From: Stenotrophomonas maltophilia
GTDB lineage: Bacteria; Pseudomonadota; Gammaproteobacteria; Xanthomonadales; Xanthomonadaceae
Reading direction: 5' to 3'
Assembly (NCBI RefSeq): GCF_004920835.1
Contig: NZ_QFHO01000009.1
Coordinates: 1-64,000 of the forward strand
DNA: 64,000 bases
Shown: positions 1 to 64,000 of the stretch, piece by piece
How positions within the stretch are numbered: the stretch's first letter is position 1
Layout of the letters: the number at the start of each line of letters is the position of its first letter
Notes under the pieces: model-generated
The model's database searches: none
What the model saw: only the letters and a program-made list of their open reading frames with translations
What the model was told of the DNA's origin: nothing
Translations under genes and position numbers: made by a program

Positions 1-153
1 ATCGTTGGCGGAGGGGAGGGGGTCAGGATGCGCGAGGGAACGCGAAAGGACGTGAAGAAACAAGGCGTTGCGCCATCCATTCGCGGATTTTAACCGCTTC
101 TGGTCTTTTTTTGATGCAACGCAGCATCCGGCGTTTCGCGGCACCTTCACCCG
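1..153. other. left-edge intergenic stretch, no gene seen
   Basis: No convincing coding sequence is visible before the first gene. The stretch ends at a GTAG palindromic repeat. It may hold upstream sequence of a gene lying left of the window, but nothing here proves that. Confidence 0.4.
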
Positions 154-176
154 GTAGCGCCAGGCCATGCCTGGCG
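154..176 (+). repeat. SMAG-type GTAG palindromic repeat (single)
   Basis: GTAG followed by an 8-bp perfect stem (CGCCAGGC / GCCTGGCG) around a CAT loop. This head and stem structure is that of the short palindromic repeats described in S. maltophilia genomes. It lies just beyond the stop codon of the minus-strand acetyltransferase gene. Confidence 0.8.
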
Positions 177-186
177 ACGCCTTCAA

Positions 187-633
187 TCAGACCAGCTCCA
201 GAATCTCGTCTCCGGCGTCGTCGATCTCACCGGTCGGGCGCCAGCCCAGGCGGCGGTAGAAGCCGTGAGAGCGCGAACGCGGGTCTGCCGAACAGGCCAG
301 GAACAGGCGCTGGTGGCCGGCGTCGCGGGTCAGGCTGACCACTTCCTGCAGCAGCTGCCGGCCGATGCCACGGCCTTCGTAGTCCGGCAGCAGGGCCAGT
401 ACCAGCACCTCGCCGCTGTCGCGGTCGGCGAAACAGTAGCCGGCCATGCGCTCGCCTTCCCAGGCAACACGACCGATCGAATCGCCTTCGGCGATGCCTG
501 CGGCCCAGCTCTGCTCGGTGATGCCCAGTTCTGCCAGTTGAGCGGCACTGAAGGCGTTCTCGCGGGTACGCCCGCGCAGGTCGATGCAGGCGGCGGCATC
601 GTCGGGGTGGGCATCGCGCACGGAGACGGGCAT
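187..633 (-). CDS. GNAT family N-acetyltransferase
   Basis: A 148-residue cytoplasmic acetyltransferase of the GNAT fold. The acetyl-CoA pyrophosphate-binding motif A is clear (LALLPDYEGRGIGRQLLQEV, i.e. the R-G-x-G-R type), followed by a motif-B-like FYRRLGWRPTGE near the C terminus. The substrate cannot be read from sequence; small amines, amino acids or peptide N termini are all possible for the family. The start is placed at the ATG giving MPVSVRDA because this is where homology to the GNAT N-terminal strand begins. Two in-frame ATGs lie 9 and 48 bases upstream, and no start has a strong ribosome site. It is monocistronic. Confidence 0.8.
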   Translation of the reverse strand: MPVSVRDAHPDDAAACIDLRGRTRENAFSAAQLAELGITEQSWAAGIAEGDSIGRVAWEGERMAGYCFADRDSGEVLVLALLPDYEGRGIGRQLLQEVVSLTRDAGHQRLFLACSADPRSRSHGFYRRLGWRPTGEIDDAGDEILELV

Positions 634-720
634 GCAGGACATCCATGTAGTGATTGGCCGATCAGTATGCGCATCACGCATGGACCGGGTGTGGAGGTTT
701 CGTGGAGATCCGATGGAGCA

Positions 721-803
721 AAAAGGGGACGGAGGGGATTAAGTCGTCTTTGTCCCGGATGTCATTTGGGTCTTAAGCGACTTAGTTCCCTCCGTCCCCT
801 TTT
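721..803. repeat. long inverted-repeat element, copy 1 (GGGGACGGAGGGG family)
   Basis: Two 26-base arms (721-746 and 778-803) are inverted copies with about three mismatches, around a 31-base spacer. The left arm contains GGACGGAGGGGATTAAGTCG. A second, perfect copy lies at 48705-48775. Here it lies between the start of the acetyltransferase gene and the end of argP. Confidence 0.85.
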
Positions 804-815
804 GGTGGCTCTTCA

Positions 816-1721
816 TCAACGCTTGCGCCGCACCAGCGCCGACGACGCCTCCAGCACTGCGCGGGTCAGCAGCGCCATGGTCTGCACGTCGCCCTTCCAG
901 TGCTGCCAGTACAGCGGCACGTCCTCCCACGCGCGCTGGCGAACGTAGACCAAGCGTCCGGCGTCCAGATGCCGCTTCACCAGCGGCAGCGGATTCATGG
1001 TCCAGCCCATGCCGCCCAGGTTGGCCTGCACAAAGGCACGGGTGGAGGGAATCCACCAGGTCGGTGCGGTGCTGGGCAGGTCGTCGCCGGCCATGCGCCT
1101 CGCAAAGCGTGACTGCATATCGTCCTTGCGGTTGAACACCAGTACCGGTGCCGTGGCCAGGGCCTGGGCGGTCACACCCTTGGCAAAATGGCGCTCGCGG
1201 AACTCCGGGGTGCAGGTGGCGGCATAGCGGATGCTGCCCAGCGCATGGATCTGGCAGCCCTGCACCGGCTCGTCCAGGGTGGTCACCGCACCCAGCACGG
1301 TGCCCTGGCGCAGCAGTTCGACGGTGTGGTCCTGATCTTCCACGCGCAGGTCCAGGGTGGTGCCGGTGCTCTGCGCGAACTGGAAGGCCGCCTGCGGGAA
1401 CCAGGTTTCCAGGCTGTCATGGTTCACCGCCACCGGGATGCTGGCCTGCGGCAGGTCCTCGTCGGCCAGGCCCATCCGGTGCAGCGCATCGTGCTCAAGC
1501 AGGGCGGTCTGTTCGGCCAGCTGCACCAGCACCTGGCCCTCGGCGGTGGCGGTGGCCGGAGTGCCACGCTTGACCAGCAGGCGGCCGACTCTGTCCTCCA
1601 GTGCCTTGACCCGCTGCGAGATGGCCGACGGCGTGACATTCAGCGACTGCGCGGCGCGGTCGAAGCTACCTTCGCGGATCACTGCAGCCAAGGCGCGCAG
1701 CTGGGCATGGTCGATACGCAT
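816..1721 (-). CDS. argP: LysR-family regulator, ArgP-like
   Basis: A 301-residue LysR-type transcription regulator, the normal length for ArgP/IciA. An N-terminal winged helix-turn-helix (about residues 4-60, containing SLNVTPSAISQRVKALE) is followed by a substrate-binding-like effector domain. In E. coli, ArgP senses arginine, lysine and canavanine and activates the exporter gene argO. The assignment rests on both the protein and its position: it is divergent from an ArgO-type exporter with a shared 137-base control region. The start is the ATG giving MRIDHAQLRAL; the frame is open further upstream, but that extension has no homology and runs through the control region. Confidence 0.88.
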   Translation of the reverse strand: MRIDHAQLRALAAVIREGSFDRAAQSLNVTPSAISQRVKALEDRVGRLLVKRGTPATATAEGQVLVQLAEQTALLEHDALHRMGLADEDLPQASIPVAVNHDSLETWFPQAAFQFAQSTGTTLDLRVEDQDHTVELLRQGTVLGAVTTLDEPVQGCQIHALGSIRYAATCTPEFRERHFAKGVTAQALATAPVLVFNRKDDMQSRFARRMAGDDLPSTAPTWWIPSTRAFVQANLGGMGWTMNPLPLVKRHLDAGRLVYVRQRAWEDVPLYWQHWKGDVQTMALLTRAVLEASSALVRRKR

Positions 1722-1735
1722 CGAATTAAGCTCTG

Positions 1736-1750
1736 CTAATGTTGGATTAG
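1736..1750. promoter_or_regulatory. LysR-type box between argP and argO
   Basis: A perfect interrupted palindrome, CTAAT-GTTGG-ATTAG, of the T-N11-A shape typical of LysR-regulator sites. It is 14 bases upstream of the argP start and about 110 bases upstream of argO. It is the natural candidate for ArgP binding, both for autoregulation and for argO activation; this is inferred from position and symmetry only. Confidence 0.6.
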
Positions 1751-1858
1751 TAAGTTTAGCTCGTCTTTTTAATGTTGCGGCGCGACAATGGCGCCAGTTC
1801 CGGTGCTGTCCGCCTTCGCGAGGCACCGTCCCCCAAGCAAGTAAAGGCAGTGAATCCC

Positions 1859-2494
1859 ATGTTCTCGGTCATCTCCGCCAGCACCGGCCTCGGTGCCTGG
1901 TTCTCTGGTGCAGCCACCGGCATCGGCTTGTTCGCCGTGGTCGGGGCCCAGAGCGCCTTCATTCTGCGCCAGGGCATCCTGCGCAAGCACATCGTGCCGG
2001 TGGTCGCCACCTGCGCGGCCATCGATGCCATCTTCATCTTCGCCAGCGTGGCCGGCCTGCGCACGCTGACCTCGGCGCTGCCGTGGCTGACCACCGCAGT
2101 GCTGTGGACCGGTGTCGCGTTCCTGGCCTGGTACGCGATGAAGTCGGCACGCCGTGCGATCGCCGGTGGCGGCGGCATGGGCGAGGCTGACAGCGACGAC
2201 GGCAGCCGCCGCGCGGTGCTGATGGCCGCAGTCGGTTTCTCGCTGATCAATCCGCACTTCTGGCTGGACATGATGGTGATCGGTTCGATCGCCGAGAACT
2301 TCGGCAATGCCCGCATGGCCTTCGCGGCCGGCGTGGTCACCGCCAGCTGCCTGTGGCTGACCGCGCAGGGTCTCGGCGCGCGCCTGCTGGCACCGTTGTT
2401 CACCAAGCCCAGCACCTGGCGCGTGCTGGATGGCACCATCGCCGTGATCCTCAGCATCCTGGCCCTCACTCTGGCGGTGCGCGGGGTCCATTGA
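1859..2494 (+). CDS. argO: LysE/ArgO family arginine exporter
   Basis: A 211-residue inner-membrane protein, exactly the length of E. coli ArgO. Five or six hydrophobic segments are visible, with the family hallmark near the N terminus (GIGLFAVVGAQSAFILRQGI) and the second hallmark GFSLINPHFWLD in the middle. ArgO exports L-arginine (and canavanine) and keeps the cytosolic Arg/Lys ratio in balance. It is divergent from argP, its expected activator, and is followed by a strong terminator, so it is a single-gene unit. The ATG start follows GTAAAGGCAG at a usable distance; an in-frame GTG lies 9 bases further upstream. Confidence 0.9.
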   Translation: MFSVISASTGLGAWFSGAATGIGLFAVVGAQSAFILRQGILRKHIVPVVATCAAIDAIFIFASVAGLRTLTSALPWLTTAVLWTGVAFLAWYAMKSARRAIAGGGGMGEADSDDGSRRAVLMAAVGFSLINPHFWLDMMVIGSIAENFGNARMAFAAGVVTASCLWLTAQGLGARLLAPLFTKPSTWRVLDGTIAVILSILALTLAVRGVH

Positions 2495-2548
2495 CCCGGC
2501 GCACGCCCCCCGAACCCACGTCCTGACTCTCTCTCCAAGGTAGTGGTA

Positions 2549-2581
2549 ACGACGGCACCGGCAACGGTGCCGTCGTTTTTT
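2549..2581 (+). terminator. intrinsic terminator of argO
   Basis: A perfect 12-bp stem (ACGACGGCACCG / CGGTGCCGTCGT) around GCAA, followed by a run of T. Confidence 0.92.
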
Positions 2582-2673
2582 GTGGGGCCGCTTCGTCCAC
2601 CTCTGGCGGGAAGCATCGGGGCCTGCCTAGAATCGGCGACCAGGACAAGGTGTCCGAAGGAGCAGGGGGAAGG

Positions 2674-4662
2674 ATGCGCAGGACGATGTTGGCGGCTGCA
2701 CTGGCCGCTCTGGGGTGCGTTGCCATGGGCAGCGTGGGTGCGGTGGATCTGTCGCAGTACGTGCGGCAGGAAGCCTTCACCGACATCAAGATTTCACCGA
2801 CTGGCGAGTACGTCGCGGCGACCGTGCCGCTGGAGGATGCCACCGCGATCGTGGTGCTGCGCCTCAAGGACAAGCAGATGGTCGGCAATTTCCGGCCACC
2901 GGACAAGAATCACGCCTACCAGTTCGATTGGGTCAGCGACGAGCGCCTGCTGATCGGCCTGGCCCAGAAGTGGGGTTCGCTTGACCAGCCCAACCCGACT
3001 GGCGAGCTGTACGCGATCAATGCCAATGGCAACCGCGGCGAGCTCTTGGTCGGCTATCGGGTGGAAAGCAAGGGGCCGGGCACCCTGATCCAGCCGAAGA
3101 AGGTGGAGGCCGTTGCCGCATTCCTGGCCGATGACCTGCCAGGCGACGAGCGCAATGTGCTGGTTACCGTGTGGCCGCTTGCCGAAGACCCCTTCACCCG
3201 TGTCGATCGGATGGACGTGACCAGCGGCCGTCGCTCGCGGGTGGCGTCGTCGCCAGTACGGCGTGGCGAGTTCACCACCGATGGTGCCGGCGAAGTCCGC
3301 TTCGTGCACGGCGCCGGCAGTGACAACGTCAACAAGCTCTACTTCCGTGAGCGTTCCGGCGACAACTGGAAGCTGATCAATGACGAAGCGGTCAGCAAGC
3401 GCATCGAAACCGCCATCGGTTTCTCCGCTGGTGACGGCCTGGCCTATCTCAATGTCGAGCAGGCGCAAGGGCCCAACGCGATCGTCAGCTGGAATCCGCA
3501 GACCGGTGAGCGCGCGACGCTGCTGCGCGACGAGGTGGTCAATCCGTACCGGATCATCCATCGACCCGGGACCCATGTGCCCGTGGGTGCGCTGTACCTC
3601 GGGGACAAGCCGCGGACCCGCTTCTTCGACGACAGTTCGGCCGAGGCGCGCCTGTACCGCAGTCTGGAGGCGGCATTCGGAAGCGCGGTCTACATCACCT
3701 CCAGTACCCGCGATGGTCGCGTTGTGCTGGTGGAGACCTGGTCGGGCGCGAACCCCGGCGATTTCTATCTGTACGATACAGTGGCACGCAAGGCCGAGCA
3801 CCTGATCAGCCGCAGTGAGTGGATCGATGTGGACCGCAGTGCCAGCGTGCGCCCGGTTGCATTGAAGGCTCGCGACGGACTGCCGCTGCATGGCTTCCTG
3901 ACCCTGCCGGCCGGCAGTGACGGGCGCAACCTGCCGATGGTGGTGATGCCGCATGGCGGCCCCTTCGACATCTTCGATTCGGGCCAGTACGACCGTGAAA
4001 CCCAGATGCTGGCCGCTGCCGGTTATGCCGTGCTGCAGGTCAATTTCCGTGGCTCCGGCAATTACGGCCGTGCGCATACCCAGGCCGGTGCGCAGCAGTG
4101 GGGCGCGGCGATGCAGGACGATGTCACCGATGCCACGCGCTGGGCGATCACCGAGGGCATCGCCGATGGCCGTCGCATCTGCATCTATGGCGCCAGTTAC
4201 GGGGCCTACTCGGCGATGATGGGCGCTGCCCGCGAGCCAGGCTTGTACCAGTGCGCGGCCGGCTATGTCGGTGTCTACGACCTGCCGATGATGTACACCC
4301 GCGGCGATATCCAGGACCGCGGTTCAGGTGTGACCTACCTGCGCGAATGGCTGGGAGATCCGGCCAAGCTGGGCGCGGTCTCGCCGGTGAACCTGGCCGA
4401 GCGGATCAAGGTACCGGTGTTCCTCGCAGCGGGTGGCGAAGACAAGCGCGCGCCGATCCAGCACACCGAGCGCATGGAAGCAGCGCTCAAGCGCGCTGGT
4501 ACCCCGGTGGAAAGCCTGTACTACAAGACAGAGGGCCATGGCTTCTACACCGAGGCCCACCGCAGCGAGTACTACGGCAAGCTGCTGGCCTTCCTGTCGC
4601 GCAGCCTGGGTGGCAAGACCGCGACCACCGCACCCGCGGCCGGCAAGGACAAGGCGCCCTGA
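2674..4662 (+). CDS. secreted S9-family serine peptidase (prolyl oligopeptidase-like)
   Basis: A 662-residue protein with an N-terminal signal peptide (RRTM then a hydrophobic stretch ending GSVGAVDL), a long beta-propeller-like middle region and a C-terminal alpha/beta hydrolase domain. The catalytic Ser is about residue 508 in GASYGAYSAMMG, the Asp about 590 in GGEDKRAP and the His about 622 in EGHGFYTEAH, in the order normal for clan SC. Family members cleave short peptides, often after proline or at acylated N termini; the exact specificity is not readable. The ATG at 2674 is preferred over an upstream GTG because it follows GGGGGAAGG and begins the signal peptide. Confidence 0.88.
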   Translation: MRRTMLAAALAALGCVAMGSVGAVDLSQYVRQEAFTDIKISPTGEYVAATVPLEDATAIVVLRLKDKQMVGNFRPPDKNHAYQFDWVSDERLLIGLAQKWGSLDQPNPTGELYAINANGNRGELLVGYRVESKGPGTLIQPKKVEAVAAFLADDLPGDERNVLVTVWPLAEDPFTRVDRMDVTSGRRSRVASSPVRRGEFTTDGAGEVRFVHGAGSDNVNKLYFRERSGDNWKLINDEAVSKRIETAIGFSAGDGLAYLNVEQAQGPNAIVSWNPQTGERATLLRDEVVNPYRIIHRPGTHVPVGALYLGDKPRTRFFDDSSAEARLYRSLEAAFGSAVYITSSTRDGRVVLVETWSGANPGDFYLYDTVARKAEHLISRSEWIDVDRSASVRPVALKARDGLPLHGFLTLPAGSDGRNLPMVVMPHGGPFDIFDSGQYDRETQMLAAAGYAVLQVNFRGSGNYGRAHTQAGAQQWGAAMQDDVTDATRWAITEGIADGRRICIYGASYGAYSAMMGAAREPGLYQCAAGYVGVYDLPMMYTRGDIQDRGSGVTYLREWLGDPAKLGAVSPVNLAERIKVPVFLAAGGEDKRAPIQHTERMEAALKRAGTPVESLYYKTEGHGFYTEAHRSEYYGKLLAFLSRSLGGKTATTAPAAGKDKAP

Positions 4663-4668
4663 CGCAAA

Positions 4669-4699
4669 GGGCGGCGGATGCTCGATCCGCCGCCCTGGC
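4669..4699. terminator. convergent terminator hairpin
   Basis: GGGCGGCGGAT pairs perfectly with ATCCGCCGCCC around a five-base loop. It is placed between two convergent genes (S9 peptidase and POT transporter) and can serve both. The T-run is weak (GGCTTTCC). Confidence 0.7.
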
Positions 4700-4717
4700 T
4701 TTCCACACGCGCGGAAA

Positions 4718-6472
4718 TTATTTCACCCCGTGCATCATCCGCTTCAGTAGTGGCGCAGCAATGAAGGCCAGCACCGCGCAGCCCAGGCCGATCCACATCA
4801 GCAGCCAGAACAGGTGGGCATAGGCGCCGGCCGCGGCCACCATGTCCAGCGATTCGCCTTCTGGCACCTCGATCGCGGCCAGCTTGCCGAACAGCGCGGC
4901 CAGCGTCTCCGAGAATGCGGTGGCCAGGAACCAGGTGCCCATCATCAGGCTCATCACCCGCGGCACGGCCAGCTGGGTCACCGCCGACAGGCCGACCGGC
5001 GACAGGCACATCTCACCGCTGGCCAGCAGGAAGTAGGCCAGCACCAGCCACCACACGCTGGCCATCTCGCCGGTGGCGCCGACCTGCTGTGCGGCCAGCG
5101 CCAGTGGCACGAACGACAGCGCGCCGATCACCAGGCCCCACGCTGATTTCACTGGCTTGCCCGGCTCCCAGCCGCGGCGGTCCATCCAGGTCCACAACGC
5201 CGCGAAGGCCGGTGCCAGCAGCACCAGGAACAGGCCGCCCAGGTAGGTCAGCGAACCGGCGGTCTGCGGAATCACCAGGCAGTCGCGCACCAGCAGCACC
5301 AGCATCAGCGCAACGATGCCGATGAAGAACGCACGCGGTGCGGTCGAGCCGGGGCGTCGTTCGGAAAGGCGCGCGCTGACCACGAAGCCCAGCGGCGCCA
5401 GCAGCAGCGAGATGATCGACCACGGCAGCGGCGTGCCGCCGGTGATCACCAGCGAGGGCACGATGTCCTTGGTCAGCAGGCGGTCGGTGAAGGTCACCCA
5501 CGAGCCGTAGGACTGCTCGTACATGGTGAAGAACACCAGCGCCATGAAGATCAGCACCATCAGCGCGATCATCTGCTGGCGCTGTACCGGCGTGCACTTG
5601 CTGCCGGTGAACCAGGCGAACCAGACCAGTACGCCGCCCAGCACCACCAGCATCAGCATCAGCGCCAGGCTGATTTCACCGCCCAGCGCGAACGCGCCGT
5701 TGCCGGCCGCCCACATCAGCCACGCGACCGGCAGCACACCGAGCACCGCGCACAGATAGATGAGCCATTCGCGCGGCAGGCCCAGCACCTTCTGCTTCAG
5801 CGCGGCCGGCTGCGGCGGTTCGGCATGGCCCTGCAGGTACTTCTGGCCCCACAGGAACATTGCCAGGCCGGCCAGCATGCCGATGCCGGCGGCACCGAAA
5901 CCGTACTTCCAGCCGTAGGCCTCGCCGAGGAAGCCACACACCAGCGACGAGAACAGCGCGCCAAGGTTGATGCCGGCGTAGAACAGCGAGAAGCCCGAAT
6001 CACGGCGCGGGTCGTCCTTGGCGTACAGCTTGCCGACGATGGTGGAGATGTTCGGCTTGAGGAAGCCGACGCCCATGATGATCAGCGCCAGCGACAGGTA
6101 GGTCACCGCCAGTGCCGAGGTATCGCGCACCACTTCGCCGTTGACCCGATAGGCGGCGTGACCCTCGAAGGCCATGCCCAGATGGCCGAGCACCAGCAGG
6201 ATGCCGCCGAACAGCACTGCCCGGCGCATGCCCAGCCAGCGGTCGGCCAGCATGCCGCCGAACACCGGAATGCAGTACACCAGGCCGCCATAAGCACCGA
6301 GCAGGTCCAGGCCGGCCTTGTCGCCGAACAGGTGGTACTTGGTCAGATACAGCAGCAGCAGCGCCTTCATGCCGTAGAAGGAGAAGCGCTCCCACATTTC
6401 GGTGAAGAAGCAGACGTAGACGCCCTTGGGATGGCCCAGGAAGTCGTTGGAAGCAGTAGCGGCAACGGTCAT
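4718..6472 (-). CDS. POT/PTR family proton-dependent peptide transporter
   Basis: A 584-residue inner-membrane carrier of the proton-dependent oligopeptide transporter branch of the major facilitator superfamily. The proton-coupling signature ExxER is present at the start of the first helix (FFTEMWERFSFYGM), and the PTR2 signature lies in the region GFLKPNISTIVGKLY followed by FSLFYAGINLGALFSSL. Twelve to fourteen hydrophobic segments are seen. It imports di- and tripeptides, which fits with the S9 peptidases encoded nearby. It begins at the ATG giving MTVAATASNDF; the next gene upstream on the same strand ends 90 bases away across a GTAG repeat. Confidence 0.9.
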   Translation of the reverse strand: MTVAATASNDFLGHPKGVYVCFFTEMWERFSFYGMKALLLLYLTKYHLFGDKAGLDLLGAYGGLVYCIPVFGGMLADRWLGMRRAVLFGGILLVLGHLGMAFEGHAAYRVNGEVVRDTSALAVTYLSLALIIMGVGFLKPNISTIVGKLYAKDDPRRDSGFSLFYAGINLGALFSSLVCGFLGEAYGWKYGFGAAGIGMLAGLAMFLWGQKYLQGHAEPPQPAALKQKVLGLPREWLIYLCAVLGVLPVAWLMWAAGNGAFALGGEISLALMLMLVVLGGVLVWFAWFTGSKCTPVQRQQMIALMVLIFMALVFFTMYEQSYGSWVTFTDRLLTKDIVPSLVITGGTPLPWSIISLLLAPLGFVVSARLSERRPGSTAPRAFFIGIVALMLVLLVRDCLVIPQTAGSLTYLGGLFLVLLAPAFAALWTWMDRRGWEPGKPVKSAWGLVIGALSFVPLALAAQQVGATGEMASVWWLVLAYFLLASGEMCLSPVGLSAVTQLAVPRVMSLMMGTWFLATAFSETLAALFGKLAAIEVPEGESLDMVAAAGAYAHLFWLLMWIGLGCAVLAFIAAPLLKRMMHGVK

Positions 6473-6531
6473 CGACGGCAGGGACAGCAGGAAAGGGCGC
6501 GATTATAGGCCCGTAACCGGCGCCGCACCCG

Positions 6532-6554
6532 GTAGCGCCGGGCCATGCCCGGCG
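6532..6554 (+). repeat. SMAG-type GTAG palindromic repeat (single)
   Basis: GTAG plus an 8-bp stem CGCCGGGC / GCCCGGCG with a CAT loop, in the gap between the POT transporter and the DUF1624 gene. Confidence 0.8.
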
Positions 6555-6561
6555 AACGGAG

Positions 6562-7710
6562 TCACAGGTACCGCAGCCACGCCAGATCGCGCCTTCGTGC
6601 CTTGAACCGCGCGAACGCCCGCGTCGGCGGATACATCACCACCGCCAGTGCACAGGCCACCAGCAGCAGGCCGCTGACCGAATCCAGCGCATACAGCTCG
6701 CCGTGGGTCGGGCCCCAGGCCGCCAGCGCCGCCAGATACAGCCCCTTCAGCACATACAGGTGCAGCAGGTAGAAGAACATCGGTGCTGCACCAATATCGG
6801 CCAATGGCTGCAGCGCACGTGCCAACGGCGGCCATTCGTACAGGCGCAACAGCAGCAGGCCCACGCCCAGCGTCAACAGCAGGAACTGCAGCGACGGCGG
6901 GTACTTGGTGAGGTTGAAGATGCTCAGCCAGGTACGCAGCGCGGTGGTCTGGTACTGCCAGGGGGAATCGCCGTATTCGTTGGCGAAGCGCAGCAATGCG
7001 AACAGGGCCAGCGCCCCCGCACCGGCCCTGAACAGCCAGCGCCGCCGCTGCTCCGGCGCGCGCTCGCGGGCGAACCACGGTCCCATCAGGTAACCCAGGG
7101 CGATCACTCCGATCCACGGCAGCACCGGGTAGGAGGTGCGCAATCGCAGTGTCCCGGCCTCGATCCAGTCGCGCTGGTGCAGCACCTTCCACAGTACTGC
7201 CAGCGCGCCATTGCCTTCCACGCGCACGCCGTCGAGCAGGTCATGGCCGGCCACCAGCGCAATTGCCAGCACCAGCAAGGCCGGGCGCGGCAGCCATAGC
7301 AGGCCGGCCAGCGCGATCATGCTGAGGCCGATAGCCCAGATCACCTGCAGGTACAACGTGTCCGGCGGCAGCTGGAAGGTCCAGGCGAAGTTGACCAGGG
7401 TCAGTTCCAGCACCACCAGGAACAGGCCGCGCTTGAGCAGGAAGGCGGCCGTGGCCCGTCGTGGATCCGGCTGGCGCTGGCCGTACAGCCAGGCCGACAG
7501 GCCGGTGAGCAGCACGAACGCTGGCGCGCACAGGTGGGCCAGCAGGCGGCAGGCGAACAGGGCGGGAGAGACCGTGGACGCATCCATCGGGTCGCTGACC
7601 TGGTACTGCAGGAAGAAGGTCTCGCGGACGTGGTCGAGCAGCATCAGCAGCATCACGGTGCCGCGCAGCTGGTCGATGGAGGCCAGGCGCGGGGCGGGGG
7701 AAGGGGGCAT
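6562..7710 (-). CDS. DUF1624 / HGSNAT-like multi-pass membrane protein
   Basis: About 382 residues with roughly ten hydrophobic helices. The N-terminal block RLASIDQLRGTVMLLMLLDHVRETFF is the conserved start of the DUF1624 family, related to the catalytic domain of heparan-alpha-glucosaminide N-acetyltransferase; members are membrane acyltransferases or of unknown function. No substrate can be assigned here. The frame stays open to a TTG 45 bases upstream (7755), but the ATG at 7710 matches the start of conservation. No clear ribosome site separates the options. Confidence 0.78.
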   Translation of the reverse strand: MPPSPAPRLASIDQLRGTVMLLMLLDHVRETFFLQYQVSDPMDASTVSPALFACRLLAHLCAPAFVLLTGLSAWLYGQRQPDPRRATAAFLLKRGLFLVVLELTLVNFAWTFQLPPDTLYLQVIWAIGLSMIALAGLLWLPRPALLVLAIALVAGHDLLDGVRVEGNGALAVLWKVLHQRDWIEAGTLRLRTSYPVLPWIGVIALGYLMGPWFARERAPEQRRRWLFRAGAGALALFALLRFANEYGDSPWQYQTTALRTWLSIFNLTKYPPSLQFLLLTLGVGLLLLRLYEWPPLARALQPLADIGAAPMFFYLLHLYVLKGLYLAALAAWGPTHGELYALDSVSGLLLVACALAVVMYPPTRAFARFKARRRDLAWLRYL

Positions 7711-7912
7711 GCGATGCAGGATGTGAAGGGGCAACAGAAAGATATAACATATCAATTGAGTTCATGCCCACTCCGGCTTTGCTGCATCGGTCGGTTGCCC
7801 GTGCATGTGCGGGTCCATCGCACCGCAGCATCGGGCCCCATCCTTTGGCACGCTGGACTTGCCGGAGCCTGAACGCTAGCGTGGCAGGGATTTTTTGCCA
7901 GCAGGGGCTTTC

Positions 7913-9877
7913 ATGAACCATGACGCTGCGCCCAAGCAGCTCACTTTCCGCGCGGTGGTCCTTGCCATCGTGCTGGCGGTGGTGCTGTCGGCCGCAAACG
8001 CCTACCTCGGTCTGTTCGCAGGCCTGACCATCGCCACCGCGATTCCCGCCGCGGTCATTTCCATGGGCGTGCTGCGCCTGCTGGGTGGCGGTTCCATCCT
8101 TGAAAACAACATCGTGCAGACCGGTGCCTCGGCTGGCTCGTCGATCGCCGCCGGTGTCATCTTCACCATCCCCGCGCTGGTGATCATGGGCTACTGGCCG
8201 GACTTCAAGTACTGGTGGGTGCTGGGCATCGCCGGTCTCGGTGGCCTGCTGGGCGTGCTGTTCTCGGTGCCGCTGCGGCGCTCGATGATCGTTGAAGACC
8301 CGCTTCCGTTCCCGGAAGGCAAGGCCGCGGCCGAAGTGCTCAAGGCCGGTGAGAACCCGGGCCCGGGCCTGAAGATCCTCGGCCTGTCGGCGGTGATCGG
8401 TGCCTTCGTCAAGCTGGCCGCGGAAAGCGGCATGCGCCTGATTCCCGATGCCTGGGCTACCTCGGCCTACGTCGGCAGCTCCAAGGTCACCGCCTTCATC
8501 GGCACCAACCTGTCGCCGGCGCTGCTGGGCGTGGGCTACATCGTCGGCCTGAACGTCGGCATCGTGGTGGTGTCCGGCTCGATCCTGACCTGGCACATCG
8601 CCATTCCGATCTACCAGGCGTTCTTCATGAACACCGATCCGGGCCTGGCCGCCTCGGTCGCTACCGCATCCTCCACCGAGGCGGCGTTCGCCATCTGGGG
8701 CGCGAAGATGCGCTACCTGGGTGTCGGCGCGATGCTGATCGGCGGCATCTGGACCCTTATCTCGCTGCGCAAGTCGCTGCTCAACGGGGTCAAGAGTGGC
8801 TTTGCCGCTGCCCGCAAGAGCGGTGGTCCGGTACTGGCGCACACCGAACGCGACCTGCCAATGAAGTGGATGCTGGTGGCCCTGGTGGTGTTCACCCTGC
8901 CGCTGCTGGCGCTGTACCAGGCCATCGTCGGCCAGTGGCACGTGTCGATCCCGATGACCCTGATCATGATCGTCGCCGGCTTCCTGTTCGTGTCGGTGTC
9001 GGCCTATCTGGCCGGCCTCATCGGTTCGTCCAACAACCCGGTCTCGGGCATCACCATCTCCACCATCCTGTTTGCTTCGGCGGTGCTGGTGCTGCTGCTG
9101 GGCAAGGATGGCCTGCAGCCGGTCGGTGCCTTCGGTGCGCCGCTGGGTGCGGTGGCCGCGATCATGATCGGCGCGGTGGTGTGCTGCGCCGCCGCCGTCG
9201 GTGGCGACAACCTGCAGGATCTGAAGGCTGGTTACATCGTCGGCGCGACCCCTTGGAAACAGCAGTTGATGCTGGGCATCGGCGCATTCTCGTGCGCGCT
9301 GATCATGGCCCCGGTGCTGAACCTGCTGGCCACCGCCTATGGCATCGGCGTCAAGTCCGAGCTGCACCCGAACGCGCTGGCCGCGCCGCAGGCCAACCTG
9401 ATGGCCTCGGTCGCAAAGGGCCTGTTCGGTGGTGAACTGCCGTGGACCTTCATCGGCATCGGTGCAGTGGTCGGTGCGGCCATCATCGCCTTCGACAGCT
9501 GGCTCAAGTCGCGCAACGCGCGCTTCCGCGTGCCGGTGCTGGCCGCCGCGATCGGTATCTACCTGCCGCTGGAGCTGATGGTGCCGATCTTCCTCGGCGG
9601 CCTGATCTCCTACCTGGTCGAGCGTTTCCACAAGGTGCGTGCCGATGATGAAGAAGGCCGCGACCGCGTGCACAAGCCGGGCGTGCTGTTCGCTGCCGGC
9701 CTGATCACCGGCGAGGCACTGATGGGTATCGCCATCGCCGTGCCGATCGTGGTCAGCAGTCGCGCCGACGTGCTGGCCGTGCCGTTCCACCTGCCGGCCG
9801 CGCAGTGGATCGGCCTGGCCGTGCTGTTCCTGGTCGGCTGGCTGATCTACCGCACCGGCAAGCGCGCCGTGGCGTAA
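7913..9877 (+). CDS. OPT family oligopeptide transporter
   Basis: A 654-residue polytopic inner-membrane protein with 14-16 hydrophobic segments. It matches the OPT superfamily: LTFRAVVLAIVLAVVLSAAN at the start, then NAYLGLFAGLTIATAIPAAV, and the conserved GSSNNPVSGITISTI and GGDNLQDLKAGYIVGATPW blocks. Family members use the proton gradient to take up oligopeptides or metal-ligand complexes. The ATG at 7913 follows GCAGGGG at good spacing; an in-frame TTG 18 bases earlier is less likely. Together with the POT carrier it suggests strong peptide uptake capacity. A terminator follows after two palindromic repeats. Confidence 0.9.
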   Translation: MNHDAAPKQLTFRAVVLAIVLAVVLSAANAYLGLFAGLTIATAIPAAVISMGVLRLLGGGSILENNIVQTGASAGSSIAAGVIFTIPALVIMGYWPDFKYWWVLGIAGLGGLLGVLFSVPLRRSMIVEDPLPFPEGKAAAEVLKAGENPGPGLKILGLSAVIGAFVKLAAESGMRLIPDAWATSAYVGSSKVTAFIGTNLSPALLGVGYIVGLNVGIVVVSGSILTWHIAIPIYQAFFMNTDPGLAASVATASSTEAAFAIWGAKMRYLGVGAMLIGGIWTLISLRKSLLNGVKSGFAAARKSGGPVLAHTERDLPMKWMLVALVVFTLPLLALYQAIVGQWHVSIPMTLIMIVAGFLFVSVSAYLAGLIGSSNNPVSGITISTILFASAVLVLLLGKDGLQPVGAFGAPLGAVAAIMIGAVVCCAAAVGGDNLQDLKAGYIVGATPWKQQLMLGIGAFSCALIMAPVLNLLATAYGIGVKSELHPNALAAPQANLMASVAKGLFGGELPWTFIGIGAVVGAAIIAFDSWLKSRNARFRVPVLAAAIGIYLPLELMVPIFLGGLISYLVERFHKVRADDEEGRDRVHKPGVLFAAGLITGEALMGIAIAVPIVVSSRADVLAVPFHLPAAQWIGLAVLFLVGWLIYRTGKRAVA

Positions 9878-9884
9878 GGGCCAT

Positions 9885-9923
9885 GGGGTCGGATCCCTTC
9901 CCGCAGGGAAGGGCTCTGACCCC
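9885..9923. repeat. GGGGTCxGATCC-type palindrome, copy 1
   Basis: GGGGTCGGATCCCTTCCC faces GGGAAGGGCTCTGACCCC across a short centre. It is an imperfect inverted repeat of a family seen again at 9939, 30693, 36436 and 38532. Confidence 0.8.
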
Positions 9924-9938
9924 ATGCTGGCAGCGTCT

Positions 9939-9977
9939 GGGGTCAGAGCCGATTCCCATGGAATCGGATCCGACCCC
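9939..9977. repeat. GGGGTCxGATCC-type palindrome, copy 2
   Basis: GGGGTCAGAGCCGATTCC faces GGAATCGGATCCGACCCC. The outer arms are the family sequence but the inner part differs from copy 1, only 15 bases away, so the two did not arise by simple recent duplication. Confidence 0.75.
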
Positions 9978-9986
9978 GACCTCCGA

Positions 9987-10016
9987 CAAACCGCGCTACG
10001 GCGCGGTTTGCTTTTT
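9987..10016 (+). terminator. intrinsic terminator downstream of the OPT gene
   Basis: CAAACCGCGC pairs perfectly with GCGCGGTTTG around TACG, followed by CTTTTT. Confidence 0.88.
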
Positions 10017-10111
10017 CTGGCGGCAGCTCAGCCGCGGCCATGACCGATGGCCTTGGCAGGCCCGCCCGCACGGGCCTAACATCGGTTTTTTGCCGTCCTG
10101 CGGAGACCCCG

Positions 10112-12190
10112 ATGAAACTGCGTCATGCCCTGCTGCCACTGAGCCTGCTGGCTGCCCTGCCCAGCGTTGCCGCTGCCCGTGGCCTGGAAGTCCGCGACAT
10201 GGTGGCCATGGACCGCGTTTCCGCGCCGGTACTGACCGCAGACGGCGGCACCGTGGTGTTCGCCAAGCGCAGCGTGGACGCCAACCTGAAGGCCTCTACC
10301 GCACTGTTCGCGCGCAACCTGCGTACCCGCGATGCAGCGCCGCCGAAGCAGATCACCCCGGCCGGCTGGAACGTCAACTCGGCGTCGCTGTCGGCCGATG
10401 GCCAGACCGTGTACTTCCTCAGCGCCAAGAACGGCAGCCAGCAGCTGTACGCGCAGCCGATCAGCGGCGGCACCCCGCGCCAGCTGACTGACTTCCCGGT
10501 GGACGTGGACAGCTACCACGTGTCGCCGCAGGACGACCGCGTGCTGTTCAGTGCCGGCGTGTTCCAGGCCTGCGCCTCGGACCTGGCCTGCACCGAAAAG
10601 AAGCTGAAGGAAAAGAAGGACGCCAAGGCCAGCGGCCAGGTGTGGGATTCGCTGTTCGTGCGCCATTGGGATACCTGGAACGACGGCCGCCGCAACACGC
10701 TGTTCGTGGCGCCGCTGCCGGCAGGCAAGGCCGGTGCGGTCAAGGGCGCCTCGGCGCTGAGCGCGACCATCGATGGTGATGCGCCGTCCAAGCCGTTTGG
10801 TGGCAACGATGATTTCGCGTGGTCGCCGGATGGCGCCAGCGTGGTGGCCAGCATCCGCGTGGCCGGCAAGCAGGAGCCGTGGTCGACCAACTTCGACCTG
10901 TACCGCTTCGACGCTGCGGGCAAGCAGGCACCGGTCAACCTGACCGCCTCCAACCCCGCCTGGGATGCCGGCCCGGTGTTCAGCGCCGACGGCAAGACGC
11001 TGTTCTACCGTGCGATGAAGCGCCCGGGCTTCGAGGCCGACCGTTTCGGCCTGATGGCGATGGACGTGTCCAGCGGCAAGACCCGCGAGATCGCGCCGCA
11101 GTGGGATCGTTCGGCGGGCGGCATCACCCTGTCCGCCGATGGCAGCAGCATCTACACCACCGCCGATGACCTCGGCGAACACCCGCTGTTCCAGATCGAC
11201 GTGGCCAGCGGCAAGGCCACCAAGCTGATCGGCGACGGCAGCGTGACCTCGGTGGACGTGGCCGGCACCAGCGTGGCGATCACCCGCAACAGTCTGAAGA
11301 GCAACGACCAGGTGCTGGTGGGTCTGCTGCCGACCGCAGGCGAAGCCATCGGTGAACTGCGCGCGCTGACCCCCGCCGCCGGCGAGGTGCTGAAGGACGT
11401 GTCCTTCGGCGACTACGAGCAGTTCGAGTTCAAGGGCTGGAACAACGACACCGTCCACGGCTATGTGGTCAAGCCGCACAACTACCAGGAAGGCAAGTCC
11501 TACCCGGTTGCGTTCCTGATCCACGGCGGCCCGCAGGGCAGCTTCGGCAACGGCTGGAGCTACCGCTGGAACCCGCAGACCTACGCCGGCCAGGGCTACG
11601 CCGTGGTGATGATCGACTTCCACGGTTCCACCGGCTACGGCCAGGCGTTCACCGATGCGATCAGCCAGCATTGGGGCGACCGCCCGCTGGAAGATCTGCA
11701 GAAGGGCTGGGACGCCGCGCTGAAGAAGTACTCCTTCCTCAACGGCGACAAGGCCTGTGCACTGGGCGCCAGCTACGGCGGCTTCATGGTCAACTGGATC
11801 GCCGGCAACTGGAACAGCCCGTTCAAGTGCCTGGTCAACCATGACGGCGTGTTCGACCAGCGCATGATGGGCTACGCCACCGAAGAACTGTGGTTCACCG
11901 AGTGGGAGCAGGGCGGCACGCCGTACCAGAAGGCCGCGAACTACGAGAAGTTCAACCCGGTCAACCACGTGGCGGACTGGAAGAAGCCGATCCTGGTCAT
12001 CCACGGCCAGCAGGACTTCCGCATCCCGGTCGAGCAGGGCCTGGCCGCGTTCACCGCCGCCCAGCGCCAGGGCATCGAATCGAAGTTCCTGTACTTCCCG
12101 GATGAAAACCACTGGGTGCTGAAGCCGAACAACAGCATCCTGTGGCATGACACCGTCAATGCCTGGCTGAAGCAGCACATCGGCAACTGA
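10112..12190 (+). CDS. secreted S9-family dipeptidyl/acylaminoacyl-peptidase
   Basis: A 692-residue protein with an N-terminal signal peptide (MKLRHALLPLSLLAALPSVA then AARG), a WD-like propeller region with TolB-type repeats, and a C-terminal prolyl-oligopeptidase catalytic domain. The triad is Ser about 554 (GASYGGFMVNW), Asp about 635 (HGQQDFRIP) and His about 667 (DENHWVL). It resembles the dipeptidyl aminopeptidases of xanthomonads that release dipeptides in the periplasm or outside the cell. The ATG at 10112 follows CGGAGAC. It is unrelated in detail to the S9 peptidase at 2.7 kb, so this is not a recent duplication. Confidence 0.9.
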   Translation: MKLRHALLPLSLLAALPSVAAARGLEVRDMVAMDRVSAPVLTADGGTVVFAKRSVDANLKASTALFARNLRTRDAAPPKQITPAGWNVNSASLSADGQTVYFLSAKNGSQQLYAQPISGGTPRQLTDFPVDVDSYHVSPQDDRVLFSAGVFQACASDLACTEKKLKEKKDAKASGQVWDSLFVRHWDTWNDGRRNTLFVAPLPAGKAGAVKGASALSATIDGDAPSKPFGGNDDFAWSPDGASVVASIRVAGKQEPWSTNFDLYRFDAAGKQAPVNLTASNPAWDAGPVFSADGKTLFYRAMKRPGFEADRFGLMAMDVSSGKTREIAPQWDRSAGGITLSADGSSIYTTADDLGEHPLFQIDVASGKATKLIGDGSVTSVDVAGTSVAITRNSLKSNDQVLVGLLPTAGEAIGELRALTPAAGEVLKDVSFGDYEQFEFKGWNNDTVHGYVVKPHNYQEGKSYPVAFLIHGGPQGSFGNGWSYRWNPQTYAGQGYAVVMIDFHGSTGYGQAFTDAISQHWGDRPLEDLQKGWDAALKKYSFLNGDKACALGASYGGFMVNWIAGNWNSPFKCLVNHDGVFDQRMMGYATEELWFTEWEQGGTPYQKAANYEKFNPVNHVADWKKPILVIHGQQDFRIPVEQGLAAFTAAQRQGIESKFLYFPDENHWVLKPNNSILWHDTVNAWLKQHIGN

Positions 12191-12198
12191 TGACTGCA

Positions 12199-12230
12199 GC
12201 GCCGCCCTCCGGGGCGGCGCTCTGCTTTCT
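12199..12230 (+). terminator. probable terminator of the S9 peptidase gene
   Basis: AGCGCCGCCC pairs with GGGCGGCGCT around a short loop, followed by the weak tail CTGCTTTCT. Confidence 0.65.
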
Positions 12231-12231
12231 G

Positions 12232-12307
12232 GTAGTGCCGGCCGCTGGCCGGCAACCGCTTGCTGCTTCCCACCTGAACGAGATTGCCGGCCAGCGACCG
12301 GCACTAC
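12232..12307. repeat. SMAG inverted pair (GTAG...CTAC)
   Basis: Two GTAG-headed units face each other (GTAGTGCCGGCCGCTGGCCG and its near-inverse), so the whole 76 bases can fold as a long hairpin with inner hairpins. It ends 13 bases before the start of the DUF819 gene. Confidence 0.85.
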
Positions 12308-12320
12308 CCAGAGCACCTGC

Positions 12321-13550
12321 ATGATCCAGAACGACATCGTCGTCTTCGGTTTGATCGCCGCCACCCTCGGCGCCGTGTTCTGGACCGCCTCGCGCGAGCA
12401 GGGGCTGTGGAAGCGTTTCTACACCTTCGTGCCGGCACTGCTGCTGTGCTACCTGATTCCCGGCATCTACAACACCGTCGGCCTGATCGACGGCCAGAAC
12501 ACCAAACTCTACAACCCGATCGCGCGCGACATCCTGTTGCCGGCGGCGCTGATCCTGCTGACCCTGGCGGTGGACATCAAGGGCATCCTGCGGCTCGGCC
12601 CGAAGCTGGTACTGATGTATCTGGGCGCTTCGGCCAGCATCATGCTCGGTGCGGTGGTGGCCTTCCTGCTGATGCGCGCCGTGCATCCGGAAACCGTGGC
12701 CGGCGATACCTGGGCCGGCATGGCCGCGTTGGCGGGCAGCTGGATCGGCGGCGGTGCCAACATGCTGGCGATGCGCGAAGTGTTCGACGTCAACGCCACC
12801 ACGTTTGGTCAGTTCGCGGTGGTCGATGTCGGCGTGGGCTATGTGTGGATGGCGGCGCTCATTTTCCTTGCTGGGCGCGCGGCGAAGATCGACGCGCGCA
12901 GTGGTGCCGATACCTCGGCGATCGATGAGCTGAAGGAGCGCATCGCGCGCTTCCAGGCCGAACACGAGCGCATTCCCAGCCTGACCGACCTGATGCTGAT
13001 CGTGGCGGTGGCTTTCGGCGGCGTCGGCCTCTCGCATGCGATCGGTGCGCCGTTGGCGGCATGGTTCAAGCTCAACGTCAGCTGGGCCTCGCAGTTCAGC
13101 CTGGACGCACCGTTTGTCTGGGTGGTGGTACTGTCGACCACGCTGGGCCTGAGCCTGAGCTTCACCCGCGCACGCACGCTGGAAGGCGCGGGTGCCTCGC
13201 GGCTGGGCTCGCTGCTGCTGTATTTCCTGATCGCCTGCATCGGGATGCAGATGGATCTGCTGGCGTTGCTGGACCGCCCGTGGCTGTTCCTGCTTGGCAT
13301 CATCTGGATCAGCGTGCACATCGTGCTGCTGTGGTGCCTGGGCAAGCTGCTGAAAGTGCCGTTCTTCTACTTTGCCATCGGTTCGCAATCGAATATCGGC
13401 GGACCCGCGTCGGCGCCAGTGGTGGCGGCCGCGTTCCATCCGGCGTTGGCACCGGTGGGTGTGCTGCTGGGCACGATGGGCTATGCCACCGGCACCTACC
13501 TGGCCTACATCGTCGGCATCACCCTGCGCGCGCTGGCGGGGCAGGGTTGA
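12321..13550 (+). CDS. DUF819 family membrane protein
   Basis: A 409-residue protein with about ten hydrophobic segments. The family pattern is clear: PGIYNTVGLID near residue 50, DTWAGMAALAGSWIGGGANM in the middle and GSQSNIGGPASAPVVAAAFH near the C terminus. DUF819 (YjcL-like) proteins are uncharacterised; their two-fold repeated topology resembles secondary transporters, but no substrate is known. It is flanked on both sides by SMAG inverted pairs. The ATG start MIQNDIVVFG is the only reasonable one; a ribosome site is weak (GAGCACCTGC). Confidence 0.85.
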   Translation: MIQNDIVVFGLIAATLGAVFWTASREQGLWKRFYTFVPALLLCYLIPGIYNTVGLIDGQNTKLYNPIARDILLPAALILLTLAVDIKGILRLGPKLVLMYLGASASIMLGAVVAFLLMRAVHPETVAGDTWAGMAALAGSWIGGGANMLAMREVFDVNATTFGQFAVVDVGVGYVWMAALIFLAGRAAKIDARSGADTSAIDELKERIARFQAEHERIPSLTDLMLIVAVAFGGVGLSHAIGAPLAAWFKLNVSWASQFSLDAPFVWVVVLSTTLGLSLSFTRARTLEGAGASRLGSLLLYFLIACIGMQMDLLALLDRPWLFLLGIIWISVHIVLLWCLGKLLKVPFFYFAIGSQSNIGGPASAPVVAAAFHPALAPVGVLLGTMGYATGTYLAYIVGITLRALAGQG

Positions 13551-13553
13551 TGG

Positions 13554-13629
13554 GTAGTGCCGGCCGCTGGCCGGCAACCAGGTGATGCTTCACTGGTTCA
13601 TGAGGTTGCCGGCCAGCGGCCGGCACTAC
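13554..13629. repeat. SMAG inverted pair (GTAG...CTAC)
   Basis: A second 76-base inverted pair, nearly the same as the one at 12232 in its arms (GTAGTGCCGGCCGCTGGCCG) but different in its centre. It starts 4 bases after the stop codon of the DUF819 gene. Confidence 0.85.
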
Positions 13630-13644
13630 CGATGATTCAGGACG

Positions 13645-13659
13645 AAGGGATCTGACCCC
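13645..13659. repeat. half copy of the GGGGTCAGATCC palindrome
   Basis: AAGGGATCTGACCCC matches one arm of the palindrome family without a partner arm nearby. It is probably a decayed copy. Confidence 0.5.
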
Positions 13660-13672
13660 GGTTCACGGTGGT

Positions 13673-14161
13673 TCACGCTACCGGCAACCCGCGTTCGATC
13701 AACCATGCTTTCGCGTCTTCCGCGTCCTGCTCGAACCACGCCTTCGTAGATCCCAACCGATACGTATACCCCCACGCATCCATGTCAGCCATCAGCTGTT
13801 CGCTGCCGACACCGGGCAGGTGGCCGGCCAGCACGATCTGCAGGTAGCAGGTGGCGTCCTCTTCGGGCACCGAGTCGGTGGCATCGGTATGCACCTGCGC
13901 GCGGCGCTCGGGCGGCAGCACGATCAGGTGGCAGGCCTCGTGCAGCATCGAGTGCACGGGGGTGTCATCGCGCACGTACACGTCGCTGGCGATGATGCCG
14001 GCCTCGGGCTCGCCCCAGTAGCTGCCGGGAATCGGCGCGCCGGCGGCGACGTGGTGCAGCCGCAGGTCGTGTGCGGCGAGCAGGCGCTGCGCATCGGCGA
14101 AGGCGATATCGCCGACGCGGGTGACGTTCGGTTCGGGCGTGGTGTCGGTCATGCAGGTCAT
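13673..14161 (-). CDS. small HExxH-containing protein, putative metallopeptidase-like
   Basis: About 162 residues, no signal peptide, not recognised as a named family. The motif HSMLHEACHLIV (H74, E75, H78) is an HExxH zinc-binding signature, and EEDATCYL about 25 residues later has the E-x-x-A look of a third-ligand helix in gluzincins. This suggests a soluble minimal metallopeptidase or a fold derived from one; activity is inference. An alternative start lies at the ATG nine bases downstream (MTDTTPEP). It follows minE on the same strand with a 36-base gap holding a GC hairpin, so it could be a distal member of the min operon. Confidence 0.65.
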   Translation of the reverse strand: MTCMTDTTPEPNVTRVGDIAFADAQRLLAAHDLRLHHVAAGAPIPGSYWGEPEAGIIASDVYVRDDTPVHSMLHEACHLIVLPPERRAQVHTDATDSVPEEDATCYLQIVLAGHLPGVGSEQLMADMDAWGYTYRLGSTKAWFEQDAEDAKAWLIERGLPVA

Positions 14162-14197
14162 GCAGCCCCGCCCATGCAGGCACGGGCGGGGCAGGGG

Positions 14198-14458
14198 TCA
14201 GGGTTTGTCCGGGCCTTCCGGCAGCGCCACGGAGATGTCCAGCACATCGTGCTGGCCATCCTTGACCAGGTCGACCTTCACCGCATCGACGTCGATGTTG
14301 ACGTACTTCTTGATCACTTCCAGCAGCTCGCGCTGCAGCAGCGGCAGGTAATCGGGACCGCCGCGGTTGCTGCGTTCCTGCGCGATGATGATCTGCAGGC
14401 GGTTCTTGGCGGTTTCGGCGGTGGTCTTCTTCGCTTTGAGGAAATCAAACAGGCCCAT
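14198..14458 (-). CDS. minE: MinE, cell division topological specificity factor
   Basis: An 86-residue protein of the normal MinE length. The N-terminal amphipathic membrane-targeting segment ([12 protein letters not shown]) is followed by the MinD-binding helix ([20 protein letters not shown]) and the dimerising C-terminal domain. MinE displaces MinD-ATP from the membrane and drives the pole-to-pole oscillation that restricts MinCD to the cell ends. It begins 2 bases after the minD stop codon, so it is translated in the same operon. Confidence 0.97.
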
Positions 14459-14460
14459 GC

Positions 14461-15270
14461 TTACCCTCCGAACAGCTTGCTGAAGAAGCCCTTCTTCTCG
14501 ACGTTGGTGAAGCGCATCGGGCGTTCTTCGCCGAGGATGCGCGCGACGGCGTCGTCGTAGGCCTGGCCGGCAGCGGACTCGACATCCAGGATGACCGGCT
14601 CGCCTTTGTTGGAGGCGTTGAGCACGTCACCCGACTCGGGGATCACGCCGATCGCCTTCAGTCCAAGCACTTCCTCGACGTCGGCGATGCTGAGCATCTC
14701 GCCGCTTTCCACGCGCACCGGGGTGTAGCGGGTCAGCAGCAGGAAGGCCGGCACGTCCTGGCCGGACTCGGCCTTGTGGGTCTTCGAGTCGAGCAGGCCG
14801 ATGATGCGGTCCGAGTCGCGTACCGAGGACACTTCCGGGTTCACCACGACCACGGCGCGGTCGGCGAAGTACATCGCCAGGAAGGCGCCCTTCTCGATGC
14901 CGGCCGGGGAGTCGCAGATGATGTAGTCGAAGCCGTCGGCGGCCAGGTCCTTCAGGACCTTGCCCACGCCTTCCTGGGTCAGCGCATCCTTGTCGCGGGT
15001 CTGCGAGGCAGCCAGCACGTACAGATTGTCGAAGCGCTTGTCCTTGATCAGGGCCTGCTTGAGGGTCGCTTCGCCGTGCACGACGTTGACGAAGTCGTAC
15101 ACCACGCGGCGTTCGCAGCCCATGATCAGATCGAGGTTGCGCAGGCCGACGTCGAAGTCGATCACCGCCACCTTCTTGCCGCGCCGTGCCAGGCCGCAGG
15201 CCAGGCTTGCGCTGGAAGTGGTCTTGCCGACGCCGCCCTTGCCGGAGGTGACTACGATGATTTCAGCCAA
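14461..15270 (-). CDS. minD: MinD, septum site-determining ATPase
   Basis: A 269-residue deviant-Walker ATPase: [10 protein letters not shown] near residue 10, [13 protein letters not shown] as the second motif and [11 protein letters not shown] as Walker B. The C terminus carries the amphipathic membrane-targeting helix ([11 protein letters not shown]). It recruits MinC to the membrane and is stimulated by MinE. The start is a TTG (15270) preceded by AGGAGAAG, matching the family length of 270; the open frame extends to 15348 but that part overlaps the end of minC and has no homology. Confidence 0.96.
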
Positions 15271-15305
15271 AGGACTTCTCCTGATGATTCTGTTTGGGTG
15301 CTGCG

Positions 15306-16094
15306 TCAGTCCAGCGCAGCGATCTTGATCTGGTCCTGTTCCAGCCACACCTGCACGGCCTTGCCGCGCAGGGTGTCCGGGACATCGTCCAGTACCTTGT
15401 AGTGGCCTGCAATGGCGACCAGTTCCGCATGGAAATCACGGCAGAAGATGCGTGCCGCGGTGTTGCCCTGGGCCCCTGCCAGCGCGCGGCCGCGCAGGGT
15501 CCCGTAGATATGGATGCTGCCGTCGGCGATGACTTCGGCGCCAGCGCCGACGGTGGCCATCACGGTCAGGTCGCAGTTTTCCGCGTACAGCTGCTGGCCC
15601 GAGCGCACGTTGCCCAGCTGCATGCGGCCCGGTTGCGGTGCGGCCGCATCGGCGACCTTGGCTACCGGCGTGGCCGGTGCCGGCTTCGGTTCGGCGCGCG
15701 CGGCCCGGCGCGGTTCCGGTGCGGGCGGTGGCGGAGCCGGTTCGGCCTCGGCACGTTCGTACTGGGCGCGGAACTTGGCCAGCAGCGGCAGTCCGAGCTG
15801 CTGCGAGAGCAGGTCGACCGCGCTGGTGCCATAGGCCAGTGCCACCGGCAGCACGCCGGCACTGCGCAGGCCATCGACCAGCGCCTGCGCGGTGGCCACG
15901 TCCGGCACCTGGCTGAGGCCGCCGAAGTCGAGGATCACCGCCGCGCGGCCGAACAGCTTCGGCGCGCGGGTCACGCGCTCGTGCATTTCCTGTACGAGGC
16001 GCTCGACATCAAGGGTGCGGATGCGCAGGTTGGCGATGCCCACCTGGCCGATCTTCAGTTCACCGGCCTGTTCGTAATCGAAATTCACCGCCAC
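15306..16094 (-). CDS. minC: MinC, septum formation inhibitor
   Basis: About 262 residues with the two MinC domains: an N-terminal FtsZ-inhibiting domain (VNFDYEQAGELKIGQVGIAN... to about residue 110), an Ala/Pro/Glu-rich linker, and the C-terminal beta-helix (MQLGNVRSGQQLYAENCDL, then GAEVIADGSIHIYGTLRGRA) that dimerises and binds MinD. It blocks FtsZ ring assembly away from mid-cell. The start is taken as the GTG at 16094, two bases after the stop of the upstream acetyltransferase gene; an ATG 57 bases upstream is in frame but inside that gene. Confidence 0.93.
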   Translation of the reverse strand: MAVNFDYEQAGELKIGQVGIANLRIRTLDVERLVQEMHERVTRAPKLFGRAAVILDFGGLSQVPDVATAQALVDGLRSAGVLPVALAYGTSAVDLLSQQLGLPLLAKFRAQYERAEAEPAPPPPAPEPRRAARAEPKPAPATPVAKVADAAAPQPGRMQLGNVRSGQQLYAENCDLTVMATVGAGAEVIADGSIHIYGTLRGRALAGAQGNTAARIFCRDFHAELVAIAGHYKVLDDVPDTLRGKAVQVWLEQDQIKIAALD

Positions 16095-16096
16095 GC

Positions 16097-16693
16097 TCAG
16101 GTCCCCGTCGGCCGCTGTGCCTGTGCCGGCAGCTGCCGGGCACGTGTCCATGCCACATCCGGCAGCTTGTCACCGTAGGTCTCCTGGACCCACGGGTAGC
16201 TGCACAGTTCCTTGGCCAGCATGCTGGCGCGCACATCGACGTGCGGCATGGTGTTCTGGCCCAGCTCGCGGAAGCCGAAGCTGCCGTGGAAGAGCAGGGC
16301 GGCATCGGCGCCGTGGTCGAGGAAGACCTCGCAGGTCATCTGCGGATAGCGCAGCTCGGCGAAGCTCTGCGCGTCGGCATAGAACGCACGGCCGACGCCA
16401 CCGCCGCGACGGCGGCTGGCGACCACGATGCGGTCGATATAGAAGAACGGGGTGTCCAGTTGCTGCTTGAACCAGGCGAAGTTGCTGCTGTCGTGCTGGC
16501 TGTCGCTGCCGAAGCCGATCAGGAAGCCGGCCAGGTTGCCGTCGCGCTCGGCGACGCGGAAATATTCAGCGGTTTCATAGAACAGGCGCAGGCGTGCCGC
16601 ATCCAGGGGAAGGATGGCCAGGCCAGCGTTGTTGTTCAAAGCCAGGACGGAATCGAGCTCGTGCTCGCGCACGTCGCGGATGACAATCGACAT
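16097..16693 (-). CDS. GNAT family N-acetyltransferase at the head of the min operon
   Basis: A 198-residue GNAT-fold protein. The acetyl-CoA site is seen as DRIVVASRRRGGGVGRAFYA (R-x-x-G-x-G-R type), and FHGSFGFRELGQ is the usual motif-B end. It overlaps nothing but is spaced only 2 bases from minC (TGA-GC-GTG), so it is almost surely cotranscribed with minCDE. Substrate unknown; a link with cell division is suggested only by the operon. It begins at the ATG giving MSIVIRDVRE, close to a plausible promoter region with no strong boxes. Confidence 0.85.
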   Translation of the reverse strand: MSIVIRDVREHELDSVLALNNNAGLAILPLDAARLRLFYETAEYFRVAERDGNLAGFLIGFGSDSQHDSSNFAWFKQQLDTPFFYIDRIVVASRRRGGGVGRAFYADAQSFAELRYPQMTCEVFLDHGADAALLFHGSFGFRELGQNTMPHVDVRASMLAKELCSYPWVQETYGDKLPDVAWTRARQLPAQAQRPTGT

Positions 16694-16843
16694 TGTGACT
16701 CCGTGGGGTAACGCGGTTGGTCCATCAAAGGACCCTGCGCACGATTATTGCATGCCCGGGGTGGGCTGCGGCATGAACAGGCGACCGGGCGGGCATGACT
16801 TCCGTGGGGTGCGGGACGCAGGCTGGGCCCGTAGAGTGCTGGC

Positions 16844-18040
16844 ATGTTGGGAGTCCTCAGCCATACACGCGTCCTCCGCCTGGCCGGCCTGTTCACCTGG
16901 GTCATGGTCGGACTGCCGCTGGCGTATTCGCAGTTCGAGAACCTGCACAGCCGCAACGACATGGGCGGTTGGGCGATCCTGCTGTTCGTCGCCTATCTGT
17001 CCTTCGGCACCGCCTACTACTGGCTGACCCGCATTCTGCGCAGCGACAGCCATACCACCTGGCTGGACCGCGGGCTGCTACTGCTGTTGACCGTCTCGGC
17101 GCTGGCGGTGAGCTTCCTCAGTGGCTCGGGCCTGGGCAGCATCCTGATGATGGTCGCCGCCGGGGTCATTCCCTGGATGCTGTCGGTGCGGCTGGGCGTG
17201 CTGTGGCTGCTGGTCAGCCAGCTGGCGGTGGCCCCGGTCTACTACATGCTGCTGCGCTTCCCGCTGTTCGAGGCGGTGATGCAGTCGCTGCTGTACGGCG
17301 GCTTCTCCATGTTCATCTTCGTGACCAGCCTGGTCGCCCGCCAGCAGACCGAGGCCCGCGACGAGCAGCGCCGGCTGAACGCGGAGCTGCGCGCGACCCG
17401 CGCCCTGCTGGCTGAAAGTGCCCGGGTCAACGAACGCACCCGCATTTCGCGCGAGCTGCACGACCTGCTCGGCCACCAGTTGACCGCGCTGACCCTGAAC
17501 CTGGAAGTGGCCAGCCACCTGGCCGAGGGCCAGGCACTGGAGCATGTAAAGCGTTCGCATGGCCTGGCCAAGCTGCTGCTGGGCAACGTCCGCGAGGTGG
17601 TCAGCCAACTGCGCGAGACCGGTGCCATCGACCTGGCTGCCGCGCTGCGGCCGCTGACCGAGAACGTGCCCTCGCTGGACATCCAGCTGGAGATCGAGGA
17701 CTCGCTGAACGTGGAGGACCCGCAGCGGGCCCACGTACTGCTGCGCTGCACCCAGGAGATCATCACCAACGCCGTGCGCCATGCCGGTGCGCGCCACCTG
17801 TGGATCAAGGTGTACCGTGAAGCCCCCGACCGGGTCGTGATCGAGGCCCGCGACGACGGTGTCGGCGCGGAAATGATCAATGTCGGCAATGGCTTGCGCG
17901 GCATGCGCGAGCGCCTGCAACAATGTGGTGGCCAGCTGCAGGTCGAGACCCGTCCCGGCGAAGGCTTCCGCCTGCGGGCGACGGTGCCGGCAACGGTGCT
18001 GGTGGCCGCCCTTACCAAGGTTCCTGAAGGAGTGCGTTGA
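16844..18040 (+). CDS. NarL-type sensor histidine kinase (HisKA_3)
   Basis: A 398-residue membrane sensor. Five or six hydrophobic helices in the first 170 residues form a DesK-like sensor without a large periplasmic loop. A coiled-coil linker leads to the dimerisation domain with the phospho-acceptor His about residue 206 (ISRELHDLLGHQLTALTL), and the HATPase domain shows an N-box (CTQEIITNAVRHAGA) and G-box (ARDDGVGAEM then GNGLRGMRERL). The stop codon overlaps the start of the regulator gene by one base, so the pair is translationally coupled. The signal is not deducible; the topology resembles kinases that read membrane state. Confidence 0.9.
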   Translation: MLGVLSHTRVLRLAGLFTWVMVGLPLAYSQFENLHSRNDMGGWAILLFVAYLSFGTAYYWLTRILRSDSHTTWLDRGLLLLLTVSALAVSFLSGSGLGSILMMVAAGVIPWMLSVRLGVLWLLVSQLAVAPVYYMLLRFPLFEAVMQSLLYGGFSMFIFVTSLVARQQTEARDEQRRLNAELRATRALLAESARVNERTRISRELHDLLGHQLTALTLNLEVASHLAEGQALEHVKRSHGLAKLLLGNVREVVSQLRETGAIDLAAALRPLTENVPSLDIQLEIEDSLNVEDPQRAHVLLRCTQEIITNAVRHAGARHLWIKVYREAPDRVVIEARDDGVGAEMINVGNGLRGMRERLQQCGGQLQVETRPGEGFRLRATVPATVLVAALTKVPEGVR

Positions 18041-18681
18041 TGATTCGCGTCTGCCTGGTCGACGACCAAACCCTGGTGCGGCAGGGAATCCGCTCCCTGC
18101 TGGCGCTCGACGACGGTATCGAAGTGGTGGCCGAAGCCGGCGATGGCCGGCAGGCGGTTGAGCTGATCCCGCAGGTGCGCCCGGACGTGGTGCTGATGGA
18201 CATGCGCATGCCGGTGATGTCCGGGCTGGAGGCGCTGCAGATGCTGTCCCGGCAGGAACAACTGCCGCCGACCATCATCCTCACCACCTTCGATGACGAT
18301 CAGCTGGTGCTGGCCGGGCTCAAGGCCGGTGCCAAGGGCTACCTGCTCAAGGACGTGACCCTGGCACAGCTGGTCGGCGCCATCCGCACGGTGGCCGACG
18401 GGGGCTCGCTGGTGCAGCCGGCGGTGACCCAGCGCCTGTTGTCCGGCCTGGAGCACATGCGCAACGACTTCGTCAGCCTGGATCGCCCGGATCCGTTGAC
18501 CGACCGCGAGACCGAGATCCTGCGGCTGATGGCCAGTGGTTTCTCCAACAAGGAGATCGCCAATTCGCTGGGCGTGGCCGAAGGCACGATCAAGAACCAC
18601 GTGTCCAACATTCTCTCCAAGCTGGGCGTCCGCGACCGTACGCGTGCCGTACTGAAGGCGTTCGAACTGCAGCTGGTCTGA
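18040..18681 (+). CDS. NarL/FixJ-family response regulator
   Basis: A 213-residue two-domain regulator. The receiver domain has the acidic pocket (VDDQ), the phospho-accepting Asp at residue 54 (VVLMDMRMP), the switch Thr (ILTTFDDD) and the invariant Lys (KGYLLKDV). The C-terminal LuxR-type helix-turn-helix reads LTDRETEILRLMASGFSNKE and continues to the GTIKNHVSNILSKL recognition helix. It is the partner of the adjacent kinase (1-base overlap, ribosome site GAAGGAG). Targets are unknown. A GC hairpin at about 18715-18737 without a T-run may act as a weak terminator. Confidence 0.92.
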   Translation: MIRVCLVDDQTLVRQGIRSLLALDDGIEVVAEAGDGRQAVELIPQVRPDVVLMDMRMPVMSGLEALQMLSRQEQLPPTIILTTFDDDQLVLAGLKAGAKGYLLKDVTLAQLVGAIRTVADGGSLVQPAVTQRLLSGLEHMRNDFVSLDRPDPLTDRETEILRLMASGFSNKEIANSLGVAEGTIKNHVSNILSKLGVRDRTRAVLKAFELQLV

Positions 18682-18915
18682 GGAAAATCGTTCCCGGACA
18701 ACGACTTGGACCGCAACCCCGGACCCTGGCCGGGGTTGACCCCTACATGCCGGGCACCGGTATGCGTTACCCTTCGAATTCTTTGTCCATACAAATACGC
18801 AGCCGGCAGGGAAACCGGTGCGCCAATCCCGATAAACAATGCCCGCGAAGCCTGCTAGGATTGGCGCTTCGCTTCAATCAACCCGGCCGTGGGATCGGCC
18901 CCGGAGACTCTCTGA

Positions 18916-19989
18916 ATGACCCGTATTATCGAGTTCCTGATCGCCTTGGGGATCGTGGCTGGCCTGTTCGTCATCATTGGCGTATGTCTGCCGGGCGAGC
19001 GTCACATCACCGAAAGCATCGAGACCAACCGCAAGATGACGATCGTGTACGACACGGTCAGCAGTCTGCGCCGCTTCAAGGACTGGAACCCGCTGGTACT
19101 GCGCGATCCCGCCGTTGAACTGAAGCTGTCCGGCCCGGTCTCCGGTACCGGTGCCACCCTCGACTTCACCTCCAAGGACCTGGGCACCGGTTCCTGGAAG
19201 ATCACCGAAGCCGAGGAAAACAAGCGTGTTGTGATCAACATCGACGACGCCACCAAGGGTCACGACAAGGTCACCACCTTCACCCTGGAGCCGACCGGCA
19301 AGGGCGGTCGCAACGTCAAGATCACCCAGGACTACTCGGTGAAGTACGGCTTCGACCTGTTCGGCCGTTACGCCGGTCTTTATGTCAGCCGCCAGATCGG
19401 CGACGACATCAAGATGGGCCTGTCGCGCATGGCCAACATGCTGGCCAGCGTTCCGAACGTGGACTACCGCACCCCGGAAGCCCCGCTGACCGATCTGGCC
19501 ATCGTCGATGTGCCGGCTGAAGACCTGCTGGTCGTCAACGCCGGTAACGTGGACCGCGGCCAGGACAGCATCACCAAGTCCATCAAGGACAACCAGGAGT
19601 GGATCAAGCGCGTGATGGAGGCCAATGGCCTCGAAGCCGCCGGCCCGTTCCGCATCATCACCACCGACTTCGGTGCTGAGAAGTACGCCTTCGACATCGC
19701 CCAGCCGGTGAAGAAGAAGGGTGCTGAAGGTGCAACTGCTGAAGCCCTGACCGTCAAGATCGACGGCGGTGCTCCGGTCAAGTACGTGCACGTTGCTCCG
19801 CACCGTTCGGCACATGCGGCCTACACCGGCCACATGGCGGGTCTGGACGTGGCGCGCAGCGGCCTGCGTGCCTGGGCCGTGACCTCGGGCAACGAAGTCA
19901 TCGACCGTCCGTACGAAACCTGGAAGGACGGCCTCGACAAGTCGTTCACTCCGGAAGCCACGTACGACATCTACTGGGCCGTCAAGTAA
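18916..19989 (+). CDS. SRPBCC/polyketide-cyclase-like protein with C-terminal GyrI-like domain
   Basis: A 357-residue protein starting with one hydrophobic helix (IIEFLIALGIVAGLFVIIGV), which is either a membrane anchor or an uncleaved signal. Residues about 35-175 look like a START/SRPBCC ligand-binding domain (SLRRFKDWNPLV, GPVSGTGATLDF), and residues about 190-357 like a GyrI/AraC effector-binding domain (HVAPHRSAHAAYTGHMAGLD, ending in a TYDIYWAVK strand). It probably binds a hydrophobic ligand at the membrane; no reaction can be named. Strong terminator downstream. The 234-base upstream gap shows no clear promoter boxes. Confidence 0.75.
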   Translation: MTRIIEFLIALGIVAGLFVIIGVCLPGERHITESIETNRKMTIVYDTVSSLRRFKDWNPLVLRDPAVELKLSGPVSGTGATLDFTSKDLGTGSWKITEAEENKRVVINIDDATKGHDKVTTFTLEPTGKGGRNVKITQDYSVKYGFDLFGRYAGLYVSRQIGDDIKMGLSRMANMLASVPNVDYRTPEAPLTDLAIVDVPAEDLLVVNAGNVDRGQDSITKSIKDNQEWIKRVMEANGLEAAGPFRIITTDFGAEKYAFDIAQPVKKKGAEGATAEALTVKIDGGAPVKYVHVAPHRSAHAAYTGHMAGLDVARSGLRAWAVTSGNEVIDRPYETWKDGLDKSFTPEATYDIYWAVK

Positions 19990-20020
19990 GCCTCGGCTGA
20001 CCCATGTAGTGCTGGACACG

Positions 20021-20053
20021 AAAACGCGCCGCTTCCTGCGGCGCGTTTTTTTT
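20021..20053 (+). terminator. intrinsic terminator of the SRPBCC gene
   Basis: AAAACGCGCCGC pairs perfectly with GCGGCGCGTTTT around TTCCT, followed by more T. Confidence 0.93.
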
Positions 20054-20093
20054 CATCCCGCGCCCGGCATCGGGCGCTGCGCAAGGAGCAGTC

Positions 20094-20465
20094 ATGTTCA
20101 ATGTTGAACGACGCGCACGTAAGCCCTCGCTGCTGGCCTGTCTGGGGGCGTTGCTGGCGGCGGCTTCGATCGGTCTGTCCGCCTATGCTTCGCACGGTGT
20201 TGCCGATCCGCTGGCGCAGCAGCATCTGAACATGGCGGCGTTGTATGCGTTCGCGCATGGCGCGGTGCTGGTGGCGCTGGGGCCACGTGCGCAGGGCGCG
20301 ATCGCGCACCTGGCGCTGTACGTGCTGCTGCTGGGCGTGCTGCTGTTTTCCGGCAGCCTGGTGGGCGGCGCGTTGTGGCAGTGGCCGACGCGGCTGGCGC
20401 CGATCGGTGGCACCAGCATGATGGCCGGATGGGTGCTGCTGGCGATCAATGCGTTGAGGCGGTAA
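20094..20465 (+). CDS. DUF423 family small membrane protein
   Basis: A 123-residue protein with four hydrophobic helices. The family signature is present: LSAYASHGVADPLAQQHLNM followed by AALYAFAHGAVLVAL, then GVLLFSGSLVGGALW and RLAPIGGTSMMAGW. DUF423 (YgdD-like) proteins are inner-membrane proteins without an established function. It starts at an ATG 8 bases after AAGGAG. It stands alone between a terminator and a long non-coding block. Confidence 0.88.
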   Translation: MFNVERRARKPSLLACLGALLAAASIGLSAYASHGVADPLAQQHLNMAALYAFAHGAVLVALGPRAQGAIAHLALYVLLLGVLLFSGSLVGGALWQWPTRLAPIGGTSMMAGWVLLAINALRR

Positions 20466-20520
20466 CTGAGTCGAGATTGTCGCTTCAATCCATGCTGATG
20501 CGATCTGCACCGTTCATGGG

Positions 20521-20554
20521 CGTTACTTTTCTTTTCGCGCGAAAAGAAAAGTAA
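20521..20554. repeat. long perfect palindrome GTTACTTTTCTTTT...
   Basis: GTTACTTTTCTTTT faces AAAAGAAAAGTAAC around CGCGCG: an almost fully symmetric 34-base palindrome. It opens the non-coding block that runs to the M15 peptidase gene. Confidence 0.85.
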
Positions 20555-20961
20555 CCAAAAGAAACGCGCCGCCGGCGGCGAGCCGGTGCTGCGCACCGGT
20601 GCCCTGTGCTCCTCGGCCCGTCGAGGGGCGGTGCGGGAACTCGCTGCGCTCAGACACCCGCACCTCTTCGCCCTCGCCGGACCTGCGGTGCTCGGCTCGC
20701 TTGAAGGCGGACCCAACAGCCGCGTGCTGATCCGTTATAGAGGCTTCGAGCAAGGCGACCCGCTTCTGCCTGTGCTCTCTTGTTCCATTCCGTGGCGGAC
20801 GCACGCGGAATCTGTCCGTGGCCGGGCGGGTGGGTTGCGCAGGAGCGCAAGCGCCATGGATGGGGCGCCCGAGCCTACAGGGACGTATTGACTGCGTCTC
20901 CTGCGCAGCCCATTCGCCCGGACAGCTCCATGGAGTTCGCCTTGCGGCCGCCACGAGGGGC
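20555..20961. other. about 400 bases with no credible gene; probable structured or repeated non-coding block
   Basis: Several open frames cross this stretch on both strands but none has a recognisable protein, a ribosome site or family homology. The sequence contains multiple inverted segments (for example GCCGGTGCTGCGCACCGG near 20581) and phrases such as GAGCCTACAGGGACGTA that I recognise, from memory only, as recurring between genes in several gammaproteobacteria downstream of the same palindrome. Most likely a repeated non-coding element rather than a gene. Confidence 0.45.
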
Positions 20962-21771
20962 TCAGCCGTTGGCCGGTCCCCAGCACCAATGCCACGGTTC
21001 GTAGACGATCCCGTGTGGGTTGTCGCGCGTGTAGCTCAAGTGGAAACCATGCTCGCCGGCATGTGCCTGCAGCCACGCGAACGCGTCGGTGGCTTCGAAC
21101 GATTCTTCGGCCGGCGCATCGCCCGGTGTGCCGATGTCCAGCGCGTGGCCGCTGTGGTGTTCGCTGAAACCCGGCGCGGCGTTGACCTTCAGAATCTCCG
21201 CCACGCTCAAGCCGCGCGCCAGCTTCCGTTCGAAGATGCCCAGCTGGTAAGCATGGCTGCGGAAGCCGGAGATCGCGTCCAGCGCAATGCCGTCCCGCGC
21301 GGCGTGCAGGCGCATGCGGCGCCAACCCTGCGCGGCACCGCGGCGCAGCCACAACGGGCGGGCGAAACGATCACGGCCGGCGAAGTGCAACAGGCAGGGC
21401 TCGGGTTCCAGTGGAAGGCCGCTGTCGTCTGCATAGCGCTGTGCATCCAGACCCAGCTGCTGCAGGCGATGCTGCAGCCCGGCCAGCGGCAGCCATTGCT
21501 CTTCCAACGCAGCGCCGAACGGGCGTGCCACTGCCGCGTCCAGCAGCGCCAGCGCTTCCTCGACCCCGGGCTCGCGCGGCAGGCTCGGTACCAGCGAGTG
21601 CACGCCATGCGCCAGTACCGCCGCAAGGTAGCGGCCATCGCGTTTGCGTCGCAGCACCCAGCGCGCACGCGCCAGCAGGCGTGCATCGAGGTTGCTGCGC
21701 GCGCGCAGCAGGTTGGCGGGCCACAACTCGATGGCTTCGGTATTGATCAACAGCGGCGTGGTGCGGTGCAT
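20962..21771 (-). CDS. M15-family D-alanyl-D-alanine carboxypeptidase-like protein (VanY type)
   Basis: A 269-residue protein. The C-terminal 110 residues form a VanY-type zinc peptidase domain: SGFRSHAYQ, then SEHHSGHALDIG (first His and Asp ligands), then EPWHWCWG (last His ligand). The N-terminal 150 residues are not recognised. There is no signal peptide or lipobox, unusual for an enzyme acting on peptidoglycan stem peptides, which sits outside the cytoplasm. It may act on recycled muropeptides in the cytoplasm, or be exported another way. It follows the PH-like membrane protein gene by 9 bases and belongs to the SPFH operon. Confidence 0.82.
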   Translation of the reverse strand: MHRTTPLLINTEAIELWPANLLRARSNLDARLLARARWVLRRKRDGRYLAAVLAHGVHSLVPSLPREPGVEEALALLDAAVARPFGAALEEQWLPLAGLQHRLQQLGLDAQRYADDSGLPLEPEPCLLHFAGRDRFARPLWLRRGAAQGWRRMRLHAARDGIALDAISGFRSHAYQLGIFERKLARGLSVAEILKVNAAPGFSEHHSGHALDIGTPGDAPAEESFEATDAFAWLQAHAGEHGFHLSYTRDNPHGIVYEPWHWCWGPANG

Positions 21772-21780
21772 CGATCCAGC

Positions 21781-22374
21781 TTACTGCGGCAGCGCGGTGG
21801 CGGCCACCTTGCGCAGGGCATCGAGCAGCGCCTGCGGCCGGTCCAGGCTGAGCAGCAGCGTGCTGCCATCGCTGACCGGAAGAGCGAGAACACGTGCACG
21901 GTCGGTGACCAGCGCGAAACCCTTGCCACCGCCCTGCAGGCGGAAATGGCCGGAATGGAAGCCGGGCATCGAATAGCCGTTGGTCTTGAAGCGGATGCCA
22001 TAGCGACGATCACGGCTGAGATCGACCACCTCGGCCTGGTCCAGCCGCAGCTGTGCCACCGGCACACGCCGACGGTACATCGTCGAGCGCACATCCAGCA
22101 CGTCACCGGCCAGTTCCACCCGGCGCCGGAAGAAGGCCGTGCCCAGCCCGATGCCCATCAGCGCGATCACCACCAGGCTCCACGCTGCGCTGCCACCCAT
22201 CCGGAACCAGGGCGGGGAGAGCGTCACTTCGATCCAGGGTGCAGTGGCCGGTGCCTTGTACAACTGCGCATACACGCAGGCCACGAACGCCGCAAGCAAT
22301 GGAAGGACCACCCAGAGCACGCGCAGCGGCGAGCTCTCGGCCACTTCAAACGGTTTCGGATCGCTGCCGCTCAT
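21781..22374 (-). CDS. membrane protein with bacterial PH-like domain
   Basis: A 197-residue protein with two hydrophobic helices in the first 90 residues (LWVVLPLLAAFVACVYAQLY and AAWSLVVIALMGIGLGTAFF) and a cytoplasmic part whose strand pattern (GDVLDVRSTMYRRRVPVAQL, then VTDRARVLALPVSDGSTLLL) resembles bacterial pleckstrin-homology domains. No enzyme motif. It is inside the SPFH operon, 3 bases after the DUF4177 gene. Function unknown; a role in membrane organisation alongside the SPFH protein would be reasonable but is inference. Confidence 0.7.
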   Translation of the reverse strand: MSGSDPKPFEVAESSPLRVLWVVLPLLAAFVACVYAQLYKAPATAPWIEVTLSPPWFRMGGSAAWSLVVIALMGIGLGTAFFRRRVELAGDVLDVRSTMYRRRVPVAQLRLDQAEVVDLSRDRRYGIRFKTNGYSMPGFHSGHFRLQGGGKGFALVTDRARVLALPVSDGSTLLLSLDRPQALLDALRKVAATALPQ

Positions 22375-22377
22375 GGC

Positions 22378-22557
22378 TCAGGATTCCTTCTTGAACACCA
22401 GCATGGCCGGGCGCATCGGCGCGGGGATGATGATGTTGACCAGTTCCCAGCCCAGCTGGCCCTGCCGGCCCAGCTCGGCCTGGACATCCTCGGCCTTGAG
22501 TACGCCCATCATGGAGGTCTTGACCTCGATCGTCTGGTAGCTCCAGCGCTTGCTCAT
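22378..22557 (-). CDS. DUF4177 family small protein
   Basis: A 59-residue protein too short to be called by length alone. [20 protein letters not shown], then LGRQGQLGWELVNIIIPAP and a C-terminal VFKKES is the compact DUF4177 pattern (strand, helix, GWELV, strand). DUF4177 proteins are of unknown role. Its start overlaps the stop of the ribbon-helix-helix gene (ATGA), so translation is coupled. Confidence 0.8.
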   Translation of the reverse strand: MSKRWSYQTIEVKTSMMGVLKAEDVQAELGRQGQLGWELVNIIIPAPMRPAMLVFKKES

Positions 22558-22733
22558 TCCTTGTCCTCCGGCGATGCCTTGGGTTTGGGCAGGCGTCCTG
22601 CCTTGCGCAGCGCGTCGCGCAGCACGTATTCGATCTGAGCGTTGAGGCTGCGCAGTTCGTCATCAGCCCAGCGCTGCGCCGCGGCCAGGACCTCGGCATT
22701 GATGCGCAGCGGATAGGCTTTCTTCTCACTCAT
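22554..22733 (-). CDS. Arc-type ribbon-helix-helix DNA-binding protein
   Basis: A 59-residue protein: [20 protein letters not shown] gives the beta strand and first helix, and [20 protein letters not shown] the second helix, of an Arc/MetJ-type ribbon-helix-helix dimer. Such proteins bind palindromic operators. It lies 45 bases after the SPFH gene and overlaps the DUF4177 gene by 4 bases. It could autoregulate the operon, perhaps at the GATATC repeats upstream of the SPFH gene; that link is only positional. No toxin-like partner is seen, so I do not call this a toxin-antitoxin pair. Confidence 0.82.
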
Positions 22734-22778
22734 GGGGGCTCCTGGCGGGGCGGTGGGGCGCCCCGTTGCGAGGGTGGC

Positions 22779-23660
22779 TCAGTACAGCGAGCCGGCGTTG
22801 ACGATCGGCTGGGTGCCGCGGTCCGAGCACAGCACGGTCAACAGGTTGCTGACCATGTGCGCCTTGCGTTCCTCATCCAGCTGCACCACGCCATTCTTCT
22901 GCAGTTCGGCCAGTGCCATCTCCACCATGCCGACCGCACCGGCAACGATGCGCGTACGTGCGGCGATCACCGCATTGGCCTGCTGGCGCTGCAGCATCGC
23001 CTGGGCGATTTCGGCGGCGTAGGCGAGGTGGCTGATGCGTGCGTCGATCACCTGCACGCCGGCATCGGCCAGGCGCTCGGCCAGTTCGTTCTTCAGGTGC
23101 TGGGAGATCTCGCTGGCGTGGCTGCGCAGCGCGAGCTGGCCTTCTTCGTGCTGGTCGTAGGGGTAACTGGTGGCCATCGCACGCAGCGCCGATTCGGACT
23201 GGATGTGCACGAAGCTCTCGTAGTCGTCCACGTTGTAGACCGCTTCAGACGCATCGACCACCTGCCACACGATCACCGCAGCGATCTCGATCGGGCTGCC
23301 ATCGAGCTCGTTGACCTTCAGCTTGCCGCTCTCGAAATTGCGCACGCGCTGGCTGACCCGGCGCTTGCTGTAGAAGGGGTTGTTCCAGCGCAGGCCGTTG
23401 TCCTTCACCGTGCCCACGTATTTGCCGAACAGGCTCAGCACGGCCGCCTGGTTGGGCTGGACCGTGTACAGGCCGGCCAGAGCGAAGATCGCCAGCGCCG
23501 CCACCAGGATGCCGACCAGCATCAGCAGCAGGTTCGGGGAGCCGGTGCTGGCCTTGGCTGCCACCCCCAGTACGAACAGGGCGCCGCCGGCGAGGGCGAC
23601 AAGCAGGGCGCCGGCCAGCGTGCCGAGGCCGTTGAGGGAAGACAGCGACTTCTCTTTCAT
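22779..23660 (-). CDS. SPFH/Band 7 (stomatin-like) membrane protein
   Basis: A 293-residue protein with two hydrophobic N-terminal segments (residues about 10-65), then the SPFH domain: [40 protein letters not shown], and [20 protein letters not shown]. The helical end ([20 protein letters not shown]) is the usual oligomerisation coil. SPFH proteins form cage-like oligomers on membranes and often act with proteases or microdomain partners. It is the first gene of an operon with the small RHH, DUF4177, PH-like and M15 genes. Confidence 0.9.
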
Positions 23661-23690
23661 GGCGGTACGTCCTTGAGGGTTCGAAATGAA

Positions 23691-23709
23691 GATATCAAAG
23701 TGATATCAC
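23691..23709. promoter_or_regulatory. GATATC-N5-GATATC repeat upstream of the SPFH gene
   Basis: Two perfect GATATC palindromes separated by AAAGT lie 31 bases upstream of the SPFH start codon. The AT-rich patch stands out in GC-rich surroundings and is where promoter elements for the minus strand would sit. Candidate operator for the operon's own ribbon-helix-helix protein; inference only. Confidence 0.45.
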
Positions 23710-23797
23710 ATAAGGGCGACCGTTCGTCGGATGCCATGGCCTGGGTGCCCGGCCAGCTAGAATGCCCCCCCGCCTTCACATTGCTGCTGGAACCGCC

Positions 23798-24985
23798 ATG
23801 GCCAAGCTTGGAACTCCGTTGTCCCCCTCTGCCACCCGCGTGCTGCTGCTGGGCTCGGGCGAACTCGGCAAGGAGGTGGCCATCGAGCTGCAGCGGCTGG
23901 GCGTGGAAGTGATCGCCGCCGACCGCTATGCCGATGCCCCGGCCATGCAGGTGGCGCACCGCTCGCACGTGATCGACATGCTGGATGCGATGGCCCTGCG
24001 TGCGCTGATCGCCCAAGAGCAGCCACACCTGGTGGTGCCGGAGATCGAGGCCATCCACACCGAGACCCTGGTGCAGCTGGAACAGGAGCAGGGCCTGCGG
24101 GTGATCCCGACCGCACGCGCCGCACGCCTGACCATGGACCGCGAGGGCATCCGCCGCCTCGCCGCCGAAACCCTGGGCCTGCCGACCTCGCCGTACCGCT
24201 TCGTCGATACCGAAGCCGAGTACCGTGCAGCCGTGGCTGCCATCGGCCTGCCGTGCGTGGTCAAGCCGGTGATGTCGTCCTCGGGCAAGGGCCAGAGCAC
24301 CCTGCGCAGCGAGGCGGACATCGCCCCAGCGTGGGAGTACGCACAGACCGGTGGTCGTGCCGGTGCCGGTCGCTGCATCGTCGAGGGCTTCATCGACTTC
24401 GATTACGAGATCACCCTGCTGACCGTGCGCCATGCCGGTGGCACCTCGTTCTGTGCGCCGATCGGCCATCTGCAGAAGGACGGCGACTACCGCGAGAGCT
24501 GGCAGCCGCAGCCGATGTCGAGCAAGGCGCTGGCGCGTGCCGAAGAGATCTCGCGTGCGATCACCGATGACCTCGGCGGCTGGGGCCTGTTCGGCGTCGA
24601 GTTGTTCGTGAAGGGCGACGAGGTGTGGTTCAGCGAAGTGTCGCCGCGCCCGCACGACACCGGCCTGGTGACGCTGGTATCGCAGGAACTGAGCGAGTTC
24701 GCGCTGCACGCGCGCGCCATCCTCGGCCTGCCGATTCCGGTGATCCGCCAGAGCGGACCGTCGGCCTCGTGCGCGCTGCTGGCGCATGGTGAGGGCGTGC
24801 CGTACTTCAACAACGTCGCCGCCGCACTGCAGGTGCCGGATACCGCCGTGCGCCTGTTCGGCAAGCCGAGCGTGCATGGTCACCGCCGCGTGGGCGTGAC
24901 CCTGGCGCGCGCGGAAACCATCGACGAAGCGCGCGCCATCGCGCGTGATGCTGCCGACGCCATCGGCGTCGAACTGCGCCCGTAA
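23798..24985 (+). CDS. purT: PurT, formate-dependent phosphoribosylglycinamide formyltransferase
   Basis: A 395-residue ATP-grasp enzyme that makes formyl-GAR from GAR, formate and ATP in purine synthesis, independent of folate. The N-terminal Rossmann-like domain begins [20 protein letters not shown]; the substrate region [10 protein letters not shown] follows; the ATP-binding loop is [12 protein letters not shown]; and the metal-binding region is [20 protein letters not shown]. Length fits the family (about 392-400). The ATG at 23798 starts just before conservation; an upstream frame extension to 23762 has no support. Confidence 0.95.
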
Positions 24986-24989
24986 ACCG

Positions 24990-25012
24990 GTAGCGCCGGG
25001 CCATGCCCGGCG
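24990..25012 (+). repeat. SMAG-type GTAG palindromic repeat (single)
   Basis: GTAG with stem CGCCGGGC / GCCCGGCG and CAT loop, 5 bases after the purT stop codon. Confidence 0.8.
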
Positions 25013-25021
25013 ACCGCATTT

Positions 25022-25054
25022 CGGTGGGTACCGACCGTTGGTCGGTACCCACCG
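25022..25054. repeat. perfect 15-bp hairpin (GGTGGGTACCGACC type)
   Basis: CGGTGGGTACCGACC pairs with GGTCGGTACCCACCG around GTT with no mismatch. It is placed between convergent purT and the EEP gene, so it can also stop transcription, though there is no T-run. Related hairpins at 46018 and 32864. Confidence 0.8.
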
Positions 25055-25061
25055 ACACCGG

Positions 25062-26270
25062 TTACGGCTTCACATCCACCCACACCAGGTGGTGGTCGCT
25101 GCCGTCGGCGATCTTCGCTTCCGGGCTTTCATTGGCCGGCCAGAACACGCCGCTGCCGATGTACTCGAAACCGGTCGAGGGAAGCACGTAGTCCAGGCGC
25201 ATGGTGCCGGACTTCGGGCCGAAATCGCCGGTGGCGTGGAACGGTGCGCCCTTGCGCTCGATGCCCTTGGCCGCATAGGCCAGGCTGGTCTGTTCGGCAC
25301 CGACGCTGCGCGGGGTGGGGTAGCGCAGCACGCGGGCGTTCTCGATCAGTTCGACGATCGCCTCATGGCGGCCATCACCATCCACCGGGTCGTTGTTGAG
25401 GTCGCCGAGGATCACGAAGCGCGCGTCCTGCGCCAGGCCGCCGCACTGGCCCTTGTCGTCGCACAGCCACGGCTTGTCACCCTTGGACAGGTATTCCTGC
25501 CACAGGCGCAGTTCGTCGTGGTTGCGCGCGGCATTGCGCTTTTCCGGGCCATCGAACACTGGCGGCGTCGGGTGCGAGACCAGCGCGTGCACCACGCCGG
25601 CCGGGGTCTTCACCGGCACGTCCCAATGCGACTTCGACGACAGCCGCAGCTGCGACCACACGTGGTCGTTGTAGAAACTCTTGCCGGTGCGCGGATCGAC
25701 CGGGCGGATCGCGCCTGGCATCGCACTCCACCTCAGCAGCTGGAAGCTGCGCACCTTGGCTTCATCGATCGGGTAGCGCGACAGCACCAGCATGCCGTAT
25801 TGGCCTGGATGCAGGCCGTAGCCCCACGCGTCGTTGCCGCGGCCTCGGCCTTCGCCGCCGACCACGCCGTTGTTGTCCAGGTCCAGGCCGCTGGGCACGC
25901 CGGTGTTGACCGGGGCCAGGTAGCGGTAGGCGAAGTGCAGCGGCTTGCCGCCGCCGGGCTGGGCCACTTCCAGGTAGCGTTTCTGGAACAGGTCGGCGGC
26001 GCGGTGGGCGTCGTCGAAATCGAATTCGTTCAGCAGCACCAGGTCCGGGCGCGCCTGCTGCAGCACCGCGGCGATCTTGCGCGCGTGCTCGCTGTCGCCT
26101 TCCAGCTCCTTGATCAGGCCACCGGTCTCATCGGAGTACAGCGAGGTGTTGTAGGTGGCCAGGCGCAGCGCAGCGGACGGCTTTTCGGTCATCGCAGGGG
26201 AAGTGGCGAAGGCGGGGGCGGTGGCGCCGCAGAGCAGGGCCAGGGCGAGGATCTGGGGTCGGAGGTTCAT
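25062..26270 (-). CDS. secreted endonuclease/exonuclease/phosphatase-family hydrolase
   Basis: A 402-residue exported protein: signal peptide MNLRPQILALALLCGATAPA then AFATSP. The EEP fold motifs are in order: LATYNTSLY, VLLNEFDFDD (metal-binding Glu), ILGDLNNDP and the C-terminal GSDHHLVWVDV. DNase-I-like enzymes cleave phosphodiesters or phosphomonoesters; this branch, with a periplasmic or extracellular location, may be a phosphatase, phytase-like or nuclease. A Ca-binding-like stretch LDLDNNGVVGGEG lies in the middle. Which bond it cuts is not readable. Confidence 0.8.
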   Translation of the reverse strand: MNLRPQILALALLCGATAPAFATSPAMTEKPSAALRLATYNTSLYSDETGGLIKELEGDSEHARKIAAVLQQARPDLVLLNEFDFDDAHRAADLFQKRYLEVAQPGGGKPLHFAYRYLAPVNTGVPSGLDLDNNGVVGGEGRGRGNDAWGYGLHPGQYGMLVLSRYPIDEAKVRSFQLLRWSAMPGAIRPVDPRTGKSFYNDHVWSQLRLSSKSHWDVPVKTPAGVVHALVSHPTPPVFDGPEKRNAARNHDELRLWQEYLSKGDKPWLCDDKGQCGGLAQDARFVILGDLNNDPVDGDGRHEAIVELIENARVLRYPTPRSVGAEQTSLAYAAKGIERKGAPFHATGDFGPKSGTMRLDYVLPSTGFEYIGSGVFWPANESPEAKIADGSDHHLVWVDVKP

Positions 26271-26308
26271 GCGCCGTATTGTGCACCCGGCCCGGTGTCA
26301 GTGGTTTG

Positions 26309-27064
26309 TCAGCGTCCGTCCAGTTCGTCGTCGAAATCGTGCCAGCGGCGGCCGTCGTAGGCTTCCAGCGGTCGATAGCGCCGTTTGTAGTCCATCTTCT
26401 GATGCCCGCGGATCCAGTAGCCCAGGTACACGTGCGGCAGGCCCTCGCGGCGGGCCCATTCGATCTGCTGCAGGATCGCGAAGGTGCCCAGCCCACGCGC
26501 GGCATGGTCCGGGTCGAAGAAGGTGTAGACCGCCGACAGGCCATGCTCGGTGACGTCGGTCACCGCCACACCCAGCAGCTGGCTGGGCTGGCCATCTTGG
26601 CCCGGCAGGCGCATTTCCATGAAGCGGGTGTGTGACCAGCTGCCGATCAGGAACTGCTCGAACTCGTGCGGGCCGTGGTCATCCATGCCGCCATTGGCGT
26701 GGCGATGGGTGAGGTAGCGGTGATACAGCGCGAACAGGTCGTCGCGGGCGGTGGCGGCGGTGATCCGCACTTCCAGGTCTTCATTGCGGGCGGCACAGCG
26801 GCGCTGGCTGCGGTCGGGGGCGAAGCGAGCCACCGGAATACGCACCGCCACGCAGGCCTGGCAGTGTGCGCAGTGCGGGCGGTAGACCAGGTCGCCGCTG
26901 CGGCGGAAGCCCCAGCTCAATGCCAGCGGGTACAGGCCGCCGAGACGACGGTCGTGCGGGTCCAGCACCAGGTCGCGTGCCGCCCGGTCCGACCAGTACC
27001 CGCAGGGGTGCTCGCCGGTCTGGAAAAGTCGCAGTTCGTCGTCTCTGTCGCCGTGAATCGCCAT
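26309..27064 (-). CDS. bpt: aspartate/glutamate leucyltransferase (arginyltransferase family)
   Basis: A 251-residue cytosolic enzyme that transfers leucine from Leu-tRNA to proteins with N-terminal Asp or Glu, marking them for ClpS/ClpAP (N-end rule). The family pattern is seen: an N-terminal cysteine cluster [16 protein letters not shown], then [34 protein letters not shown] and [19 protein letters not shown]. Length matches Bpt. The start is the ATG at 27064 ([12 protein letters not shown]); the frame stays open far upstream only because it runs antisense to the EF-hand gene. Confidence 0.92.
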
Positions 27065-27220
27065 GGGCACAGCATAGCCCCAGCCTGTCGCAGTGGCGGC
27101 GACTGTCCGCCGGATGAATGGAATCGGCAGCGGCGTCAACCGATGTCGCGCCCGGGCGTTGTTGTCTCCCGAGGGTGAAGTGATCACCCCGACGCAATCC
27201 CCATACCCAGGAGTGACCCC

Positions 27221-27784
27221 ATGATCCGTACCCCCCTGCTGCTGGCCCTGCTGCTCGGCACTTCCGCTACCGGTATCGCGCTCGCGGCCGACACCCCGAC
27301 CACGCCGGCGCAGCGCCCGGCCAAGCTGGACACCAACGGCGACGGCGTCATCGACCGCAGCGAGGCCGCTGCCAACCCGCGCCTGGCCGCGAAGTTCGAC
27401 GAGCTGGACAAGAACAAGGACGGCAAGCTCTCGCGCGATGAGCTGCCGCGCTGGCAGCATGGTCGCCGCGGTGGCCACGGCGGTGAGCGCTGGGCCAAGC
27501 TGGACGTCAACAAGGACGGCCGCATCAGCCGCGAGGAAGCCAAGGCCGATCCGCGCCTGGCCGCGCGCTTCGATCAGCTCGACCTCAACAAGGACGGTTA
27601 CCTGGACAAGGCTGACCGCGAGCTGCGCATGAAGCAGCATCGTGATGCCTGGTTCGCCGCCGCCGACACCAACAAGGATGGCCAGCTGAGCAAGGCCGAG
27701 TTCGATGCCGCCAAGGGCCCGATGCACGGTGGCCCGCGCCATGGCGGTCCGCGTGACGGTGCCGCGCCGAAGCCGCAGCGCTGA
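27221..27784 (+). CDS. exported EF-hand calcium-binding protein
   Basis: A 187-residue protein with a signal peptide ([20 protein letters not shown] then LAADTP) and five EF-hand loops at about residues 37-48, 63-74, 95-106, 121-132 and 149-160 ([60 protein letters not shown]). All five keep the D-x-[DN]-x-DG core. A His/Gly/Pro-rich tail follows. Likely a periplasmic or secreted Ca sensor or buffer. Good ribosome site CAGGAGTG. A hairpin without T-run (27806-27832) separates it from the convergent sigma gene. Confidence 0.88.
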
Positions 27785-27835
27785 GTTTCATTGCAATGAT
27801 CGACGACAACGCCGGCGCACTGCCGGCGTTGTCCG

Positions 27836-29053
27836 CTACAGGCGGCCGCTGCGTGCCAGCGAATACAGCACCAGCGCGATGACCATCAGGTTCATCGCGA
27901 TGATGCCGGTGCGGCCATACATGGATTCGTACTTCCAGTTGGTCCCGGTGCGCCCGCGCCGTGCCGAATCGCGCGCGATCATCGGTGCCATCACCCGTTG
28001 CAGCGGCACCAGGCACTGGTAGTTGACCACCCCCAGGCCCACGGCCAGTACCGTCAGCTGTGCCCAGACCGGTGTCTGCAGCAGTACCGCAAGCAGGATC
28101 GCCAGGCACCAGAACATGCCCGTGATGATGTTGAGGTAGAGGAAGCGGCGCACGTCGGCGCGCTCGGACGCCGTTTCGGTGTACGACATCAGGAAGCGTC
28201 CGCCCAGATAGCTGCCGATCGCACCACCGACCACGCCGCCAATGACCGCCCCCCAGCTTTCGGCCGGCAGCACGTGCAGTTGGCCCAGCGTGGCGGTCAA
28301 CGAGCCCATCGCGGTTCCGCCCGCAGCGCTGGCGCCGCCGAGGCCAAGCTTGCTGCCGCCGATGCCGACGCCGGTGCCGAGCAGGATCGCGGCGCTGGCC
28401 GTGCCGGGCGCGGCCACCAGCACCATCGACACCACGGCGGTGGCGAATGCCGCGCTCGGCGCACTGTTGCGGGCGAATTCGCCGAAGCGCTGCAGCAGGC
28501 CATCGCGCACCAGCGCGCGGGCGCGCGACAGGCGCTTGCGCACGGCGGCGTCACTGAGCCCAAGCAGGTCGGCCACCTGCTGCGAGCGCTGGCCTTCGCG
28601 GTAGTACAGCAACAGCACTTCGCGGCTGTCGGCGGGCAAGGCGGAAATGATGTCCTCGGCGGCGATCTCTTCCTCCACCCGCTGCAGGCGGTCGGCCGCG
28701 CCCGGCGACGGGTCGGCGGCCATGCCCATCGCCACTTCGGCCGCCTCGCCGGTCAGTGGCCGGCCGCGCTGCGCGCGCAGCCAGTCGCGGGCCAGGTTGC
28801 GGGTGATCTGCCGCAGCCAGGGCAGGAAGCTGGTCGAGCTGCGCAGCTGATGCAGCTGCTGCCAGCCCTTCACGAACGCTTCCTGGGCGATGTCCTCACT
28901 GGCCTGGCGGTCGCGGGTAATGGCCAGCGCGATGGCGGTGACCGTGTTCTGGCAGGCCAGCACGATGCGGCCATAGGCATGCTGGCAGCCGCCAGCGGCC
29001 GCAGGCAGTTCGCGTTCCAGGGTCTGGTCGATCGATGCGGCGAAGGTCGTCAT
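27836..29053 (-). CDS. ECF sigma factor fused to a multi-pass membrane domain
   Basis: A 405-residue protein. The first 180 residues are a sigma-70 of the ECF type: region 2 (ITRDRQASEDIAQEAFVKGW then LPWLRQITRNLARDWLRAQR) and region 4 (LPADSREVLLLYYREGQRSQ then QVADLLGLSDAAVRKRLSRA). The last 220 residues hold about five or six hydrophobic helices (AAFATAVVSMVLVAAP, GAVIGGVVGGAIGSYLGGRF and others). The membrane part could act as a built-in anti-sigma anchor or signal sensor. The ATG at 29053 follows AGGAG; the longer frame upstream lacks homology. No separate anti-sigma gene is adjacent. Confidence 0.82.
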   Translation of the reverse strand: MTTFAASIDQTLERELPAAAGGCQHAYGRIVLACQNTVTAIALAITRDRQASEDIAQEAFVKGWQQLHQLRSSTSFLPWLRQITRNLARDWLRAQRGRPLTGEAAEVAMGMAADPSPGAADRLQRVEEEIAAEDIISALPADSREVLLLYYREGQRSQQVADLLGLSDAAVRKRLSRARALVRDGLLQRFGEFARNSAPSAAFATAVVSMVLVAAPGTASAAILLGTGVGIGGSKLGLGGASAAGGTAMGSLTATLGQLHVLPAESWGAVIGGVVGGAIGSYLGGRFLMSYTETASERADVRRFLYLNIITGMFWCLAILLAVLLQTPVWAQLTVLAVGLGVVNYQCLVPLQRVMAPMIARDSARRGRTGTNWKYESMYGRTGIIAMNLMVIALVLYSLARSGRL

Positions 29054-29127
29054 GGCGGCGGCTCTCCTGCTGGGATTGTGTCCCATGACGGAGCCGCGTG
29101 CCGGTTTGTGACCGGTCATTTGTCACG

Positions 29128-29217
29128 GTAGCGCCGGGCCATGCCGGCGGCCCTTCTACAGGGCGACACGGCTGCTGATGCAGGCCGCTGCGCTCGCCGG
29201 GCATGGCCCGGCGCTAC
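29128..29217. repeat. SMAG inverted pair (GTAG...CTAC)
   Basis: Two GTAG-type units (GTAGCGCCGGGCCATGCCGG and its inverse ending GGCGCTAC) face each other across 40 bases. It lies just upstream of the sigma gene and downstream of the next gene on the same strand. Confidence 0.8.
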
Positions 29218-29226
29218 CGCACCCGG

Positions 29227-29736
29227 TTACTTTGCGGGCTGGATCCGGACCCGCACTTCTTCCTCTTCCGGTGCCGCCTGCGGGGCCGGTTGCGTCGGCT
29301 GCGGCTGGGCCTGCGGGGCAGCGGCCGGTGCGACCGGCGCCGGGGCGCCCCGATGGCGCAGGCCGATCACCAGCGCCACGCCGGCGATGATCACCAGCAG
29401 GCCGATGCGGATGCGCCAGGCCCAGCCGCGGCCGCCGCTGGGGGCGGCGACGTCATCGCGGAAAGCGAACTCGGCGGTGGGATGATCGCGGCGGGTGGTG
29501 TCGAGCAGGCGTGCGTCGCGCAGGATCTCGCGGGCGCGCGGCTGGTCGTCGGCACGCACGATCCACACAGCGGGGTAGGCGTTGGCGTTGCCCAGTTCGG
29601 TATAGCTGAACTGGCCACGTCGACGGGTCTTGTACGAGCGCCCATTGGTCACCTTGACCTCGATGCCATGCTCGCGCAGGAGCTCGGCGACGCCTTCGAC
29701 GGTTTCCACGCGCTGGCTGCTGAAAATCTGACGCAT
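29227..29736 (-). CDS. small membrane-anchored protein, DUF2007-like N-terminal domain
   Basis: A 169-residue protein. Residues 1-80 (FSSQRVETVEGVAELLREHG, IEVKVTNGRS, AVWIVRADDQPRAREILRD) look like the DUF2007 'signal-transducing' ferredoxin-like fold; one transmembrane helix follows (IRIGLLVIIAGVALVIGL), then a Pro/Ala/Gln-rich outer tail with an acidic patch. Related xanthomonad proteins are sometimes labelled 'pathogenicity-like' without direct evidence. It ends 9 bases beyond a SMAG pair and starts 4 bases after the stop of the thioesterase gene, suggesting an operon with it. Confidence 0.68.
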   Translation of the reverse strand: MRQIFSSQRVETVEGVAELLREHGIEVKVTNGRSYKTRRRGQFSYTELGNANAYPAVWIVRADDQPRAREILRDARLLDTTRRDHPTAEFAFRDDVAAPSGGRGWAWRIRIGLLVIIAGVALVIGLRHRGAPAPVAPAAAPQAQPQPTQPAPQAAPEEEEVRVRIQPAK

Positions 29737-29740
29737 CGGA

Positions 29741-30661
29741 TCAATCCTTGGCCGGCACGGCGGCCGCTGCTGCCTGGTCGGGAACGACGCGGATCAGGCC
29801 TTCCTGCGCGGTGCTGGCGACGAGTACGCCGTTGCGGGTGAAGAACTGGCCGCGGGCCAGACCGCGCGAATCCTGCGCGCTGGGGCTGTCCAGCGAGTAC
29901 AGCAGCCAGTCGTCGGCGCGGAACGGGCGGTGGAACCAGATCGCGTGGTCGAGCGAGGCCATCTGCACGTGCGGGTGGTAGTAGCTGATGCCATGCGGGA
30001 ACGTGGCGGTGCCCAGCAGGTGGAAGTCCGAGGCATAGGCCAGCAGCGCCTGGTGCAGCTCGGGCGCATCGCCGACCGGCTCACTCAGGCGCAGCCACAC
30101 CTGGTGGTAGGGCGGGCGCTTGGGCGGATTGAGTTCATCGCGCGGATAGACATGGCGGAACTCGAACGGGCCGCCGCGCGACAGCCAGCGCTGCACCTTG
30201 ATCGGCAGCCGTTCCAGCACTTCAGCCGGCAGCGGGCGGTTCGGCTCGATGTCTTCCGGCTGCGGTACTTCGGGCATCTTGTGCTGATGCTCGGCACCGG
30301 TTTCGGCCTGCTGGAACGAGGCCGCGCAGAAGAAGATCACCTTGCCGTGCTGGATCGCAGTGACCCGGCGCACCGAGAAGCTGCCGCCGTCGCGGGTACG
30401 GTCCACGTCGTAGACGATCGGGTGGTCGATGTTGCCGGCGCGCAGGAAGTAGGCGTGCAGCGAGTGCACGTGGCGGCCGTTGTCGACCGTGGCCTGTGCC
30501 GCAGCCAGCGCCTGGCCCAGCACCTGCCCGCCGAACACGTACTTGGTTCCGATGTCGCGGCTCTGCCCGCGGAACAGGTTGTCCTCCAGCCGCTCCAGGG
30601 TGAGCAGGTCGATCAGCTCGGAGACGACGGGTTCGGGCGTGTCGTTCAAGGGGGCGGCCAC
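29741..30661 (-). CDS. tesB: acyl-CoA thioesterase II (TesB family)
   Basis: About 306 residues forming two hot-dog domains. The N-terminal signature NLFRGQSRDIGTKYVFGGQV and the C-terminal one (SLDHAIWFHRPFRADDWLLY, then GLARGQFFTRNGVLVAST) are those of TesB, which hydrolyses medium and long acyl-CoAs to free acid and CoA. The true start is uncertain: no ATG fits. I take the GTG at 30661; a TTG 9 bases downstream is an alternative. A TATAAT box just upstream supports a start here rather than at the far upstream ATG, which lies in a palindromic repeat. Confidence 0.88.
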   Translation of the reverse strand: MAAPLNDTPEPVVSELIDLLTLERLEDNLFRGQSRDIGTKYVFGGQVLGQALAAAQATVDNGRHVHSLHAYFLRAGNIDHPIVYDVDRTRDGGSFSVRRVTAIQHGKVIFFCAASFQQAETGAEHQHKMPEVPQPEDIEPNRPLPAEVLERLPIKVQRWLSRGGPFEFRHVYPRDELNPPKRPPYHQVWLRLSEPVGDAPELHQALLAYASDFHLLGTATFPHGISYYHPHVQMASLDHAIWFHRPFRADDWLLYSLDSPSAQDSRGLARGQFFTRNGVLVASTAQEGLIRVVPDQAAAAAVPAKD

Positions 30662-30679
30662 AGCAATGAAGAAGGCCCG

Positions 30680-30685
30680 ATTATA
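30680..30685 (-). promoter_or_regulatory. probable -10 box of tesB
   Basis: TATAAT on the minus strand, 18 bases upstream of the GTG start. No good -35 hexamer is seen; the -35 area falls inside the palindromic repeat at 30693-30733. The transcript would have a very short leader. Confidence 0.5.
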
Positions 30686-30692
30686 CCGGTCA

Positions 30693-30733
30693 GGGGTCAG
30701 ATCCCTTTCGCATTGCGAAAGGGATCTGACCCC
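30693..30733. repeat. GGGGTCAGATCC-type palindrome, copy 3
   Basis: GGGGTCAGATCCCTTTCGCA faces TGCGAAAGGGATCTGACCCC: a perfect 20-bp inverted repeat with almost no loop. It lies between tesB and the convergently placed end of the enoyl-CoA hydratase-like gene, overlapping the tesB promoter area. Confidence 0.88.
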
Positions 30734-30760
30734 GGGCGCCACCCCGGGCGCGGGCGACCG

Positions 30761-31537
30761 TTACTTGCCCAGCCGGGCGACCAGCGCCTGCAGGGCGTTC
30801 TGCGCATCCGGGGCGAACCAGGCCTCGACGAAGCGGTCGAGCTGGATCAGGTCCGGTTGCAGCGCCACGTGCAGGTCGGCACGGGCAATCGCGCGGGTCA
30901 GCAGCATCGGCTGGCGCGGTTGCTTGAGCAGGTTCTGCAGCCAGGCCACCGCACGTGCCACCACCAGGTCGCCCTCGGCCAGTTCATCGACCAGGCCGAT
31001 CTGCACGGCCTGTTCGGCAGGCACCAGCGAACCGGTGGTCAGCAGGACGCCGGCGCGGTGCACGCCGACTGCGCGGCGCAGCAGGCGCTGGATGCCCTCC
31101 GGCGCGATCAGGCCCACCTGCACTTCGTTCAGGCCGATCGCATACGGGCGCGACGGATCGGCGCTGCGCGCCATCACCCGGTAATCGCAGCACAGGGCCA
31201 GCACGCAGCCACCGGCCGGCGCGTGGCCGGTGATCGCCGCGACCACAGGAATGCGGCTCTCGGCCAGCGTGCGCACGGCGCCGAAGAAAGCGTTCCAGGT
31301 GTCCAGAAGCTTGTGCTTGTCATCGCCATGCGAGAGCAGGTGCGGCACGTCCATGCCGCCCGTGAAGACGCGCTCGCTGCCCGACAGCACTATGCCGTGC
31401 GCGTCTTCAGCCATGGCCAGCTCGATGGCATGGATCAACTGCCGGCACAGTTCGGTGTCCAGCGCGTTGACCGGCGGCCGCGCCAGGCGCAGTTCGCGGA
31501 TGGGGCCATGGTTGATCACCTCGATGAGCGTCGTCAT
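30761..31537 (-). CDS. enoyl-CoA hydratase/isomerase family protein
   Basis: A 258-residue crotonase-fold enzyme. The oxyanion-hole segments are seen (GSERVFTGGMDVPHL and ITGHAPAGGCVLALCCDYRV), followed by GLNEVQVGLIAPEGIQRLLR. Family members hydrate or isomerise acyl-CoA double bonds; the catalytic Glu positions cannot be assigned with certainty, so the reaction stays open. Start ATG giving MTTLIEVINH; an upstream open frame overlaps the divergent copper chaperone gene and is not real. Confidence 0.85.
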   Translation of the reverse strand: MTTLIEVINHGPIRELRLARPPVNALDTELCRQLIHAIELAMAEDAHGIVLSGSERVFTGGMDVPHLLSHGDDKHKLLDTWNAFFGAVRTLAESRIPVVAAITGHAPAGGCVLALCCDYRVMARSADPSRPYAIGLNEVQVGLIAPEGIQRLLRRAVGVHRAGVLLTTGSLVPAEQAVQIGLVDELAEGDLVVARAVAWLQNLLKQPRQPMLLTRAIARADLHVALQPDLIQLDRFVEAWFAPDAQNALQALVARLGK

Positions 31538-31571
31538 GCTGCGGTCTCGTTGCGAAGAAGGAACCTGGGCG

Positions 31572-32018
31572 ATGATAACCAAACCATTCGTTGGCGTACT
31601 GTTGGTTCTGTGTGCGGCCGCAGCATCGGCGTCGGCGGCGGAACCGGACTGCGTCAAGGTGGAGCAGGGCTGGGCGCGGCTGCCGCCGAACCCGGCGATG
31701 CCGATGACCGCCGGCTACGGCGTGATCCACAACGGCTGCAGCAAGGCGGTGGCGATCACCGGGGCGACCAGCAGCGGCTTCGCTGATGTGTCGCTGCACG
31801 AGACCACGATTGTCGATGGCGTCAGCCGGATGCGCGCGATCGAGCGCCTGCCGCTGGCACCGGGCGCGCGCGCCGAACTCAAGCCCGGTGGCCTGCACCT
31901 GATGCTGATGCAGGGCAAGGGCCCGTTGAAGGAAGGCCAGGCGCTGCCGCTGCGGCTGCAACTGGAAGGCGGCAGTGAAGCGAGCGCGACGCTGACCGTG
32001 CGCAAGGCTGCCCCGTGA
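31572..32018 (+). CDS. periplasmic copper chaperone, PCu(A)C family
   Basis: A 148-residue exported protein: signal peptide KPFVGVLLVLCAAAASASAA, then a cupredoxin-like domain. The copper site H-x(n)-M...H-x-M is visible as SLHETTIVDGVSRM followed by KPGGLHLMLM. PCu(A)C proteins bind Cu(I) in the periplasm and help deliver it to the Cu(A)/Cu(B) centre of cytochrome oxidase. No oxidase gene is next to it here. Start ATG at 31572 after AAGAAGGAACC. Divergent from the enoyl-CoA hydratase gene with only 34 bases between them. Confidence 0.88.
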   Translation: MITKPFVGVLLVLCAAAASASAAEPDCVKVEQGWARLPPNPAMPMTAGYGVIHNGCSKAVAITGATSSGFADVSLHETTIVDGVSRMRAIERLPLAPGARAELKPGGLHLMLMQGKGPLKEGQALPLRLQLEGGSEASATLTVRKAAP

Positions 32019-32033
32019 TGCGCTGCCCGTTCC

Positions 32034-32053
32034 GCCGGGCCATGCCCGGCGAG
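32034..32053 (+). repeat. degenerate SMAG-like hairpin lacking GTAG
   Basis: CGCCGGGC / GCCCGGCG stem with CAT loop, but the head reads TTC instead of GTAG. It lies between convergent genes. Confidence 0.6.
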
Positions 32054-32072
32054 CGCGTAGCGCGGTGAGGCT

Positions 32073-32798
32073 TTACGACCAGTCGTACGAGAACAGCACC
32101 GTGCGGCTTACCGGCTCGTACAGCATCACGATCGCATCGGCGCCAGTAGCGCACCAGTTGTAGCCGGCCACTTCGGCCACTGCGAAGAACGTGTTGCCAT
32201 CGCGGCGGATGATTGCCAGCTCCGCATCATCCGGCGCATGCCGGTCGTTGGCGGCGTCGGTGAATTCCAGAGTGAAGGCGCTCGGGATGTCAGCCGTCTC
32301 GATCCAGTTGCCGCAGGAAATCTGTCCCCCCAGCGTATCCAGATAATCGCGCTCGCTGGGCTCACCCTTGCCGTAGCGCGAGTAGCAGGCGAGGCGACCG
32401 TGCGTGGCATGGTAATCGCGGGCCTTGGCGTAGCTCTCGCGCATCTGCGCGATGTGCTCCTGCGCATCCTTGTCCTGCACCGCATCGCCGATGAAATAAC
32501 CCTCGTTGCCGAGGAAGCGCATCTCGTTGCAAGCGGTCAGCTCGAAGGCGATCCAGTTGGTGCCGGTGAACGCGTTGTGGTGCTCTTCGGTGGTCTCGCC
32601 GATGCAGCCGTCATACGGCTCGATCGGGCACAGCATCGTTGCCACCTGGCCGGCCAGTTCCGGTCGCAGTACGCCCAGGTCGATCTTCAGCAGCGGCAGC
32701 AGGTGCTGGCCGAGCCAGGCCTGGTCGGCAGTGAAGACGTCGGTGGGGAAGGGGACCATGCCGGGCAGCAGGTCGCGCAGTTCAGTCTGGTGGATCAT
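32073..32798 (-). CDS. conserved hypothetical protein, family not recognised
   Basis: A 241-residue acidic, soluble protein with no signal peptide or membrane helix. I do not recognise its family. Visible features are a run of conserved-looking aromatic and acidic residues (MLCPIEPYDGCIGETTEEHH, NWIAFELTACNEMRFLGNEG, DGNTFFAVAEVAGYNWCATG) and five cysteines. Codon use is like the neighbours, so it is a resident gene. It is followed on the same strand, after a SMAG pair upstream, by nothing operon-like; it is convergent with the copper chaperone gene. Confidence 0.7.
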   Translation of the reverse strand: MIHQTELRDLLPGMVPFPTDVFTADQAWLGQHLLPLLKIDLGVLRPELAGQVATMLCPIEPYDGCIGETTEEHHNAFTGTNWIAFELTACNEMRFLGNEGYFIGDAVQDKDAQEHIAQMRESYAKARDYHATHGRLACYSRYGKGEPSERDYLDTLGGQISCGNWIETADIPSAFTLEFTDAANDRHAPDDAELAIIRRDGNTFFAVAEVAGYNWCATGADAIVMLYEPVSRTVLFSYDWS

Positions 32799-32820
32799 GT
32801 CAGTCCTTTGAACGGGATCG

Positions 32821-32886
32821 GTAGCGCCGGCCGCTGGCCGGCAACCTCATTGCCGCCGAAGCGTGCCGACCAAGGTCGGCACCTAC
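32821..32886. repeat. mixed SMAG pair: GTAG unit plus inverted GGTCGGCAC-type unit
   Basis: GTAGCGCCGGCCGCTGGCCG at one end and GTGCCGACCAAGGTCGGCAC followed by CTAC at the other. The two halves are both GTAG-headed but carry different stem sequences, so two subfamilies are joined as one inverted pair. Confidence 0.75.
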
Positions 32887-32895
32887 CAGGGCATG

Positions 32896-33303
32896 TCAGC
32901 TGGAGGCGCTGCGGATCGCGTCCGGCAACGGTGCGCTCTTGCCGGTCTGCGTATCCATCCACACCACCACCACGTTGCCATCCGAATACAGCTTCGACTC
33001 GTCCTGCTGGTCGACGATGCGGTGGCCGATGGTCACGCTGCTGTTGCCCAGGCGCTCGACGAACAGTTCGACCAGGATGTCGTTGGGCCATACGATCGGC
33101 AGCCGGTAGTTGACGTTGGTCGCGGCCACCACCGGTGCGATGCGGTCGGTCATCGACACGCCTTCCACACCCAGCATCCAGCGCACGCGCGCTTCTTCCA
33201 GGTAGGAGATGTACTTGGCGTTGTTCACATGGCCCATGCTGTCCATGTCACGCCAGCGCACGCTGATCGGAACGCGTGCCAGGATCTTGTGCTCGTTGCT
33301 CAT
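32896..33303 (-). CDS. acyl-CoA thioesterase, YbgC/FadM-type hot-dog
   Basis: A 135-residue single hot-dog-domain protein of the 4-hydroxybenzoyl-CoA thioesterase type. The active-site Asp sits in [20 protein letters not shown], followed by [17 protein letters not shown]. Hydrolyses short or medium acyl-CoA. Its start codon shares one base with the uvrA stop codon (TGATG), so translation is coupled to uvrA. Confidence 0.88.
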
Positions 33304-36293
33304 CAGGCATCCTTCTTCTTGCGGGGCGAAGCGGTCTTGCTGGCCTTGCCGGTGCTCTTGGCAGCGGCCGCCTTCTTCGCCGGCTTCTCCGGCTTGACCT
33401 TGCGCGGCGGGCGCGCATCGGGCTTGTTGGCCACGGCGGCGGGCTGGTCCGGGCGCGCGCTGGTGGATGGCAGCATGCGGGCCAGGAACTGGCCGGTGTA
33501 CGACTGCGGGCAGGCCGCCACGTCTTCCGGCGTACCGGTGACCAGGATGGTGCCACCGCGATGGCCACCTTCCGGACCGAGATCGACGATCCAGTCGGCG
33601 GTCTTGATCACGTCCAGGTTGTGCTCGATCACCACCACCGTGTTGCCTTCGTCGCGCAGCTTGTGCAACACGCCCAGCAGCGCTTCGATGTCGTGGAAGT
33701 GCAGGCCGGTGGTCGGCTCGTCGAGGATGTACAGGGTGCGGCCGGTATCGCGGCGCGACAGTTCCTTGGACAGCTTCACGCGCTGCGCTTCACCGCCGGA
33801 CAGCGTGGTCGCGCTCTGGCCCAGCTTGATGTAGCTCAGGCCGACGTCGACCAGTGTCTCCAGCTTGCGCGCGATCGATGGCACGGGCTCGAACAGCTTC
33901 AGTGCATCCTCGACGGTCATTTCCAGCACGTCGCTGATGTTGAAGCCCTTGTAGACGATCTCCAGCGTCTCGCGGTTGTAGCGCTTGCCGTGGCAGACAT
34001 CGCAGGGCACATACACGTCCGGCAGGAAGTGCATCTCGACCTTGATCAGACCATCGCCCTGGCAGGCCTCGCAGCGGCCACCGCGCACGTTGAAGCTGAA
34101 GCGGCCCGGCGAGTAGCCGCGTGCACGTGCTTCGGGCACCTGGGCGAACAGTTCGCGCAGGGGGGTGAACAGACCGGTGTAGGTGGCCGGGTTCGAGCGC
34201 GGGGTGCGGCCGATCGGCGACTGGTCGATGTCCACCACCTTGTCGAACAGATCCAGGCCATCGATCTCCTTGTAGGGGGCGATCGGGTGCGAGGCACCGT
34301 TGATCTCGTTGGCAGCCAGCGAGAACAGGGTGTCGTTGATCAGGGTCGACTTGCCCGAGCCGGACACGCCGGTCACGCAGGTCAGCAGGCCCGACGGAAT
34401 CGCCAGGTCCACGCCCTTCAGGTTGTTGCCGCTGGCGCCGCGCAGGTGCAGCGTCATCTTCGGGTTCGGCTTGTGCCGGCGCGCGGGGATCTCGATCGCA
34501 CGCTTGCCGGACAGGTACTGGCCGGTCAGCGAGCGCGGTGCCTCCAGGATGTCCTGCAGGGTGCCCTGGCCGACGATCTCACCACCGTGCACGCCCGCGC
34601 CCGGACCGATGTCCAGCACGTAGTCCGCCAGGCGGATCGCGTCCTCGTCATGCTCGACCACGATCACCGTGTTGCCCAGGTCGCGCAGGCGGGTGAGCGT
34701 ACCGAGCAGGCGTTCGTTGTCGCGCTGGTGCAGGCCGATCGATGGCTCGTCGAGCACGTACATCACGCCGACCAGGCCGGCACCGATCTGGCTGGCCAGG
34801 CGGATGCGCTGTGCCTCGCCACCGGACAGGGTGTCGGCCTTGCGCTCCAGGGTCAGGTAATCCAGGCCGACATCGACCAGGAAGCCGAGGCGTTCGCCGA
34901 TCTCCTTGACGATCTTCGCGGCGATCTCGCCACGCCAGCCCGGCAGGCTCAGTTCACTGAAGAACTTCAGTGCCTCGTCGATCGGCAGCACCACCAGCTC
35001 GGGCAGCGGGCGGTCGGCCACGAACACGTTGCGCGCGGCCTTGTTCAGGCGCGCGCCGTTGCATTCCGGGCACGGCCGTTCGCTGATGTACTTGGACAGC
35101 TCCTCGCGCACCGCCGGCGACTCGGTTTCCTTGTAGCGGCGTTCGAGGTTGGGAATGATGCCCTCGAAGCGGTGCTTGCGCTGGGTACGGCCACCGGCTT
35201 CGGTGAAGTAGGTGAAGGTGATCGCTTCATCGCCGCTGCCATACAGCACGGCTTGCTGCACGCTGTCCGGCAACGAATTCCACGCCGCGTCGACATCGAA
35301 CTTGTAGTGCTTGGCCAGCGAGGCGATCAGCTGGAAGTAATAGGCGTTGCGACGGTCCCAGCCACGCACGGCGCCGGCGGCCAGCGACAGCTCCGGGTGC
35401 ACGACCACGCGCGAGGGATCGAAGAACTCGGCCATGCCCAGGCCATCGCAGCCGGGGCAGGCGCCCATCGGCGCATTGAACGAGAACAGGCGCGGTTCCA
35501 GCTCAGGCAGCGAGTAATCGCAGACCGGGCAGGAATACTTGGAGGAGAACAGCGTCGGCGTGCTGTCGGCGGTGTCCAGGCTCTGCACCGAGGCCATGCC
35601 GTCGCCCAGCTTCAGCGCAGTCTCGAAGCTCTCGGCCAGGCGCTGCTTGATGTCCTCGCGCGGGCGGAAGCGGTCGATCACCGCTTCGATGGTGTGTTTC
35701 TGGCGCAGTGCCAGCGCTGGCACCTCGTCGATCTCGTACAGCTCGCCATCCACGCGCACGCGCACGAAGCCCTGCGCGCGCAGCTGGTCGAACACCTGGG
35801 CGTGCTCGCCCTTGCGGTCGCGGATCACCGGCGCCAGCAGCATGTAGCGCTGCTCCGGATCCAGCGTCAGCACGTGGTCGACCATCTGGCTGACCGTCTG
35901 CGCTTCCAGCGGGTAGCCATGGTCCGGGCAGCGCGGAGTGCCGACGCGGGCATACAGCAGGCGCAGGTAATCGTAGATCTCGGTGATCGTGCCGACCGTC
36001 GAACGCGGGTTGTGCGAGGTCGACTTCTGCTCGATCGAGATGGCCGGGGACAGGCCTTCGATGTGGTCCAGGTCTGGCTTTTCCATCACGCTCAGGAACT
36101 GGCGCGCATAGGCCGACAGCGACTCGACGTAGCGGCGCTGGCCTTCTGCATAGATGGTGTCGAACGCCAGCGAGGACTTGCCCGAACCGGACAGGCCGGT
36201 GATCACGATCAGCTTGTCGCGGGGCAGGTCGAGGTCGAGGTTCTTCAGGTTGTGCGTCCGCGCGCCGCGGATGCGGATGAAATCCATCGCCAT
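33303..36293 (-). CDS. uvrA: UvrA, excinuclease ABC subunit A
   Basis: A 996-residue damage-recognition ATPase of nucleotide excision repair. Two ABC modules are seen, each with Walker A ([14 protein letters not shown] and [14 protein letters not shown]) and signature ([13 protein letters not shown] and [13 protein letters not shown]). The zinc-finger cysteines are CPVCDYS...CPGC and CEACQGD...CDVCHGK. The last 60 residues form a Lys/Ala/Pro-rich tail not present in E. coli UvrA. Start ATG at 36293 ([10 protein letters not shown]); a second ATG is two codons later. The longer open frame upstream passes through a palindromic repeat and is not coding. Confidence 0.97.
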
Positions 36294-36435
36294 GGGGGAT
36301 CCGGTTGTGGGGGCGTTGGCTGGATGCCGGGCCAGCAGGGAACGGCAATCGGTCAGCCTACCGAGGTGACCAGATGGGGGCAATGGGCGACAATGCCAGC
36401 CCGGAGTCTCACCTGCTGAGACCGCCCGACAGGCG

Positions 36436-36478
36436 GGGGTCAGATCCCTTTTCACACGGTGAAAAGGGATCTGACCCC
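36436..36478. repeat. GGGGTCAGATCC-type palindrome, copy 4
   Basis: GGGGTCAGATCCCTTTTCAC faces GTGAAAAGGGATCTGACCCC: perfect 20-bp arms around a 3-base centre. Confidence 0.88.
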
Positions 36479-36516
36479 GTTCCGGCCCGGCCTCCAGAGC
36501 CGTTCAGGGGTTGACT

Positions 36517-36546
36517 TGACCCGTCCCCGGTGGTCCACGTACAATT
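36517..36546 (+). promoter_or_regulatory. sigma-70-type promoter of rplU-rpmA
   Basis: -35 TTGACC (36517-36522), an 18-base spacer and -10 TACAAT (36541-36546). It lies 65 bases upstream of the rplU start. Confidence 0.8.
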
Positions 36547-36611
36547 CCGCTCCTGTCCGCCCTCGATGGCGGCAGTCCATAGACCACAATAACTACAGAG
36601 GAAGTCTGGTC

Positions 36612-36929
36612 ATGTACGCAGTACTGGTCACCGGCGGTAAGCAATACCGCGTGGCGCAGGGCGAAAAGCTCCGCATTGAAAAGCTCGAAGTCGAAGTCGG
36701 CAGCGAGATCAAGTTCGACAACATCCTGCTGCTCGGCGACAGCGATGGCATCAAGATCGGCGACGCCCTGAGCGGCGCTGCGGTCACTGCCACCGTCCTG
36801 TCCCAGGGTCGTGCTGACAAGGTCCGGATCATCAAGTTCCGTCGCCGCAAGCACCACATGAAGCGTCAGGGTCACCGTCAGTACTACACCGAAATCGAGA
36901 TCACCGGCATTGCCGGTGGCAGCAAGTAA
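36612..36929 (+). CDS. rplU: 50S ribosomal protein L21
   Basis: A 105-residue protein of the bL21 family: [20 protein letters not shown], the central [13 protein letters not shown], and the signature [20 protein letters not shown] before the basic end [11 protein letters not shown]. It binds 23S rRNA in the large subunit. First gene of the rplU-rpmA operon, with a leader of roughly 60 bases and ribosome site AGAGGAAG. Confidence 0.98.
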
Positions 36930-36940
36930 GGAGATAGGTC

Positions 36941-37204
36941 ATGGCACATAAAAAAGGCGTAGGCTCTTCGCGCAACGGTCGCGACTCCAACCCGAAGTAC
37001 CTCGGCGTCAAGATCTTCGGTGGCCAGGCCATCGAAGCCGGCAACATCATCGTGCGTCAGCGCGGCACCCAGTTCCACCCGGGTTCCGGCGTTGGCCTGG
37101 GCCGTGACCACACCCTGTTCGCCCTCGTGGACGGCAAGGTGGAGTTCTCGGTCAAGGGCGCCAAGAAGCGTCGCACCGTCAGCGTCGTGTCGGTCGAAGC
37201 CTGA
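36941..37204 (+). CDS. rpmA: 50S ribosomal protein L27
   Basis: An 87-residue bL27: [60 protein letters not shown]. The N terminus reaches the peptidyl-transferase centre. It begins 11 bases after rplU with ribosome site AAGGAG and is followed by a terminator. Confidence 0.98.
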
Positions 37205-37207
37205 TAA

Positions 37208-38473
<1,266 letters not shown>

Positions 38474-38496
38474 CGATGACGTTGTGGTTCCGCGTG

Positions 38497-38525
38497 AAAA
38501 ACCCGGCTTCGGCCGGGTTTTTTTT
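38497..38525 (+). terminator. intrinsic terminator of obgE
   Basis: AAAACCCGGC / GCCGGGTTTT with TTCG loop, then a long T-run. Confidence 0.93.
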
Positions 38526-38531
38526 GTTGTT

Positions 38532-38572
38532 GGGGTCGGATCCCTTTTCCGCTGGAAAAGGGATCTGGCCCC
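38532..38572. repeat. GGGGTCxGATCC-type palindrome, copy 5
   Basis: GGGGTCGGATCCCTTTTCC faces GGAAAAGGGATCTGGCCCC with two mismatches. It is placed between the convergent terminators of obgE and rpsT. Confidence 0.85.
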
Positions 38573-38586
38573 GGGCGTGCAGGCAA

Positions 38587-38615
38587 CAAAAAACCCGGCC
38601 GAAGCCGGGCTTTTG
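38587..38615 (-). terminator. intrinsic terminator of rpsT
   Basis: On the minus strand GCCCGGC / GCCGGGT with TTCG loop, followed by TTTTTTG. Confidence 0.88.
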
Positions 38616-38652
38616 CGTGCTGCCGGAACCGAAGCCCCGGCAACCAACCGGA

Positions 38653-38922
38653 TCAGGCGGCCGCGAGGGCCTTGATGCGGTCATTCAGGCGGCTCTTGTG
38701 GCGGGCAGCCTTGTTCTTGTGGATCAGGCCACGCGCGCTGAAGCGATCCAGGATCGGCTGGGCAACGGCGAAGGCGGCTTGGGCGCCGGCGGCATCGTTG
38801 GCGTCCAGCGCCTTGATCACTTTCTTGACAGCGGTGCGCAGCATCGAGCGCTGAGCCACGTTGCGCGCGTTGCGCACGACGGTCTGCTTGGCGCGCTTCT
38901 TGGCGGACTTGATATTGGCCAC
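38653..38922 (-). CDS. rpsT: 30S ribosomal protein S20
   Basis: An 89-residue bS20: [54 protein letters not shown] helical 16S rRNA-binding protein. The start codon is GTG (38922) with ribosome site AGGAAACC. A weak start is a known trait of rpsT (E. coli uses TTG, with S20 repressing its own translation), so the same kind of control is plausible here. Confidence 0.97.
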
Positions 38923-38971
38923 GGTGGTGGTTTCCTGAAAAAATCGGTGTTATGGGAACAGCTAGCTAGCT

Positions 38972-39000
38972 AGTATGATGGCCCGAGAAATGCACGTCAA
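38972..39000 (-). promoter_or_regulatory. sigma-70-type promoter of rpsT
   Basis: On the minus strand: -35 TTGACG, exactly 17 bases, then -10 CATACT. Between it and the start codon lies a run of CTAG repeats (GCTAGCTAGCTAG). The -35 is only 25 bases from the divergent murJ start. Confidence 0.75.
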
Positions 39001-39024
39001 GTCGATTGTCAAGAGGGACGCTGA

Positions 39025-40644
39025 GTGAGTTCACCGAAGATGTTGCGAGGCCTGCTGTCGTTCAGCAGCATGACCATGGTCTCGCGGGTGCTCGGACTTG
39101 TCCGTGACCAGGTGATCACCACCACGTTCGGCACCAATGCGGTCACCGATGCGTTCTGGGTTGCCTTCAGGGTACCCAATTTCCTGCGGCGATTGTTCGC
39201 CGAGGGCTCCTTCGCCACCGCATTCGTGCCGGTGTTCACGGAAGTGAAGGAAACCCGCAGCCACGCCGAGCTGCGCGAACTGATGGCCCGCACCGCAGGT
39301 ACCCTGGGCGGCATCCTGATGCTGGTGACCGCGCTGGCGCTGATCTTCGCCCCGCAGCTGGCCTCGGTCTTCTCAAGTGGCGTTGATACCGACCCGGTGA
39401 AGCAGGGCCTGCTGGTCGACCTGTTCCGCCTGACCTTCCCGTTCCTGCTGTTTGTCTCGCTGACCGCACTGGCCGGTGGTGCGCTGAACAGCTTCCAGCG
39501 CTTCGCCATGCCGGCGCTGACCCCGGTCATCCTCAACCTGTGCATGATCGCCGGTGCGCTGTGGCTGGCCCCGCGGTTGGGCGGTACCCCGGAAAAGCAG
39601 ATTCTGGCCCTGGGCTGGGCGGTGCTGGCCGCAGGCATCCTGCAGCTGCTGTTCCAGCTGCCCTCGCTGAAAGGCATCAACCTGCTGACCCTGCCGCGCT
39701 GGGGATGGACCCATCCGGGCGTGCGCAAGGTGATGACGCTGATGGTGCCGACCCTGTTTGGTTCCTCGGTGGCACAGATCAACCTGCTGCTGGACACCGT
39801 CATCGCCGCCAAGCTGACCGACGGCTCGCAGTCCTGGCTGTCGCTGGCCGATCGCTTCCTGGAGCTGCCGCTGGGCGTGTTCGGCGTGGCGCTGGGTACG
39901 GTGATCCTGCCGGCGCTGGCTCGTCATCACGTGAGCACCGACCGCGAGGGCTTCTCGCGCTCGCTGGACTGGGGCCTGCGCATGACCCTGCTGATTTCGG
40001 TGCCAGCCATGCTGGGCCTGCTGCTGCTGGCTGAACCGCTGATCGCGACCATCTTCCAGCACGGCCAGTTCAGCGCCTTCGATACCCGCATGACCGCGCT
40101 GTCGGTGTACGGCTTGAGCTTCGGCCTGCCGGCGTTCGCCTTGCTGAAGGTGGTGCTGCCGGCGTTCTATGCGCGCCAGGACACCAAGACCCCGGTGCGC
40201 GCCGGCGTGGTCGCACTGGTGGCCAACATGGTGTTCAACTTCGCCCTGCTGGCGGTGCTGTACCAGGTGATGGTGCCCGACGAACTGAAGGCGCAGGGCG
40301 TGATGGCCGCCATCGGCAAGCAGCCGGGCCTGCACCTGGCGCTGGGCATTGCCAGCGCGCTGTCCAGTTACCTGAACCTTGGCCTGCTCTGGTACTGGCT
40401 GGGCAAGACCGATGTCTACCAGCGTCGGCCGGGTTGGGGCGGCTATCTGGTACGCCTGCTGCTGGCCTGCGCGGCCATGGTCGGCGTACTGCTGGCCCTG
40501 CTGTACTGGCTGCCGGGCTTCTCGGCAATGGGTGCATGGGAGCGGATCGGCGCACTGGCACTGCTGGTCGGTGGCGGTGGCGCGACCTATGCGGTGGCCA
40601 TGGTGGCGATGGGCTTCCGCCCGCGCGACCTGCGCGGGCATTGA
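39025..40644 (+). CDS. murJ: MurJ, lipid II flippase
   Basis: A 539-residue polytopic membrane protein of the MVF/MOP superfamily, 14 hydrophobic helices. N-terminal FSSMTMVSRVLGLVRDQVIT, then VAFRVPNFLRRLFAEGSFAT (with the essential Arg residues) and DRFLELPLGVFGVALGTVIL are family hallmarks. It flips the peptidoglycan precursor lipid II to the periplasm. Start is a GTG (MSSPKMLRG) after AGAGGG. It is upstream of ribF and divergent from rpsT, as in other xanthomonads. Confidence 0.95.
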   Translation: MSSPKMLRGLLSFSSMTMVSRVLGLVRDQVITTTFGTNAVTDAFWVAFRVPNFLRRLFAEGSFATAFVPVFTEVKETRSHAELRELMARTAGTLGGILMLVTALALIFAPQLASVFSSGVDTDPVKQGLLVDLFRLTFPFLLFVSLTALAGGALNSFQRFAMPALTPVILNLCMIAGALWLAPRLGGTPEKQILALGWAVLAAGILQLLFQLPSLKGINLLTLPRWGWTHPGVRKVMTLMVPTLFGSSVAQINLLLDTVIAAKLTDGSQSWLSLADRFLELPLGVFGVALGTVILPALARHHVSTDREGFSRSLDWGLRMTLLISVPAMLGLLLLAEPLIATIFQHGQFSAFDTRMTALSVYGLSFGLPAFALLKVVLPAFYARQDTKTPVRAGVVALVANMVFNFALLAVLYQVMVPDELKAQGVMAAIGKQPGLHLALGIASALSSYLNLGLLWYWLGKTDVYQRRPGWGGYLVRLLLACAAMVGVLLALLYWLPGFSAMGAWERIGALALLVGGGGATYAVAMVAMGFRPRDLRGH

Positions 40645-40667
40645 TCACGGCCCGTGGCGGCTATACT
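40641..40667 (+). promoter_or_regulatory. possible promoter of the ribF-ileS-lspA-ispH genes
   Basis: TTGATC (overlapping the murJ stop codon), a short 15-base spacer, and -10 TATACT. The spacer is shorter than optimum, so strength is uncertain; it would place transcription start about 45 bases before ribF. Confidence 0.45.
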
Positions 40668-40719
40668 TCAGGGTTACACCATTGAAGCGGCGGCCCCGGT
40701 TGGGCCGGAACGAGAGTTG

Positions 40720-41667
40720 ATGAGCAGGCTGTTCAGAAGCGTCGAGGGCGGGGAGCTGTTCCCCAACGGAAGCGTGGTCTGTATCGGTGCATTCGACGGC
40801 CTCCATCTGGGCCATCGTGCGCTGGTCCGCCACGCGGTTGCCCGCGCGCGCGCCTTGGGCGTGGCCGCGGTTGCCGTGGCGTTCGAGCCGTTGCCGCGTG
40901 AATTCTTCGCCCAGGGCACGCCGCCGCCGCGGCTGACCCTGGCGCGCAGCAAGGTCGAGATCCTGCGCGAGCTCGGCGTCGATGCGATCGGCCTGCTGCG
41001 TTTCGACGCAGCGATGGCGGCGATGCCGGCCGAGACGTTCGTGCGCCAGCTGCTGGTCAATCGCCTGAGTGCGCGTGAGGTCTGGATCGGTCCGGAGTTC
41101 TGTTTCGGCAACCGCCGTCGCGGCGACCTGGCCCTGCTGCAGAAGCTCGGCGCCGAGCTCGGTTTCAGCGCTGGCGAGATCGAAGCGGTCGACCTGCATG
41201 GCGAGCGCATTTCCAGCACCCGCATCCGCCAGCTGCTGCAGGACGGCGACTTCGCCCGTGCGGGCGACCTGCTCGGCCGCCCGTATGCGATCAGCGGCCG
41301 GGTGGTGCGTGGGCGCCAGCTTGGCCGTACGCTGGGCTTCCCCACTGCCAACCTGCGTTTCCCGAAGACCCCGGCGTTGTCGGGCATCTACGCAACCTGG
41401 GTGCACGGCGTGTTCGACCAGCCGTGGCCTTCGGTATCCAGCTTCGGCACGCGGCCGACAGTGGAGGGTGTGGAGCCGTTGCTGGAAGCCCACCTGTTCG
41501 ATTTCCAGGGCGATCTGTACGGGCGCCACATCGAAGTCGAATTCGTCGCCAAGCTGCGCGACGAAGAAAAATTCAATGATCTGGCGGCGCTGACCGACCA
41601 GATGCACCGTGACGCCGAACAGGCGCGCGCCATCCTTTCCGAACATAGATTGCGAGCCACTGCGTGA
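40720..41667 (+). CDS. ribF: RibF, bifunctional riboflavin kinase/FAD synthetase
   Basis: A 315-residue enzyme making FMN from riboflavin and then FAD. The N-terminal nucleotidyl-transferase domain shows [15 protein letters not shown] (HxGH-type) and the later [10 protein letters not shown]; the C-terminal kinase domain shows [13 protein letters not shown] and [22 protein letters not shown] at 40720 follows a GAGAG site. Its stop overlaps the GTG start of ileS by three bases. No FMN riboswitch was recognised in the 75-base leader. Confidence 0.95.
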
Positions 41668-44495
41668 GCCAGGACTACAAGACCACCCTGAACCTGCCAG
41701 CCACCGAATTCCCGATGCGCGGCGACCTGCCCAAGCGCGAGCCGGGCATTCTGGCGCGGTGGGAAGAGCAGGGGCTCTACCAGCAGCTGCGCGACAACGC
41801 CGCCGGCCGCCCGCTGTTCGTGCTGCACGACGGCCCGCCGTACGCCAACGGCCGCATCCACCTGGGCCACGCGGTCAACAAGATCCTGAAGGACATCATC
41901 GTCAAGTCGCGCTACCTGGCCGGCTTCGATGCGCCCTACGTGCCGGGTTGGGACTGCCACGGCCTGCCGATCGAGATCGCGGTCGAGAAGAAGTGGGGCA
42001 AGGTCGGCACCAAGCTCGACGCCGTCGAGTTCCGGCAGAAGTGCCGTGAGTTCGCCGAAGAGCAGATCAACATCCAGCGCGTGGACTTCAAGCGCCTGGG
42101 CGTGACCGGTGACTGGGACAACCCGTACAAGACCCTGAGCTTCGACTTCGAAGCCAACGAGATCCGTGCGCTGGCCAAGGTCGTGGCCAACGGCCACCTG
42201 CTGCGTGGTGCGAAGCCGGTGTACTGGTGCTTCGACTGTGGCTCGGCGCTGGCCGAGGCCGAGATCGAGTACCAGGAAAAGGAATCGCCGGCGATCGACG
42301 TGGCCTACACCGCGCGCGACGCGCAGGCCATCGGCCAGGCGTTCGGCGTGAGCGTGCCGGCCGATGTCGAAGTGGCTGTGCCGATCTGGACCACCACGCC
42401 GTGGACGCTGCCGGCTTCGCTGGCCGTTTCGCTGGGCGCGGACATCCGCTACGTGCTGGCCGAAGGCCCGGCCAACAACGGCAAGCGCCGCTGGCTGGTG
42501 CTGGCTGCCGCCCTGGCCGAGCGCGCACTGCAGCGCTACGGCGTGGAAGCGGTGGTGCTGCACGGTGAGGCGGACGGTTCGGCGCTGGAAAACCAGCTGC
42601 TGGCGCACCCGTTCTACCCGGAGCGCGGGATCCTGGTGCTCAACGGCGAGCATGTGTCCGATGAGGACGGTACCGGTGCGGTGCACACCGCCCCCGGCCA
42701 CGGCCAGGAAGATTACGTGGTCAGCCAGAAGTACGGCCTGCTGGACAAGTACAACGCCGGCCAGGTGACCCCGATCGATGGCCGTGGCGTGTACCTGGAA
42801 TCGACCCCGCCGGCCGGTGACGTGGTGCTGGCCGGCCAGCACCTGTGGAAGGCGCAGGAGGCCATCGTCGGCGTGCTGCGCGACAACGGCGCGCTGCTGG
42901 CCTTCCACCCGATCCGCCACAGCTACCCGCATTGCTGGCGCCACAAGACGCCGGTGGTGTTCCGCGCCACCCCGCAGTGGTTCATCTCGATGGACAAGGC
43001 CAACCTGCGCAACGATGCGCTGGCCGCCATCGACAACGTGGGCTGGTTCCCGAGCTGGGGCAAGGCACGCATCCAGAGCATGGTCGATGGCCGCCCGGAC
43101 TGGACCATCTCGCGCCAGCGCACTTGGGGCGTGCCGATCGCACTGTTCACTCATCGCCAGACCGGCGAGATCCACCCGCGTTCGGTGGAGCTGATGCAGC
43201 AGGTCGCCGACCGCGTCGAAGCCGAGGGCATCGACGTGTGGTATTCGCTGGATGCCGCCGAACTGCTGGGCGCTGAAGCGGCCGACTACGAGAAGGTCAC
43301 CGACATCCTCGATGTCTGGTTCGACTCGGGCGTGACCCATGAAGGCGTGCTTGCGGCGCGTGGCTTCGGCAAGCCGGCCGACCTGTACCTTGAAGGTTCC
43401 GACCAGCACCGCGGCTGGTTCCAGTCCTCGCTGCTGACCGGCGTGGCGATCGACAAACGCGCGCCGTACAAGCAGTGCCTGACCCACGGCTTCACCGTGG
43501 ACGAGCACGGCCGCAAGATGTCCAAGTCGCTGGGCAACGGCATCGAGCCGCAGGACATCATGAACAAGCTGGGCGCGGACATCCTGCGCCTGTGGATCGC
43601 CTCGGCCGACTACAGCAACGAGATGTCGCTGTCGCAGGAAATCCTCAAGCGCAACGCCGACGCCTACCGCCGCCTGCGCAACACCGCGCGCTTCCTGCTC
43701 GGCAACCTGGACGGTTTCGATCCGGCCCAGCACCTGCAACCGCTGGACCAGATGGTCGCGCTGGACCGCTGGATCGTGCATCGCGCGTGGGAGCTGCAGG
43801 AGAAGATCAAGGCGGCCTACGACGGCTACAACATGGCCGAGATCGTGCAGCTGCTGCTGAACTTCTGCAGCGTGGACCTGGGCTCGCTGTACCTGGACGT
43901 GACCAAGGATCGCCTGTACACGATGCCGACCGATTCCAGCGGTCGCCGTTCGGCACAGAGCGCGATGTACCACATCGCCGAAGCATTCACCCGCTGGGTC
44001 GCGCCGATCCTGACCTTCACCGCCGACGAGCTGTGGGGCTACCTGCCGGGCGAACGCGCCGAGCATGTGCTGTTCACCACCTGGTACGACGGCCTGGCGC
44101 CGCTGCCGGCCGATGCCCAGCTCAACGCCGCCGACTTCGACCAGCTGCTGGCCGTGCGCGAGCAGGTGGCCAAGGTGCTCGAGCCGATGCGTGCCAACGG
44201 CGCCATCGGTGCCGCGCTGGAAGCGGAGATCACCATCGCCGCCAGCGAAGAGCAGGCCGCGCGCTGGCAGCCGCTGGCCGATGAACTGCGTTTCCTGTTC
44301 ATCAGCGGCGACGTGCAGGTGCGCCCGGCAACCACCGACGAGGTATTCGTCAGTGCCCAGCCGACCACCAAGGCCAAGTGCGTGCGCTGCTGGCACCACC
44401 GCGCCGACGTCGGCAGCAACGCCGACCATCCGGAACTGTGCGGCCGCTGCGTGAGCAACATCACCGGCGCCGGTGAAGTGCGGAGCTGGTTCTGA
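41664..44495 (+). CDS. ileS: isoleucyl-tRNA synthetase
   Basis: A 943-residue class Ia synthetase. The HIGH-type motif is [12 protein letters not shown], the KMSKS motif is [10 protein letters not shown], the editing domain is seen at [20 protein letters not shown], and the C-terminal zinc-binding end has CVRCWHH...CGRC. It charges tRNA-Ile and removes mischarged valine. Start GTG overlaps the ribF stop; stop overlaps the lspA start by one base (TGATG). The long antisense open frame across this gene is a composition artefact. Confidence 0.97.
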
Positions 44496-45001
44496 TGGCC
44501 GCGCCCCGTCCGCATCCGAACGCCCTGGTCTGGCTGCTGCTGTCGGCGGCCATCATCGGCCTGGACCAGTGGTCCAAGGCGTGGGTCCTGTCGAGCCTGC
44601 CGGAGTTCCAGCCGGTGGTGGTCATCGACGGCTTCTGGAACTGGTACCGCACCTACAACACCGGTGCGGCGTTCAGTTTCCTGAGCGACGCCGGTGGCTG
44701 GCAGAAGCACTTCTTCACCGTGCTGGCGATCGCCATCAGTGGCCTGATGGCCTGGTGGCTGCGCGGCACCGCCCGTGGCAACTGGAAGGCGGCGGTGCCG
44801 TATGCGCTGATCATCGGCGGCGCCATCGGAAACGTGATCGACCGCCAGGTGCACGGCCACGTGGTCGATTTCATCCAGTGGTACGTGGGCAGCTACACCT
44901 GGCCCTCGTTCAACATCGCCGATTCGGCCATCGTGGTCGGTGCCGTCGGCATCGCCCTGTTCGGCCTGTTCGACGGCAAGTCCGCCAAAAAGGCGGGATA
45001 A
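44495..45001 (+). CDS. lspA: LspA, lipoprotein signal peptidase (signal peptidase II)
   Basis: A 168-residue membrane aspartyl protease with four hydrophobic helices. Family motifs are present in order: [38 protein letters not shown] (first catalytic Asp) and [11 protein letters not shown] (second catalytic Asp). It cleaves the signal peptide of diacylglyceryl prolipoproteins. Directly coupled to ileS; ispH follows 46 bases later without the fkpB gene found here in E. coli. Confidence 0.96.
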
Positions 45002-45047
45002 TGCCAATCCGAAACCGTAAGCCGGCCGCTGCCGGGAGACTGAACTG

Positions 45048-45998
45048 ATGGATGTGCTGCTCGCCAACCCGCGTGGATTCTGTGCCGGCGTCGATCGTGC
45101 GATCGAGATCGTCAAGCGCGCGATCGAAACGCTGGGCGCGCCCATCTATGTCCGCCATGAGGTGGTGCACAACCGCTTCGTGGTCGATGACCTGAAGCAG
45201 CGCGGCGCGATCTTCGTCGAGGAACTGGATGAAGTGCCGGACAACAACACGGTCATCTTCAGTGCGCACGGCGTGTCCCAGGCCGTGCGCCAGGAAGCCG
45301 AACGCCGTGGCCTGAAGGTGTTCGACGCCACCTGCCCGCTGGTGACGAAGGTCCACTTCGAAGTTGCCCGCCACTGCCGTGCTGGCCGTGACGTGGTGCT
45401 GATCGGCCACGCCGGTCACCCCGAAGTGGAAGGCACCATGGGCCAGTGGAACCGCGAAGCCGGTACCGGCCAGATCTATCTGGTGGAAGACGTGGAGCAG
45501 GTTGCCACGCTGCAGATCAAGCAGCCGGAAAACTTCGCCTACACCACCCAGACCACGTTGTCGGTGGACGACACGCGCGGCATCATCGATGCGCTGCGCG
45601 AGCGCTTCCCGGCAATGCAAGGGCCGAAGAACGACGATATCTGCTACGCCACCCAGAACCGCCAGGATGCCGTGCGCGACCTGGCCAAGCGCTGCGATTT
45701 GGTGCTGGTGGTCGGTTCGCCGAACAGCTCCAACTCCAACCGCCTGAGTGAGCTGGCCCGCCGCGAAGGCGTGGAGTCGTACCTGATCGACGGTGCGCAC
45801 GAGATCGACCCGGCGTGGGTGGTGGGCAAGCAGCACATCGGCGTGACCGCTGGTGCCTCGGCGCCGCAGGTGCTGGTCGATGGCGTGCTGGCGCGGCTGG
45901 CCGAGCTGGGTGCCAACGGCGTCGGTGAGCTGGATGGCGAGCCGGAATCGATGGTGTTCGCACTGCCGAAGGAACTGCGCCTGCGCCTGGTCGACTGA
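45048..45998 (+). CDS. ispH: IspH (LytB), 4-hydroxy-3-methylbut-2-enyl diphosphate reductase
   Basis: A 316-residue [4Fe-4S] enzyme, last step of the MEP isoprenoid pathway. The three cluster cysteines are C12 ([14 protein letters not shown]), C96 ([11 protein letters not shown]) and C199 ([11 protein letters not shown]); the catalytic Glu lies in [10 protein letters not shown]. Ribosome site GGGAGACTG. Last gene of the ribF-ileS-lspA-ispH cluster. Confidence 0.97.
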
Positions 45999-46012
45999 CC
46001 GGGCCTGACTCT

Positions 46013-46040
46013 GGTGGGTGCGAACCTTGGTTCGCACTGC
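46013..46040. repeat. hairpin repeat of the GTGGGTxCGAACC type
   Basis: GTGCGAACC / GGTTCGCAC with a two-base loop, preceded by GTGG. Related in layout to the hairpins at 25022 and 32864. No T-run. Confidence 0.65.
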
Positions 46041-46155
46041 CGGATGGCGTTTTGCCACATCAGGCCGGAGCGCCACCGACCATGACCTTCGGCCATGGGG
46101 CCGCGCGCTCGACAGGCCTAGCATCAAAGGTTCTACCGCTGCTGGAACCTGCCCG

Positions 46156-48039
46156 ATGAAGACCCGTGCCCTGGTGATGTCCGTGCTGTTCGCGCTGGCG
46201 GCCACGCCTGCGCTGGCGCAGACCTCGCCGCCGGGCGATGCCGCGGCCCCCGGCCTGCTGCGCATCGATGTGGACGCGCGCGATCTGGCCCGGCGCATCT
46301 TCAAGGTGACTGCCACGGTGCCGGCCAAGCCCGGCCCGATGACCCTGCTGTACCCGCAGTGGATTCCAGGCAACCATTCGCCGACCGGCCCGATCGACAA
46401 GCTGGCCGGCCTGCGTGTGACTGCCAACGGCAAGCCGCTGGCCTGGCAGCGCGACCAGTTCAACGTCTATGCGTTCAAGGTGAACGTGCCCGAGGGCGTG
46501 AGCGAGATTGTCGCCCACTTCGATTTCCTGTCCTCGCAGGGCGGCAGCCAGGGCCGGGTGGTGATGACCCCGGAAATGCTCAACCTGCAGTGGAACGCCA
46601 ACTCGCTGTATCCGGCCGGTGTCGATGCGCGGCAGCTGCAGGCGCAGGCCAGCGTGACCCTGCCCAAGGGCTGGTCGTTCGCCACCGCGTTGGAGACCGC
46701 GCGCCGCGACGGTGACACCGTGGTGTTCAAGCCGATCTCCTATGACCACCTGGTCGATTCGCCGCTGTTTGCCGGCGAGCACCACCAGCGCATCGACCTC
46801 GACCCCGGCGCGAAGGTGCCGGTGCATCTGAACGTGTTCGCCGACGACGCCAAGTCGCTGAAGCCGACCGACGAACAGATCAAGCTGCACCGCGCGCTGG
46901 TGCAGCAGGCCGACAAGCTCTATGGCGCGCGCCATTACAACCACTACGAGTTCCTGCTGGCGTTGACCGACCGCCTCGGCGGCATCGGTCTGGAACACCA
47001 CCGTTCCAGCGAAAACAGCGCCGAGCCGGGCTACTTCACCGAGTGGGAAAAGAGCGCGTGGATGCGCGATCTGCTGCCGCACGAATACACCCACTCCTGG
47101 AACGGCAAGTACCGCCGCGGCGCGGACTTGGCCACTGCCAACTTCAACGTGCCGATGGGCGACAGCCTGCTGTGGGTGTATGAGGGGCAGACCCAGTTCT
47201 GGGGACAGGTGCTGGCCGCACGCTCGGGGCTGTGGTCAACCGACCAGGCACGCGACATGCTGGCCAACGTGGCCGCGACCTACGACCGTGGCCGTCCGGG
47301 CCTGGCCTGGCGCCCGCTGCAGGACACCACCAACGACCCGACCATTGCTCAGCGCCGTACGCTGCCTTATCGCAACTACCAGATGAGCGAGGACTACTAC
47401 TCCGGCGGCCAGATGCTGTGGCTGGAAGTGGAGGGCAAGCTGCGCGAACTGAGTGGCAACCGGCGCAGCCTGGACGACTTCGCACGTGCGTTTTTCGGCG
47501 TCGGTAATGGCGATTGGGACGTCAATCCGTACACCTTCGATGATGTGGTCGCGACCTTGAACGGCATCGCGCCGTATGACTGGGCCACGTTCCTGCGCGG
47601 GCGCCTGGACGGCCATGGTTCGTTGACCGGCGGCCTCGAACTGGCGGGCTGGAAGCTGGTCTATCGCGATGCCCCGAACGATGCCTACAAGGCGCAGGAG
47701 AAGCGCGCCAAGGCCGCGTTGCTGGCCTATTCGCTGGGCGCGACCGTGCTCGACAACGGCACGGTCGGTGACGTGATCTGGGACAGCCCGGCGTTCAACG
47801 CCGGTCTTGCACCCGGCATGAAGGTGATCGCGGTTGGTGGCCGCGAATACAGCAGCCAGCGCTTGAAGGATGCAGTGGCGGCCGCAGCAAAGGACAAGGC
47901 GCCGATCGTGTTGCTGGTGAAGCAGTTCGATCGCATCGAAACGATGAGCATCGCCTACCACGGTGGCCTGCAGTACCCGGTGCTGGAGCGCATTGCCGGC
48001 AAGCCTGACCGCCTCGCAGAGCTGTGGAAGGCGCGATGA
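46156..48039 (+). CDS. M61-family (glycyl) aminopeptidase with PDZ domain
   Basis: A 627-residue exported zinc peptidase: signal peptide MSVLFALAATPALAQ, N-terminal beta domain, catalytic gluzincin domain with HEYTH at about residues 309-313 (LLPHEYTHSWNG) and the third ligand in WVYEGQTQFWG, then a C-terminal PDZ-like domain (SPAFNAGLAPGMKVIAVGGR). M61 enzymes remove N-terminal Gly or Ala and are periplasmic or secreted. Its stop overlaps the next gene (ATGA), so the two are cotranslated. The ATG at 46156 is chosen at the signal peptide. Confidence 0.92.
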   Translation: MKTRALVMSVLFALAATPALAQTSPPGDAAAPGLLRIDVDARDLARRIFKVTATVPAKPGPMTLLYPQWIPGNHSPTGPIDKLAGLRVTANGKPLAWQRDQFNVYAFKVNVPEGVSEIVAHFDFLSSQGGSQGRVVMTPEMLNLQWNANSLYPAGVDARQLQAQASVTLPKGWSFATALETARRDGDTVVFKPISYDHLVDSPLFAGEHHQRIDLDPGAKVPVHLNVFADDAKSLKPTDEQIKLHRALVQQADKLYGARHYNHYEFLLALTDRLGGIGLEHHRSSENSAEPGYFTEWEKSAWMRDLLPHEYTHSWNGKYRRGADLATANFNVPMGDSLLWVYEGQTQFWGQVLAARSGLWSTDQARDMLANVAATYDRGRPGLAWRPLQDTTNDPTIAQRRTLPYRNYQMSEDYYSGGQMLWLEVEGKLRELSGNRRSLDDFARAFFGVGNGDWDVNPYTFDDVVATLNGIAPYDWATFLRGRLDGHGSLTGGLELAGWKLVYRDAPNDAYKAQEKRAKAALLAYSLGATVLDNGTVGDVIWDSPAFNAGLAPGMKVIAVGGREYSSQRLKDAVAAAAKDKAPIVLLVKQFDRIETMSIAYHGGLQYPVLERIAGKPDRLAELWKAR

Positions 48040-48701
48040 AACCGCGCGCCCGCGATGGTCTGATCCTGCTGATGGCGATCCTCGCCATCATCGGCGCGTT
48101 CCTGCACGGTGACGGGCGCTGGCTGCACTGGCTGGCCAAGCCGGCCACCACGCTGCTGATCGCTGCCATCGCCTGGCGCGTGCACGATCCCGCACAGCCG
48201 TTCTACCGCCGCGCGGTGCTGGCCGGCATGCTGCTCTCGTGCGTGGGCGATATCGCGCTGATGCTGCCGATGGACGCGTTCGTGCCGGGGCTGGTCGCGT
48301 TCCTGCTGGCGCACCTCTGCTACATCGTCGCCTTCCGCGATGGCCTGCGTGCCGGGCGTGGGCTGGTCGGCGCCAGTGCACTGCTCGGTGCGTTTGCCGT
48401 GCTCAACGTGCTGGGCCTGTGGCCGCACCTGCCGGCGCCGATGCGCATTCCGGTACTGGCGTATGTGGTGGTGCTGGCGTCGATGGCGGTGCTGGCCCTG
48501 GCACGGCAGTGGCGCAGCCCGCAGCCCGATGCTGTGGAAGCCCGAAGCGCCCGCTGGGCCGCGGCAGGTGCATTGCTGTTCGTGGCCAGCGATTCACTGC
48601 TGGCCTGGGACCGCTTCGCCGGCGGCCTGCCGCTGGCCAGCCTGCTGGTGTTGTCCACGTACTACGGCGCGCAGTACGCCATCGCGCGCTCGGTGAAGTA
48701 G
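48036..48701 (+). CDS. YhhN/TMEM86-family membrane protein (lysoplasmalogenase-like)
   Basis: A 221-residue protein with seven or eight hydrophobic helices. The pattern KPATTLLIAAIAWR, LSCVGDIALMLP, FLLAHLCYIVAF, and ALLFVASDSLLAWDRF fits the YhhN/TMEM86 family, whose animal members hydrolyse lysoplasmalogen vinyl-ether bonds; bacterial roles are less certain. It overlaps the M61 gene by four bases. Ends directly before the long inverted repeat at 48705, which can end its transcript. Confidence 0.85.
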   Translation: MKPRARDGLILLMAILAIIGAFLHGDGRWLHWLAKPATTLLIAAIAWRVHDPAQPFYRRAVLAGMLLSCVGDIALMLPMDAFVPGLVAFLLAHLCYIVAFRDGLRAGRGLVGASALLGAFAVLNVLGLWPHLPAPMRIPVLAYVVVLASMAVLALARQWRSPQPDAVEARSARWAAAGALLFVASDSLLAWDRFAGGLPLASLLVLSTYYGAQYAIARSVK

Positions 48702-48704
48702 CAG

Positions 48705-48775
48705 AAAGGGGACGGAGGGGATTAAGTCGTATGTGGCATCAGGTCGTATGCGACTTAATCCCCTCCGTCCCCTTT
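48705..48775. repeat. long inverted-repeat element, copy 2 (GGGGACGGAGGGG family)
   Basis: Arms 48705-48729 and 48751-48775 are perfect 25-base inverted copies around a 21-base centre, followed by TTTT. The arms match those at 721-803 almost base for base while the centres differ. Between convergent genes it would act as a two-way terminator. Confidence 0.92.
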
Positions 48776-48786
48776 TTTTGCGTCGG

Positions 48787-49494
48787 CTACCGGCGGATCA
48801 CATCGCGCAGAGCACCCTGCGTATCGAACTGCAGTCGCACCGATTCGCGATCACCGGCCACTTCGTCCGGCAGCCATACCAGTTTGCCGGCTTTGCGCAC
48901 GATCACGTAGACGTGGCCGACTTGGGATGTGGGGTTCTGCAGCGCATTGCGCTGTTCCTGCAGCGCTTTGGCCACGCGTGGCACGGCATCGAAATCGATG
49001 TTGGCCAGAGGCGTGCTGCTGCGCTGCAGGCTGATGGTGGGAGCGAACTGTTGTGGGTTCACGGGATTGCCCTTGCGCCACTGGCCGCGTTCGAAATGGT
49101 AGCTGTCGACGTGGGTTGGCTGTTGGGGGTCGACCAGATCGAGGTTGATGCGCCCGTCGTCGTAGAAGTGGATGCTGTGGAACACGGTCAATCGCTGTCC
49201 GGCCAGCGACGGCAGCTGCTCCAGTGCCTGGCGTGCGGCCTGCAGGTAGTCCGCATCGAACAGCCGGTTGTTGCGTTCGGGAATGGAAATCGGCCGTGGA
49301 TCGGGAATCGGCGCAAGCGATGCGGGATTCTCGCGCGACGGCTGCGTACCGGTGGGGGCTGGCAACCGGTCGCGCTGCACCGAATACCCCAGCGTTTCGC
49401 TGATCGTCTGCAATCCGCCGCCAGCAACGGCCGCGCCCGCCAGTACCAGCAGCACCAGCGAGAACACCAGGCGGGTGGAGGGAGGCTGTTTCAT
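48787..49494 (-). CDS. exported hypothetical protein
   Basis: A 235-residue protein with a signal peptide or N-terminal anchor (TRLVFSLVLLVLAGAAVAGG). The rest is soluble with no family I recognise; visible blocks are RLFDADYLQAARQALEQLPS, HSIHFYDDGRINLDLVDP and VGHVYVIVRKAGKLVWLPDE. Its start overlaps the stop of the upstream membrane-protein gene by four bases, so the two form a coupled pair and probably act together at the cell envelope. Confidence 0.7.
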   Translation of the reverse strand: MKQPPSTRLVFSLVLLVLAGAAVAGGGLQTISETLGYSVQRDRLPAPTGTQPSRENPASLAPIPDPRPISIPERNNRLFDADYLQAARQALEQLPSLAGQRLTVFHSIHFYDDGRINLDLVDPQQPTHVDSYHFERGQWRKGNPVNPQQFAPTISLQRSSTPLANIDFDAVPRVAKALQEQRNALQNPTSQVGHVYVIVRKAGKLVWLPDEVAGDRESVRLQFDTQGALRDVIRR

Positions 49495-50447
49495 ACCTCC
49501 TCCATGCGCACGTTTCCACGATCATCCGGGTCGTACAGCAGCGTCACCTGTTCGCGCGGGATGTTGGCCAGTTCGATCAGCGGGATGAAGCGACGCACGC
49601 TGGCCTGCCGCACAGCGCCTTCGCGGTCGGTGTACTCCAGCTGGAATTCCACCTGCGGCTGTTCGTTGAGATAGGTGCCGGTCTGGCGCACCTTCAGCAC
49701 CCTGGCCTCCACACCGATGCCACGGTACTTCAGCGCATCGCCACGTGCATCGGCGTGCAGCAGTCGGCCGAGCAGGCGCAGGCCCAGTGCGTAGCCGCAC
49801 AGCACCAGCGGGCACACCAGCAACGGGTGGCCGAACGACAGGAAGGTCCAGCCCAGGCCTTCGCTCTGCAGCCGGTAGGTGAATACATAGGCACTGGCAA
49901 CCACCACGATGGCGATGCCACCGCCGATCCCACGCCGCCACAGGCTGGCAACATCCAGCTCGGCATGGGCGCCGTCGAGCACCATGTTGGGGAATTCGCC
50001 TGGCGTGCGGCTCAGGCGTGCATCGAGGTGATTGCCGACGACGAAGCGCTGCAGCTGGGGTTTGCTGTCGACCACCAGCATCTGCTCGCTGATCGGCGTG
50101 CCGGACAGGTTCTGGAAGGCCAACTGCAGCTTCCACTGCGCGAAGCCACGCACATGCACGCCGGTCTGTTCGGCCTGCTTGATCAGTGTAGTGCGTGGCT
50201 CACCGTTGGCGAGGATCGAGCGCACCCGATGCAGGGCACGTGGTGGGCCGAGCAGCAGGTAGTGCAGGAAGGCGAGCAGCAGGACCAGCCACAAGGCCAG
50301 CGACAACGCCAGCAGCAGCACTGCCAGCCACGGTGCACTGCGATCAGCCAGCGCCACCGGCCATGACGTGCCGAAATAGAGGATGCAGGGAAAAGGCAAC
50401 GCGAAGAACAGCAGGAACGCGCCCCAGAACCAGAGATAGGCCTTCAT
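49491..50447 (-). CDS. membrane protein with DUF3592-like C-terminal part
   Basis: A 318-residue protein with two hydrophobic helices near the start (WFWGAFLLFFALPFPCILYF and LAVLLLALSLALWLVLLLAF), a soluble segment, then two more helices near residues 175-240 and a C-terminal domain (GIGVEARVLKVRQTGTYLNE, QPQVEFQLEY, TLLYDPDDRGNVRMEE) like DUF3592 proteins. Function unknown. First gene of a two-gene operon with the exported protein downstream. Confidence 0.7.
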   Translation of the reverse strand: MKAYLWFWGAFLLFFALPFPCILYFGTSWPVALADRSAPWLAVLLLALSLALWLVLLLAFLHYLLLGPPRALHRVRSILANGEPRTTLIKQAEQTGVHVRGFAQWKLQLAFQNLSGTPISEQMLVVDSKPQLQRFVVGNHLDARLSRTPGEFPNMVLDGAHAELDVASLWRRGIGGGIAIVVVASAYVFTYRLQSEGLGWTFLSFGHPLLVCPLVLCGYALGLRLLGRLLHADARGDALKYRGIGVEARVLKVRQTGTYLNEQPQVEFQLEYTDREGAVRQASVRRFIPLIELANIPREQVTLLYDPDDRGNVRMEEV

Positions 50448-50496
50448 GGGGTGGAGGTGGCAGACCGGTGGAACAGGGCGCGTAGGTTACTACGCT

Positions 50497-53295
50497 TCAG
50501 CGGAATTGCAGGGTCAGCAGATAGTATCGGCCGAGTGGGTCGTCCAGCCCCGGCATCTGTCCGCCGTTGCCGACCAGATAGTTCACCGGCTGCGTGTCGA
50601 GCACGTTGTGCACATCCATCGCGGCGACAATGCGGGGGCCCAACCGGCGTGCGAGGTGCAGGTTCCAGCGCAGCTGCCGCGGGTTCATGCAGTGGCTCAG
50701 TTCGATCTGCTCCTGCGGGCACTCGGCACCGGGCAGCCACGCACGCGTGCGTCCGGTCTGGTTGCCACGCAGCGCGATATCCCAATTGCTGTTCTGCCAT
50801 TGCACGTTCAGTACGGCGGCGATCTCCGGCGTCACATGGCCGCGCAGGTCCACCGCAGGCTCATGGTCGCGGCGCCGACGCAGTTCCTGCTGCTTCAATG
50901 CATCGAGCGAGAACAGCCACTGGCCGTTGCTGCCTGCATCGATACGGTACTCGCCGCGCAGCACCCAGTTGCGGGACGTGGTGCGCCCGATGTTGTCGAA
51001 GGACAGGCGCAGGCTGCGCAGCTGGCCGTCTTCGTCCAGCTGCCAGGTGCTGCGGTTCCAGACTGCGTCGGATGGCTGCAGGGCCAGGATCTCGTTGCGC
51101 AGCTCGACGATGTTGTGGGTCAGCGACAGTGAGAAGGTGTCGTTGGGTGTCCAGGTGGCGGCCAGCGAATGACTGCGCGAGCGCTCGGCTTTCAGCGCGT
51201 CGTTCTCCACCACCTCGGCGGTGACGCTGCAACGACCATCACTGATGGTCATCGCGCATTCCGGCAGCGCGCTGGAGGCGGGCAGCGTGATCGAGCCGAA
51301 GTAGCCGGGCGGTCGCCGCTGTTCAAACAGGCTGGGAGCGCGATAGCCGCGTCCGCTGGCCAGCAGGAACGACCACTGCGGCGTCGGGCTCCAGCGCAGG
51401 CCGGCCCGGGGCGAGAACGCCATGAAACCGCCATCACGATCCCAGCGAGCGGCCAGATCCGCGCGCAGCGTGGGCGCAAGCGGCAGGCCGAGCTCGGCGT
51501 AGACGCCGCTGCTCTGCCGCGACAGGCGACGTTGCTGCTGTGGCAGCCCCAATGCGAGGTCACCCTGGCTGAGCAGCGCGTCGGGACGCGATGTCCAGCG
51601 CTCATGGCGCAGGTCGATGCCGGTGGCCAGCTGCGCAGGGCCACCGGGCAGCGGCATCAGTTCGCGCTGCATACCCCACCAGCCCTGCCATTGTTCGGTA
51701 CTGCCGCGGTTGCGGATCGATGGGAACAATGTCTCTGCTTCGGCGGCAGGTGGTGCGTCGAAGCCGGGCAGGAACCGTCGCGACTGCGTGGCTTCCAGCA
51801 ACCGGGTCGCACGTACGGTGCCTGCGGTGGACAGCGTGACTCCGCTGCGTTGGCCGCTGATTCCCGCTTCCCAGCTGCGCCGGCCCTGGTCGCGGCCGAT
51901 GCCGAAGGTGACATCCGTATCGGTGGCGCGAACGCTGGGGCGCACATTGCCGGCTTCATGCATGACGCTGTTGAAGGTGATTCCGCGCGCGACCACGGCG
52001 ATGGCGGTTGGACCCAGGTCGAAGCGCTGCCGGTTGTGGCTGGCGCGTGCTTCGACATAGGCATAGCGTCCTTCACCGCGTTCGTGCCGGTAATGCAGGT
52101 AGGCCGATGCGGTATCCGAGGCCGGTTGCAGCGAGCGCGGGCGGGCACTGTCGAACCAGCAGCCATCCTCGCGGCGCTTCAACGGGGGCTCGCAGCGCCG
52201 GGCCGGCACGTACCAGTTGCCGAAGATCGCGCCGATCGGATACAGCGAGGTTTCCGCATGCCAGTCGCGGCGATCACCGGCCACATGTTCGACACGATGC
52301 AGGTCAAGGCCCGCAAACCAGCGGTCGCCGTTCTCGCGCAGGCTACCGGTGGCTGCCTGCACCCGGTACTGCCCGGCATCGCCGCGGCTGCTGAGCCCGG
52401 TCTGCAGCATGGCTTCGGGACCATCGGCCTGGTCGCGCAGGATGATGTTGACCACGCCGGACATCGCGTCGGCACCGTAGATGGCGGAGGCACCACCGCG
52501 GACCAGTTCGATGCGATCGACGAAGCTCAGCGGAATGCCGCCCAGATCGGTCAGTCCGCCTTGTTCCAGCGACACCATTGGATAGCGGGGCAGGCGCCGG
52601 CCATTGACCAGGAACAGCGTCGCTCGCGGTCCCATGCCGTCGAGACTGGTTGTCGCGGCCGCTCCTACTGGCAGGTACTGCGAATCGCCGCTGCGCGAGG
52701 TGCTCATGGCCGGATGGCCGTTCATGCCCGGCAGGTGCCGCAACAGGTCGAACAGGTTGCCGTAGCCGCTGCGCAGGATGTCGTCGCGGTCGATGGTGGT
52801 GACCGGCAGCGTTGTCTGCACCGAGGTGCGCGGCAGGCGGCTGCCGGTGACGTGGATCGGTGCCAGTTCCACCTGCGGTGCTGCATCGGGCGCGTTGGGC
52901 ACGGTGCGTATGGCGTGGGCCGCTGCCGGGGCTTTCGATACCTTGGCCGGTAGTTCGGCGTGAACGCGGCGGATGACAAAGGCGCCTGAGGATGTGCGCA
53001 GGATGTTCACCGGCAGGCCGCCGACCAGCTGTTTCAGCGCGGTTGCCGTATCACGCTGGCCATGGCTACCGTTGGTGCGCAGCCCCTCCAGCTCACGTGC
53101 GTCGAACAGCAGGGCGGTACCGCTCTGCCGTGCCCATTGCTGCAACGCCGGGACCAATGGTCCGGCGCCCACATCGATCTCCAGCGTGCCGGCAGGCTCG
53201 CTGGCATCGGCCACCGGTAATGCCGCTATACCCACTGCCAGATAAAGCAAGGCGCGGAGCAGCCCCCACTGCAGCGCACCCGGACCTGCCTTCAC
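50497..53295 (-). CDS. TonB-dependent outer-membrane receptor with STN domain
   Basis: A 932-residue receptor: signal peptide (residues 1-31), STN (secretin/TonB short N-terminal) domain of transducer-type receptors at about 40-110 (GPLVPALQQWARQSGTALLF), plug domain at about 160-290 (ELAPIHVTGSRLP then ELVRGGASAIYGADAMSGVV), then a 22-strand barrel ending in a terminal Arg after LLTLQF. The STN domain is typical of receptors that signal through a FecR-like protein to an ECF sigma factor, and both genes lie just upstream. Start GTG with ribosome site GGAGG. The ligand (siderophore, vitamin, sugar or peptide) is unknown. Confidence 0.9.
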   Translation of the reverse strand: MKAGPGALQWGLLRALLYLAVGIAALPVADASEPAGTLEIDVGAGPLVPALQQWARQSGTALLFDARELEGLRTNGSHGQRDTATALKQLVGGLPVNILRTSSGAFVIRRVHAELPAKVSKAPAAAHAIRTVPNAPDAAPQVELAPIHVTGSRLPRTSVQTTLPVTTIDRDDILRSGYGNLFDLLRHLPGMNGHPAMSTSRSGDSQYLPVGAAATTSLDGMGPRATLFLVNGRRLPRYPMVSLEQGGLTDLGGIPLSFVDRIELVRGGASAIYGADAMSGVVNIILRDQADGPEAMLQTGLSSRGDAGQYRVQAATGSLRENGDRWFAGLDLHRVEHVAGDRRDWHAETSLYPIGAIFGNWYVPARRCEPPLKRREDGCWFDSARPRSLQPASDTASAYLHYRHERGEGRYAYVEARASHNRQRFDLGPTAIAVVARGITFNSVMHEAGNVRPSVRATDTDVTFGIGRDQGRRSWEAGISGQRSGVTLSTAGTVRATRLLEATQSRRFLPGFDAPPAAEAETLFPSIRNRGSTEQWQGWWGMQRELMPLPGGPAQLATGIDLRHERWTSRPDALLSQGDLALGLPQQQRRLSRQSSGVYAELGLPLAPTLRADLAARWDRDGGFMAFSPRAGLRWSPTPQWSFLLASGRGYRAPSLFEQRRPPGYFGSITLPASSALPECAMTISDGRCSVTAEVVENDALKAERSRSHSLAATWTPNDTFSLSLTHNIVELRNEILALQPSDAVWNRSTWQLDEDGQLRSLRLSFDNIGRTTSRNWVLRGEYRIDAGSNGQWLFSLDALKQQELRRRRDHEPAVDLRGHVTPEIAAVLNVQWQNSNWDIALRGNQTGRTRAWLPGAECPQEQIELSHCMNPRQLRWNLHLARRLGPRIVAAMDVHNVLDTQPVNYLVGNGGQMPGLDDPLGRYYLLTLQFR

Positions 53296-53306
53296 TGCCG
53301 GCCTCC

Positions 53307-54275
53307 TCAGTACGTGCGGCGCAGTTCCAGCGCGCCATCCGGGCGCGTCTGGCCAGCAACGGACCAGCCCAGTTCCAGTGCGGACAGCAGCTCCTGTGCA
53401 TCCCCCGCGCGGAACGTGCCACTTACCGCCAGATCGGCGATCTCCGGATCGGCGATCACCAGCGGCGTGCGGCCATAGCGGTTCATGCGCTCGACCACGA
53501 TGGACAGTGGCGTGGCATCAAAGACCAGTTGCCCGTGCAGCCACCCTTCGGCGGCCGCGTTGGATGACAGCGCCGGGCCAGGCTGGATGCGCCCGGAGGG
53601 CAGCACCTGCAGCTGCTGGCCAGGTGCCAGCATGTGCTGGGCCGTGCCGCTGCTGACTTCCACTGCGCCCTCCAGCAGTGCGACCTCGACCAGGCCATCG
53701 TGCAGGCGCTCGACCTGGAAGGTGGTGCCGATGTCGCGGATCGTGCTGTTGCCAGCCTGCAGCCGCAGTGCCTTGCTCGATGGCGCCACCTGCAGCTGCA
53801 GGCGTCCGCGCTCCAGATCCAGTTCGCGATGTCGCCAGCCAAAGCTGGCGCGCAGCGTGGTGCCAGCATCAAGCGTGGCCACGCTGCCATCGGCCAGGGT
53901 CAACTGGCGCGGCAGGCGGGTGTCATTGGCGTACAGCTGCGGTGTCGGATTGCCATCCACCGCAACCATCCAGCCGATGCCGATGGCCAGGCAGATGCCG
54001 GCGGCCGCGGCCAGGCCGGGCAGCAGGCGACGGCGGGCAGGTCGCGCGGCGCGCGCTGCGGCGGTCCGCAACCAGGGGTCGGTGGCCAGCCCTTCGCCCT
54101 GCTGGAACAGGGTCTCGGCCTGTACCCAGGCTTTGACATGGGCAGGGTCCTCAGCCAGCCAGTCTTCGAACGCTTCACGCTCGTCCGCTGTGCAGTCCGG
54201 GGCTTCCAGCCGCGCCACCCAGGTGCTGGCGCGTTCGAACACCGAGGCGTCTTCCATGTGCCGGTGGCGGCTCAT
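53307..54275 (-). CDS. FecR-family anti-sigma/signal transducer
   Basis: A 322-residue inner-membrane protein. N-terminal cytoplasmic FecR_N (FERASTWVARLEAPDCTADE, FEDWLAEDPAHVKAW), one transmembrane helix near residue 90 (LPGLAAAAGICLAIGIGWMV), and a periplasmic FecR domain (LADGSVATLDAGTTLRASFG) followed by an STN-like end (PLSIVVERMNRYGRTPLVIA). It relays receptor occupancy to the sigma factor. Overlaps the sigma gene stop by four bases. Confidence 0.9.
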   Translation of the reverse strand: MSRHRHMEDASVFERASTWVARLEAPDCTADEREAFEDWLAEDPAHVKAWVQAETLFQQGEGLATDPWLRTAAARAARPARRRLLPGLAAAAGICLAIGIGWMVAVDGNPTPQLYANDTRLPRQLTLADGSVATLDAGTTLRASFGWRHRELDLERGRLQLQVAPSSKALRLQAGNSTIRDIGTTFQVERLHDGLVEVALLEGAVEVSSGTAQHMLAPGQQLQVLPSGRIQPGPALSSNAAAEGWLHGQLVFDATPLSIVVERMNRYGRTPLVIADPEIADLAVSGTFRAGDAQELLSALELGWSVAGQTRPDGALELRRTY

Positions 54276-54844
54276 TCAGCGTCCCTGTCGTTGTGCAGTG
54301 GATCCGGCCCCAGTTCCTGGCGCAGGCCCTGCAGGGCGCGGGCAATATGTTTTTCCACGGTCTTGGCAGTGATTCCACAGTGCCGCGCAATCTGTGTATA
54401 GCTCATGCCGGTGATCCGGTTGAGCAGGTACACCTCGCGCGCGCGCTCGGGCAGTTTGAACAGGGCCTGCCGCAGCAGGGAAAGCATCTGCCCGGACTCG
54501 GCCTGGCGCAATGGATCGGGCGAGGTACTGGAAGGCTCGTCGCTGCCATCGTGCTCGGCCAGCGGCAGGTGCGGCCGCGACTGCGGCGAACGGCCGCGGT
54601 CTGCCAGGCGGTTGCGGGCGATACGATACAGCAGCAGGCGCAGTTCGTCCGGGCCCTGCGCGCGATAGCGGATCAACCGCTCCATGCAGTCCTGTGCGAT
54701 GTCCTCCGCATCTTCCGGCCCGACCCCTCGCGTGCGCAGGAACGCGCACAGCGGCGCGCGTTCTTCGCGTACGAACGCGATGAAGGCATCCGCAGGCGCG
54801 GGCAGCTGCGGCGCGCGATGGAGCAGGGGGGACGGGGTGGACAG
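54272..54844 (-). CDS. ECF RNA polymerase sigma factor (FecI-like), unusual start
   Basis: About 190 residues when begun at the CTG at 54844. Region 2 reads AFIAFVREERAPLCAFLRTR then GPEDAEDIAQDCMERLIRYR; region 4 reads LPERAREVYLLNRITGMSYT then QIARHCGITAKTVEKHIARA. Between an in-frame TGA (about 54871) and the internal Met at 54685 there is no ATG, GTG or TTG, and the internal Met would cut region 2. GCGAGG lies 6 bases before the CTG. Either a rare CTG start or a small frameshift near the 5' end (an ATG at 54878 lies in another frame). Sits ahead of fecR-like and TonB receptor genes. Confidence 0.78.
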   Translation of the reverse strand: MSTPSPLLHRAPQLPAPADAFIAFVREERAPLCAFLRTRGVGPEDAEDIAQDCMERLIRYRAQGPDELRLLLYRIARNRLADRGRSPQSRPHLPLAEHDGSDEPSSTSPDPLRQAESGQMLSLLRQALFKLPERAREVYLLNRITGMSYTQIARHCGITAKTVEKHIARALQGLRQELGPDPLHNDRDAE

Positions 54845-54925
54845 GGCAGGCCTCGCGTGTCGGTGGCAGATGCGTCATCGAGTTTTACGCGACGATGACC
54901 GGATGGGGAAGAGTGTGCATCGATC

Positions 54926-54950
54926 GAATTCTCATTGTGAATATATTCAT
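54926..54950. promoter_or_regulatory. AT-rich control patch between sigma operon and autotransporter
   Basis: GAATTCTCATTGTGAATATA then TTCAT: contains the perfect palindrome GAATATATTC and, on the minus strand, AATGAGAATT, which resembles half of a Fur box. Divergent promoters must lie here. An iron link is only suggested. Confidence 0.35.
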
Positions 54951-55035
54951 CTTTCGGCGCCGGATCCACTGGGGGAGATCGCCCCGCTGCGGCGTTGATC
55001 GTTCTACCCGCGTGTTGCGGGTGGAGAGAGAACAC

Positions 55036-57909
55036 ATGAAGTATTCGAAGTTGAGCCTGGCCCTGGCCGGGCTGATGGGTGTCGCCACCATGTCCGTGGC
55101 TGATGACGTCATGGCAATGAATTATCACGTGCTGGGCGATCGCATCTTCCTGAGTGGCGATGTGACCTACGCCGACGTGGTGTCCCTGCCGGCACTGCTG
55201 GCCAAAGCGCAGGCCGAAGGCCGGCCGATCCGCGAAGTGGTATTGCGCACCTCCAATGGTGGCGCGTTGATCGCCGGCGAGTGGCTGCAGGGAGTGATCC
55301 GCACATCCGGCCTCAACACCATCGTGTCCGGCAACTGCATTTCATCCTGCTCGATCATGCAGTCCGGTGGTGTCGAGCGCTATCTGGCCGGCGACCTGCC
55401 GATCATCGACTCGGTGCAGATCCACGCGGCCAGCAGCGGTGGCAAGGTGATCTACACGCCGTCGCCGCGCATGACCCAGATCTACACCGGCAACTATGGC
55501 GGCGGCATGGATGCCGGCCTGCTGCACAAGGCCATGTATGAAGTGGTACAGCCGAACGGGCTGCTGGTGTTCCGCGATCCAGCCCGCAGCACGGGGGCCT
55601 CCATCACCTTTGATCCGGATGGCAGCGGCAGCAAGCTGGAATCATTCCCGGGCCAGGACATCTACAGCAACAGGATCATCAGCGCCAACGGGTACCGCGA
55701 TCCGGGCGACACGTTGAATGTGAGCGCGAACGTGAGCGGCGATATCAATCCAGGCTACCTGCGTACCGGACGCCAGCTGCAAGCCTTCGTCGATGATGAT
55801 TTCGCGCGCTGGAATACCGACTGGCAATCCACCTACATCAACCTTGCGCAGAGCATCTACAACGCCTCGAGCCGCGGCCCGCAGGGCATCGGCCCGCTGT
55901 CGGTGCAGGGTTACCTGAATGACCCGGATATCCAGGACCTGCTGCTGTCCAAACTGCGTCTGGCGGATCTGGATGCCTCTACGCTGGACAACGCCATGGG
56001 TGTGATCCGCGTGACCAATGGCGCCACCTGGCGCACGTCCGCTACCACGGGTGCGGACTTCATGCTGGTGGACAACGGCACCATCGCCCTGGAAGGCGGT
56101 GCCCTGCGCGCCTCGGAAGTGCGCGTGCTCGGGGCTGGCATGCTGGTTGGCCACGGCGACGTTGCCGGCACGGCGATGGATCTCAATGCACTGGGCGAAG
56201 GCACTGGCCCTTCCTACCGTGAAGACGGCTTCAATCGCCTGCGCGTGTTCGGCACACTGATGCCGCGCGGTGGCGATCTGGTCACCCATGGTTACGTCAA
56301 TATCATGCCGGGCGGCAAGGTGCTGTTCGATGTGACCGAGGGCGGCGGCACGGCCACTGGCCGCCTGCGCGTGGGCACCTTCTTCGATGACGAACAGACC
56401 GACGGCGCGCTGGTGATCTCCAAGGGCGCCTTCCTCGAACTGAACGTGGCACAGGGCTACTACGGCCAGGACTTCCGTCGCGATCTGGTGGAAGGACCGA
56501 TCTACCAAGGTGGTTTCGAAGAAGCCGTGCGCTTGGGGGATACCGGCTACAGTGCCAGCATCACTGGTGGTGATGTGTTCCGCCCGCGTCACAACTCGCT
56601 GTTGAGCTTCAATGTGAAGCAGACCGCCGATGGTCTGTGGTTGACCGCCAACCCCGGCTTCGACCAGGTGGGTCTGTTCGCCAACGGCACTTCGGGCGAT
56701 GGCCTGGGCCGCGCATTGGCAACCGCCTCCGATCGCCAGGACAAAGGCCTGAAGTCGCTGCTCGGTGCACTGCAGTTCGCTGATCGCGACGTAATCGCAC
56801 AGCAGGCCGGAGCCCTGCGCGGTGATGCGCACGCCAGCCTGCGCCTGGCCGACACTGCGCTGGTGGGCAGCATCGGCAACGTCGTGCAGCAGCACCAGGC
56901 CGCGATGCGCAGCGGCGGGGACGCCGACGGCCTGGCTTCGCAGGCCGCGCAGTCGGTCTCATCTCAACCGGGCATGCGCCATGGCAGCCTGTTCAACCAG
57001 CTCGCCATGCATCTGGTCGAGCCGGCGTCGGGCAGCGCTGCGGGCAGCGGTGATGCTGGACGCAACCATGGCATCTGGGCCCGCGGTTTCGCCAGCCATG
57101 GCCGCATCGATGCCGACGGTGGCGTGGCGGGGCTCAGCCACAACATCGGCGGCATCGTGATCGGTGCCGACACCCGCGTGGCCGATGACCGCGTTACCCT
57201 CGGCGTCAGCGTGGCAGCGGCCGACATGTCGACCAAGGCCATTGACGGCTCCGGGTTCACCGGCGATGTGCGCGCGCTGGACGTGGGCGGCTACCTGGAT
57301 GCGACCTACTCGCGGGGCTACCTGTCGGCAGCGGTGCGCTACACCGACCTGCGCCACGATACCCGTCGCAGCATCGGCGGTATCGATGGCCTGCAGCAGC
57401 CGCTGCGCGCCAGGTACAGCAACGATGCGATTTCCGCACGGGTGGAGCACGCGTTCTCCTTCACCACCGGCAGGGGACTGGTGATCCAGCCGTTGCTGCC
57501 GGTGGTGGATTACGCGCGCACCTCGGCCACTCGTTTCAATGAAGGGCAGGGCGCCGGTGCGCTGGTTGGCCGCAGCGGCAGCCTGGAGAGCATCCGCGTT
57601 GGTGCCGGCCTGCAGCTGTTCAAGACCTTTGAAGGCAACAACGGCGAGCGCATCACGCCGCGCGCCCGCGTGGTCTGGCAGAAGGAACTGGGCGACTCGC
57701 AGGCCCGTTACAGCACCGGTTTCGCCGCTGCACCGGATCTGGTATTCGGTGCCAGCAGCCAGGCCGTGGGCGAGCAGGTGCTGGCCTGGAACCTGGGTGT
57801 GACCAGCCGGGCCAGCGAACGTCTGTCGATCATGGCCGACTATGTGGGCGAGCGCCGCGACGGGCAGATCCAGAATGGCGTGATGCTGGGGCTGGGCTAC
57901 AAGTTCTAA
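55036..57909 (+). CDS. autotransporter with ClpP-like (COG3904-type) passenger
   Basis: A 957-residue type Va secretion protein. Signal peptide KLSLALAGLMGVATMSVADD; residues about 28-150 resemble the ClpP/crotonase-like COG3904 fold (REVVLRTSNGGALIAG, then CISSCSIMQSGG and SVQIHAASSGG). Ser104 sits in the C-x-S-x-C context of that family and His130 is 26 residues later, a spacing like the Ser-His pair in ClpP. A beta-helix-like region follows (DNGTIALEGGALRASEVRVL), then a C-terminal autotransporter barrel of about 270 residues ending in aromatic Phe (GLGYKF). ATG at 55036 after GAGAGAAC. Divergent from the sigma/FecR/receptor operon. Confidence 0.82.
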   Translation: MKYSKLSLALAGLMGVATMSVADDVMAMNYHVLGDRIFLSGDVTYADVVSLPALLAKAQAEGRPIREVVLRTSNGGALIAGEWLQGVIRTSGLNTIVSGNCISSCSIMQSGGVERYLAGDLPIIDSVQIHAASSGGKVIYTPSPRMTQIYTGNYGGGMDAGLLHKAMYEVVQPNGLLVFRDPARSTGASITFDPDGSGSKLESFPGQDIYSNRIISANGYRDPGDTLNVSANVSGDINPGYLRTGRQLQAFVDDDFARWNTDWQSTYINLAQSIYNASSRGPQGIGPLSVQGYLNDPDIQDLLLSKLRLADLDASTLDNAMGVIRVTNGATWRTSATTGADFMLVDNGTIALEGGALRASEVRVLGAGMLVGHGDVAGTAMDLNALGEGTGPSYREDGFNRLRVFGTLMPRGGDLVTHGYVNIMPGGKVLFDVTEGGGTATGRLRVGTFFDDEQTDGALVISKGAFLELNVAQGYYGQDFRRDLVEGPIYQGGFEEAVRLGDTGYSASITGGDVFRPRHNSLLSFNVKQTADGLWLTANPGFDQVGLFANGTSGDGLGRALATASDRQDKGLKSLLGALQFADRDVIAQQAGALRGDAHASLRLADTALVGSIGNVVQQHQAAMRSGGDADGLASQAAQSVSSQPGMRHGSLFNQLAMHLVEPASGSAAGSGDAGRNHGIWARGFASHGRIDADGGVAGLSHNIGGIVIGADTRVADDRVTLGVSVAAADMSTKAIDGSGFTGDVRALDVGGYLDATYSRGYLSAAVRYTDLRHDTRRSIGGIDGLQQPLRARYSNDAISARVEHAFSFTTGRGLVIQPLLPVVDYARTSATRFNEGQGAGALVGRSGSLESIRVGAGLQLFKTFEGNNGERITPRARVVWQKELGDSQARYSTGFAAAPDLVFGASSQAVGEQVLAWNLGVTSRASERLSIMADYVGERRDGQIQNGVMLGLGYKF

Positions 57910-57916
57910 GTGGCAC

Positions 57917-57950
57917 ACGGCACCGGCGATGAAGGCATCGCCGGTGCCGT
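57917..57950 (+). terminator. hairpin after the autotransporter gene
   Basis: ACGGCACCGGCGAT pairs perfectly with ATCGCCGGTGCCGT around six bases. There is no T-run, so termination efficiency is uncertain. Confidence 0.6.
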
Positions 57951-58007
57951 CCCCAGAAGGCGCGTTGCTGCGGTATGGTCGGCGTGGCATCCCACCCAGG
58001 CTCTTCC

Positions 58008-59012
58008 ATGCAGATCGCCGTCTTCAGCGCCCGCCCTTACGATCGTCGTTTCCTTGAGGAAGCCAACCAGCGCGACGCCGCTGGAGAGGGCTTCGTGTTT
58101 GTCTACTTCGATGCGGCCTTGGATGTGCATACGGCTGCTCTGGCCCAGGATTGCGCGGCGGTCTGTGTGTTCGTCAATGATCGACTTGATGCACCGGCGC
58201 TGCACGCCCTGCATGCAGTGGGTGTGCGGGCAGTGCTGCTGCGCTGCGCGGGCTTCAACAATGTAGATCTTGCAGCGGCAAAGGCGCTTGGCCTGTTTGT
58301 TGCCCGCGTGCCGGCCTATTCGCCAGAAGCGGTGGCCGAGCATGCACTGGCACTGGTGATGACCCTCAACCGTCAGACCCACCGCGCCTACAACCGCGTG
58401 CGCGAGGGCAATTTCATGCTGGATGGCCTGCTTGGGCGCACCCTGCATGGCCGCACGGTCGGCATCGTCGGCACCGGCAAGATAGGCTTGGCCACCGCAC
58501 GCATCTTCAAGGGTATGGGCTGCACCGTACTGGGGCACGATCCGTATCCGTCGGCAGGCTTTGCGGATGTGGGCGAGATGGTGGGCATGGAGGAACTGCT
58601 GGCCCGCGCAGACATTGTGTCGTTGCATTGCCCTTTGACACCGGACACCCAGCATCTGATCAACGACACCTCACTGGTGCGGATGAAGCCGGGCGCGATG
58701 CTGGTCAATACCTCGCGCGGCGGGCTGGTCGATACCCATGCGGTGATCCGCGCGCTGAAGTCGCGCCGGCTGGGTCATCTGGCCATCGATGTGTACGAGC
58801 AGGAGAGCGCGCTGTTCTTCCAGGACCTGTCCGGAGAGATCATCGACGACGAGGCCTTCCAGCGGTTGATGACCTTCCCCAACGTGCTGGTGACCGGCCA
58901 CCAGGGCTTCTTCACCGTAGAGGCGCTGCAGGAGATCTCGGCGATCACGCTGGGGAATCTGCGGGATTTCGCGGCGGGGCGGGTGTGTGCGAACCGGGTG
59001 GAGGCAGGCTGA
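58008..59012 (+). CDS. ldhA: D-lactate dehydrogenase-type 2-hydroxyacid dehydrogenase
   Basis: A 334-residue NAD-dependent enzyme, close in length to fermentative D-LDH. The NAD-binding loop is GIVGTGKIGLATARIF, the substrate Arg is in NTSRGGLVDTHAV, and the catalytic His is in VTGHQGFFTVEAL, the typical LdhA GHQAFFT-like block. YSPEAVAEHALALVMTLNRQ is the usual interdomain stretch. It reduces pyruvate to D-lactate. ATG at 58008. It directly precedes the tRNA-Thr gene and is the last core gene before the island. Confidence 0.88.
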   Translation: MQIAVFSARPYDRRFLEEANQRDAAGEGFVFVYFDAALDVHTAALAQDCAAVCVFVNDRLDAPALHALHAVGVRAVLLRCAGFNNVDLAAAKALGLFVARVPAYSPEAVAEHALALVMTLNRQTHRAYNRVREGNFMLDGLLGRTLHGRTVGIVGTGKIGLATARIFKGMGCTVLGHDPYPSAGFADVGEMVGMEELLARADIVSLHCPLTPDTQHLINDTSLVRMKPGAMLVNTSRGGLVDTHAVIRALKSRRLGHLAIDVYEQESALFFQDLSGEIIDDEAFQRLMTFPNVLVTGHQGFFTVEALQEISAITLGNLRDFAAGRVCANRVEAG

Positions 59013-59022
59013 GCCGGGTGGA

Positions 59023-59052
59023 TTGACCGCCGGGGCGCCCAGCCCGTAAAAT
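59023..59052 (+). promoter_or_regulatory. promoter of tRNA-Thr
   Basis: -35 TTGACC (59023-59028), an 18-base spacer, -10 TAAAAT (59047-59052), 10 bases ahead of the mature tRNA 5' end. Confidence 0.75.
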
Positions 59053-59062
59053 CGCGGGCTCA

Positions 59063-59138
59063 GCCGGAATAGCTCAGTTGGTAGAGCGGCGCATTCGTAA
59101 TGCGTAGGTCGCAGGTTCGACTCCTGTTTCCGGCACCA
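59063..59138 (+). tRNA. tRNA-Thr (anticodon CGT)
   Basis: A complete 76-base cloverleaf with encoded CCA. Acceptor GCCGGAA pairs with TTCCGGC, D arm GCTC...GAGC, anticodon stem GCGCA/TGCGT with loop TTCGTAA giving anticodon CGT at 59096-59098, and T arm CAGG-TTCGACT-CCTG. Followed by its own terminator. It is the attachment site of the island to its right: a degenerate copy of its 3' end lies at 61494. Confidence 0.97.
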
Positions 59139-59146
59139 GTTGCATG

Positions 59147-59176
59147 AAAAGCCCCGGCCTTGGCCGGGGCTTTTTG
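59147..59176 (+). terminator. terminator of tRNA-Thr
   Basis: AAAAGCCCCGGCC / GGCCGGGGCTTTTT with a two-base loop. Confidence 0.93.
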
Positions 59177-59927
59177 TTTGGACGGATGTTGGAACCTATT
59201 GATAGGAAAAGGATTCACTTCGGGCCGAACGCTGGTTGAGCTTTCACTCAACAGGTTGCGGATCGTTCTTGTCCGCGCAACACCCCGGAACACGTGTGAT
59301 CGATCGGCTTCAGTACAACTTAGGTCGCTGGAGTCTTACAGGCGGAAACAGTGAAGACCTTTCGTCTCACAAGGCTCGACGATTGGTCAGCTACAGACTC
59401 TAGCCCGGCAGGAAGGGGCGGTGCTCATGCAATGATGCTCTGAATTCCTGATCGGGTGCTGTTTCCCACAGAAGAGACCTCGATTAGCGAAGTGATGAAG
59501 TGCGCGATCCGGCAGTCGCCAAGTGATTCGCGAATTCCACGATGTCATTGACCCCGACAAAGGAAAGATGCCTGCGGTTGCGAAAATCTGCGTAACCTCG
59601 TCATCAGAAACCAAAGGCCTGCTCGGTCCTCTTACTAAGATAACGTTGGCGGCGCGTCATGAATGCCAGGAGTCTTGTGCGTGGAGGCGAAGGAGATCAG
59701 TCGTATCGTTCCCCATGCCGGTCGCTCCTTCAAGATGTCAACGAGCGAAGCCCACCGTCTTGCCAGTACGCTTAGGTCCGGATAAGCACCGGCTTGTTTG
59801 TCGACCTTGGTAACCATAAAATCGAGGCGTAGCAGGGAGGGAGCGCTATACGGCGTGCCCTGGGTGAGTCGCCTAGCCGAGTCTGGAATCCTGCTATTAG
59901 TCAGTCGGCAATCACAGGGGGGGGGGC
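59177..59927. other. island left arm, no intact gene seen
   Basis: About 750 bases. Short open frames on both strands lack ribosome sites and families. One minus-strand frame (59635-59817) begins MVTKVDKQAGAYPDLSVLAR, whose TKVD resembles the G4 motif of GTPases; it could be the remnant of a longer lost gene. The GC content falls gradually from core-like to island-like. Confidence 0.4.
59917..59926 (+). repeat. homopolymer G10 tract at the ribosome site
   Basis: Ten consecutive G, one base before the ATG at 59928. It lies where the ribosome-binding site must be. Tracts of this length are prone to slippage. Confidence 0.85.
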
Positions 59928-60491
59928 ATGCGATTGATGTGGGGTGTTTTTTGGGCTGTAGCGGCAGTGCTTATTTTGGCGGCCTTTGTGGTTGCTAGAA
60001 CCGTTTACAGCCAGCCAGCACCGTTGAGTAGTACTCAGTTCTTCGAAGCAACAAAAGCATTTCTGCTTTGCTTGGGGGGAGCTGGTGTCGTTCTTTCTAC
60101 ATATTTCACTGCCGTGAATGCCTTTGTCCAGAGACGTTCGGAAAAAATAAATAACACCTTTGATCTCCTAACTAGCTGGGATGATCCTCACCTCTTTCAG
60201 GCTCGCAAGCTGACCCGAAAGTACAAGGCGCTGAGGGACGAAAAATCAAACAACCAGCTCATAGAGGAAATTGAGGGGGATGAGGATCTAAAGAATTCCG
60301 TCATTCTCGTCCTAAACTACTTTGAGCATGTCAGATTTTCGCTAAAGTCAAATCGAATAGACGAGCTTATGTTTAAGGAGTCTCTCGGTCCAACTGTCAT
60401 AGATATCATCGATAGATTTATGCCGTTCGCCAAGAAGATGAGTCAGCGATCTTTCGATGATCTTGATGATCTCAAGAATCGCCTCCGGTGA
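59928..60491 (+). CDS. membrane-anchored DUF4760-like protein, TIR gene partner
   Basis: A 187-residue protein with two N-terminal transmembrane helices (VFWAVAAVLILAAFVVART and AFLLCLGGAGVVLSTYFTAV) and a charged helical cytoplasmic part (TFDLLTSWDDPHLFQARKLT, KNSVILVLNYFEHVRFSLKS). This layout and the aromatic/charged pattern resemble the DUF4760 family, which is uncharacterised. The start could be the ATG at 59928 or the one at 59937. It is AT-richer than the core genes. 79 bases separate it from the TIR gene, so they probably share a transcript; it may anchor or control the TIR protein. Confidence 0.7.
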   Translation: MRLMWGVFWAVAAVLILAAFVVARTVYSQPAPLSSTQFFEATKAFLLCLGGAGVVLSTYFTAVNAFVQRRSEKINNTFDLLTSWDDPHLFQARKLTRKYKALRDEKSNNQLIEEIEGDEDLKNSVILVLNYFEHVRFSLKSNRIDELMFKESLGPTVIDIIDRFMPFAKKMSQRSFDDLDDLKNRLR

Positions 60492-60570
60492 TTGGTGATA
60501 AGTAATTAAAGTCGAACTTTCTTCGTGGTGAAGGTTGATCAAGCTCCTGTAACTAATGGGAAGATGGATA

Positions 60571-61434
60571 ATGCCTGTATTTATAAGTTACTCGCATCAG
60601 GACAAGGATTTCGTAGATCAATTGGCAGTGCAGCTGGTGCAGAAAAATGTGCACGTGTGGGTCGATCGATGGGAGCTTAGCGTAGGTGACTCACTCATCG
60701 ACAAAGTCCAACAGGCAGTTGAGGGCGCGAGCGCTCTGCTCGTTGTCCTTTCTCCGGAATCGGTGCAGTCGGAATGGTGCAAACGAGAGCTCTCGGCGGG
60801 CCTGCTGCGAGAGCTTGAAGAAAAGAGAGTCGTAGTGATGCCAGTTCTTCTTCGAGATTGCGATATACCCATATTTGCACGAGGCAAGTTCTATGCCGAC
60901 TTCCGCACGAACTTTGATGAAGGATTGAAGGCCGTAGTTGATGGAATTGCAAAGGTAACTAATGCGTCGCTCTCTAGGGTGCAGGAAGATACCTACCACG
61001 TTGACTGGTCTATCAGCTCCGGTTTGGACGATAATGGAAATGTCGCCATAAAAGCCACCTTCATCCAAATCCCAAAATACGAGCCCTACACTTGCTTAAC
61101 AGAGGTGGTGATCATTGGCGATGATGCAGCGTCTCAAGAGTTTAAAGAGATAGCCGCAGCGGACAATGCCGAGATAGCCAAGCTTCGAGTTTGGGAGCAA
61201 TTCGCTGAAAGCATCGAGGAGAATGGAGAGCTAAAAGCGCTTCTCGAAGATGCCGAAGAGAAGAGGTTTAGAATTCCTCTTGCGTTTGGTGCTGGTGTGA
61301 TGGTGGGGTTTATTTCCAGCCGCCGTCTTGGTGAAGATACGGGCAAGGATGTACTTCTGAACGTTGCGGGGGTCGTCAACGAATCTCGAGACCATATGCA
61401 AAATGTCTTAAGCAAGCCTGCAGGGCGAGGTTGA
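60571..61434 (+). CDS. TIR-domain protein, candidate defence NADase effector
   Basis: A 287-residue protein. Residues 1-130 are a TIR domain: MPVFISYSHQDKDFVDQLAV, WVDRWELSVGDSLIDKVQQA, LLVVLSPESVQSEWCKREL and VVMPVLLRDCDIP. The Glu of WCKRE (about residue 73) is at the place of the NAD-cleaving Glu of catalytic TIRs. The C-terminal 150 residues are not recognised; they carry an acidic helix and one weak hydrophobic segment (PLAFGAGVMVGFISS). Bacterial TIR proteins commonly deplete NAD or make signal nucleotides during phage infection. The ATG at 60571 follows GGGAAG and begins at the first TIR strand; an in-frame ATG lies 15 bases upstream. Confidence 0.85.
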   Translation: MPVFISYSHQDKDFVDQLAVQLVQKNVHVWVDRWELSVGDSLIDKVQQAVEGASALLVVLSPESVQSEWCKRELSAGLLRELEEKRVVVMPVLLRDCDIPIFARGKFYADFRTNFDEGLKAVVDGIAKVTNASLSRVQEDTYHVDWSISSGLDDNGNVAIKATFIQIPKYEPYTCLTEVVIIGDDAASQEFKEIAAADNAEIAKLRVWEQFAESIEENGELKALLEDAEEKRFRIPLAFGAGVMVGFISSRRLGEDTGKDVLLNVAGVVNESRDHMQNVLSKPAGRG

Positions 61435-61886
61435 GGTATAACAATTGGCCGGGCTGAGTACGATCTGGCGTCTGGCAGTGCTTGGGATGAGGGCGTAGGT
61501 TCGACTCCTGCTTTGGCACCAGTTATAGCGATGAGCTCTGGCCCTGGCCGGGGCTTTTTTGCTTGTGTGGGTATTGGAAATCATTGATTGGCGAGGGGTT
61601 TGATTCGAGTCGTCGCGCGCATTAACTCAATTGCAGTCAACTGTGGATGGCGTGTAGCCGTACTGAACAGTTACAGCAGCCGCGAGCACCTTGGCTTCAG
61701 GCTCGCTTAGGGCTCGCGGGGACAGAGGCCTTTGTCTCCGTTCGTCACTAGCTCCTCTGCTTGTAAGAGAACCGCACGGCTATGGCCTTGCTGACCACTC
61801 GTTGCGCGCTGAAACAAGCGACTGAAGTAGCTGGACAGTGACGGTTCGCGATCTGGCTCAATACGCTATGCCGCGAGCCACCAACG
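61435..61886. other. gap holding a degenerate tRNA 3' end; no gene
   Basis: About 450 bases between the TIR gene and the nuclease-like gene (convergent). It contains the tRNA-Thr remnant at 61494. The remainder has no open frame or motif that I can support. Confidence 0.5.
61494..61562 (+). pseudogene. degenerate tRNA-Thr 3' end with terminator (attachment-site remnant)
   Basis: CGTAGGTTCGACTCCTG then CTTTGGCACCAGTT matches the 3' part of the intact tRNA-Thr (59102-59142) with a six-base deletion and a few changes. The homology continues through the terminator: AGCTCTGGCC / GGCCGGGGCT still pairs using G-U pairs and ends in TTTTTT. Such a displaced, decayed tRNA end is the mark of an old site-specific integration. 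Confidence 0.8.
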
Positions 61887-63329
61887 CTATCGCTTGCTCG
61901 CTGAGTTCTGCGGTTGCCCGTGGATAATTACTATTTCGGATGCAGGGAGGTTAGCTTCAAGTCGGGCAGACCTAGCTTGACTCAGCTCGGACATCTTCCG
62001 AGAGGTTAGGTTGCCGATGTCAATCACAATGTAGAACGCTTGGGTCGTCCCTTCCGCACCTTTGTAAGCTTCAAGTTGCTTTGTGTAGCCAGCAACAAGC
62101 TTTGAGTTTGTGGATCGCTTGAGTTCAGCGAGAACCTTAACATTGGCGCCGTTGGACATCTTGAAGTCTACCGGCCCACATCCTGCGTCTGACTCGGGGG
62201 ATAGGTCGAGGTTGTTCGCCTCGCAGTAAGCAGCCGCGACTGCGTAAAATAGGCGCTGCATTGCCTTCTCTAAGCGGGCTGTTGTCAATTTTTCGTTCCA
62301 CAGCTCTTTCCAGAGTCCCTTGTCCTCAATTAGCGACTTGAACTTGTCGATTATTTTCGTCACGGCATCCGTCGCTTCGGCCAGATTTAACGTCCGTCCA
62401 GAGTATTGATGCAGTGACAATGGCTCTGTGGCTGCTATGCGCTTTCTTAGCTCTGCCGGATATATCTCGCCGCGATGGTCATTCTTCAGGTCGTAAGGGG
62501 CATCCGCCGCAGCGCGAACCAAGTCCAGAAGCATTTCAAAAGAGGTTTTGCTTTTAAGGGCGATCTTAAGTGTCTCATCCTTGTCGCGTCTCGTTTTCGC
62601 CCGCCAGATGTCGCCAATCTGAGCGCTCACTCTATTCTTAAGGTCTTCGGTTACCTGAGCAGCTTCGCTTATCGCGCTCCAGTCGGCAGCAATCGGAAGG
62701 TCTCTAACGATGTCGCGCGGAACCAGGAGGATTGGCTCGCTGGGCTTAAGCGGGTTCCACGGGAGCTGGTGCTTCTTGCCGGCCAGCGTAAAAGCTTGAA
62801 CTTGGATTTCGAGCTGCGTGCATGCCCTAAGTGTAAATGCAGCTAAGCAGTCGACCAGTATGTTGGTCGTCATATCGCTGATGCGGTCTGGGCCCACTCC
62901 TGCTTCAAACAAGCAGAGAACCATGAAAAGGTTGGGATCCCGAACTCCAATGGAAATGGCTTGCTTGGCGTTGATAGCCAAGTTGTCTATAAGTTGCGAG
63001 CCAAACCCCGAGCCGGAAGTCCCGCTCGAGTAGCCAAGATGAGTGTAGGGGACTTCGTGAAATTTCAGTAGATTTCTGGCGGACCTATCTGCGAGGTCGC
63101 CGCCTTGCTTCGATTCTGCAAGCAGGGCACATATGTTCTCAAACCTCGAGGTGTACGCTTCGGTTGCGCACTGAGCAAACTCGTCGTCTGATGCATCATC
63201 CAGAAGGAGTGGGTCGATGAAGAGGTTGGTGTCACAATTGAGTGTCACATCAATCGCACCCACAGATTCCAGTTGCGTCTGGGTGACCTTCCACGCCATC
63301 GAAAGTGTTACTGGTTCATTAGAGGTCAT
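61887..63329 (-). CDS. putative PD-(D/E)XK nuclease-like island protein
   Basis: A 480-residue soluble protein, family not recognised over its full length. The C-terminal part has a PD-(D/E)XK-like core: GCGPVDFKMSNGANVKVLAE then LKRSTNSKLVAGYTKQLEAY, with Asp388, Glu402 and Lys404, and Gln418 in the following helix, the order seen in restriction-type nucleases. The N-terminal 370 residues hold conserved-looking blocks (NCDTNLFIDPLLL, GYSSGTSGSGFG, GVGPDRISDMTTNIL) of unknown role. AT-richer than the core. It is in opposite orientation to the TIR pair and next to an integrase, a typical defence-island setting. Confidence 0.72.
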   Translation of the reverse strand: MTSNEPVTLSMAWKVTQTQLESVGAIDVTLNCDTNLFIDPLLLDDASDDEFAQCATEAYTSRFENICALLAESKQGGDLADRSARNLLKFHEVPYTHLGYSSGTSGSGFGSQLIDNLAINAKQAISIGVRDPNLFMVLCLFEAGVGPDRISDMTTNILVDCLAAFTLRACTQLEIQVQAFTLAGKKHQLPWNPLKPSEPILLVPRDIVRDLPIAADWSAISEAAQVTEDLKNRVSAQIGDIWRAKTRRDKDETLKIALKSKTSFEMLLDLVRAAADAPYDLKNDHRGEIYPAELRKRIAATEPLSLHQYSGRTLNLAEATDAVTKIIDKFKSLIEDKGLWKELWNEKLTTARLEKAMQRLFYAVAAAYCEANNLDLSPESDAGCGPVDFKMSNGANVKVLAELKRSTNSKLVAGYTKQLEAYKGAEGTTQAFYIVIDIGNLTSRKMSELSQARSARLEANLPASEIVIIHGQPQNSASKR

Positions 63330-63778
63330 CGCGATTCCTTCAGATCCAAGCTTGTCCGTTTGAGAAGGGCAAGCGGTTCTTCCGTTAACAGAGCAAGTGC
63401 ACGAATATCTTGTTGCTGAGTTTGGACCTGCCGTCAGTGCTTCTCACTACTGAATCACTTGCTCCAATGACCAAGCACTCATTGCCATTGCGGAGTTGAG
63501 TAGTCCCATCGCCAGTGGGCTCACACCCATTTGGTTTTTCCCAATAGGTCGGAAGGTCTGGATTTTTTTGAGTACGATCCGTTGGCTTCGGCGGCCCGGC
63601 ACGGTTCACCCAAGATCATTCGCGTTATGGCATGAACTGTGACGGCGGTCAAGTTGCCGAGCCCCTTGTTCTGTTTTTGGGGATTTAGGTGCGCGGCACT
63701 GCGGACGATCCTCATCCAAACACCGCCTCGCATCCTGTCCTAAGTTGGCTCTATCGCCACTTACGGACAACCCGCCCG
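63330..63778. other. gap before the integrase, no gene supported
   Basis: About 450 bases. Two short minus-strand frames (63385-63609, 63521-63733) have no homology or ribosome site. It likely carries the divergent promoters of the nuclease-like and integrase genes; no boxes stand out. Confidence 0.4.
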
Positions 63779-64000
63779 ATGTCATCCGTCCTCACCAAGC
63801 GCATCGTTCTCACCGCTGAGCCCCGAGAGCGCCCCTATGAGCTCAGGGACGCTCAGGTTCGCGGCCTGATCCTGCGTGTGCAGCCTTCAGGGCATAAGGC
63901 TTGGATCGTGACCTGGGCGCACGGTAAGCGTCGTACCTTGGGGTCGGTCGAACATCTGACACTTGATCAGGCCCGTGACCAAGCCCGGCAGGCCGTTGCT
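63779..64000 (+). CDS. tyrosine recombinase/integrase, 5' part (cut by window edge)
   Basis: The first 74 codons of an integrase. MSSVLTKRIVLTAEPRERPY, ELRDAQVRGLILRVQPSGHK, AWIVTWAHGKRRTLG, EHLTLDQARDQARQAV is the Arm-type N-terminal DNA-binding domain (DUF4102 type) of P4-like tyrosine recombinases, which commonly integrate into tRNA genes. The catalytic domain lies beyond the window. It is 4.6 kb from the intact tRNA-Thr and 2.2 kb from the tRNA remnant, reading away from both. Confidence 0.88.
   Translation, partial: MSSVLTKRIVLTAEPRERPYELRDAQVRGLILRVQPSGHKAWIVTWAHGKRRTLGSVEHLTLDQARDQARQAVA

Follow-up and report, generated by a model that had tools for sequence, protein, structure and literature searches.

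Gene organization of the locus

The window, a 64,000-nucleotide stretch of Stenotrophomonas maltophilia DNA, carries an autotransporter gene on its forward strand (55036..57909, +), encoding 957 amino acids followed by a stop codon, and the gene has 23 orthologous loci (L002-L022, L025 and L026), with damage to the copies at L022 and L026. By eye, the protein appears to begin with a signal peptide (residues 1-27, 55036..55116, +) that would be cleaved after A27. Next comes a domain of the ClpP superfamily (residues ~28-216, 55117..55683, +), with limits estimated from alignments. The remainder of the passenger and the linker (residues 217-679, 55684..57072, +) have no family match, and the autotransporter β-barrel occupies residues 680-957 (57073..57906, +). 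A Pfam scan of the whole 957-aa protein placed PF03797 at residues 680-936 (E 2e-38) and the NCBIfam model TIGR01414 covered residues 669-957 (E 1.5e-24), bearing out the open reading frame and classic barrel described in an earlier sequence-only reading of this DNA. The barrel region also gave a weak NCBIfam match to EstP.

At E values up to 10, Pfam recognized the barrel alone in the whole protein, with no match to the Peptidase S6 or S8 families; a chymotrypsin or subtilisin passenger was rejected for want of such a Pfam match. A β-helix had also been proposed downstream of the N-terminal domain, a claim that our searches did not sustain: residues 217-655 matched no Pfam family at E up to 1, and the sole PDB chain retrieved at E up to 1 was an unrelated cyclophilin (E 0.29). 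Among the 22 intact window-type genes, dN/dS, calculated as the ratio of means over pairs, was 0.19 for the ClpP-like domain, 0.27 for residues 217-430, 0.23 for residues 431-650 and 0.16 for the barrel, indicating that purifying selection acts on the autotransporter gene, its N-terminal domain included.

Divergently from the autotransporter gene, the reverse strand encodes three proteins in the order ECF sigma factor, FecR and TonB receptor, all of which were recognized by their domains. The nearest is a FecI-type ECF sigma factor (54275..54802, -; start provisional), with matches to Sigma70_r4_2 (2.6e-15) and Sigma70_r2 (1.4e-6). It is followed by a FecR-type regulator (53307..54275, -; PF04773 8.2e-14, DUF4880 1.1e-13) and a TonB-dependent receptor (50497..53295, -; PF00593 1.4e-24, Plug 2.4e-18). 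The stretch that separates fecI from the autotransporter gene (54803..55035) probably holds divergent promoters and shows conserved blocks in a 13-locus alignment. A palindrome upstream of the autotransporter gene, TGAATnnATTCA, occurs at three places in the genome; by eye, one of the other two falls within a receptor-like ORF, and the second precedes the probable start of an aconitase-like ORF by about 110 bases.

ClpP homology and proposed active-site residues of the N-terminal domain

As a single sequence, the window domain gave nothing meaningful in a phmmer search of the PDB, and a scan of it alone, with E values up to 1, yielded neither a Pfam family, PF00574 (ClpP) included, nor an NCBIfam one. 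Profiles built from the family were more informative. Profile A2, comprising 12 autotransporter domains and one stand-alone relative, ranked ClpP first in the PDB (E 0.006); 14 of the 18 rows up to E 10 were ClpP and the remaining four were unrelated. With profile A3, built from 36 family domains, the E value for ClpP reached 1.3e-10, the best 60 of the 110 chains retrieved up to E 10 were all ClpP, and the family Ser and His fell in register with the catalytic Ser and His of ClpP. Many A3 rows had been preselected by a pattern (x-G-G after S, N, H, D, A or E, plus C-x-S-x-C), so this selection accounts in part for the invariance of the x-G-G and C-x-S-x-C positions in A3; the pattern does not include G112, R115 or H130. 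Individual scans of the A3 members (E up to 1) found PF00574 in 17 of 36 (best 8e-8) and a ClpP-related head maturation protease model of NCBIfam in 20 of 36 (best 9e-9).

The search for other autotransporters with this N terminus was successful. Whole-protein scans found PF03797 in eight fused relatives (L024, L044, L045, L122, L123, L153, L154 and L155). Two of these, L154 and L155, also exceeded the PF00574 cut-off of 20.2 bits, scoring 22.8 and 29.9 bits (E 9.1e-5 and 6.4e-7), so that standard models recognize both domains in one frame; PF00574 was absent from the other six at the thresholds used. The L154 and L155 matches strengthen the case for homology and have no bearing on activity or on a partner.

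The domain was modelled twice. A first model, from an 11-row alignment, had a mean pLDDT of 42.4 and was too poor for use. The second, from the 15-row alignment A9, reached a pLDDT of 56.5 and a pTM of 0.55; A9 retains the viral rows only as far as the R115 region, and alignments A7 and A8 were left out since they misplaced the H130 region in the viral rows. Within residues 26-115 of this model, ten-residue blocks average 67-88, most later residues fall below 50, and residues 120-184 are under 50, placing H130 in the low-confidence half. For the second model, Foldseek ranked ClpP first to fourth, with E values from 1e-3 to 1.9e-3 and query TM-scores of 0.36-0.39, none of the 1224 matches being counted at E up to 0.001; the fifth match was a chain from the SpoIIAB anti-sigma complex, and SppA, CtpA and a stomatin-specific protease were among the best 50 of the 1224. 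When the confident N-terminal half was compared by VIA-align, ClpP was the best match, with a Z of 10.8 and an rmsd of 2.9 Å over 95 residues, and the best 50 matches listed comprised 48 ClpP and two CtpA chains. S103 stands one residue ahead of a helix in the second model, and the catalytic Ser of ClpP likewise stands one residue before a helix. The match to the ClpP fold is thus confined to the confident N-terminal half; the C-terminal half is mostly under pLDDT 50. Taken with the profile searches, the Pfam and NCBIfam matches of relatives and the fused relatives, this half of the model supports the placement of the N-terminal domain in the ClpP superfamily and, with it, the proposal that the passenger begins with a ClpP-like segment.

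The motifs reported for this segment, N74-G75-G76, C101-I-S103-S104-C105-S106 and H130, 26 residues after S104, are all present. To gauge their conservation we collected what the A2 profile recognized, with E no higher than 1e-3, among the open frames at L036-L043, L051-L121 and L128-L147, giving 97 rows, 96 of them distinct. The oxyanion-type S-x-G-G motif, S73-N-G75-G76 (55252..55263, +), is nearly invariant, with S73 in 95 of 96 rows and both G75 and G76 in 96 of 96. C101 and C105 are each present in all 96 rows, G112 in 93 and R115 in 92. These 96-row figures are not fully independent, because the A2 profile favours the letters being counted. C101-I-S103-S104-C105 (55336..55350, +) contains the only two cysteines of the protein, bracketing the proposed nucleophile S103 (codon 55342..55344, +), which aligns with the catalytic Ser of ClpP and is Ser in 95 of 96 rows and Ala in one. 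The proposed base H130 (codon 55423..55425, +) is His in all 75 rows that have a letter there, the other 21 being gapped. After removal of the rows with RTSNGG, the sequence of the window type, leaving 65, S103 was retained in 64, and H130 was present in 44 and gapped in 21.

A Ser/His pair is therefore kept, as had been proposed, with the Ser reassigned: the conserved residue is S103 (95/96) and not S104, which is Ser in only 56 of 96 rows. S104 was rejected as the nucleophile, being Ala in 39 rows and Met in one. The candidate third residue, D181 (codon 55576..55578, +), is Asp in all 22 intact genes and in 39 of the 44 rows with a letter at this position, 52 of the 96 rows being gapped; a counterpart of the ClpP Asp that is invariant across the family was found neither in the A3 alignment nor in the 96-row set. 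Among the 22 intact window-type genes (the window and 21 loci, leaving aside the damaged L022 and L026 and the type B genes L023 and L024), S73, G75, G76, C101, S103, C105, R115, H130 and D181 are invariant, and each gene has exactly two cysteines, C101 and C105.

Distribution and genomic neighbourhood of the fusion

Profile A2 matched 57 of 91 Stenotrophomonas genomes. The window-type fusion is present in 44 of the 91, a figure made up of 43 genomes matching at 1e-100 or better and G1066, which is counted besides these although its gene is split by a frame change; two of the 44 copies are damaged (L026 in G098 and L022 in G1066). Nine of the 44 genomes carry a second, more distant copy: seven are of a close type B, one is a variant in G1064 and one is a two-piece copy in G267. 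Where G145 and G195 are concerned, the type B copy is found downstream of the window-type one. The single domain found matches in 13 of the 297 genomes sampled from the family, including weak and possibly spurious matches in G150 (3.6e-4) and G260 (2.4e-4), and a full fusion was found in G001, from another genus of the same family (locus L044). Matches occurred in 15 of 369 genomes of the class sample and 65 of 398 of the phylum sample; in these samples, outside Stenotrophomonas, the only frame over 600 aa was a 1060-aa fusion in G814, from another family of the class. The family of G814 contributed 21 matching genomes out of 195, with five frames over 1000 aa; four contain the barrel (L122, L153, L154 and L155) and the fifth shares 95% identity with L122. 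Five of 15 genomes of the G814 genus matched, one of them new (G1305, with a 1073-aa frame). Fusions were thus found in Stenotrophomonas, in one other genus of its family and in a second family of its class.

We built a tree from 59 domains, for which the stand-alone rows were selected by pattern and near copies (L126, L129, L138, L140 and L142-L147) were omitted beforehand. It separated the 14 fused rows from the others by a branch with support 93/65, recovered in 94% of bootstrap trees. The fused branch lies within a supported group (99/97) that also holds the stand-alone L133-L136 and L141. A single fusion event fits this tree and is the likely history. Spread on plasmids was rejected, as tblastn with the window domain or the G814 domain gave no match at E up to 1e-3. 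A phage origin was likewise set aside: the contig L127 from a viral collection carries a domain of 96% identity whose open frame shares the start of this gene, and it is for this reason probably Stenotrophomonas DNA. Two other viral scans contained no relative of the domain, and a further one contained four, all stand-alone.

The divergent FecI-FecR-TonB-receptor set adjoins the autotransporter gene at 23 of 23 window-type loci. Downstream, a dehydrogenase gene is adjacent in 19 of 23, lies further off in L008 and L019 and is outside reach in L011 and L020. An STN signalling domain was not detected by Pfam in the window receptor and was found in its L044 counterpart (9.5e-11) and at L122 (1.7e-10). 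The fusion of G814 also has beside it a short protein with STN and a lipoprotein that bears a HEWGH motif. By eye, L155 (in G1288) has another TonB-receptor-like ORF and L153 (in G1211) a fragment of one.

The arrangement could be an accident of descent, with the autotransporter working alone, an account that is compatible with an enzymatic head and that we regard as a substantial possibility, if somewhat short of an even chance. The 23 window-type loci are closely related, and in the genome G000 there are 11 FecR places (10 in G163 and 8 in G1106). Moreover, within the stretches read, the window's FecI, FecR and TonB genes had no match at E up to 1e-10 near L023 and L024, both of type B, or near L123, and neither the window set nor that of G814 had a match at E up to 1e-4 near three of the five second-family fusions (G1211, G1226 and G1288). 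Against an accident speaks the same divergent order at L044 in another genus, where identity has fallen to 38% for the autotransporter, 47-49% for FecI, 36% for FecR and 36% for the receptor. It is further countered by G814, in which a FecI-FecR-TonB(STN) set lies ~6 kb from the fusion, and by its near twin G1252, which has the same neighbourhood. Since FecR places are few in G001 (6) and G814 (2 in 5.2 Mb), a hand estimate puts the probability of chance closeness at about half a percent in these two genomes, before allowing for the fusion loci that are without the set.

Proposed function and relation to known systems

Four features emerge from the computation: the fusion, the ClpP homology, the retention of the S-x-G-G and C-x-S-x-C motifs together with the His, and a FecI-FecR-TonB neighbourhood that is fixed for the window type. 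Building on these, we consider it probable, as judged from sequence, that the protein belongs to the type Va autotransporters and displays at the surface, as its mature N terminus, a ClpP-superfamily serine hydrolase, most likely a peptidase. The barrel would export the passenger across the outer membrane and the ClpP-like head would be held outside the cell, where it may hydrolyse or trim an extracellular protein or peptide. S103 would serve as the nucleophile and H130 as the base, with D181 perhaps as the acid. C101 and C105 probably form a disulfide, closing a small loop around the nucleophile that, because it is so small, should tolerate export.

Two other readings concern the head itself. 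If it were catalytically dead and served as a binding head, an adhesin or receptor on a stalk, the lack of a third residue invariant across the family and the Ala at S103 in one of 96 rows would be readily accommodated. Dead enzyme copies usually lose their catalytic residues, however, whereas here S103 is kept in all the other rows, H130 wherever a letter is present and S-x-G-G almost throughout, in a domain under purifying selection; a dead head is accordingly unlikely in our estimation. The head could alternatively be an active but non-proteolytic enzyme, such as a thioesterase or another kind of acyl hydrolase, as the ClpP/crotonase superfold also holds non-proteolytic enzymes. The matches nonetheless fall mostly on serine proteases, with ClpP supplying most rows for A2 and the best 60 of 110 for A3, and ClpP, SppA, CtpA and the stomatin-specific protease appearing among the structure matches listed, which makes a non-proteolytic enzyme quite improbable. 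A surface peptidase remains the reading we prefer.

How such a peptidase would relate to its neighbours is a more tentative matter. The TonB receptor may take up or sense the product; alternatively, autotransporter and receptor may simply be co-expressed under the FecI/FecR switch. In the fullest version, which we regard as doubtful, the locus would form a surface module: the displayed ClpP-fold protease would cut an extracellular protein, the TonB receptor would capture the product and report it through FecR and FecI, and the disulfide around the nucleophile would set or switch activity. The set resembles FecI-FecR-FecA cell-surface signalling in having the ECF sigma factor, FecR and TonB receptor in order beside the gene, and differs in that it stands beside an autotransporter and in the STN result for the window receptor.

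Compared with ClpP (MEROPS S14, PF00574), the window domain shares profile homology, S-x-G-G, a Ser and His in register and the fold of the confident half; unlike ClpP it is predicted to be exported, is fused to a passenger and barrel, has C-x-S-x-C around the Ser and gives no PF00574 match of its own. The fold matches also include SppA, CtpA and stomatin-specific proteases. These members of the superfold are serine proteases too, but they have other catalytic arrangements (Ser-Lys) and, to our knowledge, no autotransporter barrel. SPATE and subtilisin-like autotransporters also begin with a protease-type subdomain, followed by the remaining passenger and the barrel, as described in a 2022 review (PMC9289746), but their chymotrypsin-like and subtilisin-like folds are unrelated to the ClpP-like head. 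That review sorts the enzymes among 112 characterised autotransporters into chymotrypsin-like, subtilisin-like and GDSL divisions plus one sialidase, and Clp or ClpP does not occur in it (PMC9289746). According to a 2008 survey of serine proteases, three of 121 Clp homologues have further domains, all three being archaeal with a nodulation-efficiency-type domain (PMC2605481). A further paper names autotransporters in vesicles, in a passage that leaves the members unspecified. We found no description of a ClpP-fold domain fused to an autotransporter in the open-licence literature, and we rate the combination as new, the fold and the secretion route each being known. A ClpP-fold head, if borne out, would be a new catalytic class for type V secretion, and the C-x-S-x-C signature opens its active site to direct tests.

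Further counterparts are the stand-alone ClpP-like proteins, labelled COG3904-like in the earlier reading. They share the S-x-G-G...C-x-S-x-C...G-x-H series, the nearest rows being L133-L136 and L141, and differ in their open frames of ~135-700 aa; no autotransporter barrel was found in the seven scanned whole (L048, L049, L069, L133, L134, L136 and L141). The fusion would give these widespread relatives a member for which the architecture suggests a location and a possible partner. By eye, many of the stand-alone proteins themselves have signal-peptide-like starts.

Palindrome upstream of the autotransporter gene

A palindrome, TGAATATATTCA, lies upstream of the autotransporter gene (window 54938-54949), and in an alignment of the region upstream of the gene its variants occupy the equivalent position in 13 loci. 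The sequence TGAATnnATTCA was found at three places genome-wide, one of which precedes an aconitase-like ORF.

Paired, split and damaged copies

The window-type genes, close orthologues of the autotransporter gene in the window, are both damaged at loci L022 and L026, one carrying a frame change and the other an early stop followed by a shortened remainder; judging from these two sequences, the gene is dispensable in some strains. The more distant second fusion type of Stenotrophomonas, type B, is also found broken: in genome G267 its gene consists of two pieces (L047 6944-7558 and L125 2914-5814) with about 38 kb of chromosome between them.

At locus L045, the barrels of the window-type and type B genes appear nearly identical by eye, suggesting gene conversion between them. 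In genomes G145 and G195, the window-type gene is situated near the type B gene. The pair in L046 occupies 5714-8692 and 9872-13198, the L046 copy being partly N in sequence.

Features near the fusion and its relatives

In the window, a TIR-domain protein (PF13676, 2.4e-31) and a DUF4760 protein are encoded at 59928-61434, where the GC content is about 45-55%, compared to about 62-70% in the adjoining DNA; by its composition and content, this stretch looks like an acquired defence-type insert. The TIR-domain protein is also matched by defence models, e.g. ThsB and bSEFIR.

In genome G814, which carries a fusion of a second family of the same class, a lipoprotein with a HEWGH metalloprotease-like motif (L122 8352-10145; weak bMG3 match, below the cut-off) separates the fusion from the STN/TonB/FecR genes. 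A stand-alone ClpP-like relative (L133 538-2385) contains a rhodanese domain behind its ClpP-like part, both in a single frame.
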